Shown here: positions 1 through 64,000 of the stretch, piece after piece
How positions within the stretch are numbered: the first letter of the stretch is position 1
Layout of the letters: every line of letters begins with the position of its first letter
From: Streptomyces caniferus
GTDB lineage: Bacteria; Actinomycetota; Actinomycetes; Streptomycetales; Streptomycetaceae
Direction of reading: 5' to 3'
Assembly: GCF_009811555.1 (NCBI RefSeq)
Contig: NZ_BLIN01000005.1
Location: 1,187,501 to 1,251,500, forward strand
DNA: 64,000 nt
Made by a program: the position numbers and the translations under genes
Notes under the pieces: model-generated
What the model saw: the letters and a program-made list of their open reading frames with translations, nothing else
Told to the model about the DNA's origin: nothing
The model's database searches: none

Positions 1-2
1 TG

Positions 3-245
3 CTCACCCACCTCGGGATCGACACCGTTCAGCTCAACGGCGAGGGCTTCGAGCTGCTCGTGAACAAGGGTGACACCGTCGCCCGCGGGCAGGAGATCGT
101 GCGCTGGAACCCGGCCGCGGTCGAGGAGGCCGGCAAGTCGCCGGTGTGCCCGGTCGTCGCGCTGGAGGCCACTGCCGATTCGCTCGGCGAGGTGCGCGAG
201 GACGGCGACATCAAGGCGGGCGACCAGCTCTTCTCCTGGCAGTAG
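3..245 (+). CDS. crr: PTS glucose-type IIA component, C-terminal part
   Basis: The 5' end lies outside the window; 80 residues remain. The fragment opens with LTHLGIDTVQL, which matches the active-site stretch of IIA-Glc proteins, where the His of HxGIDT is the residue phosphorylated by HPr. The rest (GEGFELLV, KGDTVARGQEI, SPVCPVV) is the usual C-terminal half of a single-domain cytoplasmic IIA protein. It lies 77 bp before ptsI on the same strand, the crr-ptsI arrangement known in Streptomyces, so it should relay phosphate from enzyme I and HPr to a sugar permease. Whether it is a free IIA protein or the end of a longer fusion cannot be seen here. Confidence 0.9.
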   Translation, partial: LTHLGIDTVQLNGEGFELLVNKGDTVARGQEIVRWNPAAVEEAGKSPVCPVVALEATADSLGEVREDGDIKAGDQLFSWQ

Positions 246-322
246 CCGGGCGCCGTCCCGTACGGCAGGTACGACATCCATCGCGGCGGCTCGGACCGCC
301 GCATCAACCGGAGACGGGTGCA

Positions 323-1993
323 ATGGAGACAACGCTGCGAGGCGTCGGCGTCAGCCACGGTGTGGCGATCGGCGAAGTGCGGCACATGGGCACGGCGGTC
401 CTCGAGCCGCCGGCCAAGCAGATTCCGGCGGACGAGGCGGAGCGCGAACAGGGGCGTGCCCGCCAGGCCGTGGAGGCTGTTGCCGCCGACCTTATAGCGC
501 GGGGGAACCTGGCGGGCGGTGAGGCGCAGGCCGTGCTGGAGGCGCAGGCCCTGATGGCTCAGGACCCCGAGCTGATGGCGGATGTCGAGCGGCGGATCGC
601 CGTCGGCTCCACCGCCGAGCGCGGTGTCTACGACGCGTTCGCCGCCTACCGGGCGCTCCTCGCGGGTGCCGGGGAGTACCTCGCGGGCCGGGTGGCCGAC
701 CTCGATGACGTGCGCAACCGTATCGTCGCGCGGCTGCTGGGCGTGCCGATGCCGGGCGTGCCGGACAGCGACGAGCCGTACGTGCTGATCGCGCGGGATC
801 TGGCGCCGGCCGACACCGCGCTGCTGGACCCGACGCTGGTGCTCGGGTTCGTGACCGAGGAGGGCGGGCCGACCAGCCACAGCGCGATTCTGGCGCGGGC
901 GCTGGGGGTGCCGGCGATCGTGGCGCTCCCGGGTGCGGGTGAGCTTGTCGAGGGCACGGTCATCGCCGTCGACGGCAGCACCGGTGAGGTCTTCGTGGAG
1001 CCGAACGCCGAGAGGCGGGCGACGCTGGAGCAGGCCGCGGCGGAGCGCAGGGCGGCGCTGGCGGCGTCGTCCGGTCCGGGTGCCACCTCCGACGGGCACA
1101 AGGTGCCGCTGCTGGCGAATGTCGGTGGTCCCGGTGATGTGCCCGCGGCGGTCGAGGCCGGGGCGGAGGGTGTCGGGCTCTTCCGTACGGAGTTCCTCTT
1201 CCTGGACGACAGCAAGAACGCGCCGTCCGAGGAGAAGCAGGTCGATGCGTACCGCAAGGTGCTGGAGGCCTTCCCGGAGGGGCGGGTCGTGGTGCGGGTG
1301 CTCGATGCCGGTGCCGACAAGCCGCTGGACTTCCTGACGCCGGCCGACGAGCCGAACCCCGCGCTGGGTGTGCGGGGGCTGCGGACCCTGCTCGACCACC
1401 CCGATGTGCTGCGGACGCAGCTCACGGCGCTGGCCAAGGCTGCCGAGGGGCTGCCGGTCTATCTCGAGGTCATGGCGCCGATGGTGGCGGACCGGGCCGA
1501 TGCCAAGGCGTTCGCGGATGCCTGCCGGGAGGCCGGGCTGCGGGCGAAGTTCGGGGCGATGGTGGAGATTCCGTCCGCGGCTCTTCGGGCGCGGTCGATT
1601 CTGCAGGAGGTCGAGTTCCTTTCGCTGGGGACGAACGATCTGGCGCAGTACACCTTTGCCGCCGACCGTCAGGTGGGTGCCGTCTCGCGGCTGCAGGACC
1701 CCTGGCAGCCGGCGCTGCTGGATCTGGTGGCGGCTTCGGCCGACGCGGCGAAGGCCGAGGGCAAGAGCTGTGGTGTCTGTGGTGAGGCGGCCTCCGACCC
1801 GCTGTTGGCGTGTGTGCTGACGGGGCTCGGGGTCACCAGCCTGTCGATGGGTGCGGCGTCGATTCCGTACGTCCGGACCACGCTGTCCAAGCACACGCTG
1901 GCGCAGTGCGAGCGGGCGGCGGCCGCCGCGCGTGCCGCGGACAGCGCCGAGGATGCGCGGGCCGCCGCGCAGGCGGTGCTCTCCGGGGAGTGA
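323..1993 (+). CDS. ptsI: PTS enzyme I (PEP-protein phosphotransferase)
   Basis: This 556-residue protein has the normal length of cytoplasmic enzyme I, which autophosphorylates from phosphoenolpyruvate and passes phosphate to HPr. The active-site histidine is His186 in GGPTSHSAILAR. The PEP-binding TIM-barrel carries GLFRTEFLF, and the catalytic Cys486 lies in GVCGEAA. The ATG at 323 is preceded by GGAG about 9 bases upstream; the open frame runs further upstream but nothing resembling enzyme I is found there. It follows the IIA gene, suggesting one operon, and a hairpin at 2029-2057 ends it. All key residues are present. Confidence 0.96.
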   Translation: METTLRGVGVSHGVAIGEVRHMGTAVLEPPAKQIPADEAEREQGRARQAVEAVAADLIARGNLAGGEAQAVLEAQALMAQDPELMADVERRIAVGSTAERGVYDAFAAYRALLAGAGEYLAGRVADLDDVRNRIVARLLGVPMPGVPDSDEPYVLIARDLAPADTALLDPTLVLGFVTEEGGPTSHSAILARALGVPAIVALPGAGELVEGTVIAVDGSTGEVFVEPNAERRATLEQAAAERRAALAASSGPGATSDGHKVPLLANVGGPGDVPAAVEAGAEGVGLFRTEFLFLDDSKNAPSEEKQVDAYRKVLEAFPEGRVVVRVLDAGADKPLDFLTPADEPNPALGVRGLRTLLDHPDVLRTQLTALAKAAEGLPVYLEVMAPMVADRADAKAFADACREAGLRAKFGAMVEIPSAALRARSILQEVEFLSLGTNDLAQYTFAADRQVGAVSRLQDPWQPALLDLVAASADAAKAEGKSCGVCGEAASDPLLACVLTGLGVTSLSMGAASIPYVRTTLSKHTLAQCERAAAAARAADSAEDARAAAQAVLSGE

Positions 1994-2028
1994 TCCCGCG
2001 CGGCGCCGTGCGGCGCCGGAGTGTCGAT

Positions 2029-2057
2029 GGCCGTCCCGCCCTTGTGGCGGGGCGGCC
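2029..2057. terminator. Probable bidirectional terminator
   Basis: Two 12-base arms (2029-2040 and 2046-2057, one mismatch) flank a 5-base loop. The hairpin lies between the convergent ends of ptsI and the gene at 2092-3018. There is no U tract, as is usual in Streptomyces. Confidence 0.6.
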
Positions 2058-2091
2058 GTCGTCGTGTGTGCGGACGGTGTGGATCGCGCGG

Positions 2092-3018
2092 TCAGTGGTG
2101 GTGGGGGTCGGGTGGGGCGGTGAGAGGGAGGCCGGGGGCGTAGTCGACGGCGTGCTCGGGTGGGATCGGTTCGCCGGTGTCGGCGTCGGTGCAGTAGGCG
2201 GTGAAGACCTGGGCGGCGCCGAGGGGGCGTAGCCAGGAGTCGCCGAGGGACCAGCCGCGGACCGTGTCGTGGGGTTGGTCGCCGGTGGCGTCGCGGTCGG
2301 CGGGAGCGGCGGTGGTGCGGGAGACGAGGCCGCCGGGGGTGCGCAGGGCGAAGCCGGCGGCAAGGACCGTGCAGAAGACGAGGGTCTCGGATTCGGCGAG
2401 CCGGGGCCGGGCGCCGTCGTGGCTGGTGGCGTGCAGGACCGCGAGGAGGGACGGCTCTCCGGCGGCGACGGAGCAGACGAGGTGGTGGGTGCCGTCGCCG
2501 AGAGCGGTCAGGAGCTCCTGGAGGGCTTGGGTGGCGCGGGCGAAAGCGAGGTGGGCGAGGTCCGCGCCGCACGCGTCGCAGGTGCCGGCGCGGGCCAGGA
2601 CGCCGGAGGCGTGGTCCCAGGTGGCCTGGCGGTCGGCCTCTTCGACGAGTAACGGGATCAGTTGGCTCAGTGGTTCGCCCTGGTAGGTCAGCGTGGCGCC
2701 GGTGCGGGCGACTTCGGCGGTGTAGCGGCTGCGGCTGTCGGGGCGGTCGGGGTCCAGGGCGAGGTCGGCGCAGTACTTCTCGTAGGCGGCCGGGTCGAAG
2801 AGGCTGACGGTCGTGAGGACGCCCTGGGAGGCGAGGCGGCGCAGCAGGGTCTCCACCTGCCGGAGGTAGCTGCGGTGGTCGTCGAACGGGAAGGTGCGGT
2901 AGCGGCGCATGGCCGTGAAGTCCTGTTCGTCGGCCAGGACGGCGGCGCTGCTCGGGATTTCGCGGCGCAGTGCGCGGCGGGCGGTGGTCGGGTCGGTGGG
3001 CCGGGATGTGGATGTCAT
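2092..3018 (-). CDS. Conserved hypothetical protein with a TTA codon
   Basis: The product is 308 residues, soluble and without signal peptide or membrane segment. I do not recognise its family. It holds one CDACGAD pair of cysteines near the middle, too little for a confident zinc finger, and ends in PDPHHH. The ATG at 3018 was chosen because GGGGGAG stands just before it; an upstream in-frame ATG at 3075 has no such site. Codon 123 (2650-2652) is TTA, read in Streptomyces only by the developmentally controlled bldA tRNA. About 70 bases before the start is a promoter-like sequence of the RecA-independent DNA-damage type (3085-3107). Together these hint at a stress- or development-linked role, but the function is unknown. 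Confidence 0.8.
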   Translation of the reverse strand: MTSTSRPTDPTTARRALRREIPSSAAVLADEQDFTAMRRYRTFPFDDHRSYLRQVETLLRRLASQGVLTTVSLFDPAAYEKYCADLALDPDRPDSRSRYTAEVARTGATLTYQGEPLSQLIPLLVEEADRQATWDHASGVLARAGTCDACGADLAHLAFARATQALQELLTALGDGTHHLVCSVAAGEPSLLAVLHATSHDGARPRLAESETLVFCTVLAAGFALRTPGGLVSRTTAAPADRDATGDQPHDTVRGWSLGDSWLRPLGAAQVFTAYCTDADTGEPIPPEHAVDYAPGLPLTAPPDPHHH

Positions 3019-3084
3019 GACTCCCCCTGAGTGCGTTGCGCCGGCTCGGTGTGAGCCGTGGCGGCCGAACATCACTTGTCACAG

Positions 3085-3107
3085 AGAGTAATCGGGGGGT
3101 CTGACAA
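3085..3107 (-). promoter_or_regulatory. PafBC/RecA-NDp-like DNA-damage promoter
   Basis: Read on the minus strand, TTGTCA is followed after exactly 11 bases by TACTCT. This fits the consensus tTGTCRgtg-N8-TAnnnT described for RecA-independent damage-inducible promoters in mycobacteria and Streptomyces. The less conserved gtg is GAC here. A transcript would start near 3078 and leave a leader of about 60 bases with the GGGGGAG ribosome site. Confidence 0.5.
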
Positions 3108-3116
3108 TGCGGCCGG

Positions 3117-3157
3117 GCGCCGGACCGGAGGGCGTGGGTGCCCTGGCGGTCCGGCGC
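3117..3157 (-). terminator. Terminator after acetoacetyl-CoA synthetase gene
   Basis: Perfect 11-base arms at 3117-3127 and 3147-3157 enclose a second small stem (AGGGC/GCCCT). The hairpin starts 10 bases past the TAG stop of the gene at 3167-5197. Confidence 0.6.
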
Positions 3158-3166
3158 GGCCGGGGT

Positions 3167-5197
3167 CTACTGCGCGCCGTCGGTGGCGCGGTCGCGGCCC
3201 ACCCGCTCGTAGAAGCGGAGCAGTTCGAGGTTGTCGACGGAGCCGGGGTTGACGGCCTTGTCGAGGGGGGTGCCCTGGAGGAGGCGTTTGACGGGGACCT
3301 CGATGCGCTTGCCGGTGAGGGTGTGCGGGACGCCGGGGGCCTCGATGATGTCGTCCGGGACGTGCCGCGGGGAGAGCTCGGTGCGGATGGTGCGCTTGAT
3401 GCGGTCGCGCAGGGCGTCGTCGAGGGCGGCGCCGGGGGCGAGATGGACGAAGAGCGGCATCCAGTAGCCGCCGTCGGGCAGCTCCAGGCCGATGACGAGG
3501 GATTCGCGGATCTCGGGGAGCCGTTCGACGGCCTCGTAGATGTCGGCGGAGCCCATCCGGACGCCCTGGCGGTTGAGGGTGGAGTCGGAGCGGCCGTGGA
3601 TGACGACGCTGCCGCGGGAGGTGACGGTGATCCAGTCGCCGTGCCGCCAGACGCCGGGGTACATGTCGAAGTAGCTGTCGTGGTAGCGGCTGCCGTCGGG
3701 GTCGTTCCAGAAGCGGGTGGGCATGGACGGCATGGGGCGGGTGACGACGAGTTCGCCGACCTCGTCGGTGACCGGTTCGCCCTGGGGGTCCCAGGCCTGG
3801 AGGTCGGTGCCGAGGCACGCGGCCTGGAGTTCGCCGATGTGGACGGGGAGGGTGGGGACGGCGCCGGCGAAGCAGCTGCAGACGTCGGTGCCGCCGCTGA
3901 CGGAGGCCACCCAGAGGTCGGCGCCGCTCTCCGCGAAGCAGTCGTGCAGCCAGCGGAAGCCGTCCGGCGGGAGCGGGGAGCCGGTGGTGGCGACGCAGGC
4001 GATGGCGGAGAGGTCGAGGTCGCGGGCGGGGTGGATGCCGGCCTTGCGGCAGGCCATGACGTAGGCGGCGGAAGTGCCGTAGACGGTGGCGCGGGTGGTT
4101 GCGGCGACCCGCCACTGGGCGGAGATGTCGGGGTGGCCGGGGCTGCCGTCGTAGAGCACGATCGTGGAGCCCACCAGGAGGCCGGCGACGAGGAAGTTCC
4201 ACATCATCCAGCCGGTGGAGGTGTACCAGAAGAACCGGTCGTCGGGGCCGAGGTCGCAGTGCAGGCCGGTCTGCTTGAGGTGTTCGAGCAGGATGCCGCC
4301 CTGGGACTGGACGATGGCCTTGGGCAGGCCGGTGGTGCCGGAGGAGTACAGGACCCACAGCGGGTGGTCGAAGGGGACCTGTTCGAAGACCGGTTCGGTG
4401 TCGTGGGAGGTCAGGTCCGACCAGTTCAGGGCGCCTTCGGGGGCGGGGGTATCGAGCAGCGGGATGTGGACGACGGCGCGCAGGGTGGGGAGTTCGGCGC
4501 GGAGCTCGGCGACGGTGTCGCGGCGGTCGTGCTCCTTGCCGCCGTAGCGGTAGCCGTCGACGGTGAACAGGACGACGGGTTCGATCTGCTGGAAGCGGTC
4601 CAGCACGCTGCGGGCGCCGAAGTCGGGGGCGCAGGAGGTCCATACTCCGCCGACCGCGGCGGTGGCGAGGAGTGCGACGACGGCCTGCGGGATGTTGGGG
4701 ACGTAGGCGCTGACCCGGTCGCCGGGGCGGACGCCGAGGCGGCGGAGTTCGGCGGCCAGCGAGCCGACCTGGGCGCGCAGCTCCGCCCAGGTGACCGGGG
4801 TGGGCTCATGGGTCTCGTCGACGTACAGCAGCGCGGGGTCGTCGGCGCGGGCCGGGTCCTCGGCGGCGCGCAGGGCGTGCTCGGCGTAGTTGAGGGTGGC
4901 GCCGGGGAACCAGCGGGCGCCGGGCATCGCGGGGTCGGCGAGGACCGTTTCGTACGGGGTGGCGAAGCGGACGTCGAACCACTCCGCGGTGGCCTGCCAG
5001 AAGGCGGAGAGGTCGTCGACGGACCAGCGGTGCAGGGCGGCGTAGCTCGTGGCGGGGTCGCCGGGGGTGGGCGCGGGCGCGCCGTGGTGCGCGGCGGCCC
5101 AGGTGTGGAAGCGGGTGACCTGTGCGCCGGTGATCCGGTCCGGGCCTGGTTGCCAGAGGGGTTCCGGCTGCGGGGCGGACTGCGGTGCGGTGGTCAT
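3167..5197 (-). CDS. Acetoacetyl-CoA synthetase (acetoacetate-CoA ligase)
   Basis: This 676-residue AMP-forming ligase activates acetoacetate with ATP and CoA in the cytoplasm, feeding ketone bodies into acyl-CoA metabolism. The adenylation signature is LYSSGTTGLPKAIVQSQGG. Downstream come the family-typical FFWYTSTGWMMWNF, SGGTDVCSCF and the C-terminal hinge region HGRSDSTLNRQGVRMG, where the conserved GRSD and later TGKRIEVPVKR (catalytic lysine loop) are seen. Length fits the AacS subgroup (about 650-670) rather than acetyl-CoA synthetase. The ATG at 5197 is preceded by GGGAG; upstream sequence lacks coding character. A hairpin at 3117-3157 terminates it. Confidence 0.95.
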   Translation of the reverse strand: MTTAPQSAPQPEPLWQPGPDRITGAQVTRFHTWAAAHHGAPAPTPGDPATSYAALHRWSVDDLSAFWQATAEWFDVRFATPYETVLADPAMPGARWFPGATLNYAEHALRAAEDPARADDPALLYVDETHEPTPVTWAELRAQVGSLAAELRRLGVRPGDRVSAYVPNIPQAVVALLATAAVGGVWTSCAPDFGARSVLDRFQQIEPVVLFTVDGYRYGGKEHDRRDTVAELRAELPTLRAVVHIPLLDTPAPEGALNWSDLTSHDTEPVFEQVPFDHPLWVLYSSGTTGLPKAIVQSQGGILLEHLKQTGLHCDLGPDDRFFWYTSTGWMMWNFLVAGLLVGSTIVLYDGSPGHPDISAQWRVAATTRATVYGTSAAYVMACRKAGIHPARDLDLSAIACVATTGSPLPPDGFRWLHDCFAESGADLWVASVSGGTDVCSCFAGAVPTLPVHIGELQAACLGTDLQAWDPQGEPVTDEVGELVVTRPMPSMPTRFWNDPDGSRYHDSYFDMYPGVWRHGDWITVTSRGSVVIHGRSDSTLNRQGVRMGSADIYEAVERLPEIRESLVIGLELPDGGYWMPLFVHLAPGAALDDALRDRIKRTIRTELSPRHVPDDIIEAPGVPHTLTGKRIEVPVKRLLQGTPLDKAVNPGSVDNLELLRFYERVGRDRATDGAQ

Positions 5198-5537
5198 GAT
5201 GCGGCTCCCGGGCGGTACGCGTCGTGGGCGTCGGGCGCGCACGGCGGTGGGGTTCCCCCGGCCCAGTCGCTGGGCGTGTGCGCGTGACACGGCTTGCCTG
5301 GACGATGCCATGTGATCGACTTGTGCACCAGGGTGGGCTGCCCACATTCGGGGGGTGGCGGGTGTGGTGCCGGCACGTGGTCCGGGCCGGCTCCGGGGGT
5401 CGTGGGGGGACATACGGCGGGATTCGGCCATCGCGTGACGATCCGCGGGCCCGAGGGTGGCCGAGCGTGACCCCGCGCAGGTGAACGGCAGTTGAACGGT
5501 GCCCGCGCACCCGGCCGTCAATGGCAGGCTGACCGGC
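5198..5537. other. Divergent intergenic region, no gene seen
   Basis: This 340-bp gap separates the divergent ligase and glycosidase genes and must carry both promoters. I see no clear -10/-35 pair. A short direct repeat containing GAACGG occurs near 5482-5498. No RNA gene is visible. Confidence 0.4.
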
Positions 5538-7928
5538 ATGGACGGGCGGGATCTGGTGCGGTCGGTACGGATGATCAGGGCGGTCGGGCCGGCGCAGGGG
5601 CTACGGTCCGTGCGTGCGGCGTGGCGGGCGCGGCGGGCGGATGCGCTGGCGCTGCCAAGACGCGCCGCGGAGCGGGCGCGGGTACCGGGGGCGGCCAGTG
5701 GAGCGGAACCCCAGCCGGGCGGCGGGTTGATCCACTTCGCGCGGTCGTCGCTGCGGGTGCGGGTGGCGTCGGGCGGCGCGGTGTTCTGCGGCTGGGAGGG
5801 CGCCGAGCCGGAGCCGTCGTACGCGCTGGCCGGGGCGTGCCCCGAGGTGGACGCGCGGGCGGTGCTGGAACCCGATACCGAGGGCGGCTGGCGGGTGGTC
5901 TCCGAGCGGGTGCTGGTGGTGGTGTCCCGGCACGGTGCGGTGGAGGTGCGGACGCCCGGCGGGGCGGTGCTGCGGCGGGAGTTGCCGCCGCGCTGGTGGG
6001 ACCGCGTCGCCGAGGAGAGTGCCGACGGGCGGGCCGAGGGCGCCTCGCGGTGGGTGCAGCGCGCGGAGGTCGCGGCCGATGCCCGGTTCTTCGGGCTCGG
6101 CGGCCGGGCGCACGGCCCGCGGCTGCGGGACGGGGTCTACCGGCTGTGGAACACGGATCCGGGCGGTGCCTTCGAGCCGGGGGACGATCCGCTGTCGCTG
6201 ACGATGCCGGTACAGCTGGTGGTGGCGGACGCCGGTACGCATCTGGTCTTCCACGACAATTCCTGGGACGGCCGGGTGACGTTGCGCGAGGGCGCGGAGG
6301 GGGCGGGCTCCGGGCACGACCGGCCGGGGACCTGTGAACTGCGGATGGACGGCGGACCGCTGCGCTACTGGGTGCTGGCCGGCACCCCGGCCCGGGTGCT
6401 GCAGGGCTGGACGGCGCTGACCGGGGCGCCCGCGCTGCCGCCGCAGTGGGCCCTGGGATATCAGCACGCCCGCTGGGGCTTCGGCGGTCAGGCCGAGGTG
6501 CGCCGGGTGGTGGCCGGTTACAAGGAGCGCGGCCTTCCGCTGTCCGCGGTGCATCTGGACATCGACCATTTCGACCGGCACCGGGTCTTCACCGTCGACC
6601 GGCAGCGCTATCCGGATCTGCCCGGTCTGGCACGGGAGTTGCGGGCGGACGGGGTGCGGCTGGTGTCGATCGTGGATCCGGCGGTGAAGGCGGAACCGGG
6701 GGACGTGGTGTATGAGGGCGGGTCTGCGGCGGATGCCTTCGTACGGGACGCACGGGGGCGCGAGGTGCGCGGGGTGGTGTGGCCGGGCGAGTCGGTGTAC
6801 CCGGATTTCACCGATGCGCGGGCGCGCAAGTGGTGGGGTGCGCTGTACGCGGAGCGCCTGGCGCAGGGCTTCGCGGGCGTCTGGCACGACATGAACGAGC
6901 CGGTCTCGTTCGCCGCGTTCGGGGAGCGGACGCTGCCGCGCTCGGCGCGGCACGCCCTGGAGGGCCGGGGCGGCGACCATCGGGAGGCGCACAACATCTA
7001 CGCGCTTGCCATGGCGCGGGCCGGCTTCGAGGGGCTGTGCGAACTGCGGCCGGCCGAGCGGCCGTTCCTCTTCTCCCGTTCGGGCTGGGCCGGGATGCAG
7101 CGCTACGGCGGCAGCTGGTCGGGCGATGTGACGACGGGCTGGGCGGGGTTGCGCGCCTCGCTGTCTCTGGTGCTGGGTCTGGGGCTGTGCGGGGTCCCGT
7201 ACAGCGGTCCCGATATCGGCGGGTTCTCCGGGGTGCCGTCCCCGGAGCTGTATCTGCGGTGGTTCCAACTGGGGGCCTGGCTGCCGCTGTTCCGTACGCA
7301 TTCGGCGCTCGGGGCGGGGCGGCGGGAGCCGTGGGAGTACGGGGTCGAGGTGGTCGAGCACGCCCGTACGGCGCTGCGCGAACGGGAGCGGCTGCTGCCG
7401 TACTTCGGGACGCTGGGCCAGTTGGCGCGGCTGACCGGCGCGCCGTACGTCCGGCCGGTGTGGTGGAGCGCGCCGCGGGACCGGGCGCTGCGGGACTGTG
7501 AGGACGCCTTTCTGCTGGGGGACGCGCTGCTGGTGGCGCCGGCGCTGGCGGCGGGTGTGACCCGGCGGCCGGTGCGGCTGCCGCGCGGCCGGTGGTACGA
7601 CACCGCGACCGGGCGGGCGTACGACGGTCCCGGACAGGTGTGGGTGGAGGCGCCGCTGTCGCGGATTCCGGTGCTGGCACGGGCCGGTGCGGTGATGCCG
7701 GTGACGGGTGCGGACGGTGGGACGGAGCTGGAGGTCTGGGCGCCGGTGGCCGGGCGCGGGGGCGGCGGGCTGGTGGTGCCTGATGCCGGGGACGGCTGGC
7801 AGCGGCCGACGGTGGAGCGCTTCACCTCGCGGCGGGAGGGCGACCGGGTGGTCGTGGAGCGGCGGGACGGGGGCGCGGTGGGCTATCCGGTGCGGGTGCG
7901 GGGGCTCAACGACGGGGCGGAGGCGTAG
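5538..7928 (+). CDS. Glycoside hydrolase family 31 (alpha-glucosidase/alpha-xylosidase type)
   Basis: The 796-residue protein is a GH31 retaining glycosidase. An N-terminal galactose-mutarotase-like beta domain (about residues 60-270) carries FFGLGGRAHGPRLRDGVYRLWNTD. The catalytic TIM barrel follows, with the nucleophile Asp451 in WHDMNEPVSF and the acid/base Asp530 in YGGSWSGDV. PYSGPDIGGF and WLPLFRTHSA are also family blocks, and C-terminal beta domains close the protein. There is no signal peptide, so it is probably cytoplasmic and acts on imported alpha-glucosides or xylosides; the exact substrate cannot be read. The ATG at 5538 has only a weak ribosome site; a GTG at 5499 would add 13 residues. 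Confidence 0.92.
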   Translation: MDGRDLVRSVRMIRAVGPAQGLRSVRAAWRARRADALALPRRAAERARVPGAASGAEPQPGGGLIHFARSSLRVRVASGGAVFCGWEGAEPEPSYALAGACPEVDARAVLEPDTEGGWRVVSERVLVVVSRHGAVEVRTPGGAVLRRELPPRWWDRVAEESADGRAEGASRWVQRAEVAADARFFGLGGRAHGPRLRDGVYRLWNTDPGGAFEPGDDPLSLTMPVQLVVADAGTHLVFHDNSWDGRVTLREGAEGAGSGHDRPGTCELRMDGGPLRYWVLAGTPARVLQGWTALTGAPALPPQWALGYQHARWGFGGQAEVRRVVAGYKERGLPLSAVHLDIDHFDRHRVFTVDRQRYPDLPGLARELRADGVRLVSIVDPAVKAEPGDVVYEGGSAADAFVRDARGREVRGVVWPGESVYPDFTDARARKWWGALYAERLAQGFAGVWHDMNEPVSFAAFGERTLPRSARHALEGRGGDHREAHNIYALAMARAGFEGLCELRPAERPFLFSRSGWAGMQRYGGSWSGDVTTGWAGLRASLSLVLGLGLCGVPYSGPDIGGFSGVPSPELYLRWFQLGAWLPLFRTHSALGAGRREPWEYGVEVVEHARTALRERERLLPYFGTLGQLARLTGAPYVRPVWWSAPRDRALRDCEDAFLLGDALLVAPALAAGVTRRPVRLPRGRWYDTATGRAYDGPGQVWVEAPLSRIPVLARAGAVMPVTGADGGTELEVWAPVAGRGGGGLVVPDAGDGWQRPTVERFTSRREGDRVVVERRDGGAVGYPVRVRGLNDGAEA

Positions 7929-8106
7929 GCGGGCGGGGCAGGGAGGAACGGAGGAGGAGCGGGCAGCGGCGTGGCGGGGTGGGGCAGGAGGGGCCGTAGC
8001 GGGGCGGGGGACCCGGTGGACCGGTTGCGCGGACGGCGCGTTGCACGGTGGGCGGGTTGCGCGGTGGGGCTTCCCCTCCGACTGCCGTGCTGGTAAACGG
8101 GGTGCC

Positions 8107-8952
8107 ATGCCCAGACTTGCTGCCGCGCTGCGCGGCCTCGCCGCCGCTGCCGCCGCGCTGATCGCCGTCGCCGCCGTCCCTTCGGATGCGGCAGCGGGCA
8201 CCGCCCCGCACCGCCCGTCACCGTCGTCGCATCCGTCCCACGACCCCAAGGCGCCCAGGGAGTTCGTCGCGCTGCGGGACGTGGACCCCACGATCATCCA
8301 GGAGATGCGCTACGCCACCCCGCACGACTTCATGGGGGTGCCGGTGACCGGCTACCGGGCGCCGATGTGCCTGCTCACCCGGGACGCGGCACGGGCGTTG
8401 CACCGGGCGCAGCGCTCGTTCCTGCGCCGCGGGTACTCCCTCAAGGTCTACGACTGCTACCGGCCGCAGCGCGCGGTGGACCACTTCGTGCGCTGGGCCG
8501 AGGACTTGGGCGACCAGCGGATGAAGGCCGAGTTCTATCCGCGGGTCGACAAGTCGACGCTGTTCCGGGACGGCTATATCGCGGAGAAGTCCGGGCACAG
8601 CCGGGGCAGCACCCTCGATCTGACGCTGGTGCGGCTGCCGGCCCTGCCCACCCGGCCGTACGTCCCCGGGGAGCCACTGTCGTCGTGCTACGGCCCGAAG
8701 GCGGCCCGTTTCCCGGACAACGGGCTGGACATGGGAACCGGCTTCGACTGTTTCGACACCCTGGCGCACACCCTCGACCCGCGGATCAAGGGCACGCAGC
8801 GGGCGCACCGGCTGCTGCTGAAGGACGGCATGGAGCGCGCCGGATTCGTCAATTACCCCTACGAGTGGTGGCACTACACCTTCACGCCGGAGACGTTTCC
8901 GGACACCTACTTCGACTTCCCGGTTGCCCGGCGGTCGCTCGTCCGGCACTGA
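8107..8952 (+). CDS. Secreted VanX-like D-Ala-D-Ala dipeptidase (M15D)
   Basis: This 281-residue zinc peptidase starts with a Sec signal (MPRLAAALRG, then an Ala-rich core ending near residue 30), so the enzyme is exported. The M15D motifs are complete: Arg119 in YDCYRPQRAV, zinc ligands His164 and Asp171 in SGHSRGSTLDL, catalytic Glu253 and zinc ligand His256 in YEWWHYTF. Exported members trim D-Ala-D-Ala dipeptides during wall turnover. No VanH/VanA ligase genes are nearby, so this is not by itself a vancomycin-resistance gene. It stands alone after the GH31 gene, and its last 71 bases overlap the convergent PurA-like gene. Confidence 0.93.
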   Translation: MPRLAAALRGLAAAAAALIAVAAVPSDAAAGTAPHRPSPSSHPSHDPKAPREFVALRDVDPTIIQEMRYATPHDFMGVPVTGYRAPMCLLTRDAARALHRAQRSFLRRGYSLKVYDCYRPQRAVDHFVRWAEDLGDQRMKAEFYPRVDKSTLFRDGYIAEKSGHSRGSTLDLTLVRLPALPTRPYVPGEPLSSCYGPKAARFPDNGLDMGTGFDCFDTLAHTLDPRIKGTQRAHRLLLKDGMERAGFVNYPYEWWHYTFTPETFPDTYFDFPVARRSLVRH

Positions 8953-10243
8953 CCGGCCACGTCGTCGACGGCCCGTCCGGCGGGCCTGTCTTGTCCGCCG
9001 CGGTCGGTCCGCAGGAGGTCAGGAGCACCGGGGCGGACAAGGCGTCGGAGAGGGCGTCGGTCCAGTCGCGCGGGTCGCTGCCGGGCGTCTGCCAGCGGTC
9101 CGGGCGGGCGGTCAGCAGTCGCTCGGTGAGGGCCTGCTGACGGCGGAGGTCGCCCGGTCGCGCGGCCGGGATGCGGTCCATGGGGCCGTCCGGGGTGCGG
9201 TAGCCGCGGGCGAGGCGCAGCGCGGGGTGGCGGGCCGGCGCGTCGAGGTGGGTGACGGCGAGACCGTCCACTCCCCCGCAGGCCGCGACGGCGTAGGCGT
9301 GCGCGGGGGCGTCGAAGTGGCCCGCGCGGAAGCCTCCTTGCCAGCGGCCGTGGCCGTTGTGCGGCTCGGGGAGGGCGGCGGCCAGGGCGGGGTCCTCGGT
9401 GACGAGCGGGCCGGGACCGTGCCGCGTCGTATAGGTCCGTACGACGCCCAGCCGCAGCGCGGTGTGCGGCCGGCCGGCCTCGGCGAGGAGGGTTTCGGCG
9501 CCGTCGAAGGTGGTGGTGGACCAGGTGGTGTACGGGTGGAAGCCGTGCCACTCGTCCAGCAGGACGCCCTGGGCGCCTTCGAAGACGGCCGGCCCGCGGC
9601 GCAGCAGGCCGGGCAGATGGGACTCGTCGACGAGGGTGACGTGGTCGGCGAAGGCGGTGAAGGCGGCCGTGCAGGCGTCGACGGGCGGTGCGTCGAGCGG
9701 ACCGACGGCGGCGGTGAGGCGGTCGCGGAGCAGGGTGAGTTTGCGGCGCAGGGCCGTACGGGAGGTGCAGTCGCCGGCCGTGGGGGCGTCGGCGGGGTGG
9801 GCGAGGGCGTAGGCGGCGGTCTCGCCGATGCCCATGCCGCAGGAGCCGTGGCGGGCGGTGCCGCGGGCGCGCTCCCGCGCCCGGTTGGCGGCCGCGTGGT
9901 ACGGCGTGGTGAGGCGGGCGCGCCGGTCCACGGTGAGCAGCGCGAGCGGGTCCGGGACACCGAGCGAGGCGAGATGCCGGGCCTCGATGGCGAGCGCCGC
10001 CGGGTCCACCATCATCAGGCGGGACAGATGGGTGGGAATGCCGCTGAAGGTGCCGGAGCCGAACTGGGCGAAGGTGTGGTGGCGGCCGTCGGTGGTGACG
10101 ACGTTGTGGGCGGCCTGGGCGCCGCCGTTGAAGCGGATCACCGCCGAGACCGGCGCCGCGCCCGGGCGGGGGACGCAGAGCCGGTCGACGACGGTGCCCT
10201 TGCCGGCGTCGCCGTAGCCGAGGTCGACCACGATGGTGTGCAC
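8882..10243 (-). CDS. Divergent adenylosuccinate synthetase-like GTPase
   Basis: The 453-residue protein is a PurA-fold enzyme. The P-loop reads DLGYGDAGKGTVVD, keeping the catalytic Asp12 but with Ala for the usual Glu. The acid His is kept in AAHNVV and the IMP-site block in FEGAQGVLLDEWHG. The loop that binds aspartate in true PurA (TTGRRRRTG) is replaced by HGRWQGGFRAGHF. The PurA end motif is recognisable as LLTSCGPTAADKTG, followed by about 30 extra residues overlapping the convergent dipeptidase gene. The GTG at 10243 follows AAAGAGGAA; an upstream GTG at 10270 would overlap the vWA stop by four bases. As last gene of the Nudix/pseudokinase/vWA operon it probably makes a modified nucleotide or ligates a non-standard substrate rather than serving purine synthesis. 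Confidence 0.85.
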   Translation of the reverse strand: MHTIVVDLGYGDAGKGTVVDRLCVPRPGAAPVSAVIRFNGGAQAAHNVVTTDGRHHTFAQFGSGTFSGIPTHLSRLMMVDPAALAIEARHLASLGVPDPLALLTVDRRARLTTPYHAAANRARERARGTARHGSCGMGIGETAAYALAHPADAPTAGDCTSRTALRRKLTLLRDRLTAAVGPLDAPPVDACTAAFTAFADHVTLVDESHLPGLLRRGPAVFEGAQGVLLDEWHGFHPYTTWSTTTFDGAETLLAEAGRPHTALRLGVVRTYTTRHGPGPLVTEDPALAAALPEPHNGHGRWQGGFRAGHFDAPAHAYAVAACGGVDGLAVTHLDAPARHPALRLARGYRTPDGPMDRIPAARPGDLRRQQALTERLLTARPDRWQTPGSDPRDWTDALSDALSAPVLLTSCGPTAADKTGPPDGPSTTWPVSAGRATAGQPGSRSRCPETSPA

Positions 10244-10266
10244 GGAGGGTTCCTCTTTCCGCAGGG

Positions 10267-11265
10267 TCACAGCCGGGTGGTGCCACCGGGGCCGGGGGTG
10301 CCGACGGTGTCGATCAGCGGCGCCGTGGAGTGCGCGACGGTGCCCCGCCCGCGGCCGAGGGTGGCCAGCGCCTTGCCGACGGTGCCGCCCGCGTCGGAGC
10401 CGATGTCGGCGAGGTCGTCGAGTCCGGCGGCGAGGTCGATGGCCTCCTCGCCGAGGCCGACGGTCAGGGCGAGGGTTTCGCAGACCGCGCCGAGGTCGTC
10501 GAGTTCGATGACGTTCTGGCCGAGGAGCTTGCGCCAGGTGCCCAGGACGGCGGCGTTGCCGACGTGGGTGGCACCGGCCGGGACGATGAAGTAGACATCG
10601 AACTTCCGCTGCACCTCGGCGAGGATCGAGGGCAGGGGGATGTCCTCGGCGAGGTCGTCGCCGAAGACCGCACGGACCTCGCGGGCCTTGACCTTCCCGT
10701 AGGGCATCTCGTCGCCGATGAGGAAGAGGTAGCCGCGGCGGCCGCGCTTCTCGTGGCAGTCGATGCTGGTGTGGCGTGCCATGGCGTAGAGGGCGAGTTC
10801 GTACGACTCGGTCATCTGGCCGCCTCCGCCGCCTTCCAGGAGGAAGTTGCCGAGGTCGTCGTCCATGCGGTTGTCGGACTCGAACTGTCCGATCTGGAGC
10901 GGCACCCGGTCGCAGGTGGCGTCGCCGACGGCTCCGAAGAGGATCTGCGGGTGCTCGACGTACCCCTTGCGCAGCAGCAGGCCGAACAGCTCGGGAAGCT
11001 TGGTCTGCAGCGCCCGGGGCACCGCACGCATCGATCCGGTGACGTCGAAGAGGACGGCGAGGGCCAGCGAGGCGGGGTGTTCGTCGGAGTCCCGGCTCTC
11101 GCGGGTGGTGAGGCCCTTCGGGTCGAGGGAGGCGTGTGCGGTCCAGGTGTGGCGCGGGGACGAGGTGGTGACACGGTCGCTGTAGTCGAAGGCGCTGGTG
11201 CCGGCGGCGTCGCGGTAGTGCGCCGCGGCGCCGTAGACATCGGTGGACCAGGTTCCGCTGCCCAT
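10267..11265 (-). CDS. von Willebrand factor A domain protein
   Basis: The 332-residue cytoplasmic protein carries a vWA fold starting near residue 66. The metal-ion-dependent adhesion site is DVTGSM (Asp74), a DxT/SxS variant that should hold a divalent cation and mediate protein contact. Further blocks are FGAVGDATCD and YLFLIGDEMPYG. The N-terminal 65 residues (WSTDVYGAAAHYRD) look unique to the family. A Gly-rich LLEGGGGGQMTESYELAL loop contributes the second MIDAS element. The ATG at 11265 follows AGGGGGAT. It lies 103 bp after the pseudokinase gene and directly before the PurA-like gene, so a scaffold or chaperone-like role in this system is likely; the exact partner is unknown. Confidence 0.88.
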   Translation of the reverse strand: MGSGTWSTDVYGAAAHYRDAAGTSAFDYSDRVTTSSPRHTWTAHASLDPKGLTTRESRDSDEHPASLALAVLFDVTGSMRAVPRALQTKLPELFGLLLRKGYVEHPQILFGAVGDATCDRVPLQIGQFESDNRMDDDLGNFLLEGGGGGQMTESYELALYAMARHTSIDCHEKRGRRGYLFLIGDEMPYGKVKAREVRAVFGDDLAEDIPLPSILAEVQRKFDVYFIVPAGATHVGNAAVLGTWRKLLGQNVIELDDLGAVCETLALTVGLGEEAIDLAAGLDDLADIGSDAGGTVGKALATLGRGRGTVAHSTAPLIDTVGTPGPGGTTRL

Positions 11266-11368
11266 GGTGGATCCCCCTGTGTGGTGGGCGGGTCGGGTGG
11301 TGGAGTGAGGTGCGGCGCGCTCCCGTACGGGGCGGCGCGCTCGGTACTGCCTGCGGAGGCGGTGCGGC

Positions 11369-12418
11369 CTACGGATGCGGTGCGGGCATCGTGGACGGGC
11401 GGAAGGTGCGGGGCCCGTAGAGGCGGTCGAGGAGTGCGTCCAGCTCGGCCAGCAACTGCCAGGCGTCGTGCGGACGGCGGGCCTCGGCCGGCAGGGTGCA
11501 GCCGCGCAGGAAGGCCCGCATCGGCTTCGGGGTGCGCGCCCCCATGAGGGTGGCCATGGTGTGGGAGGCGAGGTGGATGTCGGTGGCCTCGGTCGCCGGG
11601 CGGCGGCCGGTCACCTCGGGCGGATAGGCGGCGCGGTGGCGTTCGACGAGCGCGGGGACGCGGTCGCCGGGGGCCGTGCTGTAGCACCAGTCGACGAGGA
11701 CCAGGCCGTGCAGCCCGGGGTGGACGAGGACGTGTTCGGGCAGGACGGCGCCGTGCACCCGGCCGGCGCGGTGCGCCCAGCCGAGCGCCGCCAGCAGCCT
11801 GCGCCACATCCAGGCGGCATCGCGCGGGTCGAGTCCGCCCGGGTGGGCGTCATGGACCTCGGCGAGCGTGTGGAAACCGTCCGACGGTACGAGGGCGTTG
11901 ACCCGGCGTTCGCCGCCGGTGTCCGGGTCGCGGTGGCGGAAGGACTCCAGCAGCCGGGGCGCGTAGGCACGGTGGCGCGGGTCGCCGTGCCGCGCCAGCC
12001 GGTCGAGGGTCCGGGCCTCGCGCTCCATGAGGTCGTTGTCGGTGACCGTGCGCGGGATCTTCAGCAGCGCGCGGTGACGGGTGCCGTCCTCCTCGTACGT
12101 CGCCTCGCGGAGCACCGCGAGGTCGCCGGTGGTGAGGGTCGCGCCGAGGGTGTACGTGCGGCGGCGGGTGGTCAGGGTCGGGCGGGCGGCGGCGGTGTGC
12201 TGCTGCCAGAGGGCGTCGAGGCGGGCGAACTCGGCCTCGGCGTCCGGGCGTTCGCCGGGCGGTGCGGTGTCGGGGTGCAGCAGCCGGGCGAGCCGGCGGT
12301 GGGTCCGGACGGCCGCCGCGTGGTCGGCGGGGAAGAGGTCCGCGGGCCGGCGGGCCGCGGCCAGTGCGGCGCGGGCGGCGGCACGGGTGTGCGGGGCGTC
12401 CGCGGCCATGGTGGTCAT
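11369..12418 (-). CDS. J-domain/protein-kinase-like fusion, probable pseudokinase
   Basis: The protein is 349 residues. Residues about 12-75 resemble a J-domain core, with the HPD tripeptide at 48-50 in RRLARLLHPD. From about residue 95 a protein-kinase-like fold follows: Lys120 in ALLKIP (VAIK position), Glu132 or Glu134 in the helix-C position, and Asp243 in LVDWCYS replacing DFG. The catalytic loop HRDxKxxN is degraded to HGAVLPEHV, so the general-base Asp is missing and phosphotransfer is doubtful. The stop of the Nudix gene and this ATG overlap as ATGA, so the two are translationally coupled. A sensor or scaffold that recruits Hsp70 to the vWA/PurA-like partners is one reading. Confidence 0.82.
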   Translation of the reverse strand: MTTMAADAPHTRAAARAALAAARRPADLFPADHAAAVRTHRRLARLLHPDTAPPGERPDAEAEFARLDALWQQHTAAARPTLTTRRRTYTLGATLTTGDLAVLREATYEEDGTRHRALLKIPRTVTDNDLMEREARTLDRLARHGDPRHRAYAPRLLESFRHRDPDTGGERRVNALVPSDGFHTLAEVHDAHPGGLDPRDAAWMWRRLLAALGWAHRAGRVHGAVLPEHVLVHPGLHGLVLVDWCYSTAPGDRVPALVERHRAAYPPEVTGRRPATEATDIHLASHTMATLMGARTPKPMRAFLRGCTLPAEARRPHDAWQLLAELDALLDRLYGPRTFRPSTMPAPHP

Positions 12419-13395
12419 CGCACGCTCTCCTCCCGGTCGGGGCGCAGCAGCGCCGGATGCAGCAGGCGGGCGTCGCCCGCACGGTAGAGACGAGCGCGCG
12501 GACCGCCGCGGGCTCCCCCGCGGGCCGCCGTCGCGCCGGTGGATTCGACGAACCCGGGCACCGAGAGCACCTTGCGGTGGAAGTTCCCCGCGTGCAGCGG
12601 GCTGCCCCAGATGGATTCGTAGACGCCGCGGAGCTCGACGACGGTGAATTCCTCCGCGAGGAACGCCGTGGCCAGCGGGGTGTACTCGATCTTCGCGCGG
12701 GCGCGGTCGAGTCCGTCGGCGACGATCGCGGCATGGTCGAAGGCGAGCGGCAGAAGCGCCTGCGGACCGGGGCCGTCCTCCGCCGTCGCGTCGCCGACGG
12801 GCCGGGGCGCGGAATCACCCCCGTCGATCCCGCGCCCCGGGCCCTGCTCTGAGGGACGCGGCCGGGCCGCGTCCGGTTCGACGGAAGTCCGCGGAGTCAC
12901 CCTTTCGGGTTCCCGCGCCTCCGTACGGCCCCCGAGATCCAGCGCGGCGACCGGGACCCAGGCCGCGGCCGAGGCGTCGCCGCCGCCGCGGGCCTCGGGG
13001 AGGTCGGGTGCGAAGGCGAGGTAGGCGACGGTGACGACGGGCATCCGCGGATCGCGGCCGGGATCGCCGTAGGAGCCGAGCTGTTCGAGGTGGACGCGTT
13101 CCAGTTGCGTGGCGTCCAGGCCGGTCTCCTCGGCGAGTTCGCGGGCCGCGGCCGCGTCGAGCGACTCCCGGCCGGCCTGGACGAAGCCGCCCGGCAGCGC
13201 CCAGGCGCCCTGGAAGGGGTGGCCGCCGCGCTCGACGAGCAGGACGTGCAGGGCCCCGGCGCGCAGCGTCAGCGCGACCACGTCCACGGTCACGGCGATG
13301 GCCGGGAACTCCCGCGGGTCGTAGGCCGCGAGGAACTCGCTGTCCTCCTGGCTCCGCGCGGCGCCGCTCGCGTTGCCCTGCCGGTCCGTGTCCAC
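12415..13395 (-). CDS. Nudix-domain winged-helix regulator (NrtR-like)
   Basis: The 326-residue protein has an N-terminal Nudix domain (about residues 25-165), with an intact helix core RELAEETGL, and a C-terminal winged-helix region from about 225 (FLAEEFTVVELRGVYESIWG, HAGNFHRKVL). This is the NrtR layout, in which ADP-ribose or a related nucleotide binds the Nudix domain and controls DNA binding. A variable Pro/Arg-rich insert of about 60 residues separates the domains. The GTG at 13395 was chosen because GGAGGGG lies 5 bases upstream. A perfect palindrome at 13431-13445 lies just before it, suggesting autoregulation of the four-gene operon. The ligand is not known. Confidence 0.85.
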   Translation of the reverse strand: MDTDRQGNASGAARSQEDSEFLAAYDPREFPAIAVTVDVVALTLRAGALHVLLVERGGHPFQGAWALPGGFVQAGRESLDAAAARELAEETGLDATQLERVHLEQLGSYGDPGRDPRMPVVTVAYLAFAPDLPEARGGGDASAAAWVPVAALDLGGRTEAREPERVTPRTSVEPDAARPRPSEQGPGRGIDGGDSAPRPVGDATAEDGPGPQALLPLAFDHAAIVADGLDRARAKIEYTPLATAFLAEEFTVVELRGVYESIWGSPLHAGNFHRKVLSVPGFVESTGATAARGGARGGPRARLYRAGDARLLHPALLRPDREESVR

Positions 13396-13430
13396 GGCCA
13401 CCCCTCCCACGTCGTTCTCACTTTGAGTCT

Positions 13431-13445
13431 TTCTCGGAACGAGAA
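13431..13445. promoter_or_regulatory. Candidate operator of the Nudix regulator
   Basis: TTCTCGGAACGAGAA is a perfect palindrome (6-base arms, 3-base centre) 36 bp before the Nudix gene. A further GTTCTC copy stands at 13412-13417. Position and symmetry suggest an autoregulatory site; no binding data. Confidence 0.45.
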
Positions 13446-13529
13446 CAACATAGCACCGGACGTCGGCGGCGTACAGGGCGAGGGGGCGGCAGCGGGACGG
13501 GCCGGGGGGCGCCTTCGTGAGGCGGCGGC

Positions 13530-14342
13530 TCAGAGCCGCCCGCCGGCGGTGTCCGACGAGAGCCGCTGGGCGGCGTACACCGGAACGACCGACAGGGCGA
13601 TCAGCAGCGCGGCGAGCACATCGACGACCGGCGCCTGGTGGGGGCGGGCCAGGTTCTCGTAGATCCAGATCGGCAGCGTCCTCGTGCCCGCACCCGCCGT
13701 GAAGGTGGTCACCACGACCTCGTCGAAGGAGAGCGCGAAGGCCAGCAGGGCGCCGGCGAACAGCGCAGGGCGCAGCGCGGGGAAGGTCACGTACCGCAGG
13801 GTCTGCCAGGGGCGGGCGCCCAGGTCGGCGGAGGCCTCGGCCAACGACGGCGCGATCCTGCGGAGCCGGGCGGCGACGTTGTTGAAGACGATGACGACGC
13901 AGAAGGTGGCATGGCCGACGACGACCGTGAACAGGCCGAAGCCGATGCCCAGCGGTGCGAGGACGGTGCGGAAGGCCGCGTTGAGGGCGATACCGGTGAC
14001 GATGCCCGGCAGGGCGATCGGCAGCACGATCAGGAACGAGACGGCCCGCCGTCCGAAGAAGCCGTGGCGGTGCACGGCGAAGGCCGCGAGCGAGCCGAGG
14101 ACCAGGGCGATGGCGGTGGCGCCGAGGCCCGCCCGCAGCGAGGTCCACAGGGCGTCGCGGGCGCCCGCGCTGTGCCGGGCGCGGCTCCACCATGCGCCGG
14201 TCAGGGCCCTGGGCGGCCACGCGAACGACGGGTCGGCGTTGAGGGAGTTGAGCAGGACCAGGAGCAGCGGGAGGTAGATCAGGGCGAGGCCGGCGGCCGT
14301 GAGGCAGCCGAGGACGATACGGGCGGTGCGGGTGAGATGCAT
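13530..14342 (-). CDS. Polyamine-type ABC importer, permease 2 (PotC-like)
   Basis: The 270-residue inner-membrane protein has six predicted helices, starting with VLGCLTAAGLALIYLPLLLVLL. The EAA loop that docks the ATPase reads EASADLGARPWQTLRYVTFP. PotC-family features include SLNADPSFAWP near the start and FALSFDEVVVTTF. It is the last of four genes (ATPase, binding protein, two permeases) transcribed on the minus strand, 23 bp after permease 1. No ribosome site stronger than GGAGG precedes the ATG at 14342. The cargo is inferred from the family (spermidine/putrescine), not proven. Confidence 0.92.
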   Translation of the reverse strand: MHLTRTARIVLGCLTAAGLALIYLPLLLVLLNSLNADPSFAWPPRALTGAWWSRARHSAGARDALWTSLRAGLGATAIALVLGSLAAFAVHRHGFFGRRAVSFLIVLPIALPGIVTGIALNAAFRTVLAPLGIGFGLFTVVVGHATFCVVIVFNNVAARLRRIAPSLAEASADLGARPWQTLRYVTFPALRPALFAGALLAFALSFDEVVVTTFTAGAGTRTLPIWIYENLARPHQAPVVDVLAALLIALSVVPVYAAQRLSSDTAGGRL

Positions 14343-14365
14343 CCGGCTGCCTCCTTCGGTACCGG

Positions 14366-15214
14366 TCAGAGCGAGTCGAGGGCGCCGGCCCGGCGGACGG
14401 CGGCGAGATAGCAGACGACGAGGGCGACCGGGACCGCGGAGAGCGCCGCCGCGAGCGGCAGGTCGAGGGTGACCTGAGAGGCGATGACATTGCCCAGGAG
14501 CTGGGTGCGGCCGCCGACGATCTGTGCGGTGAGGTAGTCGCCGAGGGAGAGCGAGAAGGTGAAGACGGAACCCGCCAGGAGCGCCGGCCGGACGGCGGGG
14601 GCGACGACGGAGCGCAGGGTGCGTATGGTGCCCGCGCCGAGGTCGGCGGAGGCCTCCAACAGGTGGGCGGGCAGCCGCTCCAGGGCGGTGTGGACCGGCA
14701 GGATCATGTACGGCAGCCAGAGGTAGGCGAGCACGATCACGACGGCGGTCGTGCCGTACCCGGGGCCGCGCAGACCGAACGGGGCGAGTGCCGCATTGAC
14801 GATGCCGTGCTCGCCGAGCATCACCCGCCAGGCGTACGCCTTGACCAGATAGCCGGCCCACAGCGGGGTCAGCACGGCCACCAGCAGGGCGCGGCGCAGC
14901 CGGCCGGTCGCCACCCGCGCCATGAAGAAGGCCATCGGCAGCGCGAGGAGGGCGTCGAGGAGGGTGACGGCCACGGCGATGCCGAAGGTGCGCAGGGCGA
15001 CGGTGCGGTAGACGGGGGTGGTGAGGACGTCGCGGAAGTTGTCGGTGGTCCAGGTGTGCACGACGTCCGAGGTGAAGGGATCGGTGGTCCAGAAGGCGGA
15101 GAGCAGGAGGACGGCGAGGGAGCCGAGGTAAGCGAGGACCAGCCACAGGAGCGGCGGGGCGAGGAGCGCGGCGAGCCGGCCGCGGGCGCGGGGCTCACGG
15201 CTCGTGGCGGACAC
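14366..15214 (-). CDS. Polyamine-type ABC importer, permease 1 (PotB-like)
   Basis: This 282-residue membrane protein has six predicted helices; the first is PPLLWLVLAYLGSLAVLLLS. A large periplasm-side segment follows (TTDPFTSDVVHTWTTDNF), typical for PotB. The ATPase-docking EAA loop is EASADLGAGTIRTLRSVVAP. It pairs with the next permease to form the channel of the importer. The GTG at 15214 was selected over upstream codons because GGGAG lies 6 bases before it. The gene begins 14 bp after the binding-protein stop codon. Confidence 0.92.
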   Translation of the reverse strand: MSATSREPRARGRLAALLAPPLLWLVLAYLGSLAVLLLSAFWTTDPFTSDVVHTWTTDNFRDVLTTPVYRTVALRTFGIAVAVTLLDALLALPMAFFMARVATGRLRRALLVAVLTPLWAGYLVKAYAWRVMLGEHGIVNAALAPFGLRGPGYGTTAVVIVLAYLWLPYMILPVHTALERLPAHLLEASADLGAGTIRTLRSVVAPAVRPALLAGSVFTFSLSLGDYLTAQIVGGRTQLLGNVIASQVTLDLPLAAALSAVPVALVVCYLAAVRRAGALDSL

Positions 15215-15228
15215 CCGGACTCCCGCGC

Positions 15229-16407
15229 TCAGCCCTTGATCTCCGTCCAGGCCCGGGTCCACTCCGCATAGTCGGTGCACGTGACGTTCTTGCGGCCGTC
15301 GAGGCACTGCGGGACGGGGGTGGTCCAGAAGTGGACGCGGCGGTAGTAGGCCTCGTCATCGGCGTGGTAGACGGCGCAGTGATGCGGGTCGGCGGTCTCC
15401 CGGCAGGCCTTGGCGTTGGCGGGCGCCTCGCCGAAGTACTCGGCCACCTGGGCGTTCACCTTCGGGGAGACGATCCAGTTGAGCCACTTGTAGGCGCAGT
15501 TGGGATGGGCGGCCTCGGCGGAGACCATCCAGGTGTCGGACCAGCCGGTGGCGCCCTCCTTGGGGAGGACGGCCTTGACGGGGGCCTTCTCCGCGGCGGC
15601 GGTGTTGGCGATGACCTGCCAGGTGGTGCCGAGGACGCTGTCACCGCCCTTGAAGGCCGTGACTTCCTTCTGGTAGTCGCTCCAGTATTCGCCGATCTGC
15701 TGCCGCTGCTTCTTCAACAGGGCCACCGCGGCGTCGAGTTGCTTGTGGTCCAGCGCGTACGGGTCCTTGATGCCGAGCGCGGGACGGGCCTTCATGAGGT
15801 AGAGGGCGGCGTCGGCGATGTAGATGGGCGAGTCGTAGGCGGTGACCTTGCCCGCGTACTTCGCCGCGTCGTCGAAGACGGCCTTCCAGGAGTCGGGGGC
15901 CGGGGAGACCTTGTCGGTGCGGTACATCAGCAGGTTGGCGCCGCGGCCGTGCGGGACGCCGTACATCTTCCCGTCCTTGGAGTTGAACGGGCGCATCTTC
16001 AGGCCGCTGAAGATGTCGCGGTAGTTCGGCACGAGACGGGTGTTGACGGGCGCCACGTCGCCCGCGGCGATCAGCCGGAGGGTGGCGTCGCCGGACGCGG
16101 AGACGGTGTCGTACTGGCCGGTCTTCATCAGCGAGACCATCTCGTCGGAGGTCCCGGCGGTCTTGGTGTTGACCTTGCAGCCGGTCCGCTTCTCGAAGGG
16201 GTGCACCCAGTCGGCCTCGGGGTCGTTCGAGCCGTCCTCGGCGTATCCGGCCCAGGCGATGATGTCGACCCGGCCCTCCCCCTTGCCGACACTCTTCTGC
16301 TCGGCGGCTCCCCCGCCGTCCGCTCCCCCGCCGCCGGAACCGCACGCGGCGGCCAGCAGCAGGGCCCCGGCCGCCACGGCGGCCTTCCACGGATTCGCGT
16401 TGCGCAT
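15229..16407 (-). CDS. Polyamine-type ABC importer, substrate-binding lipoprotein
   Basis: The 392-residue lipoprotein has a signal peptide ending in a lipobox (LLLAAACGSG), so Cys is acylated and the protein is anchored outside the membrane. The mature part is PotD-like: DIIAWAGYAEDG, GTSDEMVSLMKTGQYDTVSASG, YGVPHGRGANLLMYRTD and WLNWIVSPKVNAQVAEYFG. The C terminus is Cys-rich (CRETADPHHC, CLDGRKNVTCTDY), which is not typical of enterobacterial PotD and could form disulfides. The ATG at 16407 follows CGGGAG. It stands 118 bp after the ATPase gene in the same direction. Confidence 0.92.
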   Translation of the reverse strand: MRNANPWKAAVAAGALLLAAACGSGGGGADGGGAAEQKSVGKGEGRVDIIAWAGYAEDGSNDPEADWVHPFEKRTGCKVNTKTAGTSDEMVSLMKTGQYDTVSASGDATLRLIAAGDVAPVNTRLVPNYRDIFSGLKMRPFNSKDGKMYGVPHGRGANLLMYRTDKVSPAPDSWKAVFDDAAKYAGKVTAYDSPIYIADAALYLMKARPALGIKDPYALDHKQLDAAVALLKKQRQQIGEYWSDYQKEVTAFKGGDSVLGTTWQVIANTAAAEKAPVKAVLPKEGATGWSDTWMVSAEAAHPNCAYKWLNWIVSPKVNAQVAEYFGEAPANAKACRETADPHHCAVYHADDEAYYRRVHFWTTPVPQCLDGRKNVTCTDYAEWTRAWTEIKG

Positions 16408-16525
16408 GGTGAACTCCCGCTGTCGCACACGACTGTCGAGCCCCGCCAGTATCCGGAAGCCGGCCCTCTGCCACCAGAGCGCGTCGGGCAGCACATGCGC
16501 CCCGGGGGCGCGATACGACGATCTC

Positions 16526-17602
16526 TCAGCCGGGCACCGGAAAGGCGTCCTCGGCCTTCCACAGCAGATGCACGGCGGCGCCCGGACGGGCGGCATCCGG
16601 CAGCTCCGTGGAGTTCAGCCGCACCACGGTGAGCCGGTCGTCGCCGGCGTCGAGGTCCACCACCACGCGCGTATGGGCGCCGACGTGGGCGATCTCGGCG
16701 ACCCTGCCCGGCGCACACCGCTCCCCCGGGCCCGGCATGCCGTCCGGGCCCTCGGGAGCGGCGATCCGGATCCGCTCGGGGCGGAGGCTGTACGTGCCCG
16801 GGGCGCCGACCACACGGACCGCGGCCTGGTCGCGCAGCAGATTGGTGGTGCCGATGAAGCCCGCGACGAACGCCGTGGCGGGACGGTCGTAGAGCTCCAG
16901 CGGCGTACCGGTCTGCTCGATCCGGCCGCGGTCGAGCACGGCGAGACGGTCGCTGAGCGTCAGCGCCTCCTCCTGGTCGTGGGTGACGAGGAGGAAGGTG
17001 ACGCCGGTGGTGCGCTGGATGCGCCGGAGTTCGCGCTGCATCTCCTGGCGCAGCTGAAGGTCGAGCGCGCCGAGGGGTTCGTCGAGCAACAGCAGCCCCG
17101 GGTCGTCGATCAGGGCGCGGGCCAGGGCGACGCGCTGTCGCTGGCCGCCGGAGAGCTGGGCCGGCCGGCGCGGGCCGTGGTCGTCGAGGCGTACGGTGCG
17201 CAGCGCGGCACGGGCGCGGGCGCGGCGTTCGGATCTGCGCACTCCGGCGACGGTGAGTGCGTAGGCGACGTTCTGCTCGACGGTCATGTGGGGGAAAAGC
17301 GCGTAGTCCTGGAAGACGGTGTGGACATCGCGGCGGCTGGGCGGGAGGGCGGTGACATCGCGGCCGGCGAGTTCGATGCGGCCCGAGGTGGGCCGCTCGA
17401 AGCCGGCGATCAGGCGCAGCAGGGTGGTCTTGCCCGAGCCGGAGGGGCCGAGGAGGGAGAAGAACTCCCCTTCCCTGAGGGTGAGCCCGGCGGCGTCGAC
17501 GGCACGCAGCGGGCCGAACTCCTTGGTGACGCCGGTGAGGCGTACGGCGGGGGCGGCTTCCGCCGGGGCGGGACGGGCATCGGTGCGGGCGGCTTCGGTC
17601 AC
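16526..17602 (-). CDS. Polyamine-type ABC importer, ATPase (PotA-like)
   Basis: The 358-residue ATPase energises the importer. It has Walker A GPSGSGKTT, the Q-loop in FQDYALFPHMTV, signature LSGGQRQRVALARAL, Walker B LLLLDEPLGALD and the switch His in LVTHDQEEA. A C-terminal TOBE domain (about residues 280-350) is present, as expected for the PotA/CysA branch. The GTG at 17602 is preceded by GGGGGAG. It is the first gene of the operon; the 277-bp divergent region upstream holds a perfect palindrome at 17681-17697 nearer the thiolase gene. Confidence 0.94.
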   Translation of the reverse strand: MTEAARTDARPAPAEAAPAVRLTGVTKEFGPLRAVDAAGLTLREGEFFSLLGPSGSGKTTLLRLIAGFERPTSGRIELAGRDVTALPPSRRDVHTVFQDYALFPHMTVEQNVAYALTVAGVRRSERRARARAALRTVRLDDHGPRRPAQLSGGQRQRVALARALIDDPGLLLLDEPLGALDLQLRQEMQRELRRIQRTTGVTFLLVTHDQEEALTLSDRLAVLDRGRIEQTGTPLELYDRPATAFVAGFIGTTNLLRDQAAVRVVGAPGTYSLRPERIRIAAPEGPDGMPGPGERCAPGRVAEIAHVGAHTRVVVDLDAGDDRLTVVRLNSTELPDAARPGAAVHLLWKAEDAFPVPG

Positions 17603-17680
17603 GGGCGCTCCCCCTCGTGAACGGCTTGATCGCCCGGCGACTGTACCGGGGTTCCGCGGGGCGCGGCAGCGTGTCACACT

Positions 17681-17697
17681 TCTGACGTTGCGTCAGA
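17681..17697. promoter_or_regulatory. Perfect palindrome, candidate TetR-type operator
   Basis: TCTGACGTTGCGTCAGA has 7-base arms and a 3-base centre. It lies in the divergent region between the ABC ATPase and thiolase-fusion genes. The TGACG/CGTCA core resembles operators of TetR-like lipid-metabolism repressors, but the regulator is not in the window. Confidence 0.45.
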
Positions 17698-17738
17698 TTT
17701 GGTGGGTGTCGGCAGTGGCGGGGTTCCGTAGGGGGCGG

Positions 17739-17840
17739 CGGTTCCGGCAGTTAGGCGGTTCCGGCAGTTAGGCAGTTCCGGTTGATCGTCGGCTTCATCG
17801 GTTGGTCCGGCTCCGTCGGTTCCGTCGGTTCCGGCAGGCA
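17739..17840. repeat. Short GGTTCCGGCAGTTAG direct repeats
   Basis: Two copies of GGTTCCGGCAGTTAGGC are followed by degenerate GTCGGTTCC units, just before the thiolase-fusion gene. They look like replication-slippage products; no function is apparent. Confidence 0.6.
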
Positions 17841-17879
17841 GCTCTGTGGGTTCGTTCGGTCTACGGTCGGGGAGGGTCT

Positions 17880-19907
17880 GTGACGCGCACGCCAAGGCCG
17901 GTGGTGCCGGGGTGGTTCGATCAGGAGGCGGCGGATTTCCGTCTGCTGGGGACGCGCTGCCGGGCCTGCGGTGCGGTGTTCTTCCCCCGGGAGGACGCCT
18001 TCTGCCGCAACCCCGTGTGCGGGGGCGAGGAGCTGGTGGAGGTACGCCTGTCCCGGCGCGGCACGGTCTGGTCGCACACGGACGCGCGCTACCGTCCGCC
18101 CGCCCCCTACGTCTCCGACCCGGAGGCCGAGTGGCGGCCGTACACCCTGGTCGCCGTGGAGCTGGCGGAGGAGCGGATGGTGGTCCTCGGACAGGCCGCG
18201 CCCGGCGTCCGCGCCGCGGATCTCGCCGTGGGCACGGAGGTCGAGCTGGTGCCCGGGACCCTCGCCGAGGACGACCGGCACGTCTGGACGACGTGGCATT
18301 GGCGGCCTTGCGGGCGGGAGGACTGCGGGGTAGCGGAGTCTGCGCCTCCGGCTGGGTGCGAGGCCACGCACGATGCTCCGCGGGCCGTGGCCGCCGCCGT
18401 AGCCGATGCCGATGCCGATGGCGATGGCGATGCCGATGCCGATGCCGATGCCGATGGCGATGGCGATGGCGATGCCGCGGGGACCGTAACCGTCGGCCCG
18501 CGGGCGGAAACCGCATCACTACACCCGCCCACCCCCCGAAGGGGGGTGGGCGGCGGGGAAAAAACCAACGGCGCGGGTGGGCGGCGGGTAGGGGGGCGCA
18601 CAGCAAGCGCCACCCCCGGGGACATGGGCACCGCCTCCGGAAGCGCGTACACCACGTCCGGCACCACGGCAACCGGCCCCGGCCGCCTGCGAACCGCCCC
18701 CGGCAACATGGGCACCGCCCCCCGCGACGTGGCCGTCCTCGGCGCCGGTATGCATCCCTGGGGCAAATGGGGGCGCAGCTTCGTCGAGTACGGCACGAAG
18801 GCGGCCAGGGCGGCGCTCGCGGACGCCGGCCTCGACTGGTGCGCCGTGCAGAGCATCGTCGGCGCGGACACGGTGCGCGGCGGCTACCCCGGCTATGTGG
18901 CGGGCGCGACCTTCGCCAAGGCGCTGGGCTGGCAGGGCGCGCGGGTGACCAGCGTCTATGCGGCCTGTGCCTCCGGCGCGCAGGCCATCGGCACCGCGCG
19001 GGCGCAGATCCTCTCGGGGATGGCGGACGTGGCGCTGGTGGTGGGCGCCGACGCCGCGCCCAAGGGCTTCTTCGCCCCGGCGGGCGGCGACCGGCCCGAC
19101 GATCCCGACTGGTTGCGGTTCCGGGTACTGGGCGCCACCAACCCGGCGTACTTCGGGCTGTACGCGCGCCGCCGGATGGCTCTGTACGGCGATACGGCCG
19201 ACGACTTCGCGCAGGTGAAGGTGAAGAACTCGGCGGCGGGCGCGGCCAATCCGTACGCCCGCTACCGCAAGCCGGTCACCGCGCGGGAGGTCGCCGCTTC
19301 GGCGGTGGTCTGCGATCCGCTCCGGCTGCTGGACATCTGCGCCACCTCCGACGGCGCCGCGGCACTGGTCCTGACCAGCATGGGCTTCGCACGCCGGCAC
19401 GGCGTCGCGGATCCGGTCCGGATCCGCGCGGTCTCTACGGCCACCCCGCGCTATCCCCGGACCGTGCTGGACCTGCCGGATATCGCCACCGACTCCGCGG
19501 CCGCCGTACCGGAGCCGGAGACCGGCTTCCGGGCGTCGATCGCGCTGACCGCCTACGAGGAGGCCGGGATCGGACCCGAGGACCTCTCCCTGGCCGAGGT
19601 CTACGACCTCTCCACCGCGCTGGAGCTGGAGTGGTACGAGGACCTGGGGCTGTGCGGCGCCGGCGAGGGGGCGAAGCTGCTGCGGGACGGGGCGACGGCG
19701 CTGGGCGGGCGGCTGCCGGTGAACGCCAGCGGGGGCCTGGCCTCCTTCGGCGAGGCGGTACCGGCCCAGGCCATCGCCCAGGTCTGCGAGCTGACCTGGC
19801 AGTTGCGGGGACGGGCGGCCGGGCGGCAGGTGGCGGACGCCCGGGTGGGAATGACCGCCAACCAAGGGCTCTTCGGGCACGGGTCGGCTGTGGTCGCCGT
19901 GCGGTGA
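17880..19907 (+). CDS. OB-fold (DUF35)/SCP-x thiolase fusion with repeat linker
   Basis: The 675-residue reading frame joins two domains usually encoded separately. Residues about 10-145 are a DUF35-type acyl-CoA-binding domain: a rubredoxin-like zinc ribbon (CRACGAVFF, CRNPVCGG) and an OB fold. From about residue 280 a lipid-transfer/SCP-x thiolase follows, with Cys363 in ACASGAQAIG, NASGGLASFGEA and GHGSAVV. The linker (about 146-279) is low complexity and includes an Asp-Ala/Asp-Gly tract from a hexanucleotide repeat. Such pairs act in sterol or acyl side-chain beta-oxidation. The GTG at 17880 follows GGGGAGGG. A terminator-like hairpin inside the linker and ATG codons near 18709 leave open that two genes were recently fused or are still separately started. 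Confidence 0.82.
   Translation: MTRTPRPVVPGWFDQEAADFRLLGTRCRACGAVFFPREDAFCRNPVCGGEELVEVRLSRRGTVWSHTDARYRPPAPYVSDPEAEWRPYTLVAVELAEERMVVLGQAAPGVRAADLAVGTEVELVPGTLAEDDRHVWTTWHWRPCGREDCGVAESAPPAGCEATHDAPRAVAAAVADADADGDGDADADADADGDGDGDAAGTVTVGPRAETASLHPPTPRRGVGGGEKTNGAGGRRVGGRTASATPGDMGTASGSAYTTSGTTATGPGRLRTAPGNMGTAPRDVAVLGAGMHPWGKWGRSFVEYGTKAARAALADAGLDWCAVQSIVGADTVRGGYPGYVAGATFAKALGWQGARVTSVYAACASGAQAIGTARAQILSGMADVALVVGADAAPKGFFAPAGGDRPDDPDWLRFRVLGATNPAYFGLYARRRMALYGDTADDFAQVKVKNSAAGAANPYARYRKPVTAREVAASAVVCDPLRLLDICATSDGAAALVLTSMGFARRHGVADPVRIRAVSTATPRYPRTVLDLPDIATDSAAAVPEPETGFRASIALTAYEEAGIGPEDLSLAEVYDLSTALELEWYEDLGLCGAGEGAKLLRDGATALGGRLPVNASGGLASFGEAVPAQAIAQVCELTWQLRGRAAGRQVADARVGMTANQGLFGHGSAVVAVR
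18402..18476 (+). repeat. GATGCC/GATGGC hexanucleotide microsatellite
   Basis: About twelve in-frame units of GATGCC or GATGGC encode alternating Asp-Ala and Asp-Gly. Being a multiple of three, copy-number change alters linker length without shifting frame. Confidence 0.9.
18526..18552. repeat. Terminator-like hairpin inside the fusion reading frame
   Basis: Perfect 12-base arms (18526-18537, 18541-18552) with a GAA loop are followed by an A run at 18559-18564. The form is that of an intergenic terminator, which is odd inside a coding frame. Confidence 0.7.
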
Positions 19908-19992
19908 GCGCCGTGCGGTGAGCGCCGTGCGGTGAGCGCCGTGCGGTGAGCGCCGTGCGGTGAGCGCCGTGCGGTGAGCGCCGTGCGGTGAA
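19895..19992 (+). repeat. 14-bp minisatellite at the thiolase 3' end
   Basis: Seven head-to-tail copies of CGCCGTGCGGTGAG occur, the last with one change. The first copy includes the last sense codons and the TGA stop at 19905-19907; the others extend downstream. Confidence 0.95.
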
Positions 19993-20344
19993 CGGGGATA
20001 CGCCCCGGCGACCGCCCCAGTGCGGTGGGCGTAGGCACGCGGCGGCGGTACGCGCCATTCGGGGACCGTACGCACGGTGACCGTACGCACGGTGCGCGAA
20101 GTACGCGGCACACAGCCCCCTGACGACAGCCCCACCCCCGCATCCCCGGTCGCCACCGCCAACATCCGCCGCTGTCCGCGACCTTGACGCCCCCTCATCA
20201 CCGGTGAACACTTCCGGATGCCAGTCGGCATCGCCGCACTCAGGCACCCCGGCCGGGTGGCAGCGGCTGTCCGCTGCCCGCCGGTGGCACGCACCCTGCA
20301 CGGAGGACCGGGGGACGTCCCCGGGCCAGGGCCAAGGAGCCGCC
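19993..20344. other. Upstream region of glpF, no gene seen
   Basis: This 352-bp stretch holds two copies of CCGTACGCACGGTG near 20067-20096 and a GGGGACGTCCCC palindrome at 20311-20322, followed by the glpF ribosome site. The repeats could be operators for a glycerol regulator, but none is encoded nearby. Confidence 0.4.
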
Positions 20345-21112
20345 ATGTATTCCAATGGGGACATCTTCGTCGGTGAAGTGATAGGCACCGCCGTACTCAT
20401 ACTCTTCGGGGCCGGTGTGTGCGCCGCCGTCACCCTGCACTACTCCAAGGCGAGGGCCGCCGGCTGGGTGGTGATCGCCTTCGGCTGGGGCATGGGCGTA
20501 CTGGCCGGCGCCTACACCGCGGCCCCGCTGTCCGGCGGCCACCTCAACCCCGCGGTGACGGTGGGCTCGGCGGTGGCGGGCGGCACCGAGTGGTCGAAGG
20601 TGCCGCTGTACATCCTGGCGCAGATGGTCGGTGCGGCGATCGGGGCCGTCCTGGCCTGGGCGCTGTACTACGCGCAGTTCGCCGCCAACGCGGAAGCGGA
20701 CAAGGCCCAGCCGACGCTGGGGATCTTCTCCACCGGCCCGGAGATACGCAATCCGGTCGCCAACCTCGTCACCGAGATCATCGCCACCGTCGGTCTGGTG
20801 CTGCCGCTGCTGTTCTTCGGACAGAACAAGGGCATCGGCATCGGCCAGGTCCCCGGCGAGCACGTGGGGGTCTACGGTTCCGGGATCAATGTGCTGCTGG
20901 TCGCCCTGCTGGTCGTCGGGATCGGACTGTCGCTGGGCGGGCCCACGGGCTATGCCATCAACCCGGCCCGCGACCTCGGTCCGCGTCTGGTGCACGCCCT
21001 GCTGCCGATCCCGAACAAGGGCTCCTCGGACTGGAGTTACTCCTGGATCCCGGTGGCCGGGCCGCTGATCGGCGCGGTGCTGTCCGGGCTGGTCTACAAC
21101 GCGGCGTTCTGA
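20345..21112 (+). CDS. glpF: Aquaglyceroporin, glycerol uptake facilitator
   Basis: This 255-residue MIP-family channel lets glycerol diffuse through the membrane. It has six transmembrane helices and both half-helix NPA motifs, in GGHLNPAVT and [12 protein letters not shown]. The Asp after the second NPAR favours glycerol over water. AAGGAG stands 5-6 bases before the ATG at 20345. The glycerol kinase gene follows 78 bp downstream, so uptake and trapping by phosphorylation are coupled, as in the gyl/glp operons of Streptomyces. No glpD or gylR-type regulator gene lies directly next to the pair. Confidence 0.95.
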
Positions 21113-21190
21113 CACCGGCCGGGAGGTGTCCGCCCGGCCGGACCGGGCCCCGCTGCACCCACTCACCAGGACTTCAGGAGGCGTGACGGC

Positions 21191-22726
21191 ATGACGGAGC
21201 GAACCGGGAAGACCGAGACATATGTAGCCGCGATCGACCAGGGCACCACCTCCAGCCGCTGCATCATCTTCGATCACGGCGGGGCGATCGTCGCCGTCGA
21301 CCAGCGCGAGCACCGTCAGATCTTCCCCAAGCCGGGCTGGGTGGAGCACGACGCCACCGAGATCTGGTCGAAGGTGCAGGCCGTGGTGGCGGGCGCGCTC
21401 ACCAAGGCGGGGCTGCGCGCGGACCAGCTCAGCGCGCTGGGCATCACCAACCAGCGGGAGACCACGGTCCTGTGGGACCGGGCCACCGGCAGACCGGTGC
21501 ACCATGCGATCGTCTGGCAGGACACCCGGACCTCGCAGCTCTGTGCCGAACTGGGCGGCGCCGACGGGCAGGACCGCTTCCGGGAGGCCACCGGGCTTCC
21601 GCTGGCGAGCTACTTCTCCGGGCCGAAGGCGGCCTGGCTGCTGGACGAGGTGCCGGGGCTGCGGGCCCGTGCCGAGCGCGGCGAGATCGCCTTCGGCACC
21701 ATCGACTCCTGGCTGATCTGGAACCTGACCGGCGGCACCGACGGTGGGGTGCACGTCACCGATGTGACCAACGCGGGCCGCACGATGCTGATGAACCTCG
21801 ACACCCTCCAGTGGGATCCGGCGATCCTGTCGGCGATGAACGTACCGGCCGCGATCCTGCCGGAGATCAGGTCGTCGGCCGAGGTGTACGGCACGGCCGT
21901 GGGCCAGCTGCACGGCGTGCCGGTGGCGTCCGCCCTCGGCGACCAGCAGGCGGCCGTCTTCGGCCAGACCTGCTACGGCGTCGGCGAGGCCAAGAACACC
22001 TACGGCACCGGCTCGTTCCTGCTGCTCAACACCGGCAACCGCCCGGTCCCGTCCAAGAACGGGCTGCTGACGACGATGGGCTACCAGCTCGGCGGTGAGG
22101 CGCCGGTCTACTGCCTGGAGGGCTCGATCGCCATCACCGGCGCGCTGGTGCAGTGGTTCCGCGATCAGCTGGGCATCATCGCGTCGGCCGAGGAGATCGA
22201 ACCGCTGGCGGCGAGCGTCCCGGACAACGGCGGGGCGTATGTCGTACCGGCGTTCTCCGGCCTGTCCGCGCCCTATTGGCGCTCCGACGCCCGCGGCGTG
22301 ATCACCGGTCTGACCGGTTTCGTCACCAAGGCGCATCTGGCGCGCGCCGTACTGGAGGCGACGAGCTGGCAGACCCGGGAGGTGGTGGACGCCATGTTCC
22401 AGGACTCGGGGGTGCGGATCACCCAGCTCAAGGTCGACGGGGGCATGACCGCCAACCATCTGCTGATGCAGCATCAGGCGGATGTGCTGGACGTGCCGGT
22501 GATCCGCCCGGTGATCTCGGAGACCACCTGTCTGGGAGCGGCGTACGCGGCCGGGCTGGCGACCGGTGTCTGGCAGGACCTGGACGAGCTGCGGAGCCAT
22601 TGGAAGCGGGACACGCAGTGGACGCCGCGGATGGACGCACAGACCCGCGACCGCGAGTTCGCCAGCTGGCGCAGGGCCGTGGAGCGGAGCTTCGGCTGGC
22701 TGGCCGAGGACGGCTCGGCGACATAA
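21191..22726 (+). CDS. glpK: Glycerol kinase
   Basis: This 511-residue FGGY kinase phosphorylates glycerol to sn-glycerol 3-phosphate with ATP in the cytoplasm. Family blocks are [16 protein letters not shown] (phosphate-binding loop), [37 protein letters not shown] and [18 protein letters not shown]. Length matches the family exactly. AGGAGG lies 9-10 bases before the ATG at 21191. It is the second gene of the glpFK pair and ends before a strong hairpin at 22748-22786. Confidence 0.97.
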
Positions 22727-22747
22727 CGGCGTCAGCAGCGCGCAGAC

Positions 22748-22786
22748 GTACGGTCCGTACCCCGGACGGCGGGGTACGGGCCGTAC
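22748..22786. terminator. Bidirectional terminator between glpK and the GTPase gene
   Basis: Two 17-base arms (22748-22764 and 22770-22786, one mismatch) enclose a 5-base loop. The hairpin lies between the convergent ends of glpK and the conservon GTPase gene. Confidence 0.75.
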
Positions 22787-22798
22787 TGCCGCGCCCCG

Positions 22799-23410
22799 TC
22801 AGGGGAGCGCGGGCTCCCGGCGCCGGGCGCCGGTCTCCATCGCGTGCTCGACGACGGAGATCAGCACGTCCCGTGCGGAGTCCTTGAGGCGGGCGTCGCA
22901 CAGCACCACCGGGACCTGGGGGTCGAGGTCGAGGGCATCGCGTACCGAATCCGGCGGGTAGCGGTCGGCTCCGTCGAAGCAGTTGACGGCGACCGTGAAG
23001 GGCAGGCCGCGCCGCTCGAAGTAGTCGATGGCCGCGAAGCTGTCCGCCAGCCGGCGGGTGTCGGCCAGCACCACCGCGCCGAGCGCGCCCCGGGCCAGCT
23101 CGTCCCACAGGAACCAGAAGCGGTCCTGGCCGGGGGTGCCGAAGAGGTAGAGCACCAGTTCTTCGTTGACGGTGATCCGTCCGAAGTCCATGGCGACGGT
23201 GGTGGTGGTCTTGGTCTCCACCCCGTCGAGGTCGTCGACCGGGCGGCCCGCCTCGGTCAGCCGTTCCTCGGTACGCAGTGGTTTGATCTCGCTGACGGCA
23301 CCGACCAGGGTGGTCTTACCGACCCCGAAGCCGCCCGCGACCAGGATCTTGAGCGTCACCGGCTCGACGGCGGCGGACCGTCGGCGGCGATCGGATCGCC
23401 CGAAGGCCAT
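22799..23410 (-). CDS. Conservon small GTPase (CvnD-like)
   Basis: The 203-residue protein is an MglA/Arf-like GTPase of the CvnD family, which works with a membrane histidine kinase-like protein, a roadblock protein and a DUF742 protein as a G-protein-like switch. The P loop is GGFGVGKTT (26-34), a Thr-rich switch follows (KTTTTVAMDFG), and LFGTPGQDRFWFLWDEL is the G3 region. NCFD replaces the classical NKxD. AGGAG precedes the ATG at 23410. Normally this gene directly follows cvnC; here an epoxide hydrolase gene and a terminator intervene, so it must have its own promoter within 23411-23649. Confidence 0.93.
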   Translation of the reverse strand: MAFGRSDRRRRSAAVEPVTLKILVAGGFGVGKTTLVGAVSEIKPLRTEERLTEAGRPVDDLDGVETKTTTTVAMDFGRITVNEELVLYLFGTPGQDRFWFLWDELARGALGAVVLADTRRLADSFAAIDYFERRGLPFTVAVNCFDGADRYPPDSVRDALDLDPQVPVVLCDARLKDSARDVLISVVEHAMETGARRREPALP

Positions 23411-23649
23411 GGGATTCTTCTCCTGAATTGCCGTGTATACGGGGGAGCTCACGCTTGATACCCGAGCGTCGGCGCACGGGGCAACAGGTGCAAGCGAACG
23501 GTACAACGTGCTCGGCACGGCGCCCACTTGAGATGTGTCACGCCGTGGTCACGTCGTGGGTCAGAGGTGGCCAACCTGCCCAAAAGGACGCCGGCGAGGG
23601 CCGGGAGCGGCCCGGCCCTGCACGGCAGGCGGCCCGGCCCTCCACGGCG

Positions 23650-24519
23650 TCAGGCGTACTGGCCGAGGTGGTCGAGGATCTTGGGCGTGACCACCTCGGG
23701 GACCTCTTCGGGCAGCCAGTGGCTGGCGCCCGCCAAGGCCTCGAAGCGGTAGGGGCCGTCCACCCACTCCCCCGTGGACTCGGCGGCGCCGCGGCCCAGG
23801 GCGGTGTCCTCGCTGCCCCACAGGAAGAGGGTGGGGACGGTGATCCGGCCCGCGGGCACCGAGATGACCGACTCCGGGGCGCGGTACCAGTTCAGCGTGG
23901 CGGTGAGCGCGCCCGGGGCGGAGAGCCTTTGGACGTTGTCGTCCACGAGGGCGGCGGGCACCTTGCCGGCGTAGGCGGCGCGGAGCCGGGCGGCGTCGTC
24001 GGCGAGCAGCGCGGTCTCCGCGGCGCCGTCGTCGCGGCGGAAGAAGCGGACGTAGTCGAGCATGTGGTGCTGGGCGGGGTCCTCGGCGGCGGCCCGGTTG
24101 AGCGCGTCGGGGTGCGGGGTGGCCAGTACGGTCAGGGACTTCAGCCGCTCGGGGTGGGCGCCGGCCAGCGCCCAGGCGACCATGCCGCCCCAGTCGTGCG
24201 AGACCAGGTGGAAGCGGTCCGCGCCCTGGGAATCGGCGAAGGCGAGGGCGTCGGCGACGAGTTCGGGGACCGCGTAGTCGGCGATGCGGGGCGGGCGGGC
24301 GCGCGGGGAGTAGCCGCGCTGGTCGACGGCGACGGCGCGGTAGCCGGCCGCGCCCAGGGCGGGGAGCACGGCGCTCCAGGAATCGGCGAATTCGGGCCAG
24401 CCGTGCAGCAGCAGGACGAACTCCCCGTCGGCGGGGCCGCAGGCCAGCGCGTCGTAGGTGTGCGGGCCGGCCTGGATCTCCAGGTGCTCGACGGGTGCCG
24501 GGGTCTCGTCCGTGGCCAT
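23650..24519 (-). CDS. Alpha/beta hydrolase, epoxide hydrolase type
   Basis: This 289-residue cytoplasmic enzyme has the epoxide hydrolase layout. The oxyanion motif is LLLHGWPEF, the nucleophile is Asp109 in SHDWGG, and the C-terminal His lies in GASHWLPEEVP. A cap-domain NWYR supplies one of the Tyr residues that open the epoxide ring. DQRGYSPRARP is also typical. Haloalkane dehalogenases share HDWGG, but the cap Tyr favours epoxide hydrolase. AGGAGGAG stands before the ATG at 24519. It sits between the DUF742 and GTPase genes of the conservon with its own flanking gaps, so it is probably an insertion into that operon rather than part of its signalling. Confidence 0.9.
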   Translation of the reverse strand: MATDETPAPVEHLEIQAGPHTYDALACGPADGEFVLLLHGWPEFADSWSAVLPALGAAGYRAVAVDQRGYSPRARPPRIADYAVPELVADALAFADSQGADRFHLVSHDWGGMVAWALAGAHPERLKSLTVLATPHPDALNRAAAEDPAQHHMLDYVRFFRRDDGAAETALLADDAARLRAAYAGKVPAALVDDNVQRLSAPGALTATLNWYRAPESVISVPAGRITVPTLFLWGSEDTALGRGAAESTGEWVDGPYRFEALAGASHWLPEEVPEVVTPKILDHLGQYA

Positions 24520-24660
24520 GCGGTGACGCTCCTCCTGTTGACGGTTGTTCACCAGGCACCGTAGCCGGGGCACTCGATGCGGCGTCCACCCTGGTCCGGG
24601 AGTCGGCGGAGCCGCGTCCTGCGCAAGCGGCGGCCCCGGGGCCGGGGCCGGACGTGGCGA

Positions 24661-24715
24661 GGCCCGGTGGCCGCTGCCACGGAAGCATCTTCCGGACGGC
24701 GGCGGCCACCGGGCC
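24661..24715 (-). terminator. Strong terminator after the DUF742 gene
   Basis: Perfect 14-base arms (24661-24674 and 24702-24715) enclose a smaller CGGAAG/CTTCCG stem. It begins 9 bases past the stop of the DUF742 gene and separates it from the epoxide hydrolase gene. Confidence 0.75.
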
Positions 24716-24723
24716 CCGGCGGG

Positions 24724-25137
24724 TCACAGCGCGCGCAGGCCGTCGATCACCTCGCGCAGCACCTTCTCGTCCGGCAGCTCGGCCGGCGGTACCGGCCTGC
24801 TGACATGGACCAGCTCGGCGTCCAGCAGGTCCCCGATCAGGACCCGTACGACGCCGACCGGCAGGTCGAGTTCGGCCGCCAGCTCGGCGACCGACAGCGG
24901 CTCCTGCCGGCACAGCTCGACGATCTCGACGTGCTCGGGCGACAGGGTCTGGTCGTCGACCGTCTCCTGCGCGCGGCTCTCGGCGATCACCAGCGCGATC
25001 AGGTCGAGGCGCCCCTCCGCATCCGTGCGGGTACGCCCGCGCGTCATGGCGTACGGCCGGACGAAAGGGCCCGCGTCGTCGTCGAACCAGCGGGCCGCCT
25101 CGCGGTCCCGCGCCGCCCGGCCGTCCTGCTCGCTCAT
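24724..25137 (-). CDS. DUF742 conservon protein (CvnC-like)
   Basis: The 137-residue DUF742 protein is the third conservon partner. It has the typical RWFDDDAGPFVRPYAMTRGRT opening segment and a winged-helix-like second half (LSVAELAAELDLPVGVVRVLIGDLLDAELV). It contains no catalytic motif and is thought to link the roadblock protein and the GTPase to the sensor. The ATG at 25137 with GAGG upstream gives the family length; an ATG at 25182 would add 15 unlikely residues. It lies 96 bp after the roadblock gene and is followed by a strong terminator. Confidence 0.93.
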   Translation of the reverse strand: MSEQDGRAARDREAARWFDDDAGPFVRPYAMTRGRTRTDAEGRLDLIALVIAESRAQETVDDQTLSPEHVEIVELCRQEPLSVAELAAELDLPVGVVRVLIGDLLDAELVHVSRPVPPAELPDEKVLREVIDGLRAL

Positions 25138-25233
25138 GCCGAAACCTCGCTGCGCCCGGCCCCGCACCCGCGAGGCGCGCACCCTTGCACGACGAGCTCG
25201 CTGCGCTCGCTCATGGTGTCACCGTCGTCGTGC

Positions 25234-25674
25234 TCAGGTGGAAAGGCCGGACCTGGGCGCGGTGCCCAGGTGCGTGCCCACACGCTTGACCAGCAGCGTC
25301 ATCTCGTAGGCGATCAGGCCGACATCGGAGTCGGCGTCGGCCAGTACGGCCAGGCAGCTGCCGTCGCCGGCCGCGCTGACGAAGAGGAACGCCTCGTCCA
25401 GCTCGACCATGGTCTGCCGGACGTGGCCCGCCTCGAAGTGCCGGCCGACGCCCTTGGCCAGGCTGTGGAAGCCGGACGCGACCGCGGCGAGGTGCTCGCC
25501 GTCCTCGCGGGTCAGGTCCTTCGAGGCTCCGGTGGCCAGGCCGTCGCTGGAGAGGACCAGCGCCTTGCGGATGGAGCCCACCCGCTCGACCAGCTCGTCC
25601 AGGAGCCAGTTCAGCCCACCGGATCCCTTCTCCGAGACCGATGCGGTGGAAGCTGCTGCCTTCGGTGCGGTCAT
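25234..25674 (-). CDS. Roadblock/LC7 conservon protein (CvnB-like)
   Basis: This 146-residue roadblock/LC7 protein is the GTPase-associated partner of conservons. The core runs from LNWLLDELVERVGSIRKALVLSSDG to VGLIAYEMTLLVKRVG. It should form a dimer that contacts the small GTPase. Its ATG at 25674 overlaps the sensor gene stop as ATGA, so the two are translationally coupled. No enzymatic motif is expected or found. Confidence 0.95.
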   Translation of the reverse strand: MTAPKAAASTASVSEKGSGGLNWLLDELVERVGSIRKALVLSSDGLATGASKDLTREDGEHLAAVASGFHSLAKGVGRHFEAGHVRQTMVELDEAFLFVSAAGDGSCLAVLADADSDVGLIAYEMTLLVKRVGTHLGTAPRSGLST

Positions 25675-28568
25675 GGACCGTCCCCTCCCGATGTGGTTCC
25701 TGGTGGTGCTGTGGTGCCCGTGTCATTGCCGTTGTGGGTGACCGTGTCACGGGCGCCCGGGTCTGTGGTGTCCGGGTCAGAAGTGTCCGGGCCCTTGGTG
25801 GTGCCCGGGACCGTGCTGCCGGCCGCCGCCGTGTCGGCGGCTGCCGGGTCCTCGCCCGGTGGTGTTCCGGTCTCGTGCGGGTCCTCGCCGTTGTCGCGGC
25901 GGCCGCGCTGCCAGCCGCGCTGGAGCGACGCCATCCGGGCGCGGACCGCCTCCGCGTCGCGGTCGTCGGCGTCCGGTGCGCTCCGCTGTGCCGTCTCGGC
26001 CTGCCCGGCGGGGTCGGTCTTGAGCTGGGGCGCGAGGCTCGCCTGCCGTACCCGGCGGGGCAGGCCCTTGGCCGTGGTGGGCGCGGGCGTCTCCCGGTCC
26101 TCGGGGGGCCGCGCGCCGTCCGCGGCCGGGCCCTGGGGCGCGGCGGACGACGGCCGGGACGCGGGGCGTTCGGCGGCGGACTCCTCGGAGCCGGTGCGAC
26201 CGTGGCCGGACCGTTCGGCGGCCCGCTTCCCCTGCGGGTCGCGGTCGTCGACCGTCCTGCCGTGGTCGGAGACCAGCACCGGCGGGCGGTGGCGGCGCGG
26301 CAGCGGGGTCAGCCCGCCGGGTGCCTGGTCCCGGGTCTGCTGGTGCTGCTCGCCGTCGGGGACGGGCGGGACCGGTGCGATGCCGCGCGGTGCGGCGGCC
26401 GGGCCGTCGGGGGCGGCGGGTGCCTGCCGGTCGCGGCCGCGGTCCCGCTTGCGGAAGATGCTGTCCTCGTGGTCGGCCGCGCCCAGCTCGTCCGGGCCGA
26501 GCGGCGCCTCGAGTTCGACCGGTCCGTCGATGACGGCCGGGACGCGCCGCTCCCGCTGGGACGGCCCCTGGGAGAGCGCGGCCAGCTTGCCCGCCGCGTG
26601 CTCCAGTTCATTGCCGACGGGGCCGCCGGGCAGCCCGTCCCGCCCCGGGGCGTCGTCCTCCCGGCCACCGGCGGCACTCTCGGTGAGGAGCGTCCCCGGG
26701 ATGAAGACCACGGCGGTGGTGCCGCCGTACGGCGAGGGCTGCAGGGAGACCCGGACGTCCTGCCGCTGGGCGAGCCGGCTGACCACGAACAGACCGAGCC
26801 GGTCGGTGTCGGACAGCTCGAACTCGGGGGTCTCGGCCAGCCGGAGGTTGGCCTCCAGCAGCAGGTCGGGGGCCATGCCCAGCCCGCGGTCGTGGATCTC
26901 CAGGGTGTAGCCGTTGGCGACCCGCTCGCCCAGGACCTGGACGGCGGTGTGCGGCGGCGAGAAGACGGTGGCGTTCTCCAGGAGTTCGGCTATCAGGTGC
27001 GTGAGGTCCGAGACCGCGGGGCCGTCCACCGCGAGCCGCGGCAGCCGGCGCACCTCGATCCGCTCGTAGTCCTCCACCTCGGCGACCGCCGCGCGCACCA
27101 CGTCCATCAGCTGGATGGGTTTGCGCCACTGCCGGGAGGGGGCCGCGCCGGAGAGGATGACCAGGCCCTCCGCGTGCCGGCGCATGCGGGTGGTCAGATG
27201 GTCGATCCGGAAGAGGTCGGCGAGTTCGTCGGTGTCCTCGGTGCGCCGTTCCATGGCGTCCAGCAGGGTCAGCTGGCGGTGCAGCAGGACCTGGCTGCGG
27301 CGCGCGAGGTTGACGAACACCTCGGAGACGCCCCGGCGCATTTCGGCCTGTTTGACGGCGGCCTCGATCGCGGCCCGCTGGAGGGTGTGGAGCGCCTGCC
27401 CGACCTGGCCGGTTTCGTCCGGGCCGAATTCGAGCCGGGGGGCCTCGGTCTCCACGTCGACCTGTTCGCCGGCCCCCAGCCGGCGCATGACGCTCGGCAG
27501 CCGCACCCCGGCGACCTCGTGGGCGGCCTTGCGCAGCCGGATCAGGTCCCGGACGTGCCGGCGGCCGATGCGGAACGAGACGATGACCGAGACCATCAGC
27601 GCGACGAAGCCGAGGATGCCGGCGACGGCGGCCTTGAGCAGGACGTGCAGGGCGACCGGGGCGACGCGCTCCTGGTAGCGGTCCCCGGCGTCCTTGCCCA
27701 TCCGCTGGAGGTCGCCGAGCACCTTGTGCGCCGCGCTGTTCCAGCGCTCGGCGTTGACCGCATGCGGTCCGCCCCGGGCGCCGGCGGCGATCACCCGGTC
27801 CTCGTACGAGGTCAGCTCGCGGGCCTTCGCGGAGCGCCAGTAGTCGTCGTAGAGTCCGCGGTCCTTGGCGGGCAGGGCGGGCAGGCTGGTGCTGTAGAGG
27901 ACCCGGCGTTCGGCGACCCGGTCGGACAGTGCGCGCAGATCGCGCCTGCTCATGCTGCCGGACAGCAGCACCGCGGACATCAGGGCGTCCTCGCGGGAGA
28001 CCGCCTCCCGGGCCCGGGTGATGTTGATCAGCGCGCGGGCCTGCTTGTCCATCTCCACGTTCTCCAGGGCGTGGAGGGCGGCGAGGAAGTCGTAGCCGGG
28101 GTCGACGAGGGAGTTGTAGCTCTCCATGGCCTCGTCGCGGGAGACGGTGTTGTGCTCGACCTGGGACCGCAGCGAGCCGAGTGTGCCCAGGCTCTTGAGG
28201 ATGCCGTTCATCCGGTCGCCGGTGCCGTTGCTGAGGTCCTCGCGCAGGTCGCGCAGGTCGATGTCGGCACGCAGCTGGGTGACGGCGTCGTCGGTGGCCC
28301 GGGTGCGCCGGTGGAGCTCGTCGAGGGCGTTGGCACCGCGCCGGTCGGCGAGGTACAGCAGGCTCTGCCGACGCTCCTGCTGGAGCGTCTGGATGACGTC
28401 CTCGACCGGATAGCCGAGGTTCTTCACGACGTTGCCGACGTCCAGCAGCTGGTTCGCCTCACGACCGGTGAGATAGGTCGTGAACGCCCACATGGACGTC
28501 AGGGACACCAGCGGTACGAGCAGCAACGCCACGATCTTCCGGCGGACCGACTTCCCGCGAAAGCGCAT
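25671..28568 (-). CDS. Nitrate/nitrite-type sensor, histidine kinase-like (CvnA-like)
   Basis: The 965-residue membrane sensor heads the conservon. TM1 is at about residues 11-32, followed by a large extracytoplasmic NIT domain (40-300), TM2 at about 306-335, a HAMP-like linker, a helical region with FRIDHLTTRMRRH, and an HATPase_c domain with the N box AELLENA near residue 525 and DRGLGM. The last 290 residues are a Pro/Arg-rich disordered tail, normal for CvnA. GGGGAGG stands before the ATG at 28568. It would sense an external signal and pass it to the coupled roadblock, DUF742 and GTPase proteins. Confidence 0.94.
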   Translation of the reverse strand: MRFRGKSVRRKIVALLLVPLVSLTSMWAFTTYLTGREANQLLDVGNVVKNLGYPVEDVIQTLQQERRQSLLYLADRRGANALDELHRRTRATDDAVTQLRADIDLRDLREDLSNGTGDRMNGILKSLGTLGSLRSQVEHNTVSRDEAMESYNSLVDPGYDFLAALHALENVEMDKQARALINITRAREAVSREDALMSAVLLSGSMSRRDLRALSDRVAERRVLYSTSLPALPAKDRGLYDDYWRSAKARELTSYEDRVIAAGARGGPHAVNAERWNSAAHKVLGDLQRMGKDAGDRYQERVAPVALHVLLKAAVAGILGFVALMVSVIVSFRIGRRHVRDLIRLRKAAHEVAGVRLPSVMRRLGAGEQVDVETEAPRLEFGPDETGQVGQALHTLQRAAIEAAVKQAEMRRGVSEVFVNLARRSQVLLHRQLTLLDAMERRTEDTDELADLFRIDHLTTRMRRHAEGLVILSGAAPSRQWRKPIQLMDVVRAAVAEVEDYERIEVRRLPRLAVDGPAVSDLTHLIAELLENATVFSPPHTAVQVLGERVANGYTLEIHDRGLGMAPDLLLEANLRLAETPEFELSDTDRLGLFVVSRLAQRQDVRVSLQPSPYGGTTAVVFIPGTLLTESAAGGREDDAPGRDGLPGGPVGNELEHAAGKLAALSQGPSQRERRVPAVIDGPVELEAPLGPDELGAADHEDSIFRKRDRGRDRQAPAAPDGPAAAPRGIAPVPPVPDGEQHQQTRDQAPGGLTPLPRRHRPPVLVSDHGRTVDDRDPQGKRAAERSGHGRTGSEESAAERPASRPSSAAPQGPAADGARPPEDRETPAPTTAKGLPRRVRQASLAPQLKTDPAGQAETAQRSAPDADDRDAEAVRARMASLQRGWQRGRRDNGEDPHETGTPPGEDPAAADTAAAGSTVPGTTKGPDTSDPDTTDPGARDTVTHNGNDTGTTAPPGTTSGGDGP

Positions 28569-28941
28569 GGCCTCCCCTACGTCAACCCCGGCGCACGGGG
28601 GTGGTGTTCCGTCAACAAACGGCGCGAGCCTACTACTGTCGGGTGACCAAGCCGAAGACCTCTCCTGACGTCGGGGAAGCGGCCGGGGCGGGATCGTCCT
28701 GAGTTGTCCACCGATTCCCGGACAACCTGCCCGCACCGATGCCCCGGACCGCGTGCGCGCGGCCCGGCAAGATGCCGGACGGTTGGCCGGTTTTGCTCTA
28801 CCCCGGGTAACTCTGCGCGGCTCCGGTACCCGACCATGGAGGAGGGACAGGGTGCGACGCCAGGGGCATGTACCCGGCGAAATCCGGGCAGCCACCGAGG
28901 AGTCGGACACGCGGGGAGAGTGCGGGGAGTGTGACGCGTTC
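28569..28941. other. Divergent region before the conservon, no gene seen
   Basis: This 373-bp region carries the promoter of the sensor gene on the minus strand and that of the small membrane protein on the plus strand. A GTG at 28852 with GGAGGG upstream could start the plus gene 30 codons earlier, but those codons have low third-position GC. Confidence 0.4.
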
Positions 28942-29325
28942 ATGGACACCGGCAGACAGCCGTTGTGGCAGGAGGAGCCGGCGGTCCGGCGCCGGATGGC
29001 GGATCCGGTGCGCACCGCCGCAGTGCGTGCCGTCATCATCGTGGCACTCACCCTGATCCAGGCGATGGTGGCGTTCCTGTGCACCCTGGCGGGCTCCTGG
29101 TTCGCGTTCCCCATGGTGCTCAGCACGGTCGCCAGCACCGTGGTCGCCACCTGGGCGGTACTGGACGTCTGGGTGACCCGTCAGGTGTGGGTGCAGCGCA
29201 ACGGGGTGCAGTCGCAGCCGAGCAGTACGGCCCGGGAGCTGCGCCGCGAGCGGCGCAGGGCGCGCCGGCAGCAGCGCAGGGAAGCGCGGAAGGGCCCGTC
29301 GAGGATCGACCGGGCGGCCGCCTGA
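28942..29325 (+). CDS. Small membrane protein with basic C terminus
   Basis: The 127-residue protein has two predicted transmembrane helices, AVIIVALTLIQAMVAFLCTLAGS... and the stretch around FPMVLSTVASTVVATWAVLDV, and a strongly basic cytoplasmic tail (RELRRERRRARRQQRREARK). No catalytic motif is seen; I do not recognise a function. It is divergent from the conservon sensor gene and may be co-controlled with it. The ATG at 28942 was preferred by codon use; the GTG at 28852 has a better ribosome site and would give 157 residues. Confidence 0.72.
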   Translation: MDTGRQPLWQEEPAVRRRMADPVRTAAVRAVIIVALTLIQAMVAFLCTLAGSWFAFPMVLSTVASTVVATWAVLDVWVTRQVWVQRNGVQSQPSSTARELRRERRRARRQQRREARKGPSRIDRAAA

Positions 29326-29481
29326 ACACGACCGCGCGGGACGGGCGGTTCCCGGAGTTCTTCCGGCCGTCTTGGCTCCCCGGACCGTCCGGCCCGTGGG
29401 CCGGGGAACCGCGCTCGGCTGCGGACGGTCACGGCACGTTCGCCGCGACCGGGTACGCGAGCCGGGTACGTGACCGGGTAT

Positions 29482-29811
29482 TTACGCCACGGCCTCTTCC
29501 CTCACGGCGGGCCGGACATGGATCATGCCGTCCAGGATGCTGACCTCGTGCGTACGCACCGGCCTGCGGGCGGGCAGGCAGGTCGGGGCCCCGGTACGCA
29601 GGTCGAACAGGGCCGCGTGCAGCGGGCATTCCACGAAGCAGCCCTCGACCCAGCCGTCCGAGAGCGAGGCGTCCTGATGGCTGCAGGTGTCGTCGACGGC
29701 GTAGTAGCCGCCCTCGGCGTGGAAGACCGCGATGGCCGGCGTGACGTCGTCGATCTCGATCCGTACGGACTCACCCTCGGGCAGGTCCTCGATGCGGCAG
29801 ACGGGAATCAT
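29482..29811 (-). CDS. Rieske [2Fe-2S] ferredoxin
   Basis: This 109-residue protein is a stand-alone Rieske ferredoxin of the dioxygenase electron-carrier type. The cluster ligands are Cys43 and His45 (TCSHQDASL) and Cys62 and His65 (ECPLHAALFD). It would shuttle electrons from a reductase to an oxygenase; neither partner is in the window. The ATG at 29811 is preceded by GAGAGGGGGG. It is divergent from the IclR regulator gene, with a large palindrome between them, so it is probably a target of that regulator. Confidence 0.93.
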   Translation of the reverse strand: MIPVCRIEDLPEGESVRIEIDDVTPAIAVFHAEGGYYAVDDTCSHQDASLSDGWVEGCFVECPLHAALFDLRTGAPTCLPARRPVRTHEVSILDGMIHVRPAVREEAVA

Positions 29812-29843
29812 CTGGCCCCCCTCTCGCTGATCGGTATCATGTG

Positions 29844-29882
29844 TTCTGAATAACGCATCGCAGAGCGCGATGCGCAACAGAA
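29844..29882. promoter_or_regulatory. Large palindrome, candidate IclR operator
   Basis: Arms TTCTG and CGCATCGC on the left mirror GCGATGCG and CAGAA on the right, around a short AGAGC centre. It lies between the divergent Rieske and IclR genes and would allow control of both. Confidence 0.6.
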
Positions 29883-29972
29883 TCCAAGCCGGGAAGCGGG
29901 CCGTCAAGAGCTTCCCTGCAGATGCCCTCAGACGTGCCCCGCGGGGGCCACCGGGTGGTGACACGAAGACCC

Positions 29973-30779
29973 ATGTCGAACACTTCCGATACGGCAGACG
30001 ACCGGTCCGAGGAACGGCGCGGCGGGGCGGGATCCGTCCAGTCCGTGGACCGCGCGGTGAGCGTCCTGGAGATCCTGGCCAAGCTGGGCGAGGCCGGGGT
30101 GACCGAGATCTCCGAGGAGTTGGGCGTCCACAAGTCGACCGCGTTCCGGATCCTCGGGGTGCTGGAGAACCGCGGGCTGGTGGAGCAGGAGCGGGACCGC
30201 GGGAAGTACTACCTGGGCGCCGGAGTGCTGCGGCTGGCCGGCGCCGCCGCGATCCGGCTGGACATCTCGCAGGAGGGGCAGCCGGTGTGCCGCGCGCTCG
30301 CCGAGGACACCGGGGAGACCGCCAACATCGCGGTCCTCGACGGCGATGCGGCGGTCAACATCATGCAGGCCAGGGGCTCCGCCGCGGTCACCGCGTACAA
30401 CTGGCTGGGCCGCCGCACCCCGCTGCACGCCACCGCCAGCGGCAAGGTGCTGCTGGCGCATCTGCCGACGGAGCGCCGGGAGACCCTGGTGACCCGCAAA
30501 CTGCCGCGGTTCACCGAGAACACCCTGACCACGGCGGCCGGTCTGCGCGAGCAGCTCACCGCCGCGCTCGCCGACGGATTCGCCTGCACCAGCGAGGAGT
30601 TGGAGATCGGGCTGAATGCGGTGGCGGCACCGGTCTGGGCGCACGACGGCGCGGTGATCGGCGCGATCGGCGTCTCGGGGCCGGCGTACCGGATGGAGCG
30701 TCAGCTGCTGCCGGAGCTCGCGGAGCGGTCCGCGAAGGCGGCCGCGGAGCTCTCCCGCCTGATGGGGTACGCGGGTTGA
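29973..30779 (+). CDS. IclR-family transcriptional regulator
   Basis: The 268-residue protein has an N-terminal winged helix (about residues 24-80: SVQSVDRAVSVLEILAKLG, ELGVHKSTAFRILGVLENRGLV) and a C-terminal effector domain with TPLHATASGKVLLAHL and the IclR signature near GLNAVAAPVWAHDGAVIGAIGVSGP. The effector is unknown. The ATG at 29973 has only a weak GAAG site; upstream starts at 29922 and 29958 are possible. It sits between a Rieske ferredoxin gene and a mycothiol-dependent dehydrogenase gene, each preceded by a palindrome, so these three genes probably form one regulon for a small aromatic or C1 compound. Confidence 0.92.
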   Translation: MSNTSDTADDRSEERRGGAGSVQSVDRAVSVLEILAKLGEAGVTEISEELGVHKSTAFRILGVLENRGLVEQERDRGKYYLGAGVLRLAGAAAIRLDISQEGQPVCRALAEDTGETANIAVLDGDAAVNIMQARGSAAVTAYNWLGRRTPLHATASGKVLLAHLPTERRETLVTRKLPRFTENTLTTAAGLREQLTAALADGFACTSEELEIGLNAVAAPVWAHDGAVIGAIGVSGPAYRMERQLLPELAERSAKAAAELSRLMGYAG

Positions 30780-30835
30780 GACGGCTAGCGAAAAATCCCC
30801 CTTGACGGATCCCTGACCCGACTTCCAGCATGTCT

Positions 30836-30863
30836 CCTATAGCGCAACCCGGCGCACTATAGG
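30836..30863. promoter_or_regulatory. Palindrome before the dehydrogenase gene
   Basis: CCTATAGCGC on the left mirrors GCGCACTATAGG on the right with one inserted base. It lies about 170 bp before the dehydrogenase gene and shares the GCGCA element with the 29844-29882 palindrome, suggesting a second IclR site. Confidence 0.5.
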
Positions 30864-31031
30864 CAACACCGTGACAGAGGTGGACCGTCCTCCGCCGCTG
30901 TCCCTTCCCCGGGTTTCCTGGTCTCCAGGTTCCCAGCACCGCGCACCACTCCACCCCCCACGGGCATCCGTGCCACCTCACGCGTGCTACCCGCCCCTGC
31001 CGCCCCGCAGGCGCTGTTTTAGGAGTGAGAC

Positions 31032-32117
31032 ATGCCGCACGAAGCCCGCGCCGTCGTCGCCCTCAAGAAGGGCGCCCCCGTCGAGGTGCTGCCGATCCTC
31101 GTACCCGATCCCGGTCCGGGCGAAGTGCTCGTGACCGTGCAGGCCTGCGGGGTGTGCCACACCGATCTGCACTACCGCGACGGCGCGATCGGCGACGACT
31201 TCCCCTACCTGCTCGGCCATGAGGCGGCCGGGGTCGTCGAGGAGGTCGGCCCCGGGGTCACGGACCTGGCGCCCGGTGACTATGTGGTGCTGGCCTGGCG
31301 CGCGCCCTGCGGGCAGTGCCGGTCCTGCCGTCGCGCCCGCCCCTGGTACTGCTTCGACTCCCGCAACGCCGCCCGGCCGATGACGATGCTGGACGGTACG
31401 GAGCTGACCGCGGCGCTGGGCATCGGCGCCTTCGCCGAGAAGACCCTGGTCGCCGCCGGGCAGGCGGTCAAGGTCGATCCCTCGGCGCGCCCGGAGGCCG
31501 CGGGCCTGATCGGCTGCGGGGTGATGGCGGGGTACGGCGCGGCCGTGCACACCGGCGGGGTGGGCAGCGGGGACACCGTCGCCGTCATCGGCTGCGGCGG
31601 CGTCGGCAACGCCGCGATCGCGGGCGCCTCCCGGGCGGGCGCACGACGCGTGATCGCCGTCGACCTCGACGACGGCAAGCTGGACGCCGCCGAGCGGTTC
31701 GGCGCCACCGACACGGTCAACTCCCGCGGTACGGACCCGGTCGAGGCGGTCCGCGCGCTCACCGGCGGGCACGGCGCCGATGTGGTGATCGACGCGGTGG
31801 GCCGCCCGGAGACCTACCAGCAGGCCTTCTACATGCGTGATCTGGCCGGCACGCTGGTCCAGGTCGGCGTGCCCGACCCGGACATGCGGATCGAACTGCC
31901 GCTGATCGACCTCTTCTCGCGCGGCGGGGCCCTCAAGTCGTCCTGGTACGGCGACTGCCTGCCCAGCCGCGACTTCCCCGTGCTGATCGACCTGTTTCTG
32001 AGCGGCAAACTCGATCTGGAGCGGTTCATCAGCGAGACGATCACACTCGACGACATCGAACCGGCTTTCGCGAAGATGCAGCGCGGGGAGGTCCTGCGGT
32101 CGGTGGTGGTGGTCTGA
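31032..32117 (+). CDS. Zinc alcohol dehydrogenase, S-(hydroxymethyl)mycothiol dehydrogenase type
   Basis: The 361-residue medium-chain dehydrogenase binds catalytic zinc through Cys42 (ACGVCHTD) and the GHE motif at 62-64. It has the structural zinc loop [15 protein letters not shown] and the NAD site [11 protein letters not shown]. The overall form, including [24 protein letters not shown] and the C-terminal [15 protein letters not shown] segment, matches the mycothiol-dependent formaldehyde dehydrogenase/nitrosothiol reductase group, which oxidises the formaldehyde-mycothiol adduct. AGGAG lies 6 bases before the ATG at 31032. It follows the IclR gene with a palindrome between them. Confidence 0.9.
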
Positions 32118-32144
32118 CCGCCCGCAGGCCTCCCGCGCCGCCGG

Positions 32145-35100
32145 TCACCCGCCGGCCGGGTCCGCCGTCTCCTCTGCGGCCGTCTCCTCCGGGCGGCGGT
32201 ACATCCGCGTCGCGGTGATCTGCCCGTGCACCGCCTCGCCGGACGGGTCCGGCTGCGGCAGGCCCGGCCGCAGATGCTCCTCGACGCTGATGTACTTCAG
32301 CCCGGCCCGCAGGTCCGCGTCGTTGCGCAGCCGGATCACCAGCGGGAACTCCGCGAGCGCCGTGGTGTCGAAGAGGCCGGTGGTGTACAGCAGCTGGACG
32401 CCCAGAGCGTCGGCGACGGCGCGCTGGAGCTCCAGCAGATAGGTCGCGTTGGCACGGCCGATGGGGTTGTCCAGGAACAGCGTGCCGGCGTGCCGCTGCT
32501 TGTCGCGGCCCCGGTCGTTGCTGCGCAGCGCCGCCATCGTGCAGTACAGCGCGATGGCGGCGGTCAGCAGCTGGCCGCCGGAGAAGACATCGCCCATCTG
32601 CCCGACCGGCACCCGCTCGGCGCGCAGCACCGCGTCCGGCTTGAGGATCTCCACGGCCACCCCGCGCGGCTGCAGCGCCGCGGCGACCCCGCGCAGCAGC
32701 AGGGACATCCCGTCCCGCCGCAGGTCGCTGTTCTTCCTGACGGCCGCGCTCGTCGCCTCGTCGATCACCTCGCCGAGCCGCTCGGTGAGTGTGGCCTGGT
32801 CGGGGTCCTCGAAGCGGATGCGCAGGAACTCCTGCCCCGACCACTCCCCCAGCCCCTCGGGCAGCCGCGACAGCCGCTGGGCGGAGCGCAGCGTCGTCAG
32901 CGACGATTCGACCAGCCCGCGCAGCCGGTCGACGATGGAGTCGCGGTTGCGCTCCAGCTGTTCCAGCTCGTCGGTGAGCACCCGCAGCCGGGGCGCGAAG
33001 GCCTCCGCCCACTTCGCGGCATGGTCCGGCAGCGCCGAGGCGGGCAGTTCGCGGATCTGCTGCCGGGCGGGGGTACGGACCTGTTCGTAGCGGGTGGAGT
33101 TGGCATGCCGTACGAGGATGTCGCTCGCCTCGCGCACGGCGGACTCCGCGGTGGACAGGTCGGCGGCGCAGCCGCGCAGCGAGCGGCGGGACTCGGCGGC
33201 CGCCTGCCGGGCGTCCTCCACCCGGCCGGCGTACGGCTCGATCGGCCCGTCCGCCGCGTCCTCGGCGTCCTGGTGGTCGCGGAGCAGATCGCGCAGCAGG
33301 GCGGCGGTCTCGTCGAAGCCGCCCGCGGCGTCCTCGGCGGCGCGGTGGCCGTGCAGCAGCTCCTCGTGCCGGTCGCGGGCGGCCTGCAACGCCTCGGCGG
33401 CAGTGGCCAGTTCGCCCGAGGCGGTGCGCAGCAGCTCCTTGGCGCGGTCGGCGTCCTTGGGCACCAGCTCGTCCGGCAGCTCGGTGTGTGCCTCGCCGTC
33501 GGTGGGCGCGAGGCGCTCGGCCTCGCCGCGCAGCCGGCCGAGCTGTTCACTGGCGGCCGAGGCGCGGGTCTCCAGCATCTGCACCAACGATTCGGCGCGC
33601 GTCGCGGCGGCCTGCCGGGACGGGCCGTCGGCCGCGTCCGGGCTCTCCAGCAGCGCCTCGGCGCGGGTGCGGACCTTGTTGGTGAGGCGGTTCAGCTCGG
33701 CCAGGGCGGCGCTCTCGTCGCCCTCGGCGCGGGCCTGCTCGGCACGCAGGTCGGCACCGACGCCGACCTGCTCGTAGAGCTGGGAGGCGGCGCGGTAGGC
33801 CTCGCGCAGCGCCGGCAGCGAGGTGCTCGTGCCCTCCGGGGCCTCTCCCACCTCGTCCGGTACGCCGGCGATCTCGGCGCGCTCGGCGCGCAGTGCACGG
33901 GCGGTGCGCCGGGCGTCGTCGGCGGCGCGCTGGGTAGCCCTGCGGTCCTCGTCGGCGGCTCGCGCACGGTCCACGCACTCCTCGGCGCGGGCCTCGAACT
34001 CGGCCGCCTCATCGGCGAGTTCCCGCATCCGGGACTGCCAGGAGGCCCGCTCCCGCAGCCGGTGGGCGAGCCCAGCCAGCAGATCGGCGGCGCGGCGGGC
34101 GCGCTGAGCACTCTCCTGGCGCTCGTCCCGCACCCGGGTGGCCTCGGCCGCGACCTCCTCGGTCTCGGCGCGAGCGGCGCGGGCCTCGGCCAGCTCGGCG
34201 GCGGCCTCGTCGGCTGCCGTACGGGTCTCGTCCGCGGCGGCGGTCAGTTCGGCGAGCCGGCCGGCCGGGCAGCCCGCACGCCACGAGCCGAGGCGGGCGG
34301 CCAGCGCACGGTCCCCGGCGAGCCGGGCGGCCAGCGCCCGGATCTCCTCGTCGCGCTCTATGGCGCGCGCCCGCAGCGCCTGGCGCTCCTCGTCGGCGGC
34401 GGACTCGTCGTGCATCGCAGGGTTCGGCGGGACGAGGAAGACGCCGGACTCCCGCTCGTCGGGGGCGGGCGTGGGCGCGAGCAGCGCGGCGGCGGTACCG
34501 ACCGCGACGGCCGACCGCGGCAGCAGCGCGGCCTGGGCGAGCACCTCGCGGGCCCGCGCATGGGTCTCCGGGTCGGTGATGATCACGCCGTCGACGAGCT
34601 CGGGGCGGGCGGCGAGGACCCGGGTGTGGTCGGCCGGATCGACGGACTGGGCGAGGTAACGCCAGCCGGGCAGCGCGGGGACGCCGTGCTCACCGAGGTA
34701 CTCCACGGCGGCCAGCACATCGGGCCCCGGGGGCAGCAGTCCGCCGTCGCCCAGCGCGCCGAGGATCCGCGCGTCGTCGGCGGCGGCCGTGCGCAGGTCG
34801 AACAGCTGGCGCTCGGCGGCGGTGACGCCCTCCTCCAACAGCTCGTGCAGCTCGTCGGCGTTGCGGTCCAGCTCCTCGGCGGTCAGCGGACCGGCGCCGG
34901 GACGGCGGGCGGCGGGCCGGTCGGTGTCCGGCGTGGCCGTACGGGGGCCGGGCACACCGAGGGCCTTGGCCTCGGACTGCGGGAGACCCAGGAGGTCGGC
35001 GAGCCGCTGCTCGGCGCCGATCGACTCGGCGGCCCGGTGCTCGGCGTCGTGGGCGCGCTCGGCGGCCTGCGCGGCGTCCTCGGCGCGAGCCGCCGCCAGT

Positions 35101-36830
35101 TCGGCGGCGGAGTGCCGCGCTGCGGCCTCGCGGGCGCGGTCGGTGGCCTGCCGGGCGGTCTCCCGGGCCGAGTCCCAGGCCTCGACGGCGGTCTTCTCGG
35201 CGTCCGAGGCGGCGAGTGCGGCACGGGCCGGGTCGGCGTCGGGGGCGCTGTCGTCCAGCCAGCCCGCCCGGACGGCCTCGGCGGTCTCCTCGGCCACCTC
35301 TGTCAGCCGCTGCTTGAGGTGGTCGGCCTCGCTGCGGGCGCGCTGGGCGTGGGTGGCGGCCGTGGTGGCGTCGCGGTGCGCGGATTCCCCGGCCTCCTGG
35401 AGGGCGGCGGAGCGTTCCTCCTCCTCGTTGGCGACCCGCTCACCGGCCTCGGCCGCGGCGTGCAGGGCACGTACGAGGTCGGCGGCCGCGGTGGCCCGGG
35501 CGGCGAGCGCGGGGGCGGCGTCCCGCTCGGCCTCGCGGATGGCGGCGGCGACCCGCGCGGAGCGGTCGGCGGCGGCGCGGTGCCGCAGCGCGGTCTCGGC
35601 GGCCTGCCAGGCGCTGTGCAGCGTACGGGCGTCGTTCAGTTCACGGCGCTGGGCGGCGGCGCCCTTCTCCGCGGCGGCCAGCGCCAGCGAGGCGTGCCGG
35701 TAGGCGAGTTCGGCGGAGACCAGCGAGCGGCGCTCCCGGACGCGCTCGGCGTCGGTGACGCGGTGGGCCGCGGCGGCGACCTGTTCGGCCAGCTCGGCGG
35801 CGCGGCCGCGCTCCTCGGTGCCGCGGGCGTGGAGCCGCTGGGCGAGGCCGCGGGTGCGGCGCTCGGCTCCGGCGTGCACCTCGCGGGCGCGTTCACGCTG
35901 CTCGGCGGCGTCGGCGATACGGGAGAGCAGGTCGAGGGAGCCGGCGGTGAAGTCCCGCTCGGCGGTGAGCTCGGCACGCCTGCCGAGCTTGTGGGCGAAG
36001 CCGTGGACGAGGTCGGCGAGGCCGTCGGTGTCGCGGGTGTCCGTGACGGCGCGCAGCAGCAGGTCGGTGAAGTCCGAGTCGTTCTTGACCGCGAAGAGGC
36101 CAGCGGCCTCGCCCTCGTCGGCGTTCATCTCCCGCTGGTACCGGAAGAGTTCCGGGTCCAGGCCCAGCTCGCCGAGGTGTACGTTCCAGCGCTCGTGGGT
36201 CTCCTCCCAGACCACGTCCAGATTGGGGTAGTTCTTCCCGGCCTCGGTGAGGACGTCGCGGAAGCCCTTCATCGTGCGCCGGCGGCCCTGGGCCCCGGAA
36301 CTTCCCTCGCCGCTCTCCTGACGCGGGCGGACGATGGTGGCCTCGGCGACGGGGAGGGAGTCCAGGCTCATCCCCGGGCCGGGCCGGAAGCTGTACCAGG
36401 CCTCGGCGAACTTCCGGGGGTCGTTGGAGACCTGCCGGCCGCGCCATTCGCTGACCTTGCCGACGACCACGCTCTCGCCGGTGAGGACGTGCTGCCACTC
36501 CAGGGCGACATGGCCGCAGTCGTCGGCGAGCAGGAATTTGCGCAGCACGCCGGAGCTGGCGCCGCCGAGGGTGTTGCGGTGGCCGGGCAGCATCACCGAG
36601 AAGATCAGCTTGAGGAGGACGGACTTGCCGCCGCCGTTCTCCAGGAAGAGCACGCCGGCGGGCGCCGGGCGGCGGGGCGGGCCGACCGGTTCGTCCTCGA
36701 AAAAGTCCGCCTGGGCCGGGGCCGGTTGGGGTACGGGCGCACCGACTCCGCGCAGGTCCAGCACGGTGTCGGCGTAGCGCGCACCGGCGGGCCCGATGGA
36801 GTAGAGGCGGACCCGGGACAGCTCGTACAT
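32145..36830 (-). CDS. SMC/MukB-like ATPase of a condensin-like complex
   Basis: The 1561-residue protein has an SMC layout. The Walker A is LFLENGGGKSVLLKL (GGGKS at 66-70). Two very long Ala/Glu/Arg-rich coiled coils flank a globular hinge at about 690-790 (PALPGWRYLAQSVDP). The signature VFSGGQLLTAAIALY is near 1418, and a Walker B near 1450 reads LFLDNPIG, with Asn where most SMC ATPases have the catalytic Glu. It is the third gene after a kleisin-like and a KITE-like gene, the JetA-JetB-JetC/MksF-E-B order. It would entrap or extrude DNA. No JetD nuclease gene follows: the next gene downstream is convergent. Only a weak ribosome site precedes the ATG at 36830. Confidence 0.88.
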   Translation of the reverse strand: MYELSRVRLYSIGPAGARYADTVLDLRGVGAPVPQPAPAQADFFEDEPVGPPRRPAPAGVLFLENGGGKSVLLKLIFSVMLPGHRNTLGGASSGVLRKFLLADDCGHVALEWQHVLTGESVVVGKVSEWRGRQVSNDPRKFAEAWYSFRPGPGMSLDSLPVAEATIVRPRQESGEGSSGAQGRRRTMKGFRDVLTEAGKNYPNLDVVWEETHERWNVHLGELGLDPELFRYQREMNADEGEAAGLFAVKNDSDFTDLLLRAVTDTRDTDGLADLVHGFAHKLGRRAELTAERDFTAGSLDLLSRIADAAEQRERAREVHAGAERRTRGLAQRLHARGTEERGRAAELAEQVAAAAHRVTDAERVRERRSLVSAELAYRHASLALAAAEKGAAAQRRELNDARTLHSAWQAAETALRHRAAADRSARVAAAIREAERDAAPALAARATAAADLVRALHAAAEAGERVANEEEERSAALQEAGESAHRDATTAATHAQRARSEADHLKQRLTEVAEETAEAVRAGWLDDSAPDADPARAALAASDAEKTAVEAWDSARETARQATDRAREAAARHSAAELAAARAEDAAQAAERAHDAEHRAAESIGAEQRLADLLGLPQSEAKALGVPGPRTATPDTDRPAARRPGAGPLTAEELDRNADELHELLEEGVTAAERQLFDLRTAAADDARILGALGDGGLLPPGPDVLAAVEYLGEHGVPALPGWRYLAQSVDPADHTRVLAARPELVDGVIITDPETHARAREVLAQAALLPRSAVAVGTAAALLAPTPAPDERESGVFLVPPNPAMHDESAADEERQALRARAIERDEEIRALAARLAGDRALAARLGSWRAGCPAGRLAELTAAADETRTAADEAAAELAEARAARAETEEVAAEATRVRDERQESAQRARRAADLLAGLAHRLRERASWQSRMRELADEAAEFEARAEECVDRARAADEDRRATQRAADDARRTARALRAERAEIAGVPDEVGEAPEGTSTSLPALREAYRAASQLYEQVGVGADLRAEQARAEGDESAALAELNRLTNKVRTRAEALLESPDAADGPSRQAAATRAESLVQMLETRASAASEQLGRLRGEAERLAPTDGEAHTELPDELVPKDADRAKELLRTASGELATAAEALQAARDRHEELLHGHRAAEDAAGGFDETAALLRDLLRDHQDAEDAADGPIEPYAGRVEDARQAAAESRRSLRGCAADLSTAESAVREASDILVRHANSTRYEQVRTPARQQIRELPASALPDHAAKWAEAFAPRLRVLTDELEQLERNRDSIVDRLRGLVESSLTTLRSAQRLSRLPEGLGEWSGQEFLRIRFEDPDQATLTERLGEVIDEATSAAVRKNSDLRRDGMSLLLRGVAAALQPRGVAVEILKPDAVLRAERVPVGQMGDVFSGGQLLTAAIALYCTMAALRSNDRGRDKQRHAGTLFLDNPIGRANATYLLELQRAVADALGVQLLYTTGLFDTTALAEFPLVIRLRNDADLRAGLKYISVEEHLRPGLPQPDPSGEAVHGQITATRMYRRPEETAAEETADPAGG

Positions 36831-37129
36831 GGCGGACTCTCGTTGTCGTGTCGGGAAGGGGTGACGCTGCTCCCCCGCCCCCTCCCCCTCCTCCCCCTTC
36901 GGGGGAGGGGGCGGGGGGTGGGTTCGGGGGTGGGGGGGGGAGCCGAGGTGGTGCGACGGGCGGTGGGATCGGAGCGGGCGGTGCAGCGGGCGTCGGTCTG
37001 AGCAGGCGGTGGAGCGGGCGTCGGTCTGAGCGGTTGGTGGTCGTCGGTCGGAACGGTCCTCGGTCGCCGATCGGAGCTGTCGGTGGCCGGTGGGGCGGTC
37101 GGAACCTCAGTGGTCGAGGGGCCGGCGCG
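36831..37129. other. Gap between KITE and SMC genes with G-rich tract and repeats
   Basis: Within this 299-bp gap lie a CTCCCCC/GGGGGAG hairpin (36891-36907), a G-run tract at 36901-36940 and two 19-base direct repeats of AGCGGGCGTCGGTCTGAGC (36985-37003, 37013-37031). In the minus-strand transcript the tract is C-rich, with the hairpin close to the SMC start. I see no gene. Confidence 0.7.
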
Positions 37130-38101
37130 TCATCCGGAGTGGAAGGGCAGGCCGGCGTCGGAGACCAGGTCGAGGTCGTCGGTGTCCTCGCCCGGCAGCA
37201 GCGCAGCGCTGCCGTCGGTCACGGGGACGATGCCCAGCTCCAGCAGCTCGGCCATGGCGGCGCTGCCGGCCATGTCCCGCACCTGGAGCTGGTAGCGGGC
37301 GGTGGTGCGGTAGGCGCCGCCGGAGTCGTCGCCGGTGCGCTGCAGGAAGCCGGAGTCGACGAGGAAGGTGACGGCCTTGGCGATGATGCCGGTGGTCGAA
37401 CCGGCCAGCCGGCGGGCGTCCTTGGTGGCACCGGTCGCACTGCGCCGCGCGTAGATGCGCCAGGCGGATTCCAGGCCGGGGGCGTCGGTGGCCGGGTCGG
37501 TGTTCTCGCCCTCCTGCTCGGCGCGCTCCTCCAGGCGGCGGCAGGCCTGCCGGACGAAGGCGTCGACGCCGTTGACGGTGATCCGGCCGATGTAGCCGTC
37601 GTCGGCGAGGTCCTCGGGGCGCGGGAAGGCCAGCGCGGCGACGGCGAGATGGGCCAGGCCGTGCAGGAACCGGTCGGCGGAGTCGGCGGAGGCGCGACGC
37701 GCGTAGTCGCCCATCCGTACGGCGAAGACGGAGTCCTCGTCGGCGGTGACGGCCATCCCGGCGCGGGTGGAGACCTCCAGGACGACCAGGCCGAGTCCGG
37801 TGGCGACGGCGTCGGTGAGCCGGGCGAAGGCGGGCTCGTCGCGGTAGCGGCGCAGCAGTTGGCCGTATTCGGCGTCCCGGGCGGGCAGCAGCTTGGGCTG
37901 GAGGCCGAAGGAGACCAGCCGTGCGGCGTCGGCGGCGTCGGCCGGGCTGAGGGACGGGGGTCCCCCCTGCTCGAGCGGAGCCGAGGGCTTGGGGAAGGTC
38001 CCGGCCGATACCGGCCCGGCGTCGGCGGTGGGGGCGCCCCAGCCCGGTTCGCCGGCCCCGGACGCCGGATCCGGCTGCGGCGTCTCGTCGTACTGGGTCA
38101 C
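37130..38101 (-). CDS. KITE-like subunit (MksE/JetB-like)
   Basis: The 323-residue protein begins with a Pro-rich disordered segment of about 50 residues and continues with tandem winged-helix-like regions, including STTGIIAKAVTFLVDSGFLQRTGDDSGGAYRTTARYQLQVRDMA. The gene lies between the kleisin-like and SMC genes, where KITE subunits are found in MksBEF and Wadjet loci. KITE dimers bind the kleisin and regulate the SMC ATPase. Sequence similarity is too weak to name from reading alone; the call rests on size, fold impression and gene order. The GTG at 38101 follows AAGGAG. Confidence 0.72.
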   Translation of the reverse strand: MTQYDETPQPDPASGAGEPGWGAPTADAGPVSAGTFPKPSAPLEQGGPPSLSPADAADAARLVSFGLQPKLLPARDAEYGQLLRRYRDEPAFARLTDAVATGLGLVVLEVSTRAGMAVTADEDSVFAVRMGDYARRASADSADRFLHGLAHLAVAALAFPRPEDLADDGYIGRITVNGVDAFVRQACRRLEERAEQEGENTDPATDAPGLESAWRIYARRSATGATKDARRLAGSTTGIIAKAVTFLVDSGFLQRTGDDSGGAYRTTARYQLQVRDMAGSAAMAELLELGIVPVTDGSAALLPGEDTDDLDLVSDAGLPFHSG

Positions 38102-38237
38102 GGAACAAGCTCCTTGCGGGGGACGGTCTCGGAAATCTCTGCGCGGCACGACGGCGGGCCGCCCGGCGCGCCGGGGCCCAGCCGGACCGGGCGCGCCACG
38201 CCGTCCGCGGGCCGCCCGCGCCGGTCGGGGGACCTCA

Positions 38238-39761
38238 TCACGCCACCTCCGAACGGTCCGCGGCCATCCCGGCGGAGTCCAGCAGGGCGGTGCCGACGAT
38301 GAGGTCGGCGCCGCCGAACTCGGGGTCGGTCAGCTCCGTGCCGTCGTCGACGGCGAACAGCAGCTGCTGCTCCCCCTGGCGGTAGGCGGTACCGACCGGC
38401 GGGCTGGCGGCGTGGACCGCCAACAGGGCGACGAGGTACGGGAGTTCGGGATCGCCGCGGCGGGCCTCGGCGAGCAGTCCGGAGAGCCTGCGGGGCGCGT
38501 CGGCGGGCAGGTCGAGCAGCGCCATCGCGGCGTCGAGCTGGGCCTCGCTGAAGCGGCTGTCGTCGGGCGTCGTCACCAGATCGGGCTCGGGCATCTCCGC
38601 GCCGAGGTGCTCGCGCTCCACGGGCGGGGTGAGCAGCACCTCGACGAGATCGCCGACCCGGACCGCGGAGGGCGTGCGCAGGCCCGTGCCGTGGGCGAAG
38701 AACGCGTCGGTGACGCGGATGGCCTGTTCGGCGGGGAGCGGCAGCAGGGGGGCGACGAGCTGGCCGTACAGGTCGAGTCCGGAGCGGGCGACGGGGGTTG
38801 CGAAGGCCTGCCGGTCCTGTTCGGCGCGGAAGAGCGGGCCGGCCTCCAGCAGCCGGGACTGGAGCTGGGTGTGGCGGCGGATGCAGTCCTTGACGATGTC
38901 GACGAGCTCGGCGGCGCGGCGCTTGTGCTCGGGCTCCTCGGTCTCGTCGCGGGCCTTGCGGATGTTCGTGAGGATGGCGTTCTCGTGGCGGTAGCGGTCC
39001 GCGACGTGGTCCAGCGCCTCGTTGATCATGTCCGGGACGGTCTCCAGCCAGTCCACGGCGCGGACGTTGCGGCGGGTGGCGTCCAGGGTCCTGCGCAGCG
39101 TCTCGGCGTACTGCACGGTGCGGTAGCGGGCCTGCTCGGCGGCGAGCTGGGCGTCGGCGAGCCGGCCGCGGCTGATCAGCACCTCCAGCTTGACCTCGGC
39201 GGCGATCTGGGCGCTGGTGACGTCGGTGTCGAGCGCGCCGACCAGGACGTTGACCGCTTCGTCGGTGGCCCGCAGGAAGACCGTGCCGCCGGTGCCGGGG
39301 ACCTCCTCGATCAGCTTGAAGTCGTAGTCGCGGCGGACATAGGCGCCTTCGGTGTCGAAGGTGCCGTAGACGGCCCGGAAGCCGCGGTCCACGCTGCCGA
39401 CGTTGATGAGGTTCTCCAGCACCCAGCGGGCCACCCGCTCGTGCTCGCCCGTGGAACGGCGGGGAGCCTGGGCGGCGACCCGCGGGAGCACCTTCGCCAC
39501 TATCTCTTCGTGGTCGGCGCCGGTGTCGAAGTCCATGTTGAGCGTGACGAGGTCGATGACGGCGAGCGCCACCTCCGCCATGGCGTAGACGCCGTACTCG
39601 CCCGCGAGGTTGGCCTTGCGCACATCGAGGTCGTGCAGCGGCGCGGTGCACGCGAGGGCACGCAGCCGACGGGCCAGGCCTTCGTCGGCGGCCGGGCCCG
39701 GCGCGGGCCGGTTCGGCCCGTTGAGCTGGGGCGCAGCGGCCCCCGGGGCGGAAAAAGTCAC
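38238..39761 (-). CDS. Kleisin-like subunit (MksF/JetA-like), probably leaderless
   Basis: The 507-residue protein is mostly helical: an N-terminal winged-helix-like part (LAGEYGVYAMAEVALAVIDLVTLNMDFDTG), a long coiled middle (SRGRLADAQLAAEQARYRTVQYAETLRRTLDATRR, split by WLETVPDMINEALDHVADRY) and a C-terminal wHTH-like region. With a KITE-like and an SMC gene downstream it fits the kleisin of a MukF/MksF/JetA complex. The GTG at 39761 lies 7 bases after a TACTCT -10 box, so transcription and translation may start together. The longer start at 39818 would put the promoter inside the gene and has poor codon use. Confidence 0.75.
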   Translation of the reverse strand: MTFSAPGAAAPQLNGPNRPAPGPAADEGLARRLRALACTAPLHDLDVRKANLAGEYGVYAMAEVALAVIDLVTLNMDFDTGADHEEIVAKVLPRVAAQAPRRSTGEHERVARWVLENLINVGSVDRGFRAVYGTFDTEGAYVRRDYDFKLIEEVPGTGGTVFLRATDEAVNVLVGALDTDVTSAQIAAEVKLEVLISRGRLADAQLAAEQARYRTVQYAETLRRTLDATRRNVRAVDWLETVPDMINEALDHVADRYRHENAILTNIRKARDETEEPEHKRRAAELVDIVKDCIRRHTQLQSRLLEAGPLFRAEQDRQAFATPVARSGLDLYGQLVAPLLPLPAEQAIRVTDAFFAHGTGLRTPSAVRVGDLVEVLLTPPVEREHLGAEMPEPDLVTTPDDSRFSEAQLDAAMALLDLPADAPRRLSGLLAEARRGDPELPYLVALLAVHAASPPVGTAYRQGEQQLLFAVDDGTELTDPEFGGADLIVGTALLDSAGMAADRSEVA

Positions 39762-39768
39762 GTCGCAC

Positions 39769-39791
39769 AGAGTAGGCGCTCGCACTGACAA
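39769..39791 (-). promoter_or_regulatory. PafBC/RecA-NDp-type DNA-damage promoter
   Basis: Read on the minus strand: TTGTCAGTG, then 8 bases, then TACTCT. This fits the full tTGTCRgtg-N8-TAnnnT consensus of RecA-independent damage-inducible promoters. The -10 box ends 7 bases before the GTG start of the kleisin-like gene. Confidence 0.7.
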
Positions 39792-39942
39792 CGGACGAAA
39801 CGGCGCGGATCCGCTCATGGGTGGAACCGCAGGTGGATCCGTTGACGGACCACTCGCCCGATCAGCGCGTCAGTCTACGGCGTCGCCCGCGGCGGCGTAC
39901 CGCGAGGTCCCGTGGCCGGTGCGCCGGAGCCCGTACCGGTGC

Positions 39943-40587
39943 TCAATGGGTGGCCCCACCGGCGATGCGCAGGTCGGTGCGGGTGTGCGCGGCGGTGACC
40001 GCGATCTCGCGCAGGGCGCGGGCGACGGCGGCGGCCGGCAGCGAGGGCTGCGCGCGGTCGACGACCTGCTCCGGTGCGTAGGGAACGTGGACGAAGCCGC
40101 CGCGCAGCTCGGGCAGTTCGGTGGCGATGAGGTGGGCGAGGCCGTAGAAGACGTGGTTGCAGACGTAGGTGCCCGCGGTGTTGGAGACGGAGGCGGGCAG
40201 CCCGGCGGCGCGGACGGCGGCCACGCAGGCCTTGACCGGCAGGGTGGAGAAGTACGCGGCGGGGCCGCCGGGCACGATCGCCTCGTCGACCGGTTCGGCG
40301 CCCGAGGCGTCGGGGATGCGGGCGTCGTCGACGTTGACGGCGAGGCGTTCGACGGTGATGTCGGGGCGGCCGCCCGCCTGGCCGACGCACACCACTATCT
40401 CGGGGCGGGTCTCCTCGATCGCGGCGCGCAGCACCGCCACCGACGCCCCGTAGACGCAGGGCAGCTCCACGGCGAAGGCCTCGATGCCGGTGGGCGGTTC
40501 GTCCGCGGCGGCGCGTACCGCCTGCCAGGAGGGGTTGGTGGATTCGCCGTCGAAGGGTGCAAATCCGGTCAGCAGTACCCGGGTCAT
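39943..40587 (-). CDS. pcp: Pyroglutamyl-peptidase I
   Basis: The 214-residue cysteine peptidase (family C15) removes N-terminal pyroglutamate from peptides, giving free 5-oxoproline. The catalytic triad is complete: Glu80 in GRPDITVER, Cys143 in NTAGTYVCNHVFY and His167 in GGFVHVPY. It is cytoplasmic. It follows the DUF969 and DUF979 genes by 139 bp on the same strand, an association known in other bacteria. With the 5-oxoprolinase genes nearby this gives a complete path from pyroglutamyl peptides to glutamate. Confidence 0.95.
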   Translation of the reverse strand: MTRVLLTGFAPFDGESTNPSWQAVRAAADEPPTGIEAFAVELPCVYGASVAVLRAAIEETRPEIVVCVGQAGGRPDITVERLAVNVDDARIPDASGAEPVDEAIVPGGPAAYFSTLPVKACVAAVRAAGLPASVSNTAGTYVCNHVFYGLAHLIATELPELRGGFVHVPYAPEQVVDRAQPSLPAAAVARALREIAVTAAHTRTDLRIAGGATH

Positions 40588-40726
40588 ACGGTCATCCTCG
40601 GTGCGGTGGGGGCGATGTGGCGCGGTGGGGGCCGGTGCGGCGCGAGGCGGTGCGTCCGGCGTCGGAGGGGGCGGGCGGTGCCCGGGGCGCCGTGCCAGGA
40701 GTGCGGCACCCGCGCCCGGACCGGGG

Positions 40727-41695
40727 TCAGAAGGCGAACAACGCCATGATCACGATGTTGCAGCCGAGCAGGACCCCCGCGGTGGGCAGCTGCGCCTTGA
40801 TGGGCCCGTACTGGTCCTTCAGTTCCAGCAGGGCCGCCGGAACGATGTTGAAGTTGGCGGCCATGGGCGTCACGAGGGTGCCGCAGAATCCGGCGAGCAT
40901 ACCGATGGCCAGGACGGCGGCGGGGTTGCCGTCGAAGTGGCCTATCAGGACCGGCCAGCCGACGGCGGCGGTCATCACGGGGAAGGCCGCGAAGGCGTTG
41001 CCCATGATCATGGTGAAGGCGAACATGCCCACGCAGTAGACGACGATCGCGATGTAGAGCGAGTCCTCGGGCAGTACGGAGGTGGCGAGCTTGCCGACCT
41101 GGTCGCCGACGCCGGAGACCTGGAAGATGGCGCCCAGCGTGGCCAGCATCTGCGGCAGCAGCATCGCCCAGCCCATCGCTTCCAGCATGGAGCGGCCGGA
41201 CTGCACGGGCACGGAGATCCGCTTCTCGCGGAGCATGACCATGCCGACGATCAGGGCGACGACGGCGCCGATCCCCAGGCCCAGGATGGTCTCGCTGCCC
41301 TCCTGGAGGACCGGCCGGCCCCCGATGGACAGGTGCTTGACGCCGATGGCGCAGGCCATGGCGACGGCCGGGATGGTGAGCGCCGGGACGAAGAGCTTGT
41401 TGCCGAGCTTGGCGGCGCTGGCGGCACGCTGCTCGGGGGTGGTGGTGCGCGGGGTGCCGCGCCCGGTGAAGCCGAAGCCGGCCAGGCAGGCCATGACGAG
41501 CACCGCGGCGCCCAGCGGTTCGGGCGGTGCCTGCTTGGTGACGACCCAGCTGCTGTAGATGAAGCCGGCGCCGATCAGGCCCCAGAAGGCGCCGGTGCCG
41601 AAGCGCTTGGGGTTGCTGCGGTCGGTGACCATCTGGGAGGCCATCACCAGGAAGCTGAGGCCCACCAGCCAGTAGAACCACTCTGCCTTGATCAC
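40727..41695 (-). CDS. DUF979 membrane protein, likely 5-oxoproline transporter part
   Basis: The 322-residue protein has about nine transmembrane helices, starting WFYWLVGLSFLVMASQMV and containing the conserved MIMGNAFAAFPVMTAAVGWPVLI and GTLVTPMAANFNIVPAALLELKD. DUF979 proteins accompany DUF969 proteins and Pcp and resemble carboxylate-permease families. The GTG at 41695 overlaps the DUF969 stop as GTGA, so the two are coupled. Transport of 5-oxoproline is inferred from context only. Confidence 0.85.
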   Translation of the reverse strand: MIKAEWFYWLVGLSFLVMASQMVTDRSNPKRFGTGAFWGLIGAGFIYSSWVVTKQAPPEPLGAAVLVMACLAGFGFTGRGTPRTTTPEQRAASAAKLGNKLFVPALTIPAVAMACAIGVKHLSIGGRPVLQEGSETILGLGIGAVVALIVGMVMLREKRISVPVQSGRSMLEAMGWAMLLPQMLATLGAIFQVSGVGDQVGKLATSVLPEDSLYIAIVVYCVGMFAFTMIMGNAFAAFPVMTAAVGWPVLIGHFDGNPAAVLAIGMLAGFCGTLVTPMAANFNIVPAALLELKDQYGPIKAQLPTAGVLLGCNIVIMALFAF

Positions 41696-42402
41696 TGGGC
41701 GGCCTCCACTGCGGCGGTGTTGTGGACGTGGGCGGTGAGCAGTTCGCGTTCCAACTGGCGGTCCAGCCGCAGCAGTCGCCAGCCGTGGACCACGAAGGCG
41801 CATACGGCGGTGGGGATCGCCCACAGCGCGAGCTGCAGCGGTTCGAGGTGGGTCCCGTAGGTGGTGTTGACGAAGCCGGTGATCAGCAGGATCGAGCCGA
41901 CAGCGAGGAAGACGTCCTCCCCGAAGAAGAGGCCGACGTTGTCCGCGCTGGCGGAGAACGACCTGACCTTCTCCCGTGTCCGGTCCGGGAGTTGGCCGAA
42001 CTTGCGCTCGGCGGCGCCCTCGGCCATCGGGACGGCGAGCGGGCGGACGGTCTGGGCGTGACCGAAGACGTTGGTCAGCCCGACCGCGGCGCCGATCTGC
42101 CGCAGGCCGAGGTAGAGCGCCAGGAAGCGGCCGGTGGTGAGCCCGGCGAACCGGGCGATGAGGCGGCGGGCCTGCTCCTGGAGGCCGTAGCGCTCCAGGA
42201 GGCCGATGACCGGGAGGGTGATCGCGAAGATCGTCACCGCCCGGCTGCCGGCGAAGCCGTCGCCGAACGCGGCGAGCACCTTGCCCGGCGACAGCCCTCC
42301 GAGGAGGCCGGTCGCGATGCCGGCCACCCCCACGACCAGCAAGGGATTGCGCTTCGTGGCGAAGCCGATCACGACCACGAGCACGCCGAGGAGCACGATC
42401 AT
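41692..42402 (-). CDS. DUF969 membrane protein, likely 5-oxoproline transporter part
   Basis: The 236-residue protein has about six transmembrane helices, beginning MIVLLGVLVVVIGFATKRN. It has family-typical LPVIGLLERYGLQEQA and IGAAVGLTNVFGHAQTVRPL stretches. It is the first gene of the DUF969-DUF979-pcp operon. A site nearly identical to one before pxpA lies 73 bp upstream (42475-42496), suggesting shared control by the GntR regulator. The transported compound is an inference. Confidence 0.86.
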   Translation of the reverse strand: MIVLLGVLVVVIGFATKRNPLLVVGVAGIATGLLGGLSPGKVLAAFGDGFAGSRAVTIFAITLPVIGLLERYGLQEQARRLIARFAGLTTGRFLALYLGLRQIGAAVGLTNVFGHAQTVRPLAVPMAEGAAERKFGQLPDRTREKVRSFSASADNVGLFFGEDVFLAVGSILLITGFVNTTYGTHLEPLQLALWAIPTAVCAFVVHGWRLLRLDRQLERELLTAHVHNTAAVEAAQ

Positions 42403-42474
42403 GGATCCGCCTTCCGCGTACGGGGAACCCCACAGGTCCGTGGGGAGAGGAAGAGATTGCAGCGGAGGCTAGGC

Positions 42475-42496
42475 GATTGTTCAACGATTCGACAAG
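42475..42496. promoter_or_regulatory. GntR operator copy 1 (before DUF969 operon)
   Basis: On the minus strand this reads TTGTCGAATCGTTGAACAA plus flanks. It matches the site at 43438-43459 in 21 of 22 positions. TTGT...ACAA ends are typical of FadR-type GntR sites. Confidence 0.75.
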
Positions 42497-42571
42497 GGGT
42501 CTGCGGAGGCGGATCTCAAACCGCCCCCGCCGCGCAGGCCGTGGGGCGGCGAGGCGGCCTCGCCGCGCCCC

Positions 42572-43315
42572 TCACCCCTCCGCGATGCGCTGCGCGTACG
42601 CCCCCGACAGCTGACTGCGCGAGTCCTCCAGGTACGACAGCAACAGCCGCTCCGCCTCGGCGGCGTCGCCCGCCTGCAGCGCCTCGACAATCTGCCGATT
42701 TCGGGTCAGATAGGGCGCATGGAAGCGCCGGGGGTCGGCCATGACATGGAAGACGAGCCGCAGTTCGGCGAGCACGCCCCGCATCAGCTCATCCGTGCGG
42801 GGGCTGCCAGCCAGGGCCACGATTCCCTGGTGGAAGCGGATATTGGCGGTCGAGAGCGCCTGCCACTCCCGGCCCTCGGAGGCCGCCTCGCCGGCCCGCA
42901 CGGCGGCCTCGATCGCCGCGACGGCGTCGGTCGCGGCGGCGTCGTAGGGCCCCTGCCCCAGCCCCCGCACCGCCGCACACTCCACGAGCATCCGCACCCG
43001 GTAGATGTCCTCCAGGTCCTCGACCGTCACCACCCGGACGAACACCCCGCGGTTGAGCTCGTGGACCAGCAGCCGCTCATGGGTCAGCAGCCGGAACGCC
43101 TCCCGCAGCGTGTTGCGCGAGACGCCCAGCGCGCCGCCGATGCTCTCCTCCGAGAGCCGGGCGCCGGGCGGAAAATAACCCTCGGCGATCCGGTCGCGCA
43201 GGATGTCGGCGACCCGCTCGGCCGTGCTGGAGCGCCCCAGCAGGGGGCGGTCCCCTTCCAGGCCCGCGACCTCGGTGAGCCGCCCCTGATCGCTCTTCGC
43301 CGCTCCGCCCGCCAT
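42572..43315 (-). CDS. GntR-family regulator, FadR/FCD type
   Basis: The 247-residue protein has an N-terminal winged helix (about residues 28-95: AERVADILRDRIAEGYFPPGARL, GVSRNTLREAFRLLTHERLLV) and an all-helical FCD effector domain (from 105: EDLEDIYRVRMLVECAAVRG, ending LLSYLEDSRSQLSG). FCD domains bind small carboxylates, so 5-oxoproline or glutamate is a reasonable ligand. It stands between the two arms of the 5-oxoproline island, and twin operators flank it. GGGGAG lies 5 bases before the ATG at 43315. Confidence 0.93.
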   Translation of the reverse strand: MAGGAAKSDQGRLTEVAGLEGDRPLLGRSSTAERVADILRDRIAEGYFPPGARLSEESIGGALGVSRNTLREAFRLLTHERLLVHELNRGVFVRVVTVEDLEDIYRVRMLVECAAVRGLGQGPYDAAATDAVAAIEAAVRAGEAASEGREWQALSTANIRFHQGIVALAGSPRTDELMRGVLAELRLVFHVMADPRRFHAPYLTRNRQIVEALQAGDAAEAERLLLSYLEDSRSQLSGAYAQRIAEG

Positions 43316-43628
43316 ACCGCTCCCCGCTCTCGCGCCGTACCGGGCGGCGGTCGAGGCCGGCCCGGTGTCGTATGAGCGAAAGTCAATCCCAGATGGGAGA
43401 ACGAAACAACGCATCCGTGATCGCGCCGGGAACACCTCTTGTCGGATCGTTGAACAATCCTCTACGTTGTCCTCGCGACGCCGGTCGGCTCGAGTGCCCT
43501 CGGGGGAGAGTCACTACGGATACGGGCCGGCCGGAACGTCCCGCCCGACCTGCCCGCGCACGAGCCGTCGCGCCGGTGCCCCCCGGCCCGCGCCCCACCG
43601 GCCCCGAGCCCCCATGGAACGGACCCAC
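43316..43628. other. Divergent regulator/pxpA region, no gene seen
   Basis: This 313-bp region holds the second GntR site (43438-43459). The region 43500-43628 is C-rich leader before pxpA. No RNA gene or riboswitch is recognisable. Confidence 0.5.
43438..43459. promoter_or_regulatory. GntR operator copy 2 (before pxpA)
   Basis: TTGTCGGATCGTTGAACAA with flanks is the near-identical partner, in opposite orientation, of the site at 42475-42496. From here the regulator could control both its own gene and pxpABC. Confidence 0.75.
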
Positions 43629-44405
43629 ATGAGCGACCCGGCGGCCCCTCCCGTCATCGACCTCAACGCCGACCTCGGGGAAGGCTTCGGCCGCTGGCAG
43701 CTCACCGACGACGAGGCCCTGCTCTCCGTCGTCACCAGCGCCAACGTCGCCTGCGGCTTCCACGCCGGCGACCCGGCCACCATGCGCCGGGTGTGCGAAC
43801 TGGCCGCCGAGCGCGGCGTGGTCATCGGCGCCCAGGTCTCCTACCGCGACCTGGCCGGCTTCGGCCGCCGCGCGATGGAGGTGCCGTCGGACGAGCTGTC
43901 CGCCGAGATCACCTACCAGATCGGTGCGCTGGAGGTCTTCGCGCGCGCCGCCGGTGCCGGCGTCGGCTACGTCAAACCGCACGGCGCGCTCTACAACCGC
44001 TGCGTCCATGACGAGGAGCAGGCCGGTGCCGTCGTCGACGGCATCCTCGCCGCGGGCGGCGGCCTGCCGGTCCTCGGGCTGCCCGGCTCGCGGCTGCACG
44101 AGGCCGCCCGGCGGGCCCGACTGCCCGTCGTCGGCGAGGCCTTCGCCGACCGTGCCTACACCGACGAGGGCACCCTCGTCCCCCGCCGTGAGCCGGGCGC
44201 GGTGGTCCACGACGCCGACGAGGTCGTCAAGCGGGCCCTCGGCATGGCCCGCGACCACACCGTCACCTCCCGCGACGGCCGGCGCGTCGGCATCACGGCC
44301 CGCTCGCTGTGCCTGCACGGCGACACCCCCGGCGCCGCGGACCTCGCCCGGCGCGTACGGTCCGAGCTGACCGCGGCCGGTGTCCACATCCGGAGCTTCG
44401 CATGA
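43629..44405 (+). CDS. pxpA: 5-oxoprolinase subunit A (LamB/YcsF family)
   Basis: The 258-residue protein is the A subunit of the prokaryotic ATP-dependent 5-oxoprolinase, which opens 5-oxoproline to glutamate. Family blocks are IDLNADLGEGFGRW, SANVACGFHAGDP, GAQVSYRDLAGFGRR, VKPHGALYN, GEAFADRAYTDEGTLVPR and CLHGDTPGA. Length is as expected. The ATG at 43629 gives the conserved start; another ATG at 43614 would add five residues. The stop overlaps the next ATG as ATGA. Confidence 0.96.
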   Translation: MSDPAAPPVIDLNADLGEGFGRWQLTDDEALLSVVTSANVACGFHAGDPATMRRVCELAAERGVVIGAQVSYRDLAGFGRRAMEVPSDELSAEITYQIGALEVFARAAGAGVGYVKPHGALYNRCVHDEEQAGAVVDGILAAGGGLPVLGLPGSRLHEAARRARLPVVGEAFADRAYTDEGTLVPRREPGAVVHDADEVVKRALGMARDHTVTSRDGRRVGITARSLCLHGDTPGAADLARRVRSELTAAGVHIRSFA

Positions 44406-45025
44406 GGCCGCTGCCGGTCGGTGAACACGGCCTGCTGATCGAGCTGGACAGCGCCGAGAAGGTCGAGGCGCTGCACGCCGAGCTGCTGCGCCGGGCCGCC
44501 GACGGCGCCCTGCCGCCGCTGCGCGAGATCGTGCCGGCCGCCCGTACGGTGCTCCTCGACGGCCTCGCCGACCCCCGCGGGCTCCTCGCCGAGCTCGCCG
44601 CCTGGGACATTCCCCCGCTCACCGCCGGCGACCGGCCCGCCGTGGAGATCCCGGTCCGCTACGACGGCCCCGATCTCCTCGATGTCGCCGCCCTGTGGGA
44701 CTGCACCGCCGACGAGGTGGTGCGGCGGCACTGTGCCACCGAGTTCCACGTCGCCTTCTGCGGCTTCGCCCCCGGCTTCGGCTATCTGACCGGGCTGCCC
44801 GAGCCGCTGCACGTCCCGCGCCGGGACACTCCCCGTACCAAGGTCCCGGTCGGCTCGGTCGCCCTGGCCGGCCCGTACACCGGTGTCTACCCGCGCTCCT
44901 CCCCCGGCGGCTGGCAGCTGATCGGCACCACCGACACCGTCCTGTGGGACCCGCGCCGCGAACCGGCCGCGCTGCTCACCCCCGGCACCCGTGTCCGCTT
45001 CGTCCCGCAGGAGACCGCCCGATGA
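44402..45025 (+). CDS. pxpB: 5-oxoprolinase subunit B (KipI family)
   Basis: The 207-residue protein is the KipI-like B subunit of prokaryotic 5-oxoprolinase. It has the conserved AFCGFAPGFGYLTGLP and VPVGSVALAGPYTGVYPRSSPGGWQLIG stretches. Subunits B and C form the complex that handles the ATP-dependent step with A. The gene overlaps both neighbours by four bases (ATGA), ensuring balanced synthesis. Confidence 0.96.
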   Translation: MRPLPVGEHGLLIELDSAEKVEALHAELLRRAADGALPPLREIVPAARTVLLDGLADPRGLLAELAAWDIPPLTAGDRPAVEIPVRYDGPDLLDVAALWDCTADEVVRRHCATEFHVAFCGFAPGFGYLTGLPEPLHVPRRDTPRTKVPVGSVALAGPYTGVYPRSSPGGWQLIGTTDTVLWDPRREPAALLTPGTRVRFVPQETAR

Positions 45026-45885
45026 CCGACCGCGCCTTCTCGGTCGTCCGGGCCGGTGCGCTCACCACCGTCCAGGACCTCGGCAGGCCCGGCCATGCCC
45101 ACCTCGGTGTGCCGCGGGCCGGCGCCCTCGACGAGCCCGCGCACCGCCTCGCCAACCGCCTGGTCGGCAACCCCGGGTCCGCCGCCGCACTGGAGACGAC
45201 GCTCACGGGCTGTGCCGTGCGGGTCCGTACGGCCACCACCGTCGCCGTCACGGGCGCACCCTGCCCGGTGACCGTCGACGGCCGCCCCGCCCCCTGGGGC
45301 GCGCCGGTCCACGTCCCGGCGGGCGCCGTCCTGGACGCGGGACCGGCCACCCACGGCCTGCGCTCCCACCTCGCCTTCGCCGGGGGCATCGACACCGAAC
45401 CGGTCCTGGGCAGCCGCGCCGCCGACCTGCTCTCCGGCCTGGGCCCCGACCCGCTCACCGAGGGAGCGGTCCTCCCGCTGGGCGCCCCGTACGGCCCGGC
45501 CGCCACCGCCGACGCGGTCCCGCACCCCGGCCCGGTGACGGAGCTCCTCCTGCCGTTCCTGCCCGGCCCCCGCGACGCGTGGTTCACCGCCGCCGGCCTG
45601 CACACCCTCGCCACCGGCCGCTTCCGCGTCTCCCCGGCCAGCAACCGCATCGGCCTGCGCACCGAAGGCCCGCCTCTGGAACGCGCCCGGACCGGCGAAC
45701 TCCCCAGCGAGGGCATGCCGCTGGGCGCCCTCCAGGTCCCGCCCGACGGGCTGCCGGTCCTCTTCCTCCACGACCACCCCACGACCGGCGGCTACCCGGT
45801 CATCGGCGTCGTCCCCGAGCGCTACCTGGCCCCCGCGGCGCAGGCGGCACCGGGAACTCCGGTCCGCTTTCTCCGGATGCGCTGA
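45022..45885 (+). CDS. pxpC: 5-oxoprolinase subunit C (KipA family)
   Basis: The 287-residue biotin-dependent-carboxylase-like domain protein is subunit C. It shows VVRAGALTTVQDLGRPGHAHLGVPRAGALD, split over the first 35 residues, then SPASNRIGLRTEGPPL, SEGMPLGALQVPPDGLPVLF and TTGGYPVIGVV. It completes pxpABC. A hairpin overlapping its stop codon (45884-45911) ends the operon. Confidence 0.96.
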   Translation: MTDRAFSVVRAGALTTVQDLGRPGHAHLGVPRAGALDEPAHRLANRLVGNPGSAAALETTLTGCAVRVRTATTVAVTGAPCPVTVDGRPAPWGAPVHVPAGAVLDAGPATHGLRSHLAFAGGIDTEPVLGSRAADLLSGLGPDPLTEGAVLPLGAPYGPAATADAVPHPGPVTELLLPFLPGPRDAWFTAAGLHTLATGRFRVSPASNRIGLRTEGPPLERARTGELPSEGMPLGALQVPPDGLPVLFLHDHPTTGGYPVIGVVPERYLAPAAQAAPGTPVRFLRMR

Positions 45886-45911
45886 GGGCGCGTCCGCAGC
45901 GTCGCGCCCTC
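45884..45911. terminator. Terminator at the end of pxpC
   Basis: Perfect 9-base arms GAGGGCGCG/CGCGCCCTC enclose a 10-base loop. The hairpin begins within the TGA stop and lies between the convergent pxpC and OPLAH genes. Confidence 0.6.
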
Positions 45912-45995
45912 CCGGCGGACGACGGCGTGCCCCGGGCGCGCCTCCTGCCTGACCGGGCGGGCGGCGCGCCGGCCACCGTCCGCCGGGCGGCCCCG

Positions 45996-49606
<3,611 letters not shown>

Positions 49607-49610
<4 letters not shown>

Positions 49611-50566
49611 CCTGCCATTGTCGCAGCGCCCTTCGCCGTCGCGGCGGCTTGCCGCGCCCCGCCACCGTCCGGGTCGGCCAGGGCGGCGAGCGCGGCCTGC
49701 GCGGCACGGTCGGCCGCGGCGTCCAGCAGCCGCCCGGACCCCGCCAGTCCGTGCCGGCACTCCTGGAGCGCCAGGCCGAGCAGGCCGGGCAGCAGATCCG
49801 TGCACCGGTCGGCGACCCAGCGGGTGCCGCGGGTCGCCATCCACCGGACGGAGCCGGCGCGGGTCGGCGGCGGGCCGTCGAGGGTGAGCGCGGGCGCCGG
49901 TCCGACGGGCAGGCCGGCGGCGGCCAGCGCCGCATGGAAACCGCGGGCCAGCAGACGGTGGCCGCGCTCGCTGGGGTGCAGCCGGTCCACGCTCCAGGAG
50001 GCGCGCTCGGCGACCCAGGGGTGTTCGGCGAGGTGCAGATGAACGCCCTGGTGACGCGCGGACACCGCATGGACGACGGTGTTCACGGCGCGCATCCGGC
50101 GGGCCAGCGGACGCGCCAGCGGCGGGGGCAGCCCCAGCATCCGGCCCGGATCGGGCAGACAGGCCGTCAGCACCACGGCTCCGTCGGCGCTCAGCGCACC
50201 GTGCGCCCGGTCCAGCGCGTCCGCGACCCGCTCGATGGCGAAGGCCGCGCGCAGGGTGTCGTTCGCCCCGACGACCAGGGAGGCGAAGCGCGGCCCGAGC
50301 GCGCGGGCCGCGGGGAGCTGCCGCTCGGCCAGCTCGGCCGCCAGCGCGCCGCTGCGCGCCAGGTTCACCAGCTCCACGCCGCCCGGCCGCTCGCCCAGTG
50401 TCCCGGCGAGCAGGGCCGCCCAGCCGCGCCAGCCGCCGCCGGGTACCGGGTCCCCGAGCCCCTCGGTCAGCGAATCGCCGAGCGCGACAAAGCGGACCGG
50501 GGCCGGGAAACGGCCGCCGCCCGGCGTCTGCTCCGGTACCACCGCCCCCTCGGAACGCACCGTCAC
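49607..50566 (-). CDS. SGNH/GDSL-family esterase or lipase
   Basis: The 319-residue protein is an SGNH hydrolase. Block I is [13 protein letters not shown] with the nucleophile Ser, block II carries the oxyanion Gly in LVNLARSG, block III is VGANDTLR, and block V is [11 protein letters not shown] with the catalytic Asp and His. There is no signal peptide. Substrate is unknown. The GTG at 50566 overlaps the preceding glycosyltransferase stop as GTGA, and its own stop overlaps the 5-oxoprolinase start, so it is sandwiched in a tightly coupled run. Confidence 0.9.
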
Positions 50567-51792
50567 CACCCGCCCAGCGGGCCGGCCGCGGACGGCGAGG
50601 ACGCGGCGGCGACCGGCCTGCCGAGCGGCGCGGGCGCGTCGTGCGCCGCCAGGAAGGCATCGACGGCGGGCTGCCAGCCGTAGCCCTCGGCACGGCGCCG
50701 GGCGGCGGCGCGCCGGGCGGGTTCCGGCCGGGCCAGGACCCGCTGGACCGCATCGGCGAACGAGGGCCCGTCGTCGAGCGCCGTGTCGCCGCCGCTGCCG
50801 ACCAGCCCCGCCAGCGCCGACGCCGCACTGGCGACCACCGGCGTGCCGCAGGCGAGGGCCTCCAGGGCGGCCAGTCCGAAGGTCTCGGCCGGGCCGGGCG
50901 CCAGGGCGACATCGGCGCCGGCCTGCAGCGCGGCGAGCCGGGACCGGTCGGCGAGATGCCCGAGGAACGCCGTGGGAAGCCGCTCGGCCCGCGCCCGGGC
51001 CTCCAACCGCGCCCGCAGCGGCCCGTCACCGGCCACCACCAGCGTCGCGTCGACCCCGCGCCGCCGCAGCTCCGCCAGCGCGTCCAGCGCCCGCCCCGGC
51101 CGCTTCTCCTGCGACAACCGGGAGCAGAGCAGCAACAGGACCGCCGACCGGCCCGCCCAGCGCCGCCGCAGCTCGGCACTGCGGCAGTCCGGGTGCCAGG
51201 CGGCGAGATCGACACCGAGCGGAGCGCGCACCACATTGCGCACCCCGACCCGGGTGAACTCCGCCGCTGCCCATTCGGTGGTGCACACGACCCGGCTGTA
51301 GGCGTGCGCCGTACGGCGGTTGAGCCGGTCCGCGGCGGCGCGGGCCAGCGGCTGCGGTACGCCCCAGGTGCGCAGCACCCCGTCCACGCTCTCGTGCGAG
51401 ACCATCACCGCGGGGATCCGCGCGCGGCGCGCCCACTCCCCCGTCCAGCGCAGCGTCGTCCGGTCGGAGACCTCCAGCCGGTCGGGGGCCAGCGACTGCA
51501 GCAGCCGCTGGAGTCCGCGACGGTCGGTCAGCATGCGGTAGCCGCCGCTGCCCGGCAGCTCGGGCCCCGGCACGGTGATCACCCGGCCCTGCGCGGTGAC
51601 CTCGTCGCGCAGGCCGGCCGTCCCGCCCGCTCCCGGCGGCCCGGGCACGATGAGCACCGGCTCGTGCCCGGCGGCCCGGTAGCCCGCGCCGAGTTCGCGC
51701 AGTGCGGTGCGCAGCCCGCCGGAGGCCGGGGTGACGAAGTTGGCGATCCGGACGATCCGCAGGCCCGCCCGGGGGCCGCGTCGGGCGTTCAT
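50563..51792 (-). CDS. Glycosyltransferase family 4 (second of pair)
   Basis: The 409-residue GT-B enzyme has an N-terminal acceptor domain ([20 protein letters not shown]) and a C-terminal nucleotide-sugar domain with [34 protein letters not shown] and the donor-binding E-x7-E block [20 protein letters not shown]. Mannosyltransferases of phosphoinositide glycolipids have this form, but donor and acceptor are not readable. Start and stop overlap its neighbours by four bases. Confidence 0.9.
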
Positions 51793-52916
51793 GCCGCCAC
51801 CGCCGTCCGGCCGCTGAGGACGGCCTCGTAGTGGCCCAGCAGCTGGTCGCCGACGGCTTCCCAGGTGCGGTCCTCGACGGCTCTGCGGGCCGCGGCGCCG
51901 TAGCGGACACGCAGTTCGGCGCTGCGCGCGAGCACCCGCACCGCGTCCCGGAACGCGCCACCGTCGCCCGGTGTCACCAGCAGCCCCGTACGGCCGTGGT
52001 CCACCAGGTCGAGCGGACCGCCCGCCCGCGGCGCCACCACCGGAACGCCGGAGGCCATCGCCTCCTGCACGGTCTGACAGAAGGTCTCATACGGTCCGGT
52101 ATGGACGAAGACGTCCAACGAGGCGTAGAGCCGGGCGAGTTCGTCCCCCGTACGGCGGCCGAGGAAGCGGGCCCCGGGCAGCGCGGTCCGCAGCCCGGCG
52201 GCGCTGGGGCCCTCGCCGATGACGACGGTGCGTATGCCCGGCAGCCGTGAGGTCTCGGCCAGCAGCCGGACCTCCTTCTCCGGCGCGAGCCGTCCCACGT
52301 ACCCCACCAGCAGCTCCCGTCCCGCGGTGAGCGAGCTGCGCAGCACCGCGTCACGCCGGCCGGGGTGGAACCGTTCGGAGTCGACGCCGCGCGGCCAGAG
52401 GTGGACCCGCGGCACCCCGTGCTCGGTCAGGTCCAGCAGCGCGGCGCTGGAGGGCGCCAGGGTGCGGTCGGCGGCGCCGTGCACCGCCCGGATGCGCCGC
52501 CAGGCCGTGGCCGCGCCGCCGCCGAGGTAGGTGCGGGCGTAGCGGCCCAGATCGGTCTGGTAGACGGCGATCGCGGGCACCTGGCGGCGGGCGGCGGCCG
52601 CCATCCCCCGGGCGCCGAGCACGAACGGGCTGGCGAGGTGGACGAGATCGGGACGGTGCCCGGCGAGCGCCGCGGACAGCCGGCGTCCGGGCAGCGCGAT
52701 CCGCACCTGCGGATAGCCGGGCAGCGGCATCGAGGGCACCCGGACGACGGGGCAGGGACTCTCCTGCGTACCGGTGGCGGGCGACGCGCCACCGAGCGGC
52801 GCGATGACGAGCGGATCGTGCCCGCGCCGGACGAGGTGCCGGGCGGTTTCCAGGGCGCAGTGGGAGACGCCGTTGACATCGGGCGGGAAGGATTCGGTGA
52901 CGAGGGCGACACGCAT
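51789..52916 (-). CDS. Glycosyltransferase family 4, PimB/MgtA-like (first of pair)
   Basis: This 375-residue GT-B enzyme opens with RVALVTESFPPDVNGVSHCA, characteristic of actinobacterial alpha-mannosyltransferases (MgtA/PimB group). It has VGYVGRLAPEKEVRLLAE, VVIGEGPSAAGL, and the E-x7-E block PYETFCQTVQEAMASGVPVV. It is the first gene of a coupled run with a second glycosyltransferase and an SGNH hydrolase, suggesting assembly and trimming of a membrane glycolipid. No good ribosome site precedes the ATG at 52916. Confidence 0.91.
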   Translation of the reverse strand: MRVALVTESFPPDVNGVSHCALETARHLVRRGHDPLVIAPLGGASPATGTQESPCPVVRVPSMPLPGYPQVRIALPGRRLSAALAGHRPDLVHLASPFVLGARGMAAAARRQVPAIAVYQTDLGRYARTYLGGGAATAWRRIRAVHGAADRTLAPSSAALLDLTEHGVPRVHLWPRGVDSERFHPGRRDAVLRSSLTAGRELLVGYVGRLAPEKEVRLLAETSRLPGIRTVVIGEGPSAAGLRTALPGARFLGRRTGDELARLYASLDVFVHTGPYETFCQTVQEAMASGVPVVAPRAGGPLDLVDHGRTGLLVTPGDGGAFRDAVRVLARSAELRVRYGAAARRAVEDRTWEAVGDQLLGHYEAVLSGRTAVAA

Positions 52917-53082
52917 ACCGCTGTTGTCGGCGCGCCGTGCGTGGAAGGGACCAAGGGGATCTTTCCTGCCGGAGAACGTTCCACTGCGTTTTGCTGCGCT
53001 TCCCACATTTTCGGCTTTCCGGCCGTGGGGGTTGCTCGCCGGTCCGCTGCGCTTTGCCGCGCCTCGTTTTTGGCTTTCCCAC

Positions 53083-53197
53083 CGTTGCGCCTGCGGCGGG
53101 CGGGGCCGCTGCGCGGGGCTGTCGGGGTGCGGTGACGGGCCTGCGCGGGTGGGGGTGTCCGGACTGCTTCGCTTTACGTCCGGACACCCCCACCCGC
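53083..53197 (+). repeat. Hairpin repeat element, plus orientation
   Basis: A leader block (53083-53144) is followed by a perfect 19-bp stem (53145-53163 and 53179-53197) with the 15-base loop CTGCTTCGCTTTACG. The leader block is about 95% identical to the reverse complement of 53436-53496. Confidence 0.85.
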
Positions 53198-53372
53198 TCC
53201 GACCCGCCCCCTCCCGTGAGTGGGAGGGAAAAACGTTGGTGGGAGTGCACGCAGGTGGTCCGGTGCACCTCGTGATCACACAGAAACGCGTCCCCCGGTA
53301 CGACCGGCAAGGACCCGAACGGCCACAGCGACGGCCCGCCCCCACCGGCCTTCACTCACTCCACCCACGGGA

Positions 53373-53496
53373 GGTGACGGGCCGGAGGGGCAGGGGTGTG
53401 GGACGTAAAGCGAAGCAGTCCCACACCCCTGCCCCGCAGGCCCGTCACCGCACCCACAGCCCCGCGCAGCGGACCCCGCCCGCCGCAGGCGCAACG
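53373..53496 (-). repeat. Hairpin repeat element, minus orientation
   Basis: A perfect 17-bp stem (53387-53403 and 53419-53435), with an outer 11-bp stem (53373-53383 and 53439-53449), carries the loop CGTAAAGCGAAGCAG. This is the exact reverse complement of the loop of the plus element, while the stem sequence differs. Confidence 0.85.
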
Positions 53497-53609
53497 GCGA
53501 GCAAGCCCCACGGCGGGACAGGCAAAGCGCAGCGGACGGGCGCACCGCGCAGCAGGCGATAAACGGCGACAAACCACCACGGCGGAAAAGACAAAAACGT
53601 GGGAAGAAC

Positions 53610-55025
53610 CTAGGCCTCCGGTCCGATCCGGCTACGGACAGCCGTTTGGACCTCGGCCTCCTCCGCCGGGTCGGCGGCCAGGCGGCGGAGCTGTTCGACG
53701 ACCCGGTCGTCGCCGGTGGCGGCGTGCCGGGCGGCCAGTTCCCGGGTGGTCTCCTCGCAGTCCCACAGGCACTCGACGGCGAAGCCGGCCGCGAACCCGG
53801 GGTCGGTGGCGGCGAGCGCTCCGGCGGCCCGGCCGCGGAGGTGGGAGGAGGACGTCTCGCGGTAGATGTGCCGCAGGACGGGGGCGGCGCAGCCGACACC
53901 GAGGCGGCCGGTGCCGTCGACCAGCTCCCACAGGCCGTCCGCATCGGGGCCCTCCTCGCGGACGGTCCGCCGCAAGGCGGCCAGCACCGCTTCGGCGTCG
54001 CGCCGGCCGCCGCGGCGGGCGAGCAGGGCTGCGGCGGACGCGCCCAGCCGGTCGGCGCGCGGCGCCCAGACCCTGGCCCGTGCGACGGCGGCCACGCTGA
54101 GCATGCGTGCGAAGGCGGCGAGTGCGGCGGAGACCAGCTGTTCGGAGGAGAAGGGGTCGACGACCGCGTCCTCGATCAGGTCGAGGGCGTCCGGGTCGCC
54201 GCGTTCGGCGAGGTGGTGGAGTACGGCGGCGCGGGCCGGGTCCGGTGCGTTGCGCGCGGCGCGGATCAGCTCGGGGCGGTCCTCGGGACCGGCGACGGCG
54301 GCCAGGCAGCGGGCGGCGGCGATGTGGCGGTGCTCCTCGGGCGCCTGCTCCAGGTTCTGCTCGGCCCATTGGAGGACCTCGGTCACGCTCCAGCCGGGGC
54401 GCGGCCCGCGGGGCCGCAGCTGCCGCTGCCAGCGGTCGAAGGAGCCCTGTTCCCCGGCGGCGGCCAGTCGCGTGCCGTAACGGGGGTCCTCGGCCCACAG
54501 GCGCCAGGGCCGGGGCTCGAAGGCGTCGCGGACGGCGGCGGCCAGCTCGCCGTCACCCTCCTCGGTCTCCGGGAAGCGGGCGAGGACGGCGGGGGCGAGC
54601 GTCATCAGGCCGGCGTCGTCGTCACGCAGCGCGAGCTCGTCCAGGGCCCAGCGCCAGTTGGTGCCGGCCGCGGCGTAGCTGCGCAGCAGCAGACGGGCGG
54701 CGTCCCTGCCGTAGGCGGCGAGGTGGCCGAGGACCGCGAGGGCGAGGCCGGTGCGCTCCTCGCCGGTGTCGACGAGGTCGTCGGGGTGGAAGAGGTGGCG
54801 TTCGATCTCCTCGAGCCCGCCGTCGAGCTGCATGTAGAGGCGCGCGTAGTAGAGCGAGCGGTTCTCGACCTGCCAGTCGCGGCGGGGGTCGCGCAGCACG
54901 CTGTCGTTGAGTGCCGCGAGCGCCTCGGCCCGCGGCGCCGCGAGGGCATGCAGGGTCCCGTCGCCGCGGCCTCGCTGCAGGAGGCCGAGCAGGGTGCCAC
55001 TGGGCGCTATGTCTGGATCGAACAT
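53610..55025 (-). CDS. HEAT/armadillo-repeat-like hypothetical protein
   Basis: The 471-residue protein is Ala/Arg/Leu-rich and all-helical in appearance, with repeated units such as ARCLAAVAGPEDRPELIRAARN, AAVLHHLAERGDPDALDLIEDAV and LRGRAAGALAATDPGFAAGFAVECL that resemble HEAT repeats. No catalytic motif, signal or membrane segment is seen. It probably binds another protein. The ATG at 55025 is the likely start though its ribosome site is weak; the frame stays open upstream to 55337 without coding character. It is divergent from the SpoIIE-like gene. Confidence 0.78.
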   Translation of the reverse strand: MFDPDIAPSGTLLGLLQRGRGDGTLHALAAPRAEALAALNDSVLRDPRRDWQVENRSLYYARLYMQLDGGLEEIERHLFHPDDLVDTGEERTGLALAVLGHLAAYGRDAARLLLRSYAAAGTNWRWALDELALRDDDAGLMTLAPAVLARFPETEEGDGELAAAVRDAFEPRPWRLWAEDPRYGTRLAAAGEQGSFDRWQRQLRPRGPRPGWSVTEVLQWAEQNLEQAPEEHRHIAAARCLAAVAGPEDRPELIRAARNAPDPARAAVLHHLAERGDPDALDLIEDAVVDPFSSEQLVSAALAAFARMLSVAAVARARVWAPRADRLGASAAALLARRGGRRDAEAVLAALRRTVREEGPDADGLWELVDGTGRLGVGCAAPVLRHIYRETSSSHLRGRAAGALAATDPGFAAGFAVECLWDCEETTRELAARHAATGDDRVVEQLRRLAADPAEEAEVQTAVRSRIGPEA

Positions 55026-55335
55026 GAGGTCAGCATCCGGTGCGGGGGGCAGGCTGGCAACGGGATTTCCGCTGACCGGCATTCTTGCCGGTGACCGCGG
55101 GCCGTAAGCCTCGTTCCCACCATGGATCGACGGAAGCGCCTGCGTACGGCGGCCGAAGCCTAGCTTGGAAGCTGTCATTCCGCCGATTCGCCCCGGGATT
55201 GCCCAGGAAAGCCGGGGGCATATGCCAGATGCACCACCGTATCGGGTAGTGCCAAATCCCTTACGGACGGTCGCCGCCTGTGCAACAGTCGTTACCGGCC
55301 CTTCAGCCCGGCGCCGCCTGATCACGGAGTACGTC
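55026..55335. other. Divergent region HEAT/SpoIIE-like genes, no gene seen
   Basis: This 310-bp stretch has lower GC near 55165-55265 and must hold two promoters. I could not identify convincing boxes. Confidence 0.35.
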
Positions 55336-56799
55336 ATGCCGTCCCCTCTCTTCGCGGATCACCCAGCCGACCGGCCCCCCGAGCGCGACACGGTCGAGTC
55401 ACTCATCACGCGGGCCCGCCGCCTGCGCGGTGACCTCGATGCGGTGCGCAGGGAGTCCGCGGCGGACACCGGCCTCGCCACCGACCCGCAGCTGCGCTGG
55501 CAGCGGGCGCTGTGCGATCTCGCGGTGCATCACCTCGACGACCTCGGAGGCCATCTCGACCAGCTGAGAGAGGGCCTGCCCGCCGAGAGCACGGACGCGG
55601 CCGCGCCGGAGGCCGAGCCGCCGGCCGTGCCGGAGCCCGCGGCCCCGGAGCGCGGCTCGCTGCTGCGCCGGGTGGGCAGCGCCGAGTGGAACCTGCTCAC
55701 CGACGAGGTCAGCTGGTCCGACGAGCTGTTCGCGATGTTCGGCAGGGCGCCGTCCGACGGCCCGCTCACCCTCGACGAGCTGCCGTCCCTGGTCCACGCC
55801 GACGACCAGGAGGGGCTGGCCACGATGGTCACCGACTGTCTGGTGGACGGCCGCCCGATCGACGGCGAATTCCGCATCGTGCGCCCGGACGCGAGTCTGC
55901 GCACGGTGCACATGGTGGGCGAGCCGGTGCTCGACGCCGACGGCAGTACCGCCTGTATGTGGGCCGTGCTGCGGGACGTCAGTGAGCTGCGCCGCAGCCA
56001 GCAGGCGGTGCGCGAGACCCGTGACTCGCTGCACCGTGAGCGGCATATCGCGCAGACCGAGCACCGGCTTGCGGTCGAGCTGCAGGAAGCCGTGCTGCCC
56101 CCGTGGCGCGGCTCCCTGCGGTTCCCGCAAGGCGGCCCGGTCGCCCTCGACCTCGCCGGGCGCTATCTGCCGTCCGCCACCCACGCCCTGATCGGCGGCG
56201 GCTGGTACGACGCACTACAACTCCCGGACGGCACCACGCTGTTGAGCGTAGGTGATCTCACCGGTCATGGCGCCACCGCCACGTCCGGGATGGCGATGGT
56301 GCTCGGGGCGCTGCGCGGTATGGCGGTCGCCGGACACCGGCCGGGCCCCCTGATGTGCTTCCTCAACCAACTGCTGGACACCGCCGCCCAGCCGGCGCTG
56401 GGCAGCGCGCTCTGCGGCCGCTTCGACCCCGCCGCACGGACCCTGGAGTGGTCCCAGGCCGGGCACCCCGCACCGCTGCTGTTCCGCAACGGCACGGGCC
56501 GCGCGCTGGACCCGCCCGAGGGCGTCCTGCTCGGGGCGACCTCGGGCGCGGCCTACACCCAGCGCACCGAGCAACTGGAGCCCGGTGACCTGCTCGTCCT
56601 GCACACCGATGGCCTCGTCCCGCGCCGTACCCATGGCGCGCAAGTCCCTCACGAGGGCACCGAACGGCTCCTCGCCCTGGCGCCGCGGTTCCTCGCGGCC
56701 CGCAGCGCGCAGGACGGCGTCCGCATCGTCGTCGAGGAGTTCGGCAACGCCGAGCGCGAGGACGACGCATGCGTACTGGTCGCCAGGGTCGGCGACTGA
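55336..56799 (+). CDS. PAS-SpoIIE (PP2C) protein with a changed metal site
   Basis: The 487-residue protein has an N-terminal helical region, a PAS domain (about 115-225: RRVGSAEWNLLTDEVSWSDELF, MWAVLRDVSELRRSQ), a short coiled coil and a SpoIIE-type PP2C domain (from 250: ELQEAVLPPWRG). In active members the motif GGDWYD supplies a metal-binding Asp; here it is GGGWYD, with Gly289. The second site, GDLTGHG with Asp307, is kept, as are QAGHPAPLL and LHTDGLVPRR. Either activity is reduced or it is a regulatory pseudophosphatase. Such proteins control anti-sigma-factor antagonists. CGGAG lies 7 bases before the ATG. Confidence 0.9.
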   Translation: MPSPLFADHPADRPPERDTVESLITRARRLRGDLDAVRRESAADTGLATDPQLRWQRALCDLAVHHLDDLGGHLDQLREGLPAESTDAAAPEAEPPAVPEPAAPERGSLLRRVGSAEWNLLTDEVSWSDELFAMFGRAPSDGPLTLDELPSLVHADDQEGLATMVTDCLVDGRPIDGEFRIVRPDASLRTVHMVGEPVLDADGSTACMWAVLRDVSELRRSQQAVRETRDSLHRERHIAQTEHRLAVELQEAVLPPWRGSLRFPQGGPVALDLAGRYLPSATHALIGGGWYDALQLPDGTTLLSVGDLTGHGATATSGMAMVLGALRGMAVAGHRPGPLMCFLNQLLDTAAQPALGSALCGRFDPAARTLEWSQAGHPAPLLFRNGTGRALDPPEGVLLGATSGAAYTQRTEQLEPGDLLVLHTDGLVPRRTHGAQVPHEGTERLLALAPRFLAARSAQDGVRIVVEEFGNAEREDDACVLVARVGD

Positions 56800-56920
56800 C
56801 GCACCCCGTGACAGCGGAGGGCGGACCGGCGCACCCGGAGCCGGTCGCCCCGGAGGCGTCGGCGGGCGAACTGCCGGCCGACGGGTGAGACAGCGAGGCC
56901 GAACAGGACGCCTCCCCTAG

Positions 56921-57080
56921 GGGGTGTCTCTTCGATCTGCGTGGATCAGCCTGCGGCGTCTGGTGCCGTGCATGGCAAGGCGGAGCGTCTCCCGCGGACT
57001 GGGTGTCCGTGGGTGAGGCGACAACGCCGCCAGGTGCGGTGCCAGACGTCGCAGGCCCACGGAGATCGGAGAGACACCCC
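56921..57080. mobile_element. MITE-like element, 160 bp, CTAG-flanked
   Basis: The ends are 24-base inverted repeats (56921-56944 and 57057-57080) with two mismatches, beginning GGGGTGTCTC. The inner part is also largely palindromic. CTAG flanks both sides (56917-56920, 57081-57084), fitting a 4-bp target duplication of the YTAR type made by some IS5-family transposases. No transposase is encoded. It lies between the convergent SpoIIE-like and TPR regulator genes and may also act as their terminator. Confidence 0.8.
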
Positions 57081-57124
57081 CTAGGGATGACGCACCGTCA
57101 CGCTCCGCCCCGCCGCCCTCCTCC

Positions 57125-58654
57125 TCAGGCCGAGAAGTTCCCTCCGAGACCCGATCCGATGCCGGGGCCGAGACCCGACCCCTTGGTCTTGGGCTTTGCC
57201 TTCGGCAGGACATGCTGGATCTCCTCGCGCAGGTCCTGGATCTTGCCGTGGTTCGCGTACTGCCCCGTGAGCCGGAACATCTCGCGGAGCCGGTCCCAGG
57301 TGCGGTGCGAGGAGTTCTCCCCGATGGACACCAGCGCCAGCCGGGCGTAGCGGTCGGCCTGTTCGGGGTCGTTGCCGATGAAGCAGGCCGATGCCATCGA
57401 GATGTAGTCGAAGATCTGCGACCGCTGGCGGCCGTTCTCCCGTAGCCGCAGCGCCCGCGTGGCGTGGTGCTGGGCGATCCTGGCGGCCGACGGATCGTGA
57501 TCGGCGAGCGTACGGAACGCCAGTGCCTGCATGCCGTGCAGATCCGCCTCGTCGAACATCTGCATCCAGCTCGGTGGCGGCACATCGCCCTTGTCCGAGA
57601 CGAAGAGCTCCTCCGCCTCGCCCAAGGTGCGGCGCATCGCCTGGCCGTGGCCCTTGGACGCCTGCGCCCAGGCCTCGATGGTGTGCAGCATGGCGCGGGT
57701 GCGCGGCAGGGTTTCCTCGCCGGAGCCGGACTTGGCCAGCTTCATCAGATCCAGCGCATCGTCGGGGCGGCCCAGATGCACCATCTGGCGAGCGGCACGG
57801 GAGAGCGCCTCGCCGGCGCGCGGGCGGTCGCCGCCCTCGCGCGCCGCATGGGCGGCGATGATGAAGTACTTCTGGGCGGTGGGCTCCAGGCCCACGTCAT
57901 GGGACATCCAGCCGGCCAGCACCGCCAGGTTGGCGGCCACCCCCCACAGCCTGCGCTGCAGATGATCGGGGTGGCGGTAGGCGAGCATGCCGCCGACCTC
58001 GTTGAGCTGGCCCACCACGGCCTTGCGCTGCAGCCCGCCCCCGCGGGCCGCGTCCCAGGCGCGGAACACCTCGACCGAGCGCTCCAGCGCATCGATCTCC
58101 TGTGAGCCCACGGGGGCCGCCTCGTAGCGGTCGAGGCCGATCTGGTCGAGTTCGTCGAGGGAATCGGAGGCGTACGGGTCGGGGTGGCGTGCGGCGCCGG
58201 CCGGGGCCGGGTCGGTGTGCAGCCAGTCGTACATGGCGCCGGTGAGTGCGGAGCCCGCGGCGAGTGCGGCGCCCGCACCCACCAAGCCGCGTCGGTTGAG
58301 CATGAGGTCCATTCCCGTGAATTCCGTGAGGACCGCAGCGGTCCGTTCGGGAGCCCACGGCAGACCGTCCATGGCCTGCCGCTTCCCCGAGCGACCGGTT
58401 CTTGCGAACCCGAGATCCTCGATGGTTACGACACGGCCGAGGCGCTCGGTGAACAGGGAAGCCAGGACCTTGGGCACCGGATCGCGCGGGGTCTCCCCCA
58501 TGTCGATCCAGCGCCGCACTCGCGAGGTGTCGGTCGCCAGCTGCGGATGCCCCATGGCCGCCGCCTGCCGGTTGACCAGTCTCGCCAGCTCTCCTTTGGA
58601 CCATCCGGCCAGGCCGAAAAGGTCCGCGAGACGGGTGTTCGGCTGCCTGTCCAC
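57125..58654 (-). CDS. TPR developmental regulator (NsdA/ORF1590-like)
   Basis: The 509-residue protein has an N-terminal helix-turn-helix-like segment (LADLFGLAGWSKGELARLVNRQ, TDTSRVRRWIDMGETPRDPVP), a hydrophobic patch at about 155-175 (GLVGAGAALAAGSALTGAMYDWL) and a long TPR-like region (AANLAVLAGWMSHDVGL, RAARQMVHLGRPDDALDLMKLA, ATRALRLRENGRQRSQIFDY). This is the layout of Streptomyces proteins such as NsdA and the S. griseus ORF1590 sporulation product. The GTG at 58654 was chosen by codon use; an in-frame ATG at 58717 would give 530 residues, close to ORF1590, which is known for two starts. The exact orthologue cannot be decided by eye. Confidence 0.85.
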   Translation of the reverse strand: MDRQPNTRLADLFGLAGWSKGELARLVNRQAAAMGHPQLATDTSRVRRWIDMGETPRDPVPKVLASLFTERLGRVVTIEDLGFARTGRSGKRQAMDGLPWAPERTAAVLTEFTGMDLMLNRRGLVGAGAALAAGSALTGAMYDWLHTDPAPAGAARHPDPYASDSLDELDQIGLDRYEAAPVGSQEIDALERSVEVFRAWDAARGGGLQRKAVVGQLNEVGGMLAYRHPDHLQRRLWGVAANLAVLAGWMSHDVGLEPTAQKYFIIAAHAAREGGDRPRAGEALSRAARQMVHLGRPDDALDLMKLAKSGSGEETLPRTRAMLHTIEAWAQASKGHGQAMRRTLGEAEELFVSDKGDVPPPSWMQMFDEADLHGMQALAFRTLADHDPSAARIAQHHATRALRLRENGRQRSQIFDYISMASACFIGNDPEQADRYARLALVSIGENSSHRTWDRLREMFRLTGQYANHGKIQDLREEIQHVLPKAKPKTKGSGLGPGIGSGLGGNFSA

Positions 58655-58939
58655 GTCAAGCCCCCAGGTTCCTCGACTGAGTTGACAGTAACGGCCGCTG
58701 ACATGGGCTGTGGTCATTCGCCAGGGTTCGCCAGGGTGCGCCAGATGGTCTGCCACCCGCAGTCACGTGTTCTGTAGATATGCCGCCCCCGGCCTGGTGG
58801 CGGGACCGCATTCCCCAGGGTGCGCGCCCTTCACAGGGACCCTGGATCGGCCTCCTGCACGGGGCCCGTTCACGGGTTCCCACCACCGGGCCGGGGAGCG
58901 CACGCAACTCGCCGGCGCACGAAGGGATCTGTTTCACCC

Positions 58940-60073
58940 ATGTATGCAGCATCGTCCGCCGTGACCGCCCCCACCCGGCCGTACCGCCCGCACCCCACCG
59001 GAAGCGGGCCGTATCTCGACCCCTCCCCTTCCGCGGGGGCGGTCACCGGTCTTCCCGGCGGCCGTACCCGGCGGATGCAGGGGACGAGCTCCCAACCGCT
59101 CAGCGGGAGACTCGACTTGTCCGGCCCCCAGGGCGCCCAGTTGCGCGCCGCCGTCGCCTCGGTCCAGCGGATCTGCCCGGAGTTCAACCCGGTGCAGGTG
59201 CTGCGCCGCAGCAGCAGGTCCGTCCTTCTCGTCGGCACGACAGGCCGGATGACCGCGGTCGCCAAGTGTTTACTGGACCATTCCCCCGCCTGGGCGGAGA
59301 GGTTCCGGCAGGAAATAAGTGCATACCGCGCATTCGTCCGGCATCGTCCGCCGGTTCGGGTGCCGCGGCTGGTGGCGGCCGATCCCGACAACTGCACCCT
59401 GATCGTGGAGCGGATGCCCGGCCGGGTCGCGGCGCTGACCCGGCACCCGTCCGAGGCGCCGCCCCGTGCGGACGTACGGGCCGCGCTCAGCGCGATCTGC
59501 CGGATCAACCTCTGGCGTCCGCCGGCCGGGCTGTTCGACGCCCCGCTGGACTACGCGGGCCGGATCGGCCGGTACCACGACCTGGGGCTGCTGACCGACC
59601 GGGACCTCGGTGACCTGCAGAAACTGGTGCACGGCCTGTCGCATACGCAGGGCCAGTTCTGCCACGGCGATGCGCTGCTGAACAATGTGCTGCTCTCCCC
59701 CGCGGGTCCGGTCCTGCTGGACTGGGACAGCGCGGGCTGGTACCTGCCGGGCTACGATCTGGCGACCCTGTGGTCCGTGCTCGGCGACGCACCGGTGGCC
59801 CGTCGGCACATCAGCCAGCTCGCCCAGAACGCGGGACCGGCCTCGCGGGACGCCTTCCTGGTGAATCTGATGCTGGTGCTCACCCGCGAGATCCGACGTT
59901 ACGAAACCGCGGTCCAACGGACCATGCGCGAACCCACGCCGACGGGGACACCGGGCCCGGGACTGCCCGGCGTGCCTGCGGCGGGCGAGGAGCAGCGGCT
60001 GCTCCTGCGCCGGCTGCACGACGACTGCCAGATGGCGCGCCGTGCGGTACGGGCGGCGGTCGGCACCCGCTGA
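58940..60073 (+). CDS. Aminoglycoside-phosphotransferase-fold kinase with TTA codon
   Basis: The 377-residue protein is a choline/aminoglycoside kinase-like enzyme. The nucleotide lobe is near [17 protein letters not shown]. The catalytic loop has [13 protein letters not shown] (His242, Asp244) and the metal-binding Asp261 lies in [10 protein letters not shown]. Substrate is unknown; resistance is not implied. Codon 111 (59270-59272) is TTA, so translation should depend on the bldA tRNA and occur late in development. Its divergent neighbour is a TPR developmental regulator. Only a distant GAAGGG precedes the ATG at 58940. A hairpin at 60119-60155 follows. Confidence 0.88.
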
Positions 60074-60118
60074 CCGTCGAACAGGTGCCGGAGATCACCG
60101 GCACCGCAAGGGGGGACC

Positions 60119-60155
60119 GTGAGCGGCGCGCCCGGGTACGGGGTGCGCCGCTCAC
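60119..60155 (+). terminator. Terminator after the kinase-like gene
   Basis: Perfect 11-base arms GTGAGCGGCGC (60119-60129) and GCGCCGCTCAC (60145-60155) flank a 15-base loop, 45 bases past the stop codon. Confidence 0.65.
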
Positions 60156-60351
60156 CCATGTGCGCCGGGCGGCCGGCACCCCTCCCCCGGCCGTCCGGAC
60201 GGCTTGCCCTCCCCTGGCCGTCCGGCTTCGACACCCTCGTCCGAGTCAGGTCATTGGTCCATTCCACTGACGCCTCGCAGGCCGGGCACCTGTCCGGGAA
60301 AGCTCCTCTGGAGATGCCCTGACATGCGGAATCCCGATACGGCACGGTGAT

Positions 60352-60378
60352 TGACGGACCCTCGGCAAACGTATAGCT
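60352..60378 (+). promoter_or_regulatory. Possible promoter of the amidase gene
   Basis: TTGACG (60352-60357) is followed after 15 bases by TATAGC (60373-60378). The spacing is short for a housekeeping promoter. The leader would be about 90 bases. Confidence 0.3.
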
Positions 60379-60477
60379 CTAAGCCGACGGGGGCTCTAGT
60401 CTCGGGTCCCGCCCGTGCGGCCGTTTGCGCACCCACCGTCACACCGCCCCGGCTCGGGCCGGCTCGAGGAGGTTGCT

Positions 60478-62484
60478 TTGCGAGGATCCGCCCCGGAAGA
60501 CGAGAAGAGATTCCACCGCCCCGCCCTGCGCAGATCCGTCACCGCCGTGGCAGCGGCGGTCCTGCTGCTGCCGCTCTCGGGGACGCCGTCCGCACAGGCC
60601 GGCCAGCCCCGGTCGGATGCTCTGCAGCGGGCCTTCACCGAGGCCGCCGCCCGCTTCCATGTGCCGCGCAGTGTGCTGCTCGGGGTCTCGTACCTGGAGT
60701 CCCGCTGGGACAGCCATGGCGGCGCGCCCAGCGTCTCCGGGGGCTACGGTCCGATGCATCTGACCGACACCCGCACCGCGCTGACGCGCGCGCCGGAGTT
60801 CAGCCAGGGCACCGAGGACGCCCGGGGCGACGGCGCACGGCCGACCAAGCGGGTGCCGGCCGAGGCCGCGAAGCGGGCCGCGCTGCCCGCCCAACTCCCC
60901 GCCCGGCTGCGGACCTTGACGACGGCCGCCACGCTGGCCGGCCTCCCGGCCGAGCGGCTGCGCACCGACCCCGCGGCGAATGTCCTCGGCGGAGCGGCAC
61001 TGCTCGCCACCGAGCAGCGCAAGCTGGGGCACTCCGCCGGCGGCGACCCGGCACAGTGGTACGAGGCGGTGGCGCGCTACGGCGGCCAGGACAACATGCG
61101 TGGCGGCCGGGCCTTCGCGGACGAGGTGTACGACGTGCTGCGCCGGGGCCAGACGCGGACGACCGATGCGGGACAGCGGGTCACGCTGGCCGCCTCGCCG
61201 GAGCTGGCCCCCGACGCCACACAGCAGAAACGTCTCGGCGCGCCGGCCACGAAGGCATCGCCCGGACGGGCCGAACGCAAGCCGGAGTGCCCGCAGCACG
61301 TCGCCTGCGAGTCCGTTCCGGCACCGTACGAGGAGTTCGGAGACGGCGACTACGGCAATCACGACAAGGCGGACCGGCCCGAGGACATGCGGGTCAGCAC
61401 CATCGCCATCCATGACACCGAGGGCTCATGGGAGACGACGCTCAAGCTGATCAAGGACCCGACCTATGTGTCCTGGCACTACACCATCCGCTCCTCGGAC
61501 GGTCTGATCGCCCAGCATGTGCCGACCAAGGACGTCGCCTGGCACGCGGGCAACTGGTACATCAACTCGCACTCCGTCGGCATCGAGCACGAGGGCTTCC
61601 TCGCCGCGCCGGACGCCTGGTACACGGAGGCGATGTACCGCACCTCGGCCCGGCTGGTGAAGTATCTGAGCCGCAAGTACGACGTGCCGCTCGACCGGCA
61701 GCACATCCTGGGCCACGACAACGTTCCCGGTACCACCACGGCCACGATCCCCGGCATGCACACCGACCCCGGCCCGTACTGGGACTGGGCGCACTACTTC
61801 TCCCTGCTGGGCAAGCCGTTCAAGGCCGCCTCGGGCACGCACGGCGGGCTGGTCACCATCCGCCCGGACTACGACCGCAACAAGCCGGTGTACACGGGCT
61901 GCGAGAAGGCCGGCGACACCTGCGCGCCGCACGGTTCCGCGGCGGTCCGGCTGTACACCGCGCCGGACGCGAGCGCACCGTTGGTCAAGGACGTCGGACT
62001 GCACCCGGACGGCAGCGACTCGACCACGGGCGTGAACGACACCGGTGCCCGTGCCTCGACCGGCCAGCGGTTCGCGGTGGCGGGCCGGTCCGGTGACTGG
62101 ACGGCGATCTGGTACCTCGGGCAGAAGGCGTGGTTCCGCAACCCGCACCACGCGCCGACGGCGGTGAACGCCGAGGGGATGATCGCCACGCCGAAGGCCG
62201 GCCGGGAGGAGATCCCGGTCTACGGCCGCGCGTACCCGGAGAAGGAGGCCTACCCGGACGGGGTGCCGTACCAGACGGTCTCCGCCCTGCCGTACAAGCT
62301 CGCCGCCGGCCAGAAGTACGCGGTCGGGGACCGGATGGCGGGCGACTACTTCTACGCGCCGACCTTCGATCTCTCCAAGCACGCGATCGTGCGCGGCGAG
62401 GACGTCTACTACGAGATCCAGCTCGGGCACCGGGTCGGCTACGTGCGGGCGGCCGACGTCGATGTGCGCCGCTCGGGTTCCTAG
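60478..62484 (+). CDS. Secreted peptidoglycan hydrolase: lytic-transglycosylase-like plus amidase_2
   Basis: The 668-residue protein has a signal peptide (RRSVTAVAAAVLLLPLSG, cleavage after AQA). Residues about 45-220 resemble a goose-lysozyme/SLT fold: FHVPRSVLLGVSYLESRW with the likely catalytic Glu, then GGYGPMHLTD and WYEAVARYGGQDN. Residues about 300-450 are an N-acetylmuramoyl-L-alanine amidase (PGRP/amidase_2) with zinc ligands in IAIHDTEG and GMHTDPGPYWDW, plus WHYTIRSSDGLIAQHV. The C-terminal third is SH3-like. The enzyme should cut both glycan and stem peptide bonds outside the cell. The start is TTG at 60478 because GAGGAGG lies 5 bases upstream. Confidence 0.9.
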   Translation: MRGSAPEDEKRFHRPALRRSVTAVAAAVLLLPLSGTPSAQAGQPRSDALQRAFTEAAARFHVPRSVLLGVSYLESRWDSHGGAPSVSGGYGPMHLTDTRTALTRAPEFSQGTEDARGDGARPTKRVPAEAAKRAALPAQLPARLRTLTTAATLAGLPAERLRTDPAANVLGGAALLATEQRKLGHSAGGDPAQWYEAVARYGGQDNMRGGRAFADEVYDVLRRGQTRTTDAGQRVTLAASPELAPDATQQKRLGAPATKASPGRAERKPECPQHVACESVPAPYEEFGDGDYGNHDKADRPEDMRVSTIAIHDTEGSWETTLKLIKDPTYVSWHYTIRSSDGLIAQHVPTKDVAWHAGNWYINSHSVGIEHEGFLAAPDAWYTEAMYRTSARLVKYLSRKYDVPLDRQHILGHDNVPGTTTATIPGMHTDPGPYWDWAHYFSLLGKPFKAASGTHGGLVTIRPDYDRNKPVYTGCEKAGDTCAPHGSAAVRLYTAPDASAPLVKDVGLHPDGSDSTTGVNDTGARASTGQRFAVAGRSGDWTAIWYLGQKAWFRNPHHAPTAVNAEGMIATPKAGREEIPVYGRAYPEKEAYPDGVPYQTVSALPYKLAAGQKYAVGDRMAGDYFYAPTFDLSKHAIVRGEDVYYEIQLGHRVGYVRAADVDVRRSGS

Positions 62485-62512
62485 GCCCGCTCGCGCACCG
62501 ATCGGGTGAGCG

Positions 62513-62554
62513 CGTCGCGCCCGGTGGACGGACTTCCGTCCACCGGGCGCGACG
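62513..62554. terminator. Strong bidirectional terminator
   Basis: Perfect 19-base arms (62513-62531 and 62536-62554) with an ACTT loop lie between the convergent amidase gene and the gene at 62582-63082. Confidence 0.85.
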
Positions 62555-62581
62555 GTGTCCGCTCCGGTGCCGCGCCGGGGC

Positions 62582-63082
62582 TCAGCCCTGCTGGAAGAGC
62601 TCGGCCGGCAGCGGCTTGAGCAGCGCGTAGAGATCGTCGGTGATCGGCCGGTCCCAGCTGGCGATGGTGACCAGCACGCCGTCGCTGCGGTCGAACTGGG
62701 CGCAGGAGATCCGGCTCTCCGAGCACTTGATGCGCTTGACGATCAGCAGGTTGTCCTCGTGCATCACGGGGGTGTCCTCGCTCTCGACGACCGTCACCGG
62801 CTCGTCGTTGCCGAGCGCCGCGAGCAGCTGGGCCACCTCGAAGGGCACCTGGTCGTCCTCCAGCTCGCGCGCGGGGGACCCCTCCGGCAGGTTGCCGATG
62901 ATCATCGCGGGGCCGCGGCCGCCGAACAGGTCGTAGCGGAGGAAGACGCCCTGGCAGCTCCCGTCGGGCGCGGGCAGCAGCCCGGCCCCGAGATTGCCCG
63001 GCCAGTCCCCGGGGTCCATGGCGAGGACGTCGAAGTCAGGCCCGGCGGGCGTGGCTGCGCTGCGGCGGCGGAGGAAGGACAT
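62582..63082 (-). CDS. Conserved hypothetical protein, small cytoplasmic
   Basis: The 166-residue protein is acidic and soluble, starting MSFLRRRSAA. Stretches such as DFDVLAMDPGDWPGNLGAGLLPAPDG and ISCAQFDRSDGVLVTIASWDRPI suggest a compact alpha/beta domain, but I recognise no family or active site. It lies alone after a strong terminator; the ATG at 63082 gives a sensible start, with a poor ribosome site. Confidence 0.8.
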   Translation of the reverse strand: MSFLRRRSAATPAGPDFDVLAMDPGDWPGNLGAGLLPAPDGSCQGVFLRYDLFGGRGPAMIIGNLPEGSPARELEDDQVPFEVAQLLAALGNDEPVTVVESEDTPVMHEDNLLIVKRIKCSESRISCAQFDRSDGVLVTIASWDRPITDDLYALLKPLPAELFQQG

Positions 63083-63179
63083 GCCGCCATCGTACGTGGC
63101 CCGGCCGGGCACGCGGCGCGGACGTCGGCGTGCGGGGCGTCCCGCGTACGGAGCCGCCGCCTCCTCTTGCCGGCGGTCG

Positions 63180-63575
63180 TTATGCCTGGTCGGCGAGTGC
63201 GCGCAGCCGGCGCAGCGCCTCGTCGGTCGCGTCATGCGGCACGAAGAGGTGATCGTGGTGGAAACCGGCGACGACATTGCAGCTGAGGCCGGCCTGGGCG
63301 AGTGCGGTGGCCACGGCGGCGGTCAGCCCGACCGCGTCCAGGGCGGAGTGCACCCGCAGGGTGATCCAGCCGGCGACGTAGTCGTACGCCAGGCCCGCAC
63401 GGTCGGCCTCCTCCTGAGGGACGACGAGGGTGCGGCCTTCGGGCTCGGCGACGGTGACCACCGGTGTCAGCCCGTCGGGGACCGCGCCGGGCACGGTCGT
63501 AAAGACAAAACGGCCCTCGTTCCGCTCGGGACGCATCCCGCTCAGCAGGGCCCGGAGATCGCGTTCGCCCGTCAT
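63180..63575 (-). CDS. ACT-domain protein
   Basis: The 131-residue protein has two ACT-like halves: an N-terminal part (RDLRALLSGMRPERNEGRFVF) and a C-terminal ACT fold (WITLRVHSALDAVGLTAAVATALAQAGLSCNVVAGFHHDHLFVPHD). ACT domains bind amino acids; this stand-alone type is common and of unknown role. The ATG at 63575 lies 9 bp after the stop of the CGNR gene, so the two are probably co-transcribed. Confidence 0.9.
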   Translation of the reverse strand: MTGERDLRALLSGMRPERNEGRFVFTTVPGAVPDGLTPVVTVAEPEGRTLVVPQEEADRAGLAYDYVAGWITLRVHSALDAVGLTAAVATALAQAGLSCNVVAGFHHDHLFVPHDATDEALRRLRALADQA

Positions 63576-63584
63576 GCCGCCACC

Positions 63585-64000
63585 CTACGGGGCGTCGTCC
63601 TTCACTTCCCGGCGTCGCTCGTGGTGGCGGGCGACCCGGGCGCGATTGCCGCACGAGGGGGTGCACCACTCCTGGCGGGCGTGGTCCTTGACGAAATAGC
63701 GCACACAGCGTGGGGCGGGGCAGGCCCGCAGCAGCGCCCGGTCAGGACCGGTGAAGAAGTCCAGGGCGGCACGGGCCAGCGCGGCGACGATCCGGTCGGC
63801 GGAGGCCGGGGAGCCCGTCGGGTGGTGCCGCACGACGGGCGGCGCGCCGGGCTCCCAGCTGAGCCGGGGTGCCGTGGGGACCAGGGCCGCGGCGACGTTC
63901 AGCCTCCGGAGCGCCTCCTCCTCCGGGAGCAGCCGGTGGGCATCGGCGGAGCTGGGCGGGCCCGGCCGGACGGCGCGGGCGAACAGCGACCGGACCGCGG
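63585..64000 (-). CDS. CGNR zinc-finger protein, 5' part missing
   Basis: The reading frame stays open to the window end, so only the last 138 codons are seen. The C-terminal zinc finger is CPAPRCVRYFVKDHARQEWC, followed by TPSCGNRARVARHHERRR, which is the CGNR motif of stress-related putative transcription regulators (ABATE-CGNR family). The upstream part (LLPEEEALRRLNVAAALVPT) fits the ABATE domain. It precedes the ACT-domain gene. Confidence 0.9.
   Translation of the reverse strand, partial: AVRSLFARAVRPGPPSSADAHRLLPEEEALRRLNVAAALVPTAPRLSWEPGAPPVVRHHPTGSPASADRIVAALARAALDFFTGPDRALLRACPAPRCVRYFVKDHARQEWCTPSCGNRARVARHHERRREVKDDAP

Follow-up and report, generated by a model that had tools for sequence, protein, structure and literature searches.

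A Streptomyces operon of four minus-strand genes in the window (the whole stretch of 64,000 nucleotides analysed here) proved to be the chromosomal version of a gene set that is common in large phages and apparently undescribed so far; literature searches found no description of the four-gene set. A vWA protein and a PurA-like ligase form its core, as a near-obligate pair. A J-domain pseudokinase is the usual third member, and in actinobacteria a Nudix/winged-helix regulator gene heads the set, behind a dedicated conserved tandem operator; the Nudix gene and the J protein are additions to the core. Our tentative reading, which may well prove wrong, is that the operon would be a bacterial, repressor-controlled form of a mobile phage gene set, in which a remodelled PurA chemistry is combined with vWA/pseudokinase partners and with a Nudix repressor that senses NAD or ADP-ribose.

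Gene layout and distribution

The four minus-strand genes of the preliminary description are confirmed, and so are their family assignments (by Pfam, motifs and fold predictions): a Nudix regulator with an NrtR-type winged helix (12415-13395), a J-domain pseudokinase (11369-12418), a vWA protein (10267-11265) and a PurA-like ligase of 453 a.a. (8882-10243). The first two genes share the ATGA overlap (12415-12418) that had been claimed, and the pseudokinase and vWA genes are 103 bases apart. The GTGA at 10267-10270, proposed as a possible start of the PurA-like gene, is probably wrong, because many orthologues begin with a MHTIVVDLG-like sequence, which corresponds to GTG 10243, 23 bases past the vWA stop; at its 3' end this gene overlaps a convergent frame ending at 8952. 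For the Nudix gene GTG 13395 is the more likely start, since just 4 bases separate the other candidate (GTG 13410) from the operator, and since GGGAGGGG stands ahead of 13395.

A search with the vWA protein yielded 52 cellular loci, of which 49 contain the PurA-like gene, 45 the pseudokinase gene and 45 the Nudix gene; all four are present in 39, with constant order and strand, so the lack of co-conservation that would have spoken against the preliminary description was not seen. That description had looked to actinobacterial genomes, but this was too narrow, as the set is widespread in large phages. The cassette is carried by 190 mycobacteriophages (e.g. Sebata, gp260-261-263), by Rhizobium and Vibrio phages and by 46 virus contigs; among 50,697 records of isolated phages, the vWA protein is found in 208 and the pseudokinase in 190. 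PurA-like genes accompany 43 out of 46 vWA virus loci (pseudokinase 35, Nudix 4), and the three others are a locus that ends 3 kb after the vWA gene (L100) and two partial vWA matches (L120 and L122). Conversely, 76 out of 80 PurA-like virus loci have the vWA gene (pseudokinase 62, Nudix 8), and the remaining four are cut by the contig end beside the match, with the upstream flank lost. The pseudokinase is not essential everywhere, as it is missing from five of the 52 cellular operons and undetected in 18 of the 80 PurA-like virus loci (four of these 18 are cut or nearly so).

Crude clustering of the neighbours in 62 loci (neighbours not annotated with HMMs) gave no recurrent fifth gene. TerY-P/Ter stress systems also combine a vWA protein with a kinase-like protein, and a PRTase_3 gene lies near the Rhizobium phage copy; however, the suggested kinship with Ter systems finds no support among the recurrent neighbours, which, read by eye, include no Ter-like or phosphatase gene, and the kinase-like protein here is a pseudokinase with a J-domain. 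According to passages of PMC9503650, ADP-ribosylglycohydrolase-centred systems pair a Nudix regulator with a vWA protein, and the likeness to our set is that of a Nudix repressor and a vWA protein in one conflict-type operon; but an ADP-ribosylglycohydrolase gene is absent from the operon in the window and not recurrent in the crude clustering of the 62 loci. The words 'adenylosuccinate' and 'PurA' are absent from the main text of PMC9503650.

The Nudix regulator and its operator

The palindrome that had been noted at the head of the operon (13431-13445, TTCTC-N5-GAGAA) exists, but it is merely the first half of an element of two tandem CTC-N5-GAG boxes (13415-13445, minus strand), the second box being ACTC-N5-GAGAA at 13415-13428. 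The tandem pattern is matched with 0 mismatches in the window (0.00 expected from shuffles of the window), and a genome scan allowing up to three mismatches returned only the operator, the operator read in reverse, and a single further site with three mismatches. With at most one mismatch, TTCTC-N5-GAGAA is found in 42 out of 46 upstream regions (the window and 45 orthologues), as compared with 0-3 in 200 shuffled sets. Directly upstream of the first box, a likely -10 element (TATGTT, 13447-13452, minus strand), with putative promoter activity, can be read from the sequence, and the string GTGcTAnGTT appears in the consensus of the upstream alignment; if TATGTT is the -10 element, the operator boxes would cover the transcription start.

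The protein encoded next to this element has a Nudix domain (PF00293, E 1.1e-20) and an NrtR-type winged helix (NrtR_WHD, PF21906, E 2.2e-10), both above the cut-offs, and its PDB relatives include 3gz5/3gz6 and AraR. That it is a regulator of its own operon, acting via the conserved putative operator, is well supported by the sequence comparisons. In five out of 45 orthologues (Nocardiopsis-type) the Nudix catalytic motif is lost and the operator is retained (0 to 2 mismatches), which fits a sensor role. The protein resembles the NrtR/NadQ/AraR regulators in its two domains and in the conserved operator heading the operon, but in actinobacteria it sits on the vWA-PurA-like set instead of NAD genes, with a tandem CTC-N5-GAG operator. 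No gene resembling the NAMPT, the NMNAT-like protein or the NAD synthase of the phages was found in the cellular loci (tblastn, E≤1e-5), except in L058, which is itself phage-like; this speaks against our tentative reading. AraR is an NrtR-family factor that controls arabinose use, so the ligand here could be other than an NAD-type one.

The PurA-like ligase and its partners

The PurA-like protein, called adenylosuccinate synthetase in databases, is very probably not one. It belongs to Pfam Adenylsucc_synt (PF00709; E 1.1e-53, 182.9 bits against a cut-off of 27), and its scores for the NCBIfam purA equivalogs are too low (NF002223, 132.2 against 402 bits; TIGR00184, 100.6 against 395.55 bits). 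We compared 97 sequences. With the fold of PurA (E. coli purA, PF00709), the catalytic residues Asp13 (96 sequences), Lys16, His41 and Gln224 (all 97) are kept, as are Thr239 and Arg272 (all 97). The aspartate, IMP-phosphate and guanine sites, however, are all altered. Asn38, Thr129 and Arg143, the IMP-phosphate ligands of PurA, are mostly gone (retained in one, two and two sequences, respectively; the Arg143 column is loosely aligned), with fixed substitutions Asn38Gln (96/97), Thr129Cys (91/97) and Val273His (97/97). Lys331 occurs in none (His in 72, Cys in 20). Thr300-Thr301-Gly-Arg303 (TTGR), the aspartate-binding loop of PurA, is swapped for a loop with a fixed Gln (97/97); the Arg303 equivalent is found in two sequences, and 85 fit the strict pattern [WFYH]Q[GQ]xx[RK]. 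An ordinary PurA is encoded elsewhere in the genome. The outcome named beforehand as speaking against the preliminary description, an ordinary adenylosuccinate synthetase, thus did not appear.

The vWA protein has no Pfam match at E≤1, but its predicted model (pLDDT 82) has an integrin-I-like, Rossmann-like fold, with a Foldseek probability of 1.00 to integrin I domains, and it matches phrog_2971 (E 1.2e-73). It carries a MIDAS-type motif, D74-V-T-G-S78, with D-V-T-G-S invariant in 26 out of 26 sequences (alignment A1). At E≤1e-3 it is matched by 6,330 proteins (some perhaps outside its family), and no Pfam domains are found among the 120 matches listed; this large, almost unannotated family spans large phages, common laboratory mycobacteriophages, plasmids and bacterial chromosomes. 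Its partnership with the PurA-like protein is deduced from gene order, which does not prove physical binding.

The pseudokinase has a predicted kinase fold (pLDDT 92; PknB/Pim1 by Foldseek, probability 1.00) and matches phrog_3043 (E 2.8e-43). Its J-like helical segment scores below the Pfam DnaJ cut-off (14.7 against 27.8 bits); the HPD motif is present in 29 out of 29 sequences of alignment A2, and a wider set has the His in 71 and the Asp in 75 out of 86. The protein keeps the β3 Lys120 and the αC Glu134, whereas the HRD Asp is replaced by Ala224 and the catalytic Asn by His229. The class largely lacks these two residues of active protein kinases: the HRD Asp is kept in two and the catalytic Asn in six out of 86 sequences.

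In our tentative reading the PurA-like enzyme would keep chemistry of the adenylosuccinate-synthetase type (an NTP phosphorylates a purine-type carbonyl, and a nitrogen nucleophile then displaces the phosphate), acting on a different nucleotide, with another nucleophile in place of aspartate. The vWA protein would use its Mg2+ site to cooperate with the enzyme and would deliver the substrate or partner, the J-domain pseudokinase serving as adaptor. Binding of an NAD- or ADP-ribose-related nucleotide would release the Nudix repressor from the operator, so that disturbed NAD or nucleotide pools (e.g. during phage attack) would lead to production of the enzyme; phages would deploy the same enzyme as one tool for NAD/nucleotide upkeep during infection.

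Several other readings share part of this evidence. An unlikely one is small-molecule repair, in which the enzyme re-aminates deaminated or damaged purine nucleotides (e.g. inosine di-/triphosphates or inosine-containing dinucleotides), phages undo nucleotide-depleting defence, bacteria recover, and the vWA protein is a regulatory subunit only. The lost IMP-phosphate ligands and aspartate loop around a retained core suit a different nucleotide, with ammonia or some small amine as the other substrate. The genes for NAMPT and NAD synthase that lie nearby in some phages also favour this reading, but the near-obligate vWA partner and the J-domain pseudokinase are left unexplained. In another reading the J-domain and vWA partners present a target protein, and the enzyme couples a purine nucleotide to one of its amino groups: the set conserves two partners that could bind proteins (J-domain, MIDAS), the amino-acid loop is replaced in the 97 sequences compared, and PafA is a precedent for a metabolic ligase turned protein ligase. 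We consider this unlikely, as the altered pocket could equally take another small amine. It is quite unlikely that the ligase, the MIDAS subunit and the pseudokinase together use a protein partner instead of free aspartate and attach a purine nucleotide that is possibly NAD- or ADP-ribose-derived.

PurZ, the phage 2-aminoadenine synthase, is likewise a PurA relative carried by phages, and some phage records and PHROGs annotate the PurA-like protein as '2-aminooxy adenylosuccinate synthetase'. A modified DNA precursor pathway of this kind is nevertheless very unlikely for this often phage-borne set: the PurZ of phage phiVC8 (the only one compared) has the opposite residue pattern (no Asp13; equivalents of the loop Thr-Thr, Asn38, Thr129 and Val273 kept), the PurZ profile NF038379 gives 26.1 bits against a cut-off of 300, the set is also found on bacterial chromosomes, and no DNA-polymerase-like gene is seen among the recurrent neighbours (by eye, not HMM-annotated). 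It is hardly credible that a spare copy of ordinary PurA was picked up by an unrelated operon: the fold and catalytic core are kept, but such an origin leaves the invariant His273 and loop Gln, the low NCBIfam scores and the second PurA unaccounted for, and the vWA gene adjoins in all 76 virus loci with an intact upstream flank.

If attachment to proteins were true, it would be an undescribed protein-modification chemistry exchanged between large phages and bacteria, turned on in actinobacteria by an NAD/ADP-ribose-sensing repressor. Given the residue pattern, the question of which substrate the PurA-like enzyme uses is well posed; the inducer is findable by way of the unique operator, and Sebata-type phages on M. 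smegmatis offer a genetic system for the cassette.

NAD genes beside phage cassettes

The gene set probably has a part in a contest between phages and bacteria for nucleotides or NAD, because it is common in large phages and sometimes lies beside NAD-salvage genes; if the NAD link holds, it would be an added component of this contest. As in phage NAD reconstitution (NAMPT/NadV, NadM, NARP1; passages of PMC12774641 and PMC9503650), NAMPT and an NrtR-type Nudix protein occur inside some large-phage cassettes, but NAMPT is absent from the vicinity of most cassettes (10 out of 80 PurA-like virus loci have one). NAMPT is present in 13 out of 50 virus contigs, not above the 33% given for NadV in jumbo phages in a passage of PMC9503650. 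It lies within ∼6 kb of the PurA-like gene in seven of these 13 contigs, against 0.76 expected (P 2.4e-6, partly post hoc); excluding the four contigs that prompted the test, the independent remainder is modest (three out of nine against 0.56 expected, P 0.014). NAD-synthase genes neighbour the cassette in some phages. In one virus locus the order is NrtR-type Nudix, vWA, second Nudix protein, NAMPT, PurA-like and pseudokinase, and the second Nudix protein is, by eye, NMN-adenylyltransferase-like.

Organization of the operon and its operator

The operon extends on the minus strand of the window from an operator at 13415–13445 down to 8882, in the order Nudix protein with an NrtR-type winged helix, J-domain pseudokinase, vWA protein and PurA-like ligase. 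The preliminary description of four minus-strand genes headed by a palindrome holds, the palindrome being part of this operator; a GTGA junction at 10267 is rejected as the start of the PurA-like gene, for which 10243 is preferred. The 3' end of the PurA-like gene overlaps tail to tail, by ∼70 bases (window 8882–8952), with a convergent plus-strand frame that ends at 8952 and is dipeptidase-like by eye; a similar convergent neighbor is kept in several Streptomycetaceae loci.

We surveyed 46 upstream regions, those of the window and of 45 Nudix orthologues (at least 45% identity). The box TTCTC-N5-GAGAA is perfect in 29 of the 46; allowing one mismatch raises the count to 42, vs 0 to 3 of 46 in 200 Markov-shuffled sets. 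The single region with three mismatches (locus L039, where the frame start was placed too far upstream) has the full tandem pattern with no mismatches. The second box, ACTC-N5-GAGAA, lies downstream with a 16-base period; the window and 21 of the 52 genome-contig loci have the full tandem pattern without mismatches. Across the whole host genome (9.15 Mb), the matches with at most three mismatches are the operator itself (both readings) and one site with three mismatches. The tandem operator (up to four mismatches) is absent from 17 other loci, comprising phage, plasmid, Chloroflexota and large-phage cassettes, some of which carry a Nudix regulator of their own. A conserved −10-like element, TAtGTT, immediately precedes the boxes, a position such as a repressor site would have. 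Five of the 45 regulators, of Nocardiopsis type, have no Nudix catalytic motif, and because these regulators keep the operator (0 to 2 mismatches) the comparison favors sensing rather than hydrolysis as the probable function of the Nudix protein.

The kinase-like protein is predicted to have a protein-kinase fold C-terminal to a J-like helical segment. Among 86 sequences, the HRD Asp is kept in two and the catalytic Asn in six (its position is His in 78), and the beta3 Lys (83), alphaC Glu (82) and DFG-type Asp (69) are mostly retained; all 29 aligned members have the HPD motif, which is looser in the wider set of 86. The protein is therefore unlikely to be a canonical kinase, and may bind a nucleotide. 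No Pfam family matched the vWA protein, whose model has an integrin-I-type fold and whose MIDAS-type D-V-T-G-S is invariant in all 26 aligned relatives; the nearest of its relatives are found in Streptomyces inhibens, S. piniterrae, S. chattanoogensis, S. lydicus and S. natalensis.

The PurA-like enzyme compared with PurA and PurZ

The preliminary description had set its proposal against the possibility that the PurA-like protein is an ordinary adenylosuccinate synthetase. This is rejected on the basis of the residues described below, of NCBIfam scores well below the purA cut-offs, and of a second, canonical PurA in the same genome (610 bits vs 183 for the PurA-like protein). Residues were counted in 97 sequences (54 cellular, including that of the window, and 43 viral, with near-duplicate rows such as L088/L109, L106/L107 and L113/L114), using E. 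coli PurA and the genome's own PurA as references; L054 was dropped, and 39 of the 46 virus loci entered, those left out (L086, L096, L100 and L119–L122) being without a clustered full frame. In E. coli numbering, which omits the first Met, the family retains Asp13 (96/97) and Lys16, His41, Gln224, Thr239 and Arg272 (97/97 each). The substitutions are Asn38 to Gln (96/97), Thr129 to Cys (91/97), Val273 to His (97/97) and Lys331 to His or Cys (92/97, with Lys in none). The Thr-Thr-Gly-Arg loop of PurA gives way to a loop one residue shorter, usually aromatic-Gln-Gly, with Gln in all 97 sequences and an equivalent of Arg303 in two; the gap lies one place apart in two PurA alignments, so single loop positions depend on register and the loss of Thr-Thr-Gly-Arg does not. 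Judged by what these residues do in E. coli PurA, the phosphoryl-transfer machinery is kept and the pockets for aspartate, the IMP 5'-phosphate and guanine are rebuilt. PurZ is also rejected, since PurZ of phage phiVC8 shows the opposite residue pattern.

Distribution in cellular genomes, plasmids and phages

A genome-contig scan gave 52 cell loci, a sample biased to near relatives because the vWA protein served as the single query. They are from Streptomycetaceae, Nocardiopsis and its kin, Thermomonosporaceae, Frankiaceae, Micromonospora and Chloroflexota, with one contig labelled Parcubacteria. The PurA-like gene is found in 49 of the 52 (tblastn, E ≤ 1e-4), and the pseudokinase and Nudix genes in 45 each. 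All four genes are present in 39 loci, with order and strand identical in 39 out of 39 and a span of 3.6–4.8 kb; the co-conservation of the four families, which had been proposed as a check on the operon, is thus confirmed. Two of the loci with no PurA-like gene (L059 and L060) end at most 140 bases past the vWA gene, and the third (L054) has PurA-like remnants only. The pseudokinase gene is missing between the Nudix and vWA genes in five Actinacidiphila-type loci (L025, L026, L027, L032 and L033), and may lie elsewhere in those genomes. Rhodococcus and Tsukamurella plasmids carry pseudokinase, vWA and PurA-like genes followed by an annotated Nudix gene, and Agrobacterium vitis and Acetobacter plasmids a related version of the set.

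The set is rare. Among 296 genomes sampled across the phylum, two have a strong vWA match (E < 1e-100): the window's own and one in which the pseudokinase is adjacent too (a third match is a 91-residue stretch at 7e-5). Among 200 sampled from the genus, the window's own is the single genome with such a match. No fifth module gene recurs in neighbor clustering, which used crude gene calls read by eye; the other recurrent neighbors, among them glycerol-kinase-, alpha-glucosidase-, dipeptidase- and sensor-kinase-like genes (names by eye), look like synteny within bacterial families. Kinship with Ter-type (Ter/TerY-P) systems, in which the preliminary description noted vWA-kinase groupings, gained no support from the recurrent neighbors, read by eye.

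Among 50,697 phage records searched by tblastn, the pseudokinase is found in 190, the vWA protein in 208 and the PurA-like protein in 212, of which a few may be other relatives of PurA; each of the three has hits in 189 records named as Mycobacterium phages and in one named as a Mycolicibacterium phage. In addition, 10 Rhizobium and six Vibrio phages have the vWA and PurA-like genes. The order in Sebata is kinase (gp260), vWA (gp261), gp262 and PurA-like (gp263), and phage annotations of single members read kinase, hypothetical protein, '2-aminooxy' or 'PurA-like adenylosuccinate synthetase'. In Rhizobium phage RHph_TM2_3B (L009), the vWA and PurA-like genes are preceded upstream by genes for PRTase_3 and a HIRAN-domain protein (2590–3444 and 6679–6996, respectively); PRTase_3 belongs to a type associated with Ter systems.

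A profile scan of IMG/VR, whose classification is the source of the 'virus' label of L077–L122 and L124–L203, gave 46 vWA loci; the contigs of 32 measure 120–440 kb. The PurA-like gene accompanies 43 (it was not detected in the other three), the pseudokinase 35 and a Nudix regulator four. The reverse scan, from the PurA-like protein (80 of 86 confirmed loci kept), found vWA in 76 and the pseudokinase in 62; in the four loci without vWA (L142, L144, L170 and L171) the PurA-like match lies 3–990 bases from the vWA-side contig end. The cellular contig labelled as a Parcubacteria MAG (L058) resembles a phage contig in gene content; immediately upstream of its PurA-like gene is a 357-aa frame (11206–12276), homing-type-nuclease-like by eye, and L077 has a frame of the same family.

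A quick, midpoint-rooted tree with long branches, built from 58 cellular or plasmid and 43 viral vWA proteins (101 in all), has eight changes between cell and virus labels, three of them forced by well-supported branches. It includes 39 of the 46 virus loci, leaving out L084, L096, L100, L119, L121 and L122 (no clustered full frame) and L120 (partial). On these eight changes, and with a root that is only a midpoint, the cellular sets would most simply represent several captures from phages.

NAD genes and a possible role in conflict

Several large-phage loci have NAMPT and an NrtR-type Nudix gene set among the vWA, PurA-like and pseudokinase genes; L094, for example, reads NrtR-type Nudix, vWA, another Nudix protein, NAMPT, PurA-like, pseudokinase. 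NAMPT is found in 10 of the 80 PurA-like virus loci. Its placement was tested on 50 of these 80, those whose contigs reach 100 kb, without the near-duplicates L137 and L196. NAMPT is present on 13 contigs, and on seven of the 13 it overlaps the ∼13-kb PurA-like locus, vs 0.76 expected under random placement (P 2.4e-6; 1.1e-5 without two near relatives). The test was prompted by four of the contigs, all among the seven positives; without them the count is three out of nine, vs 0.56 expected (P 0.014). Presence alone (13/50) does not exceed the NadV frequency of 33% among jumbo phages in PMC9503650. A NAD synthase gene (Pfam E 7.1e-42) lies at 12666–13409 of virus contig L119, near a divergent vWA/PurA-like pair, and a gene annotated NADAR is near a Vibrio phage copy. 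Among cellular loci, NAMPT-, NMNAT- or NAD-synthase-like genes were found in L058 only.

The best explanation that we can offer is that the PurA-like protein would be an NTP-dependent ligase of purine nucleotides and amines, acting on new substrates together with the vWA protein, possibly in a complex, and with the J-domain pseudokinase as its usual adaptor. In actinobacteria a Nudix repressor that senses an NAD/ADP-ribose-type ligand would let the set be made on demand. The set would act in NAD- or nucleotide-based conflict between phage and bacterium. We hold this explanation as a whole tentatively, at somewhat under an even chance, and a little less firmly than before because of the reduced NAMPT result without the prompting contigs. 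All folds in the set are already known. No description of the gene set or the enzyme subfamily was found in the literature searched, which mostly excluded subscription papers and preprints, so that an earlier account may exist. The nearest published idea found is that of the Nudix-regulated, vWA-containing anti-ADP-ribosylation operons in PMC9503650, whose core enzyme differs from the PurA-like protein.

A Wadjet-type pair lies ∼19–26 kb from the operon head: JetC3-like (window 32145–36830; PADLOC, 1408 bits) and JetA3-like (window 38238–39818; PADLOC, 620 bits), both on the minus strand. A JetC-like C-terminus is also near the operon in six related loci (L025, L026, L028, L030, L032 and L033; neighbor clustering, likeness by eye). 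These genes weakly support a conflict role of the operon. Elsewhere in the window, a hexanucleotide GCCGAT array (18402–18477, 12.7 copies) encodes an Asp/Ala/Gly run within a fused OB-fold/thiolase-like frame (names by eye), and a perfect 14-bp tandem repeat, CGCCGTGCGGTGAG (19895–19991, 6.9 copies), is found at the end of a thiolase-like frame.
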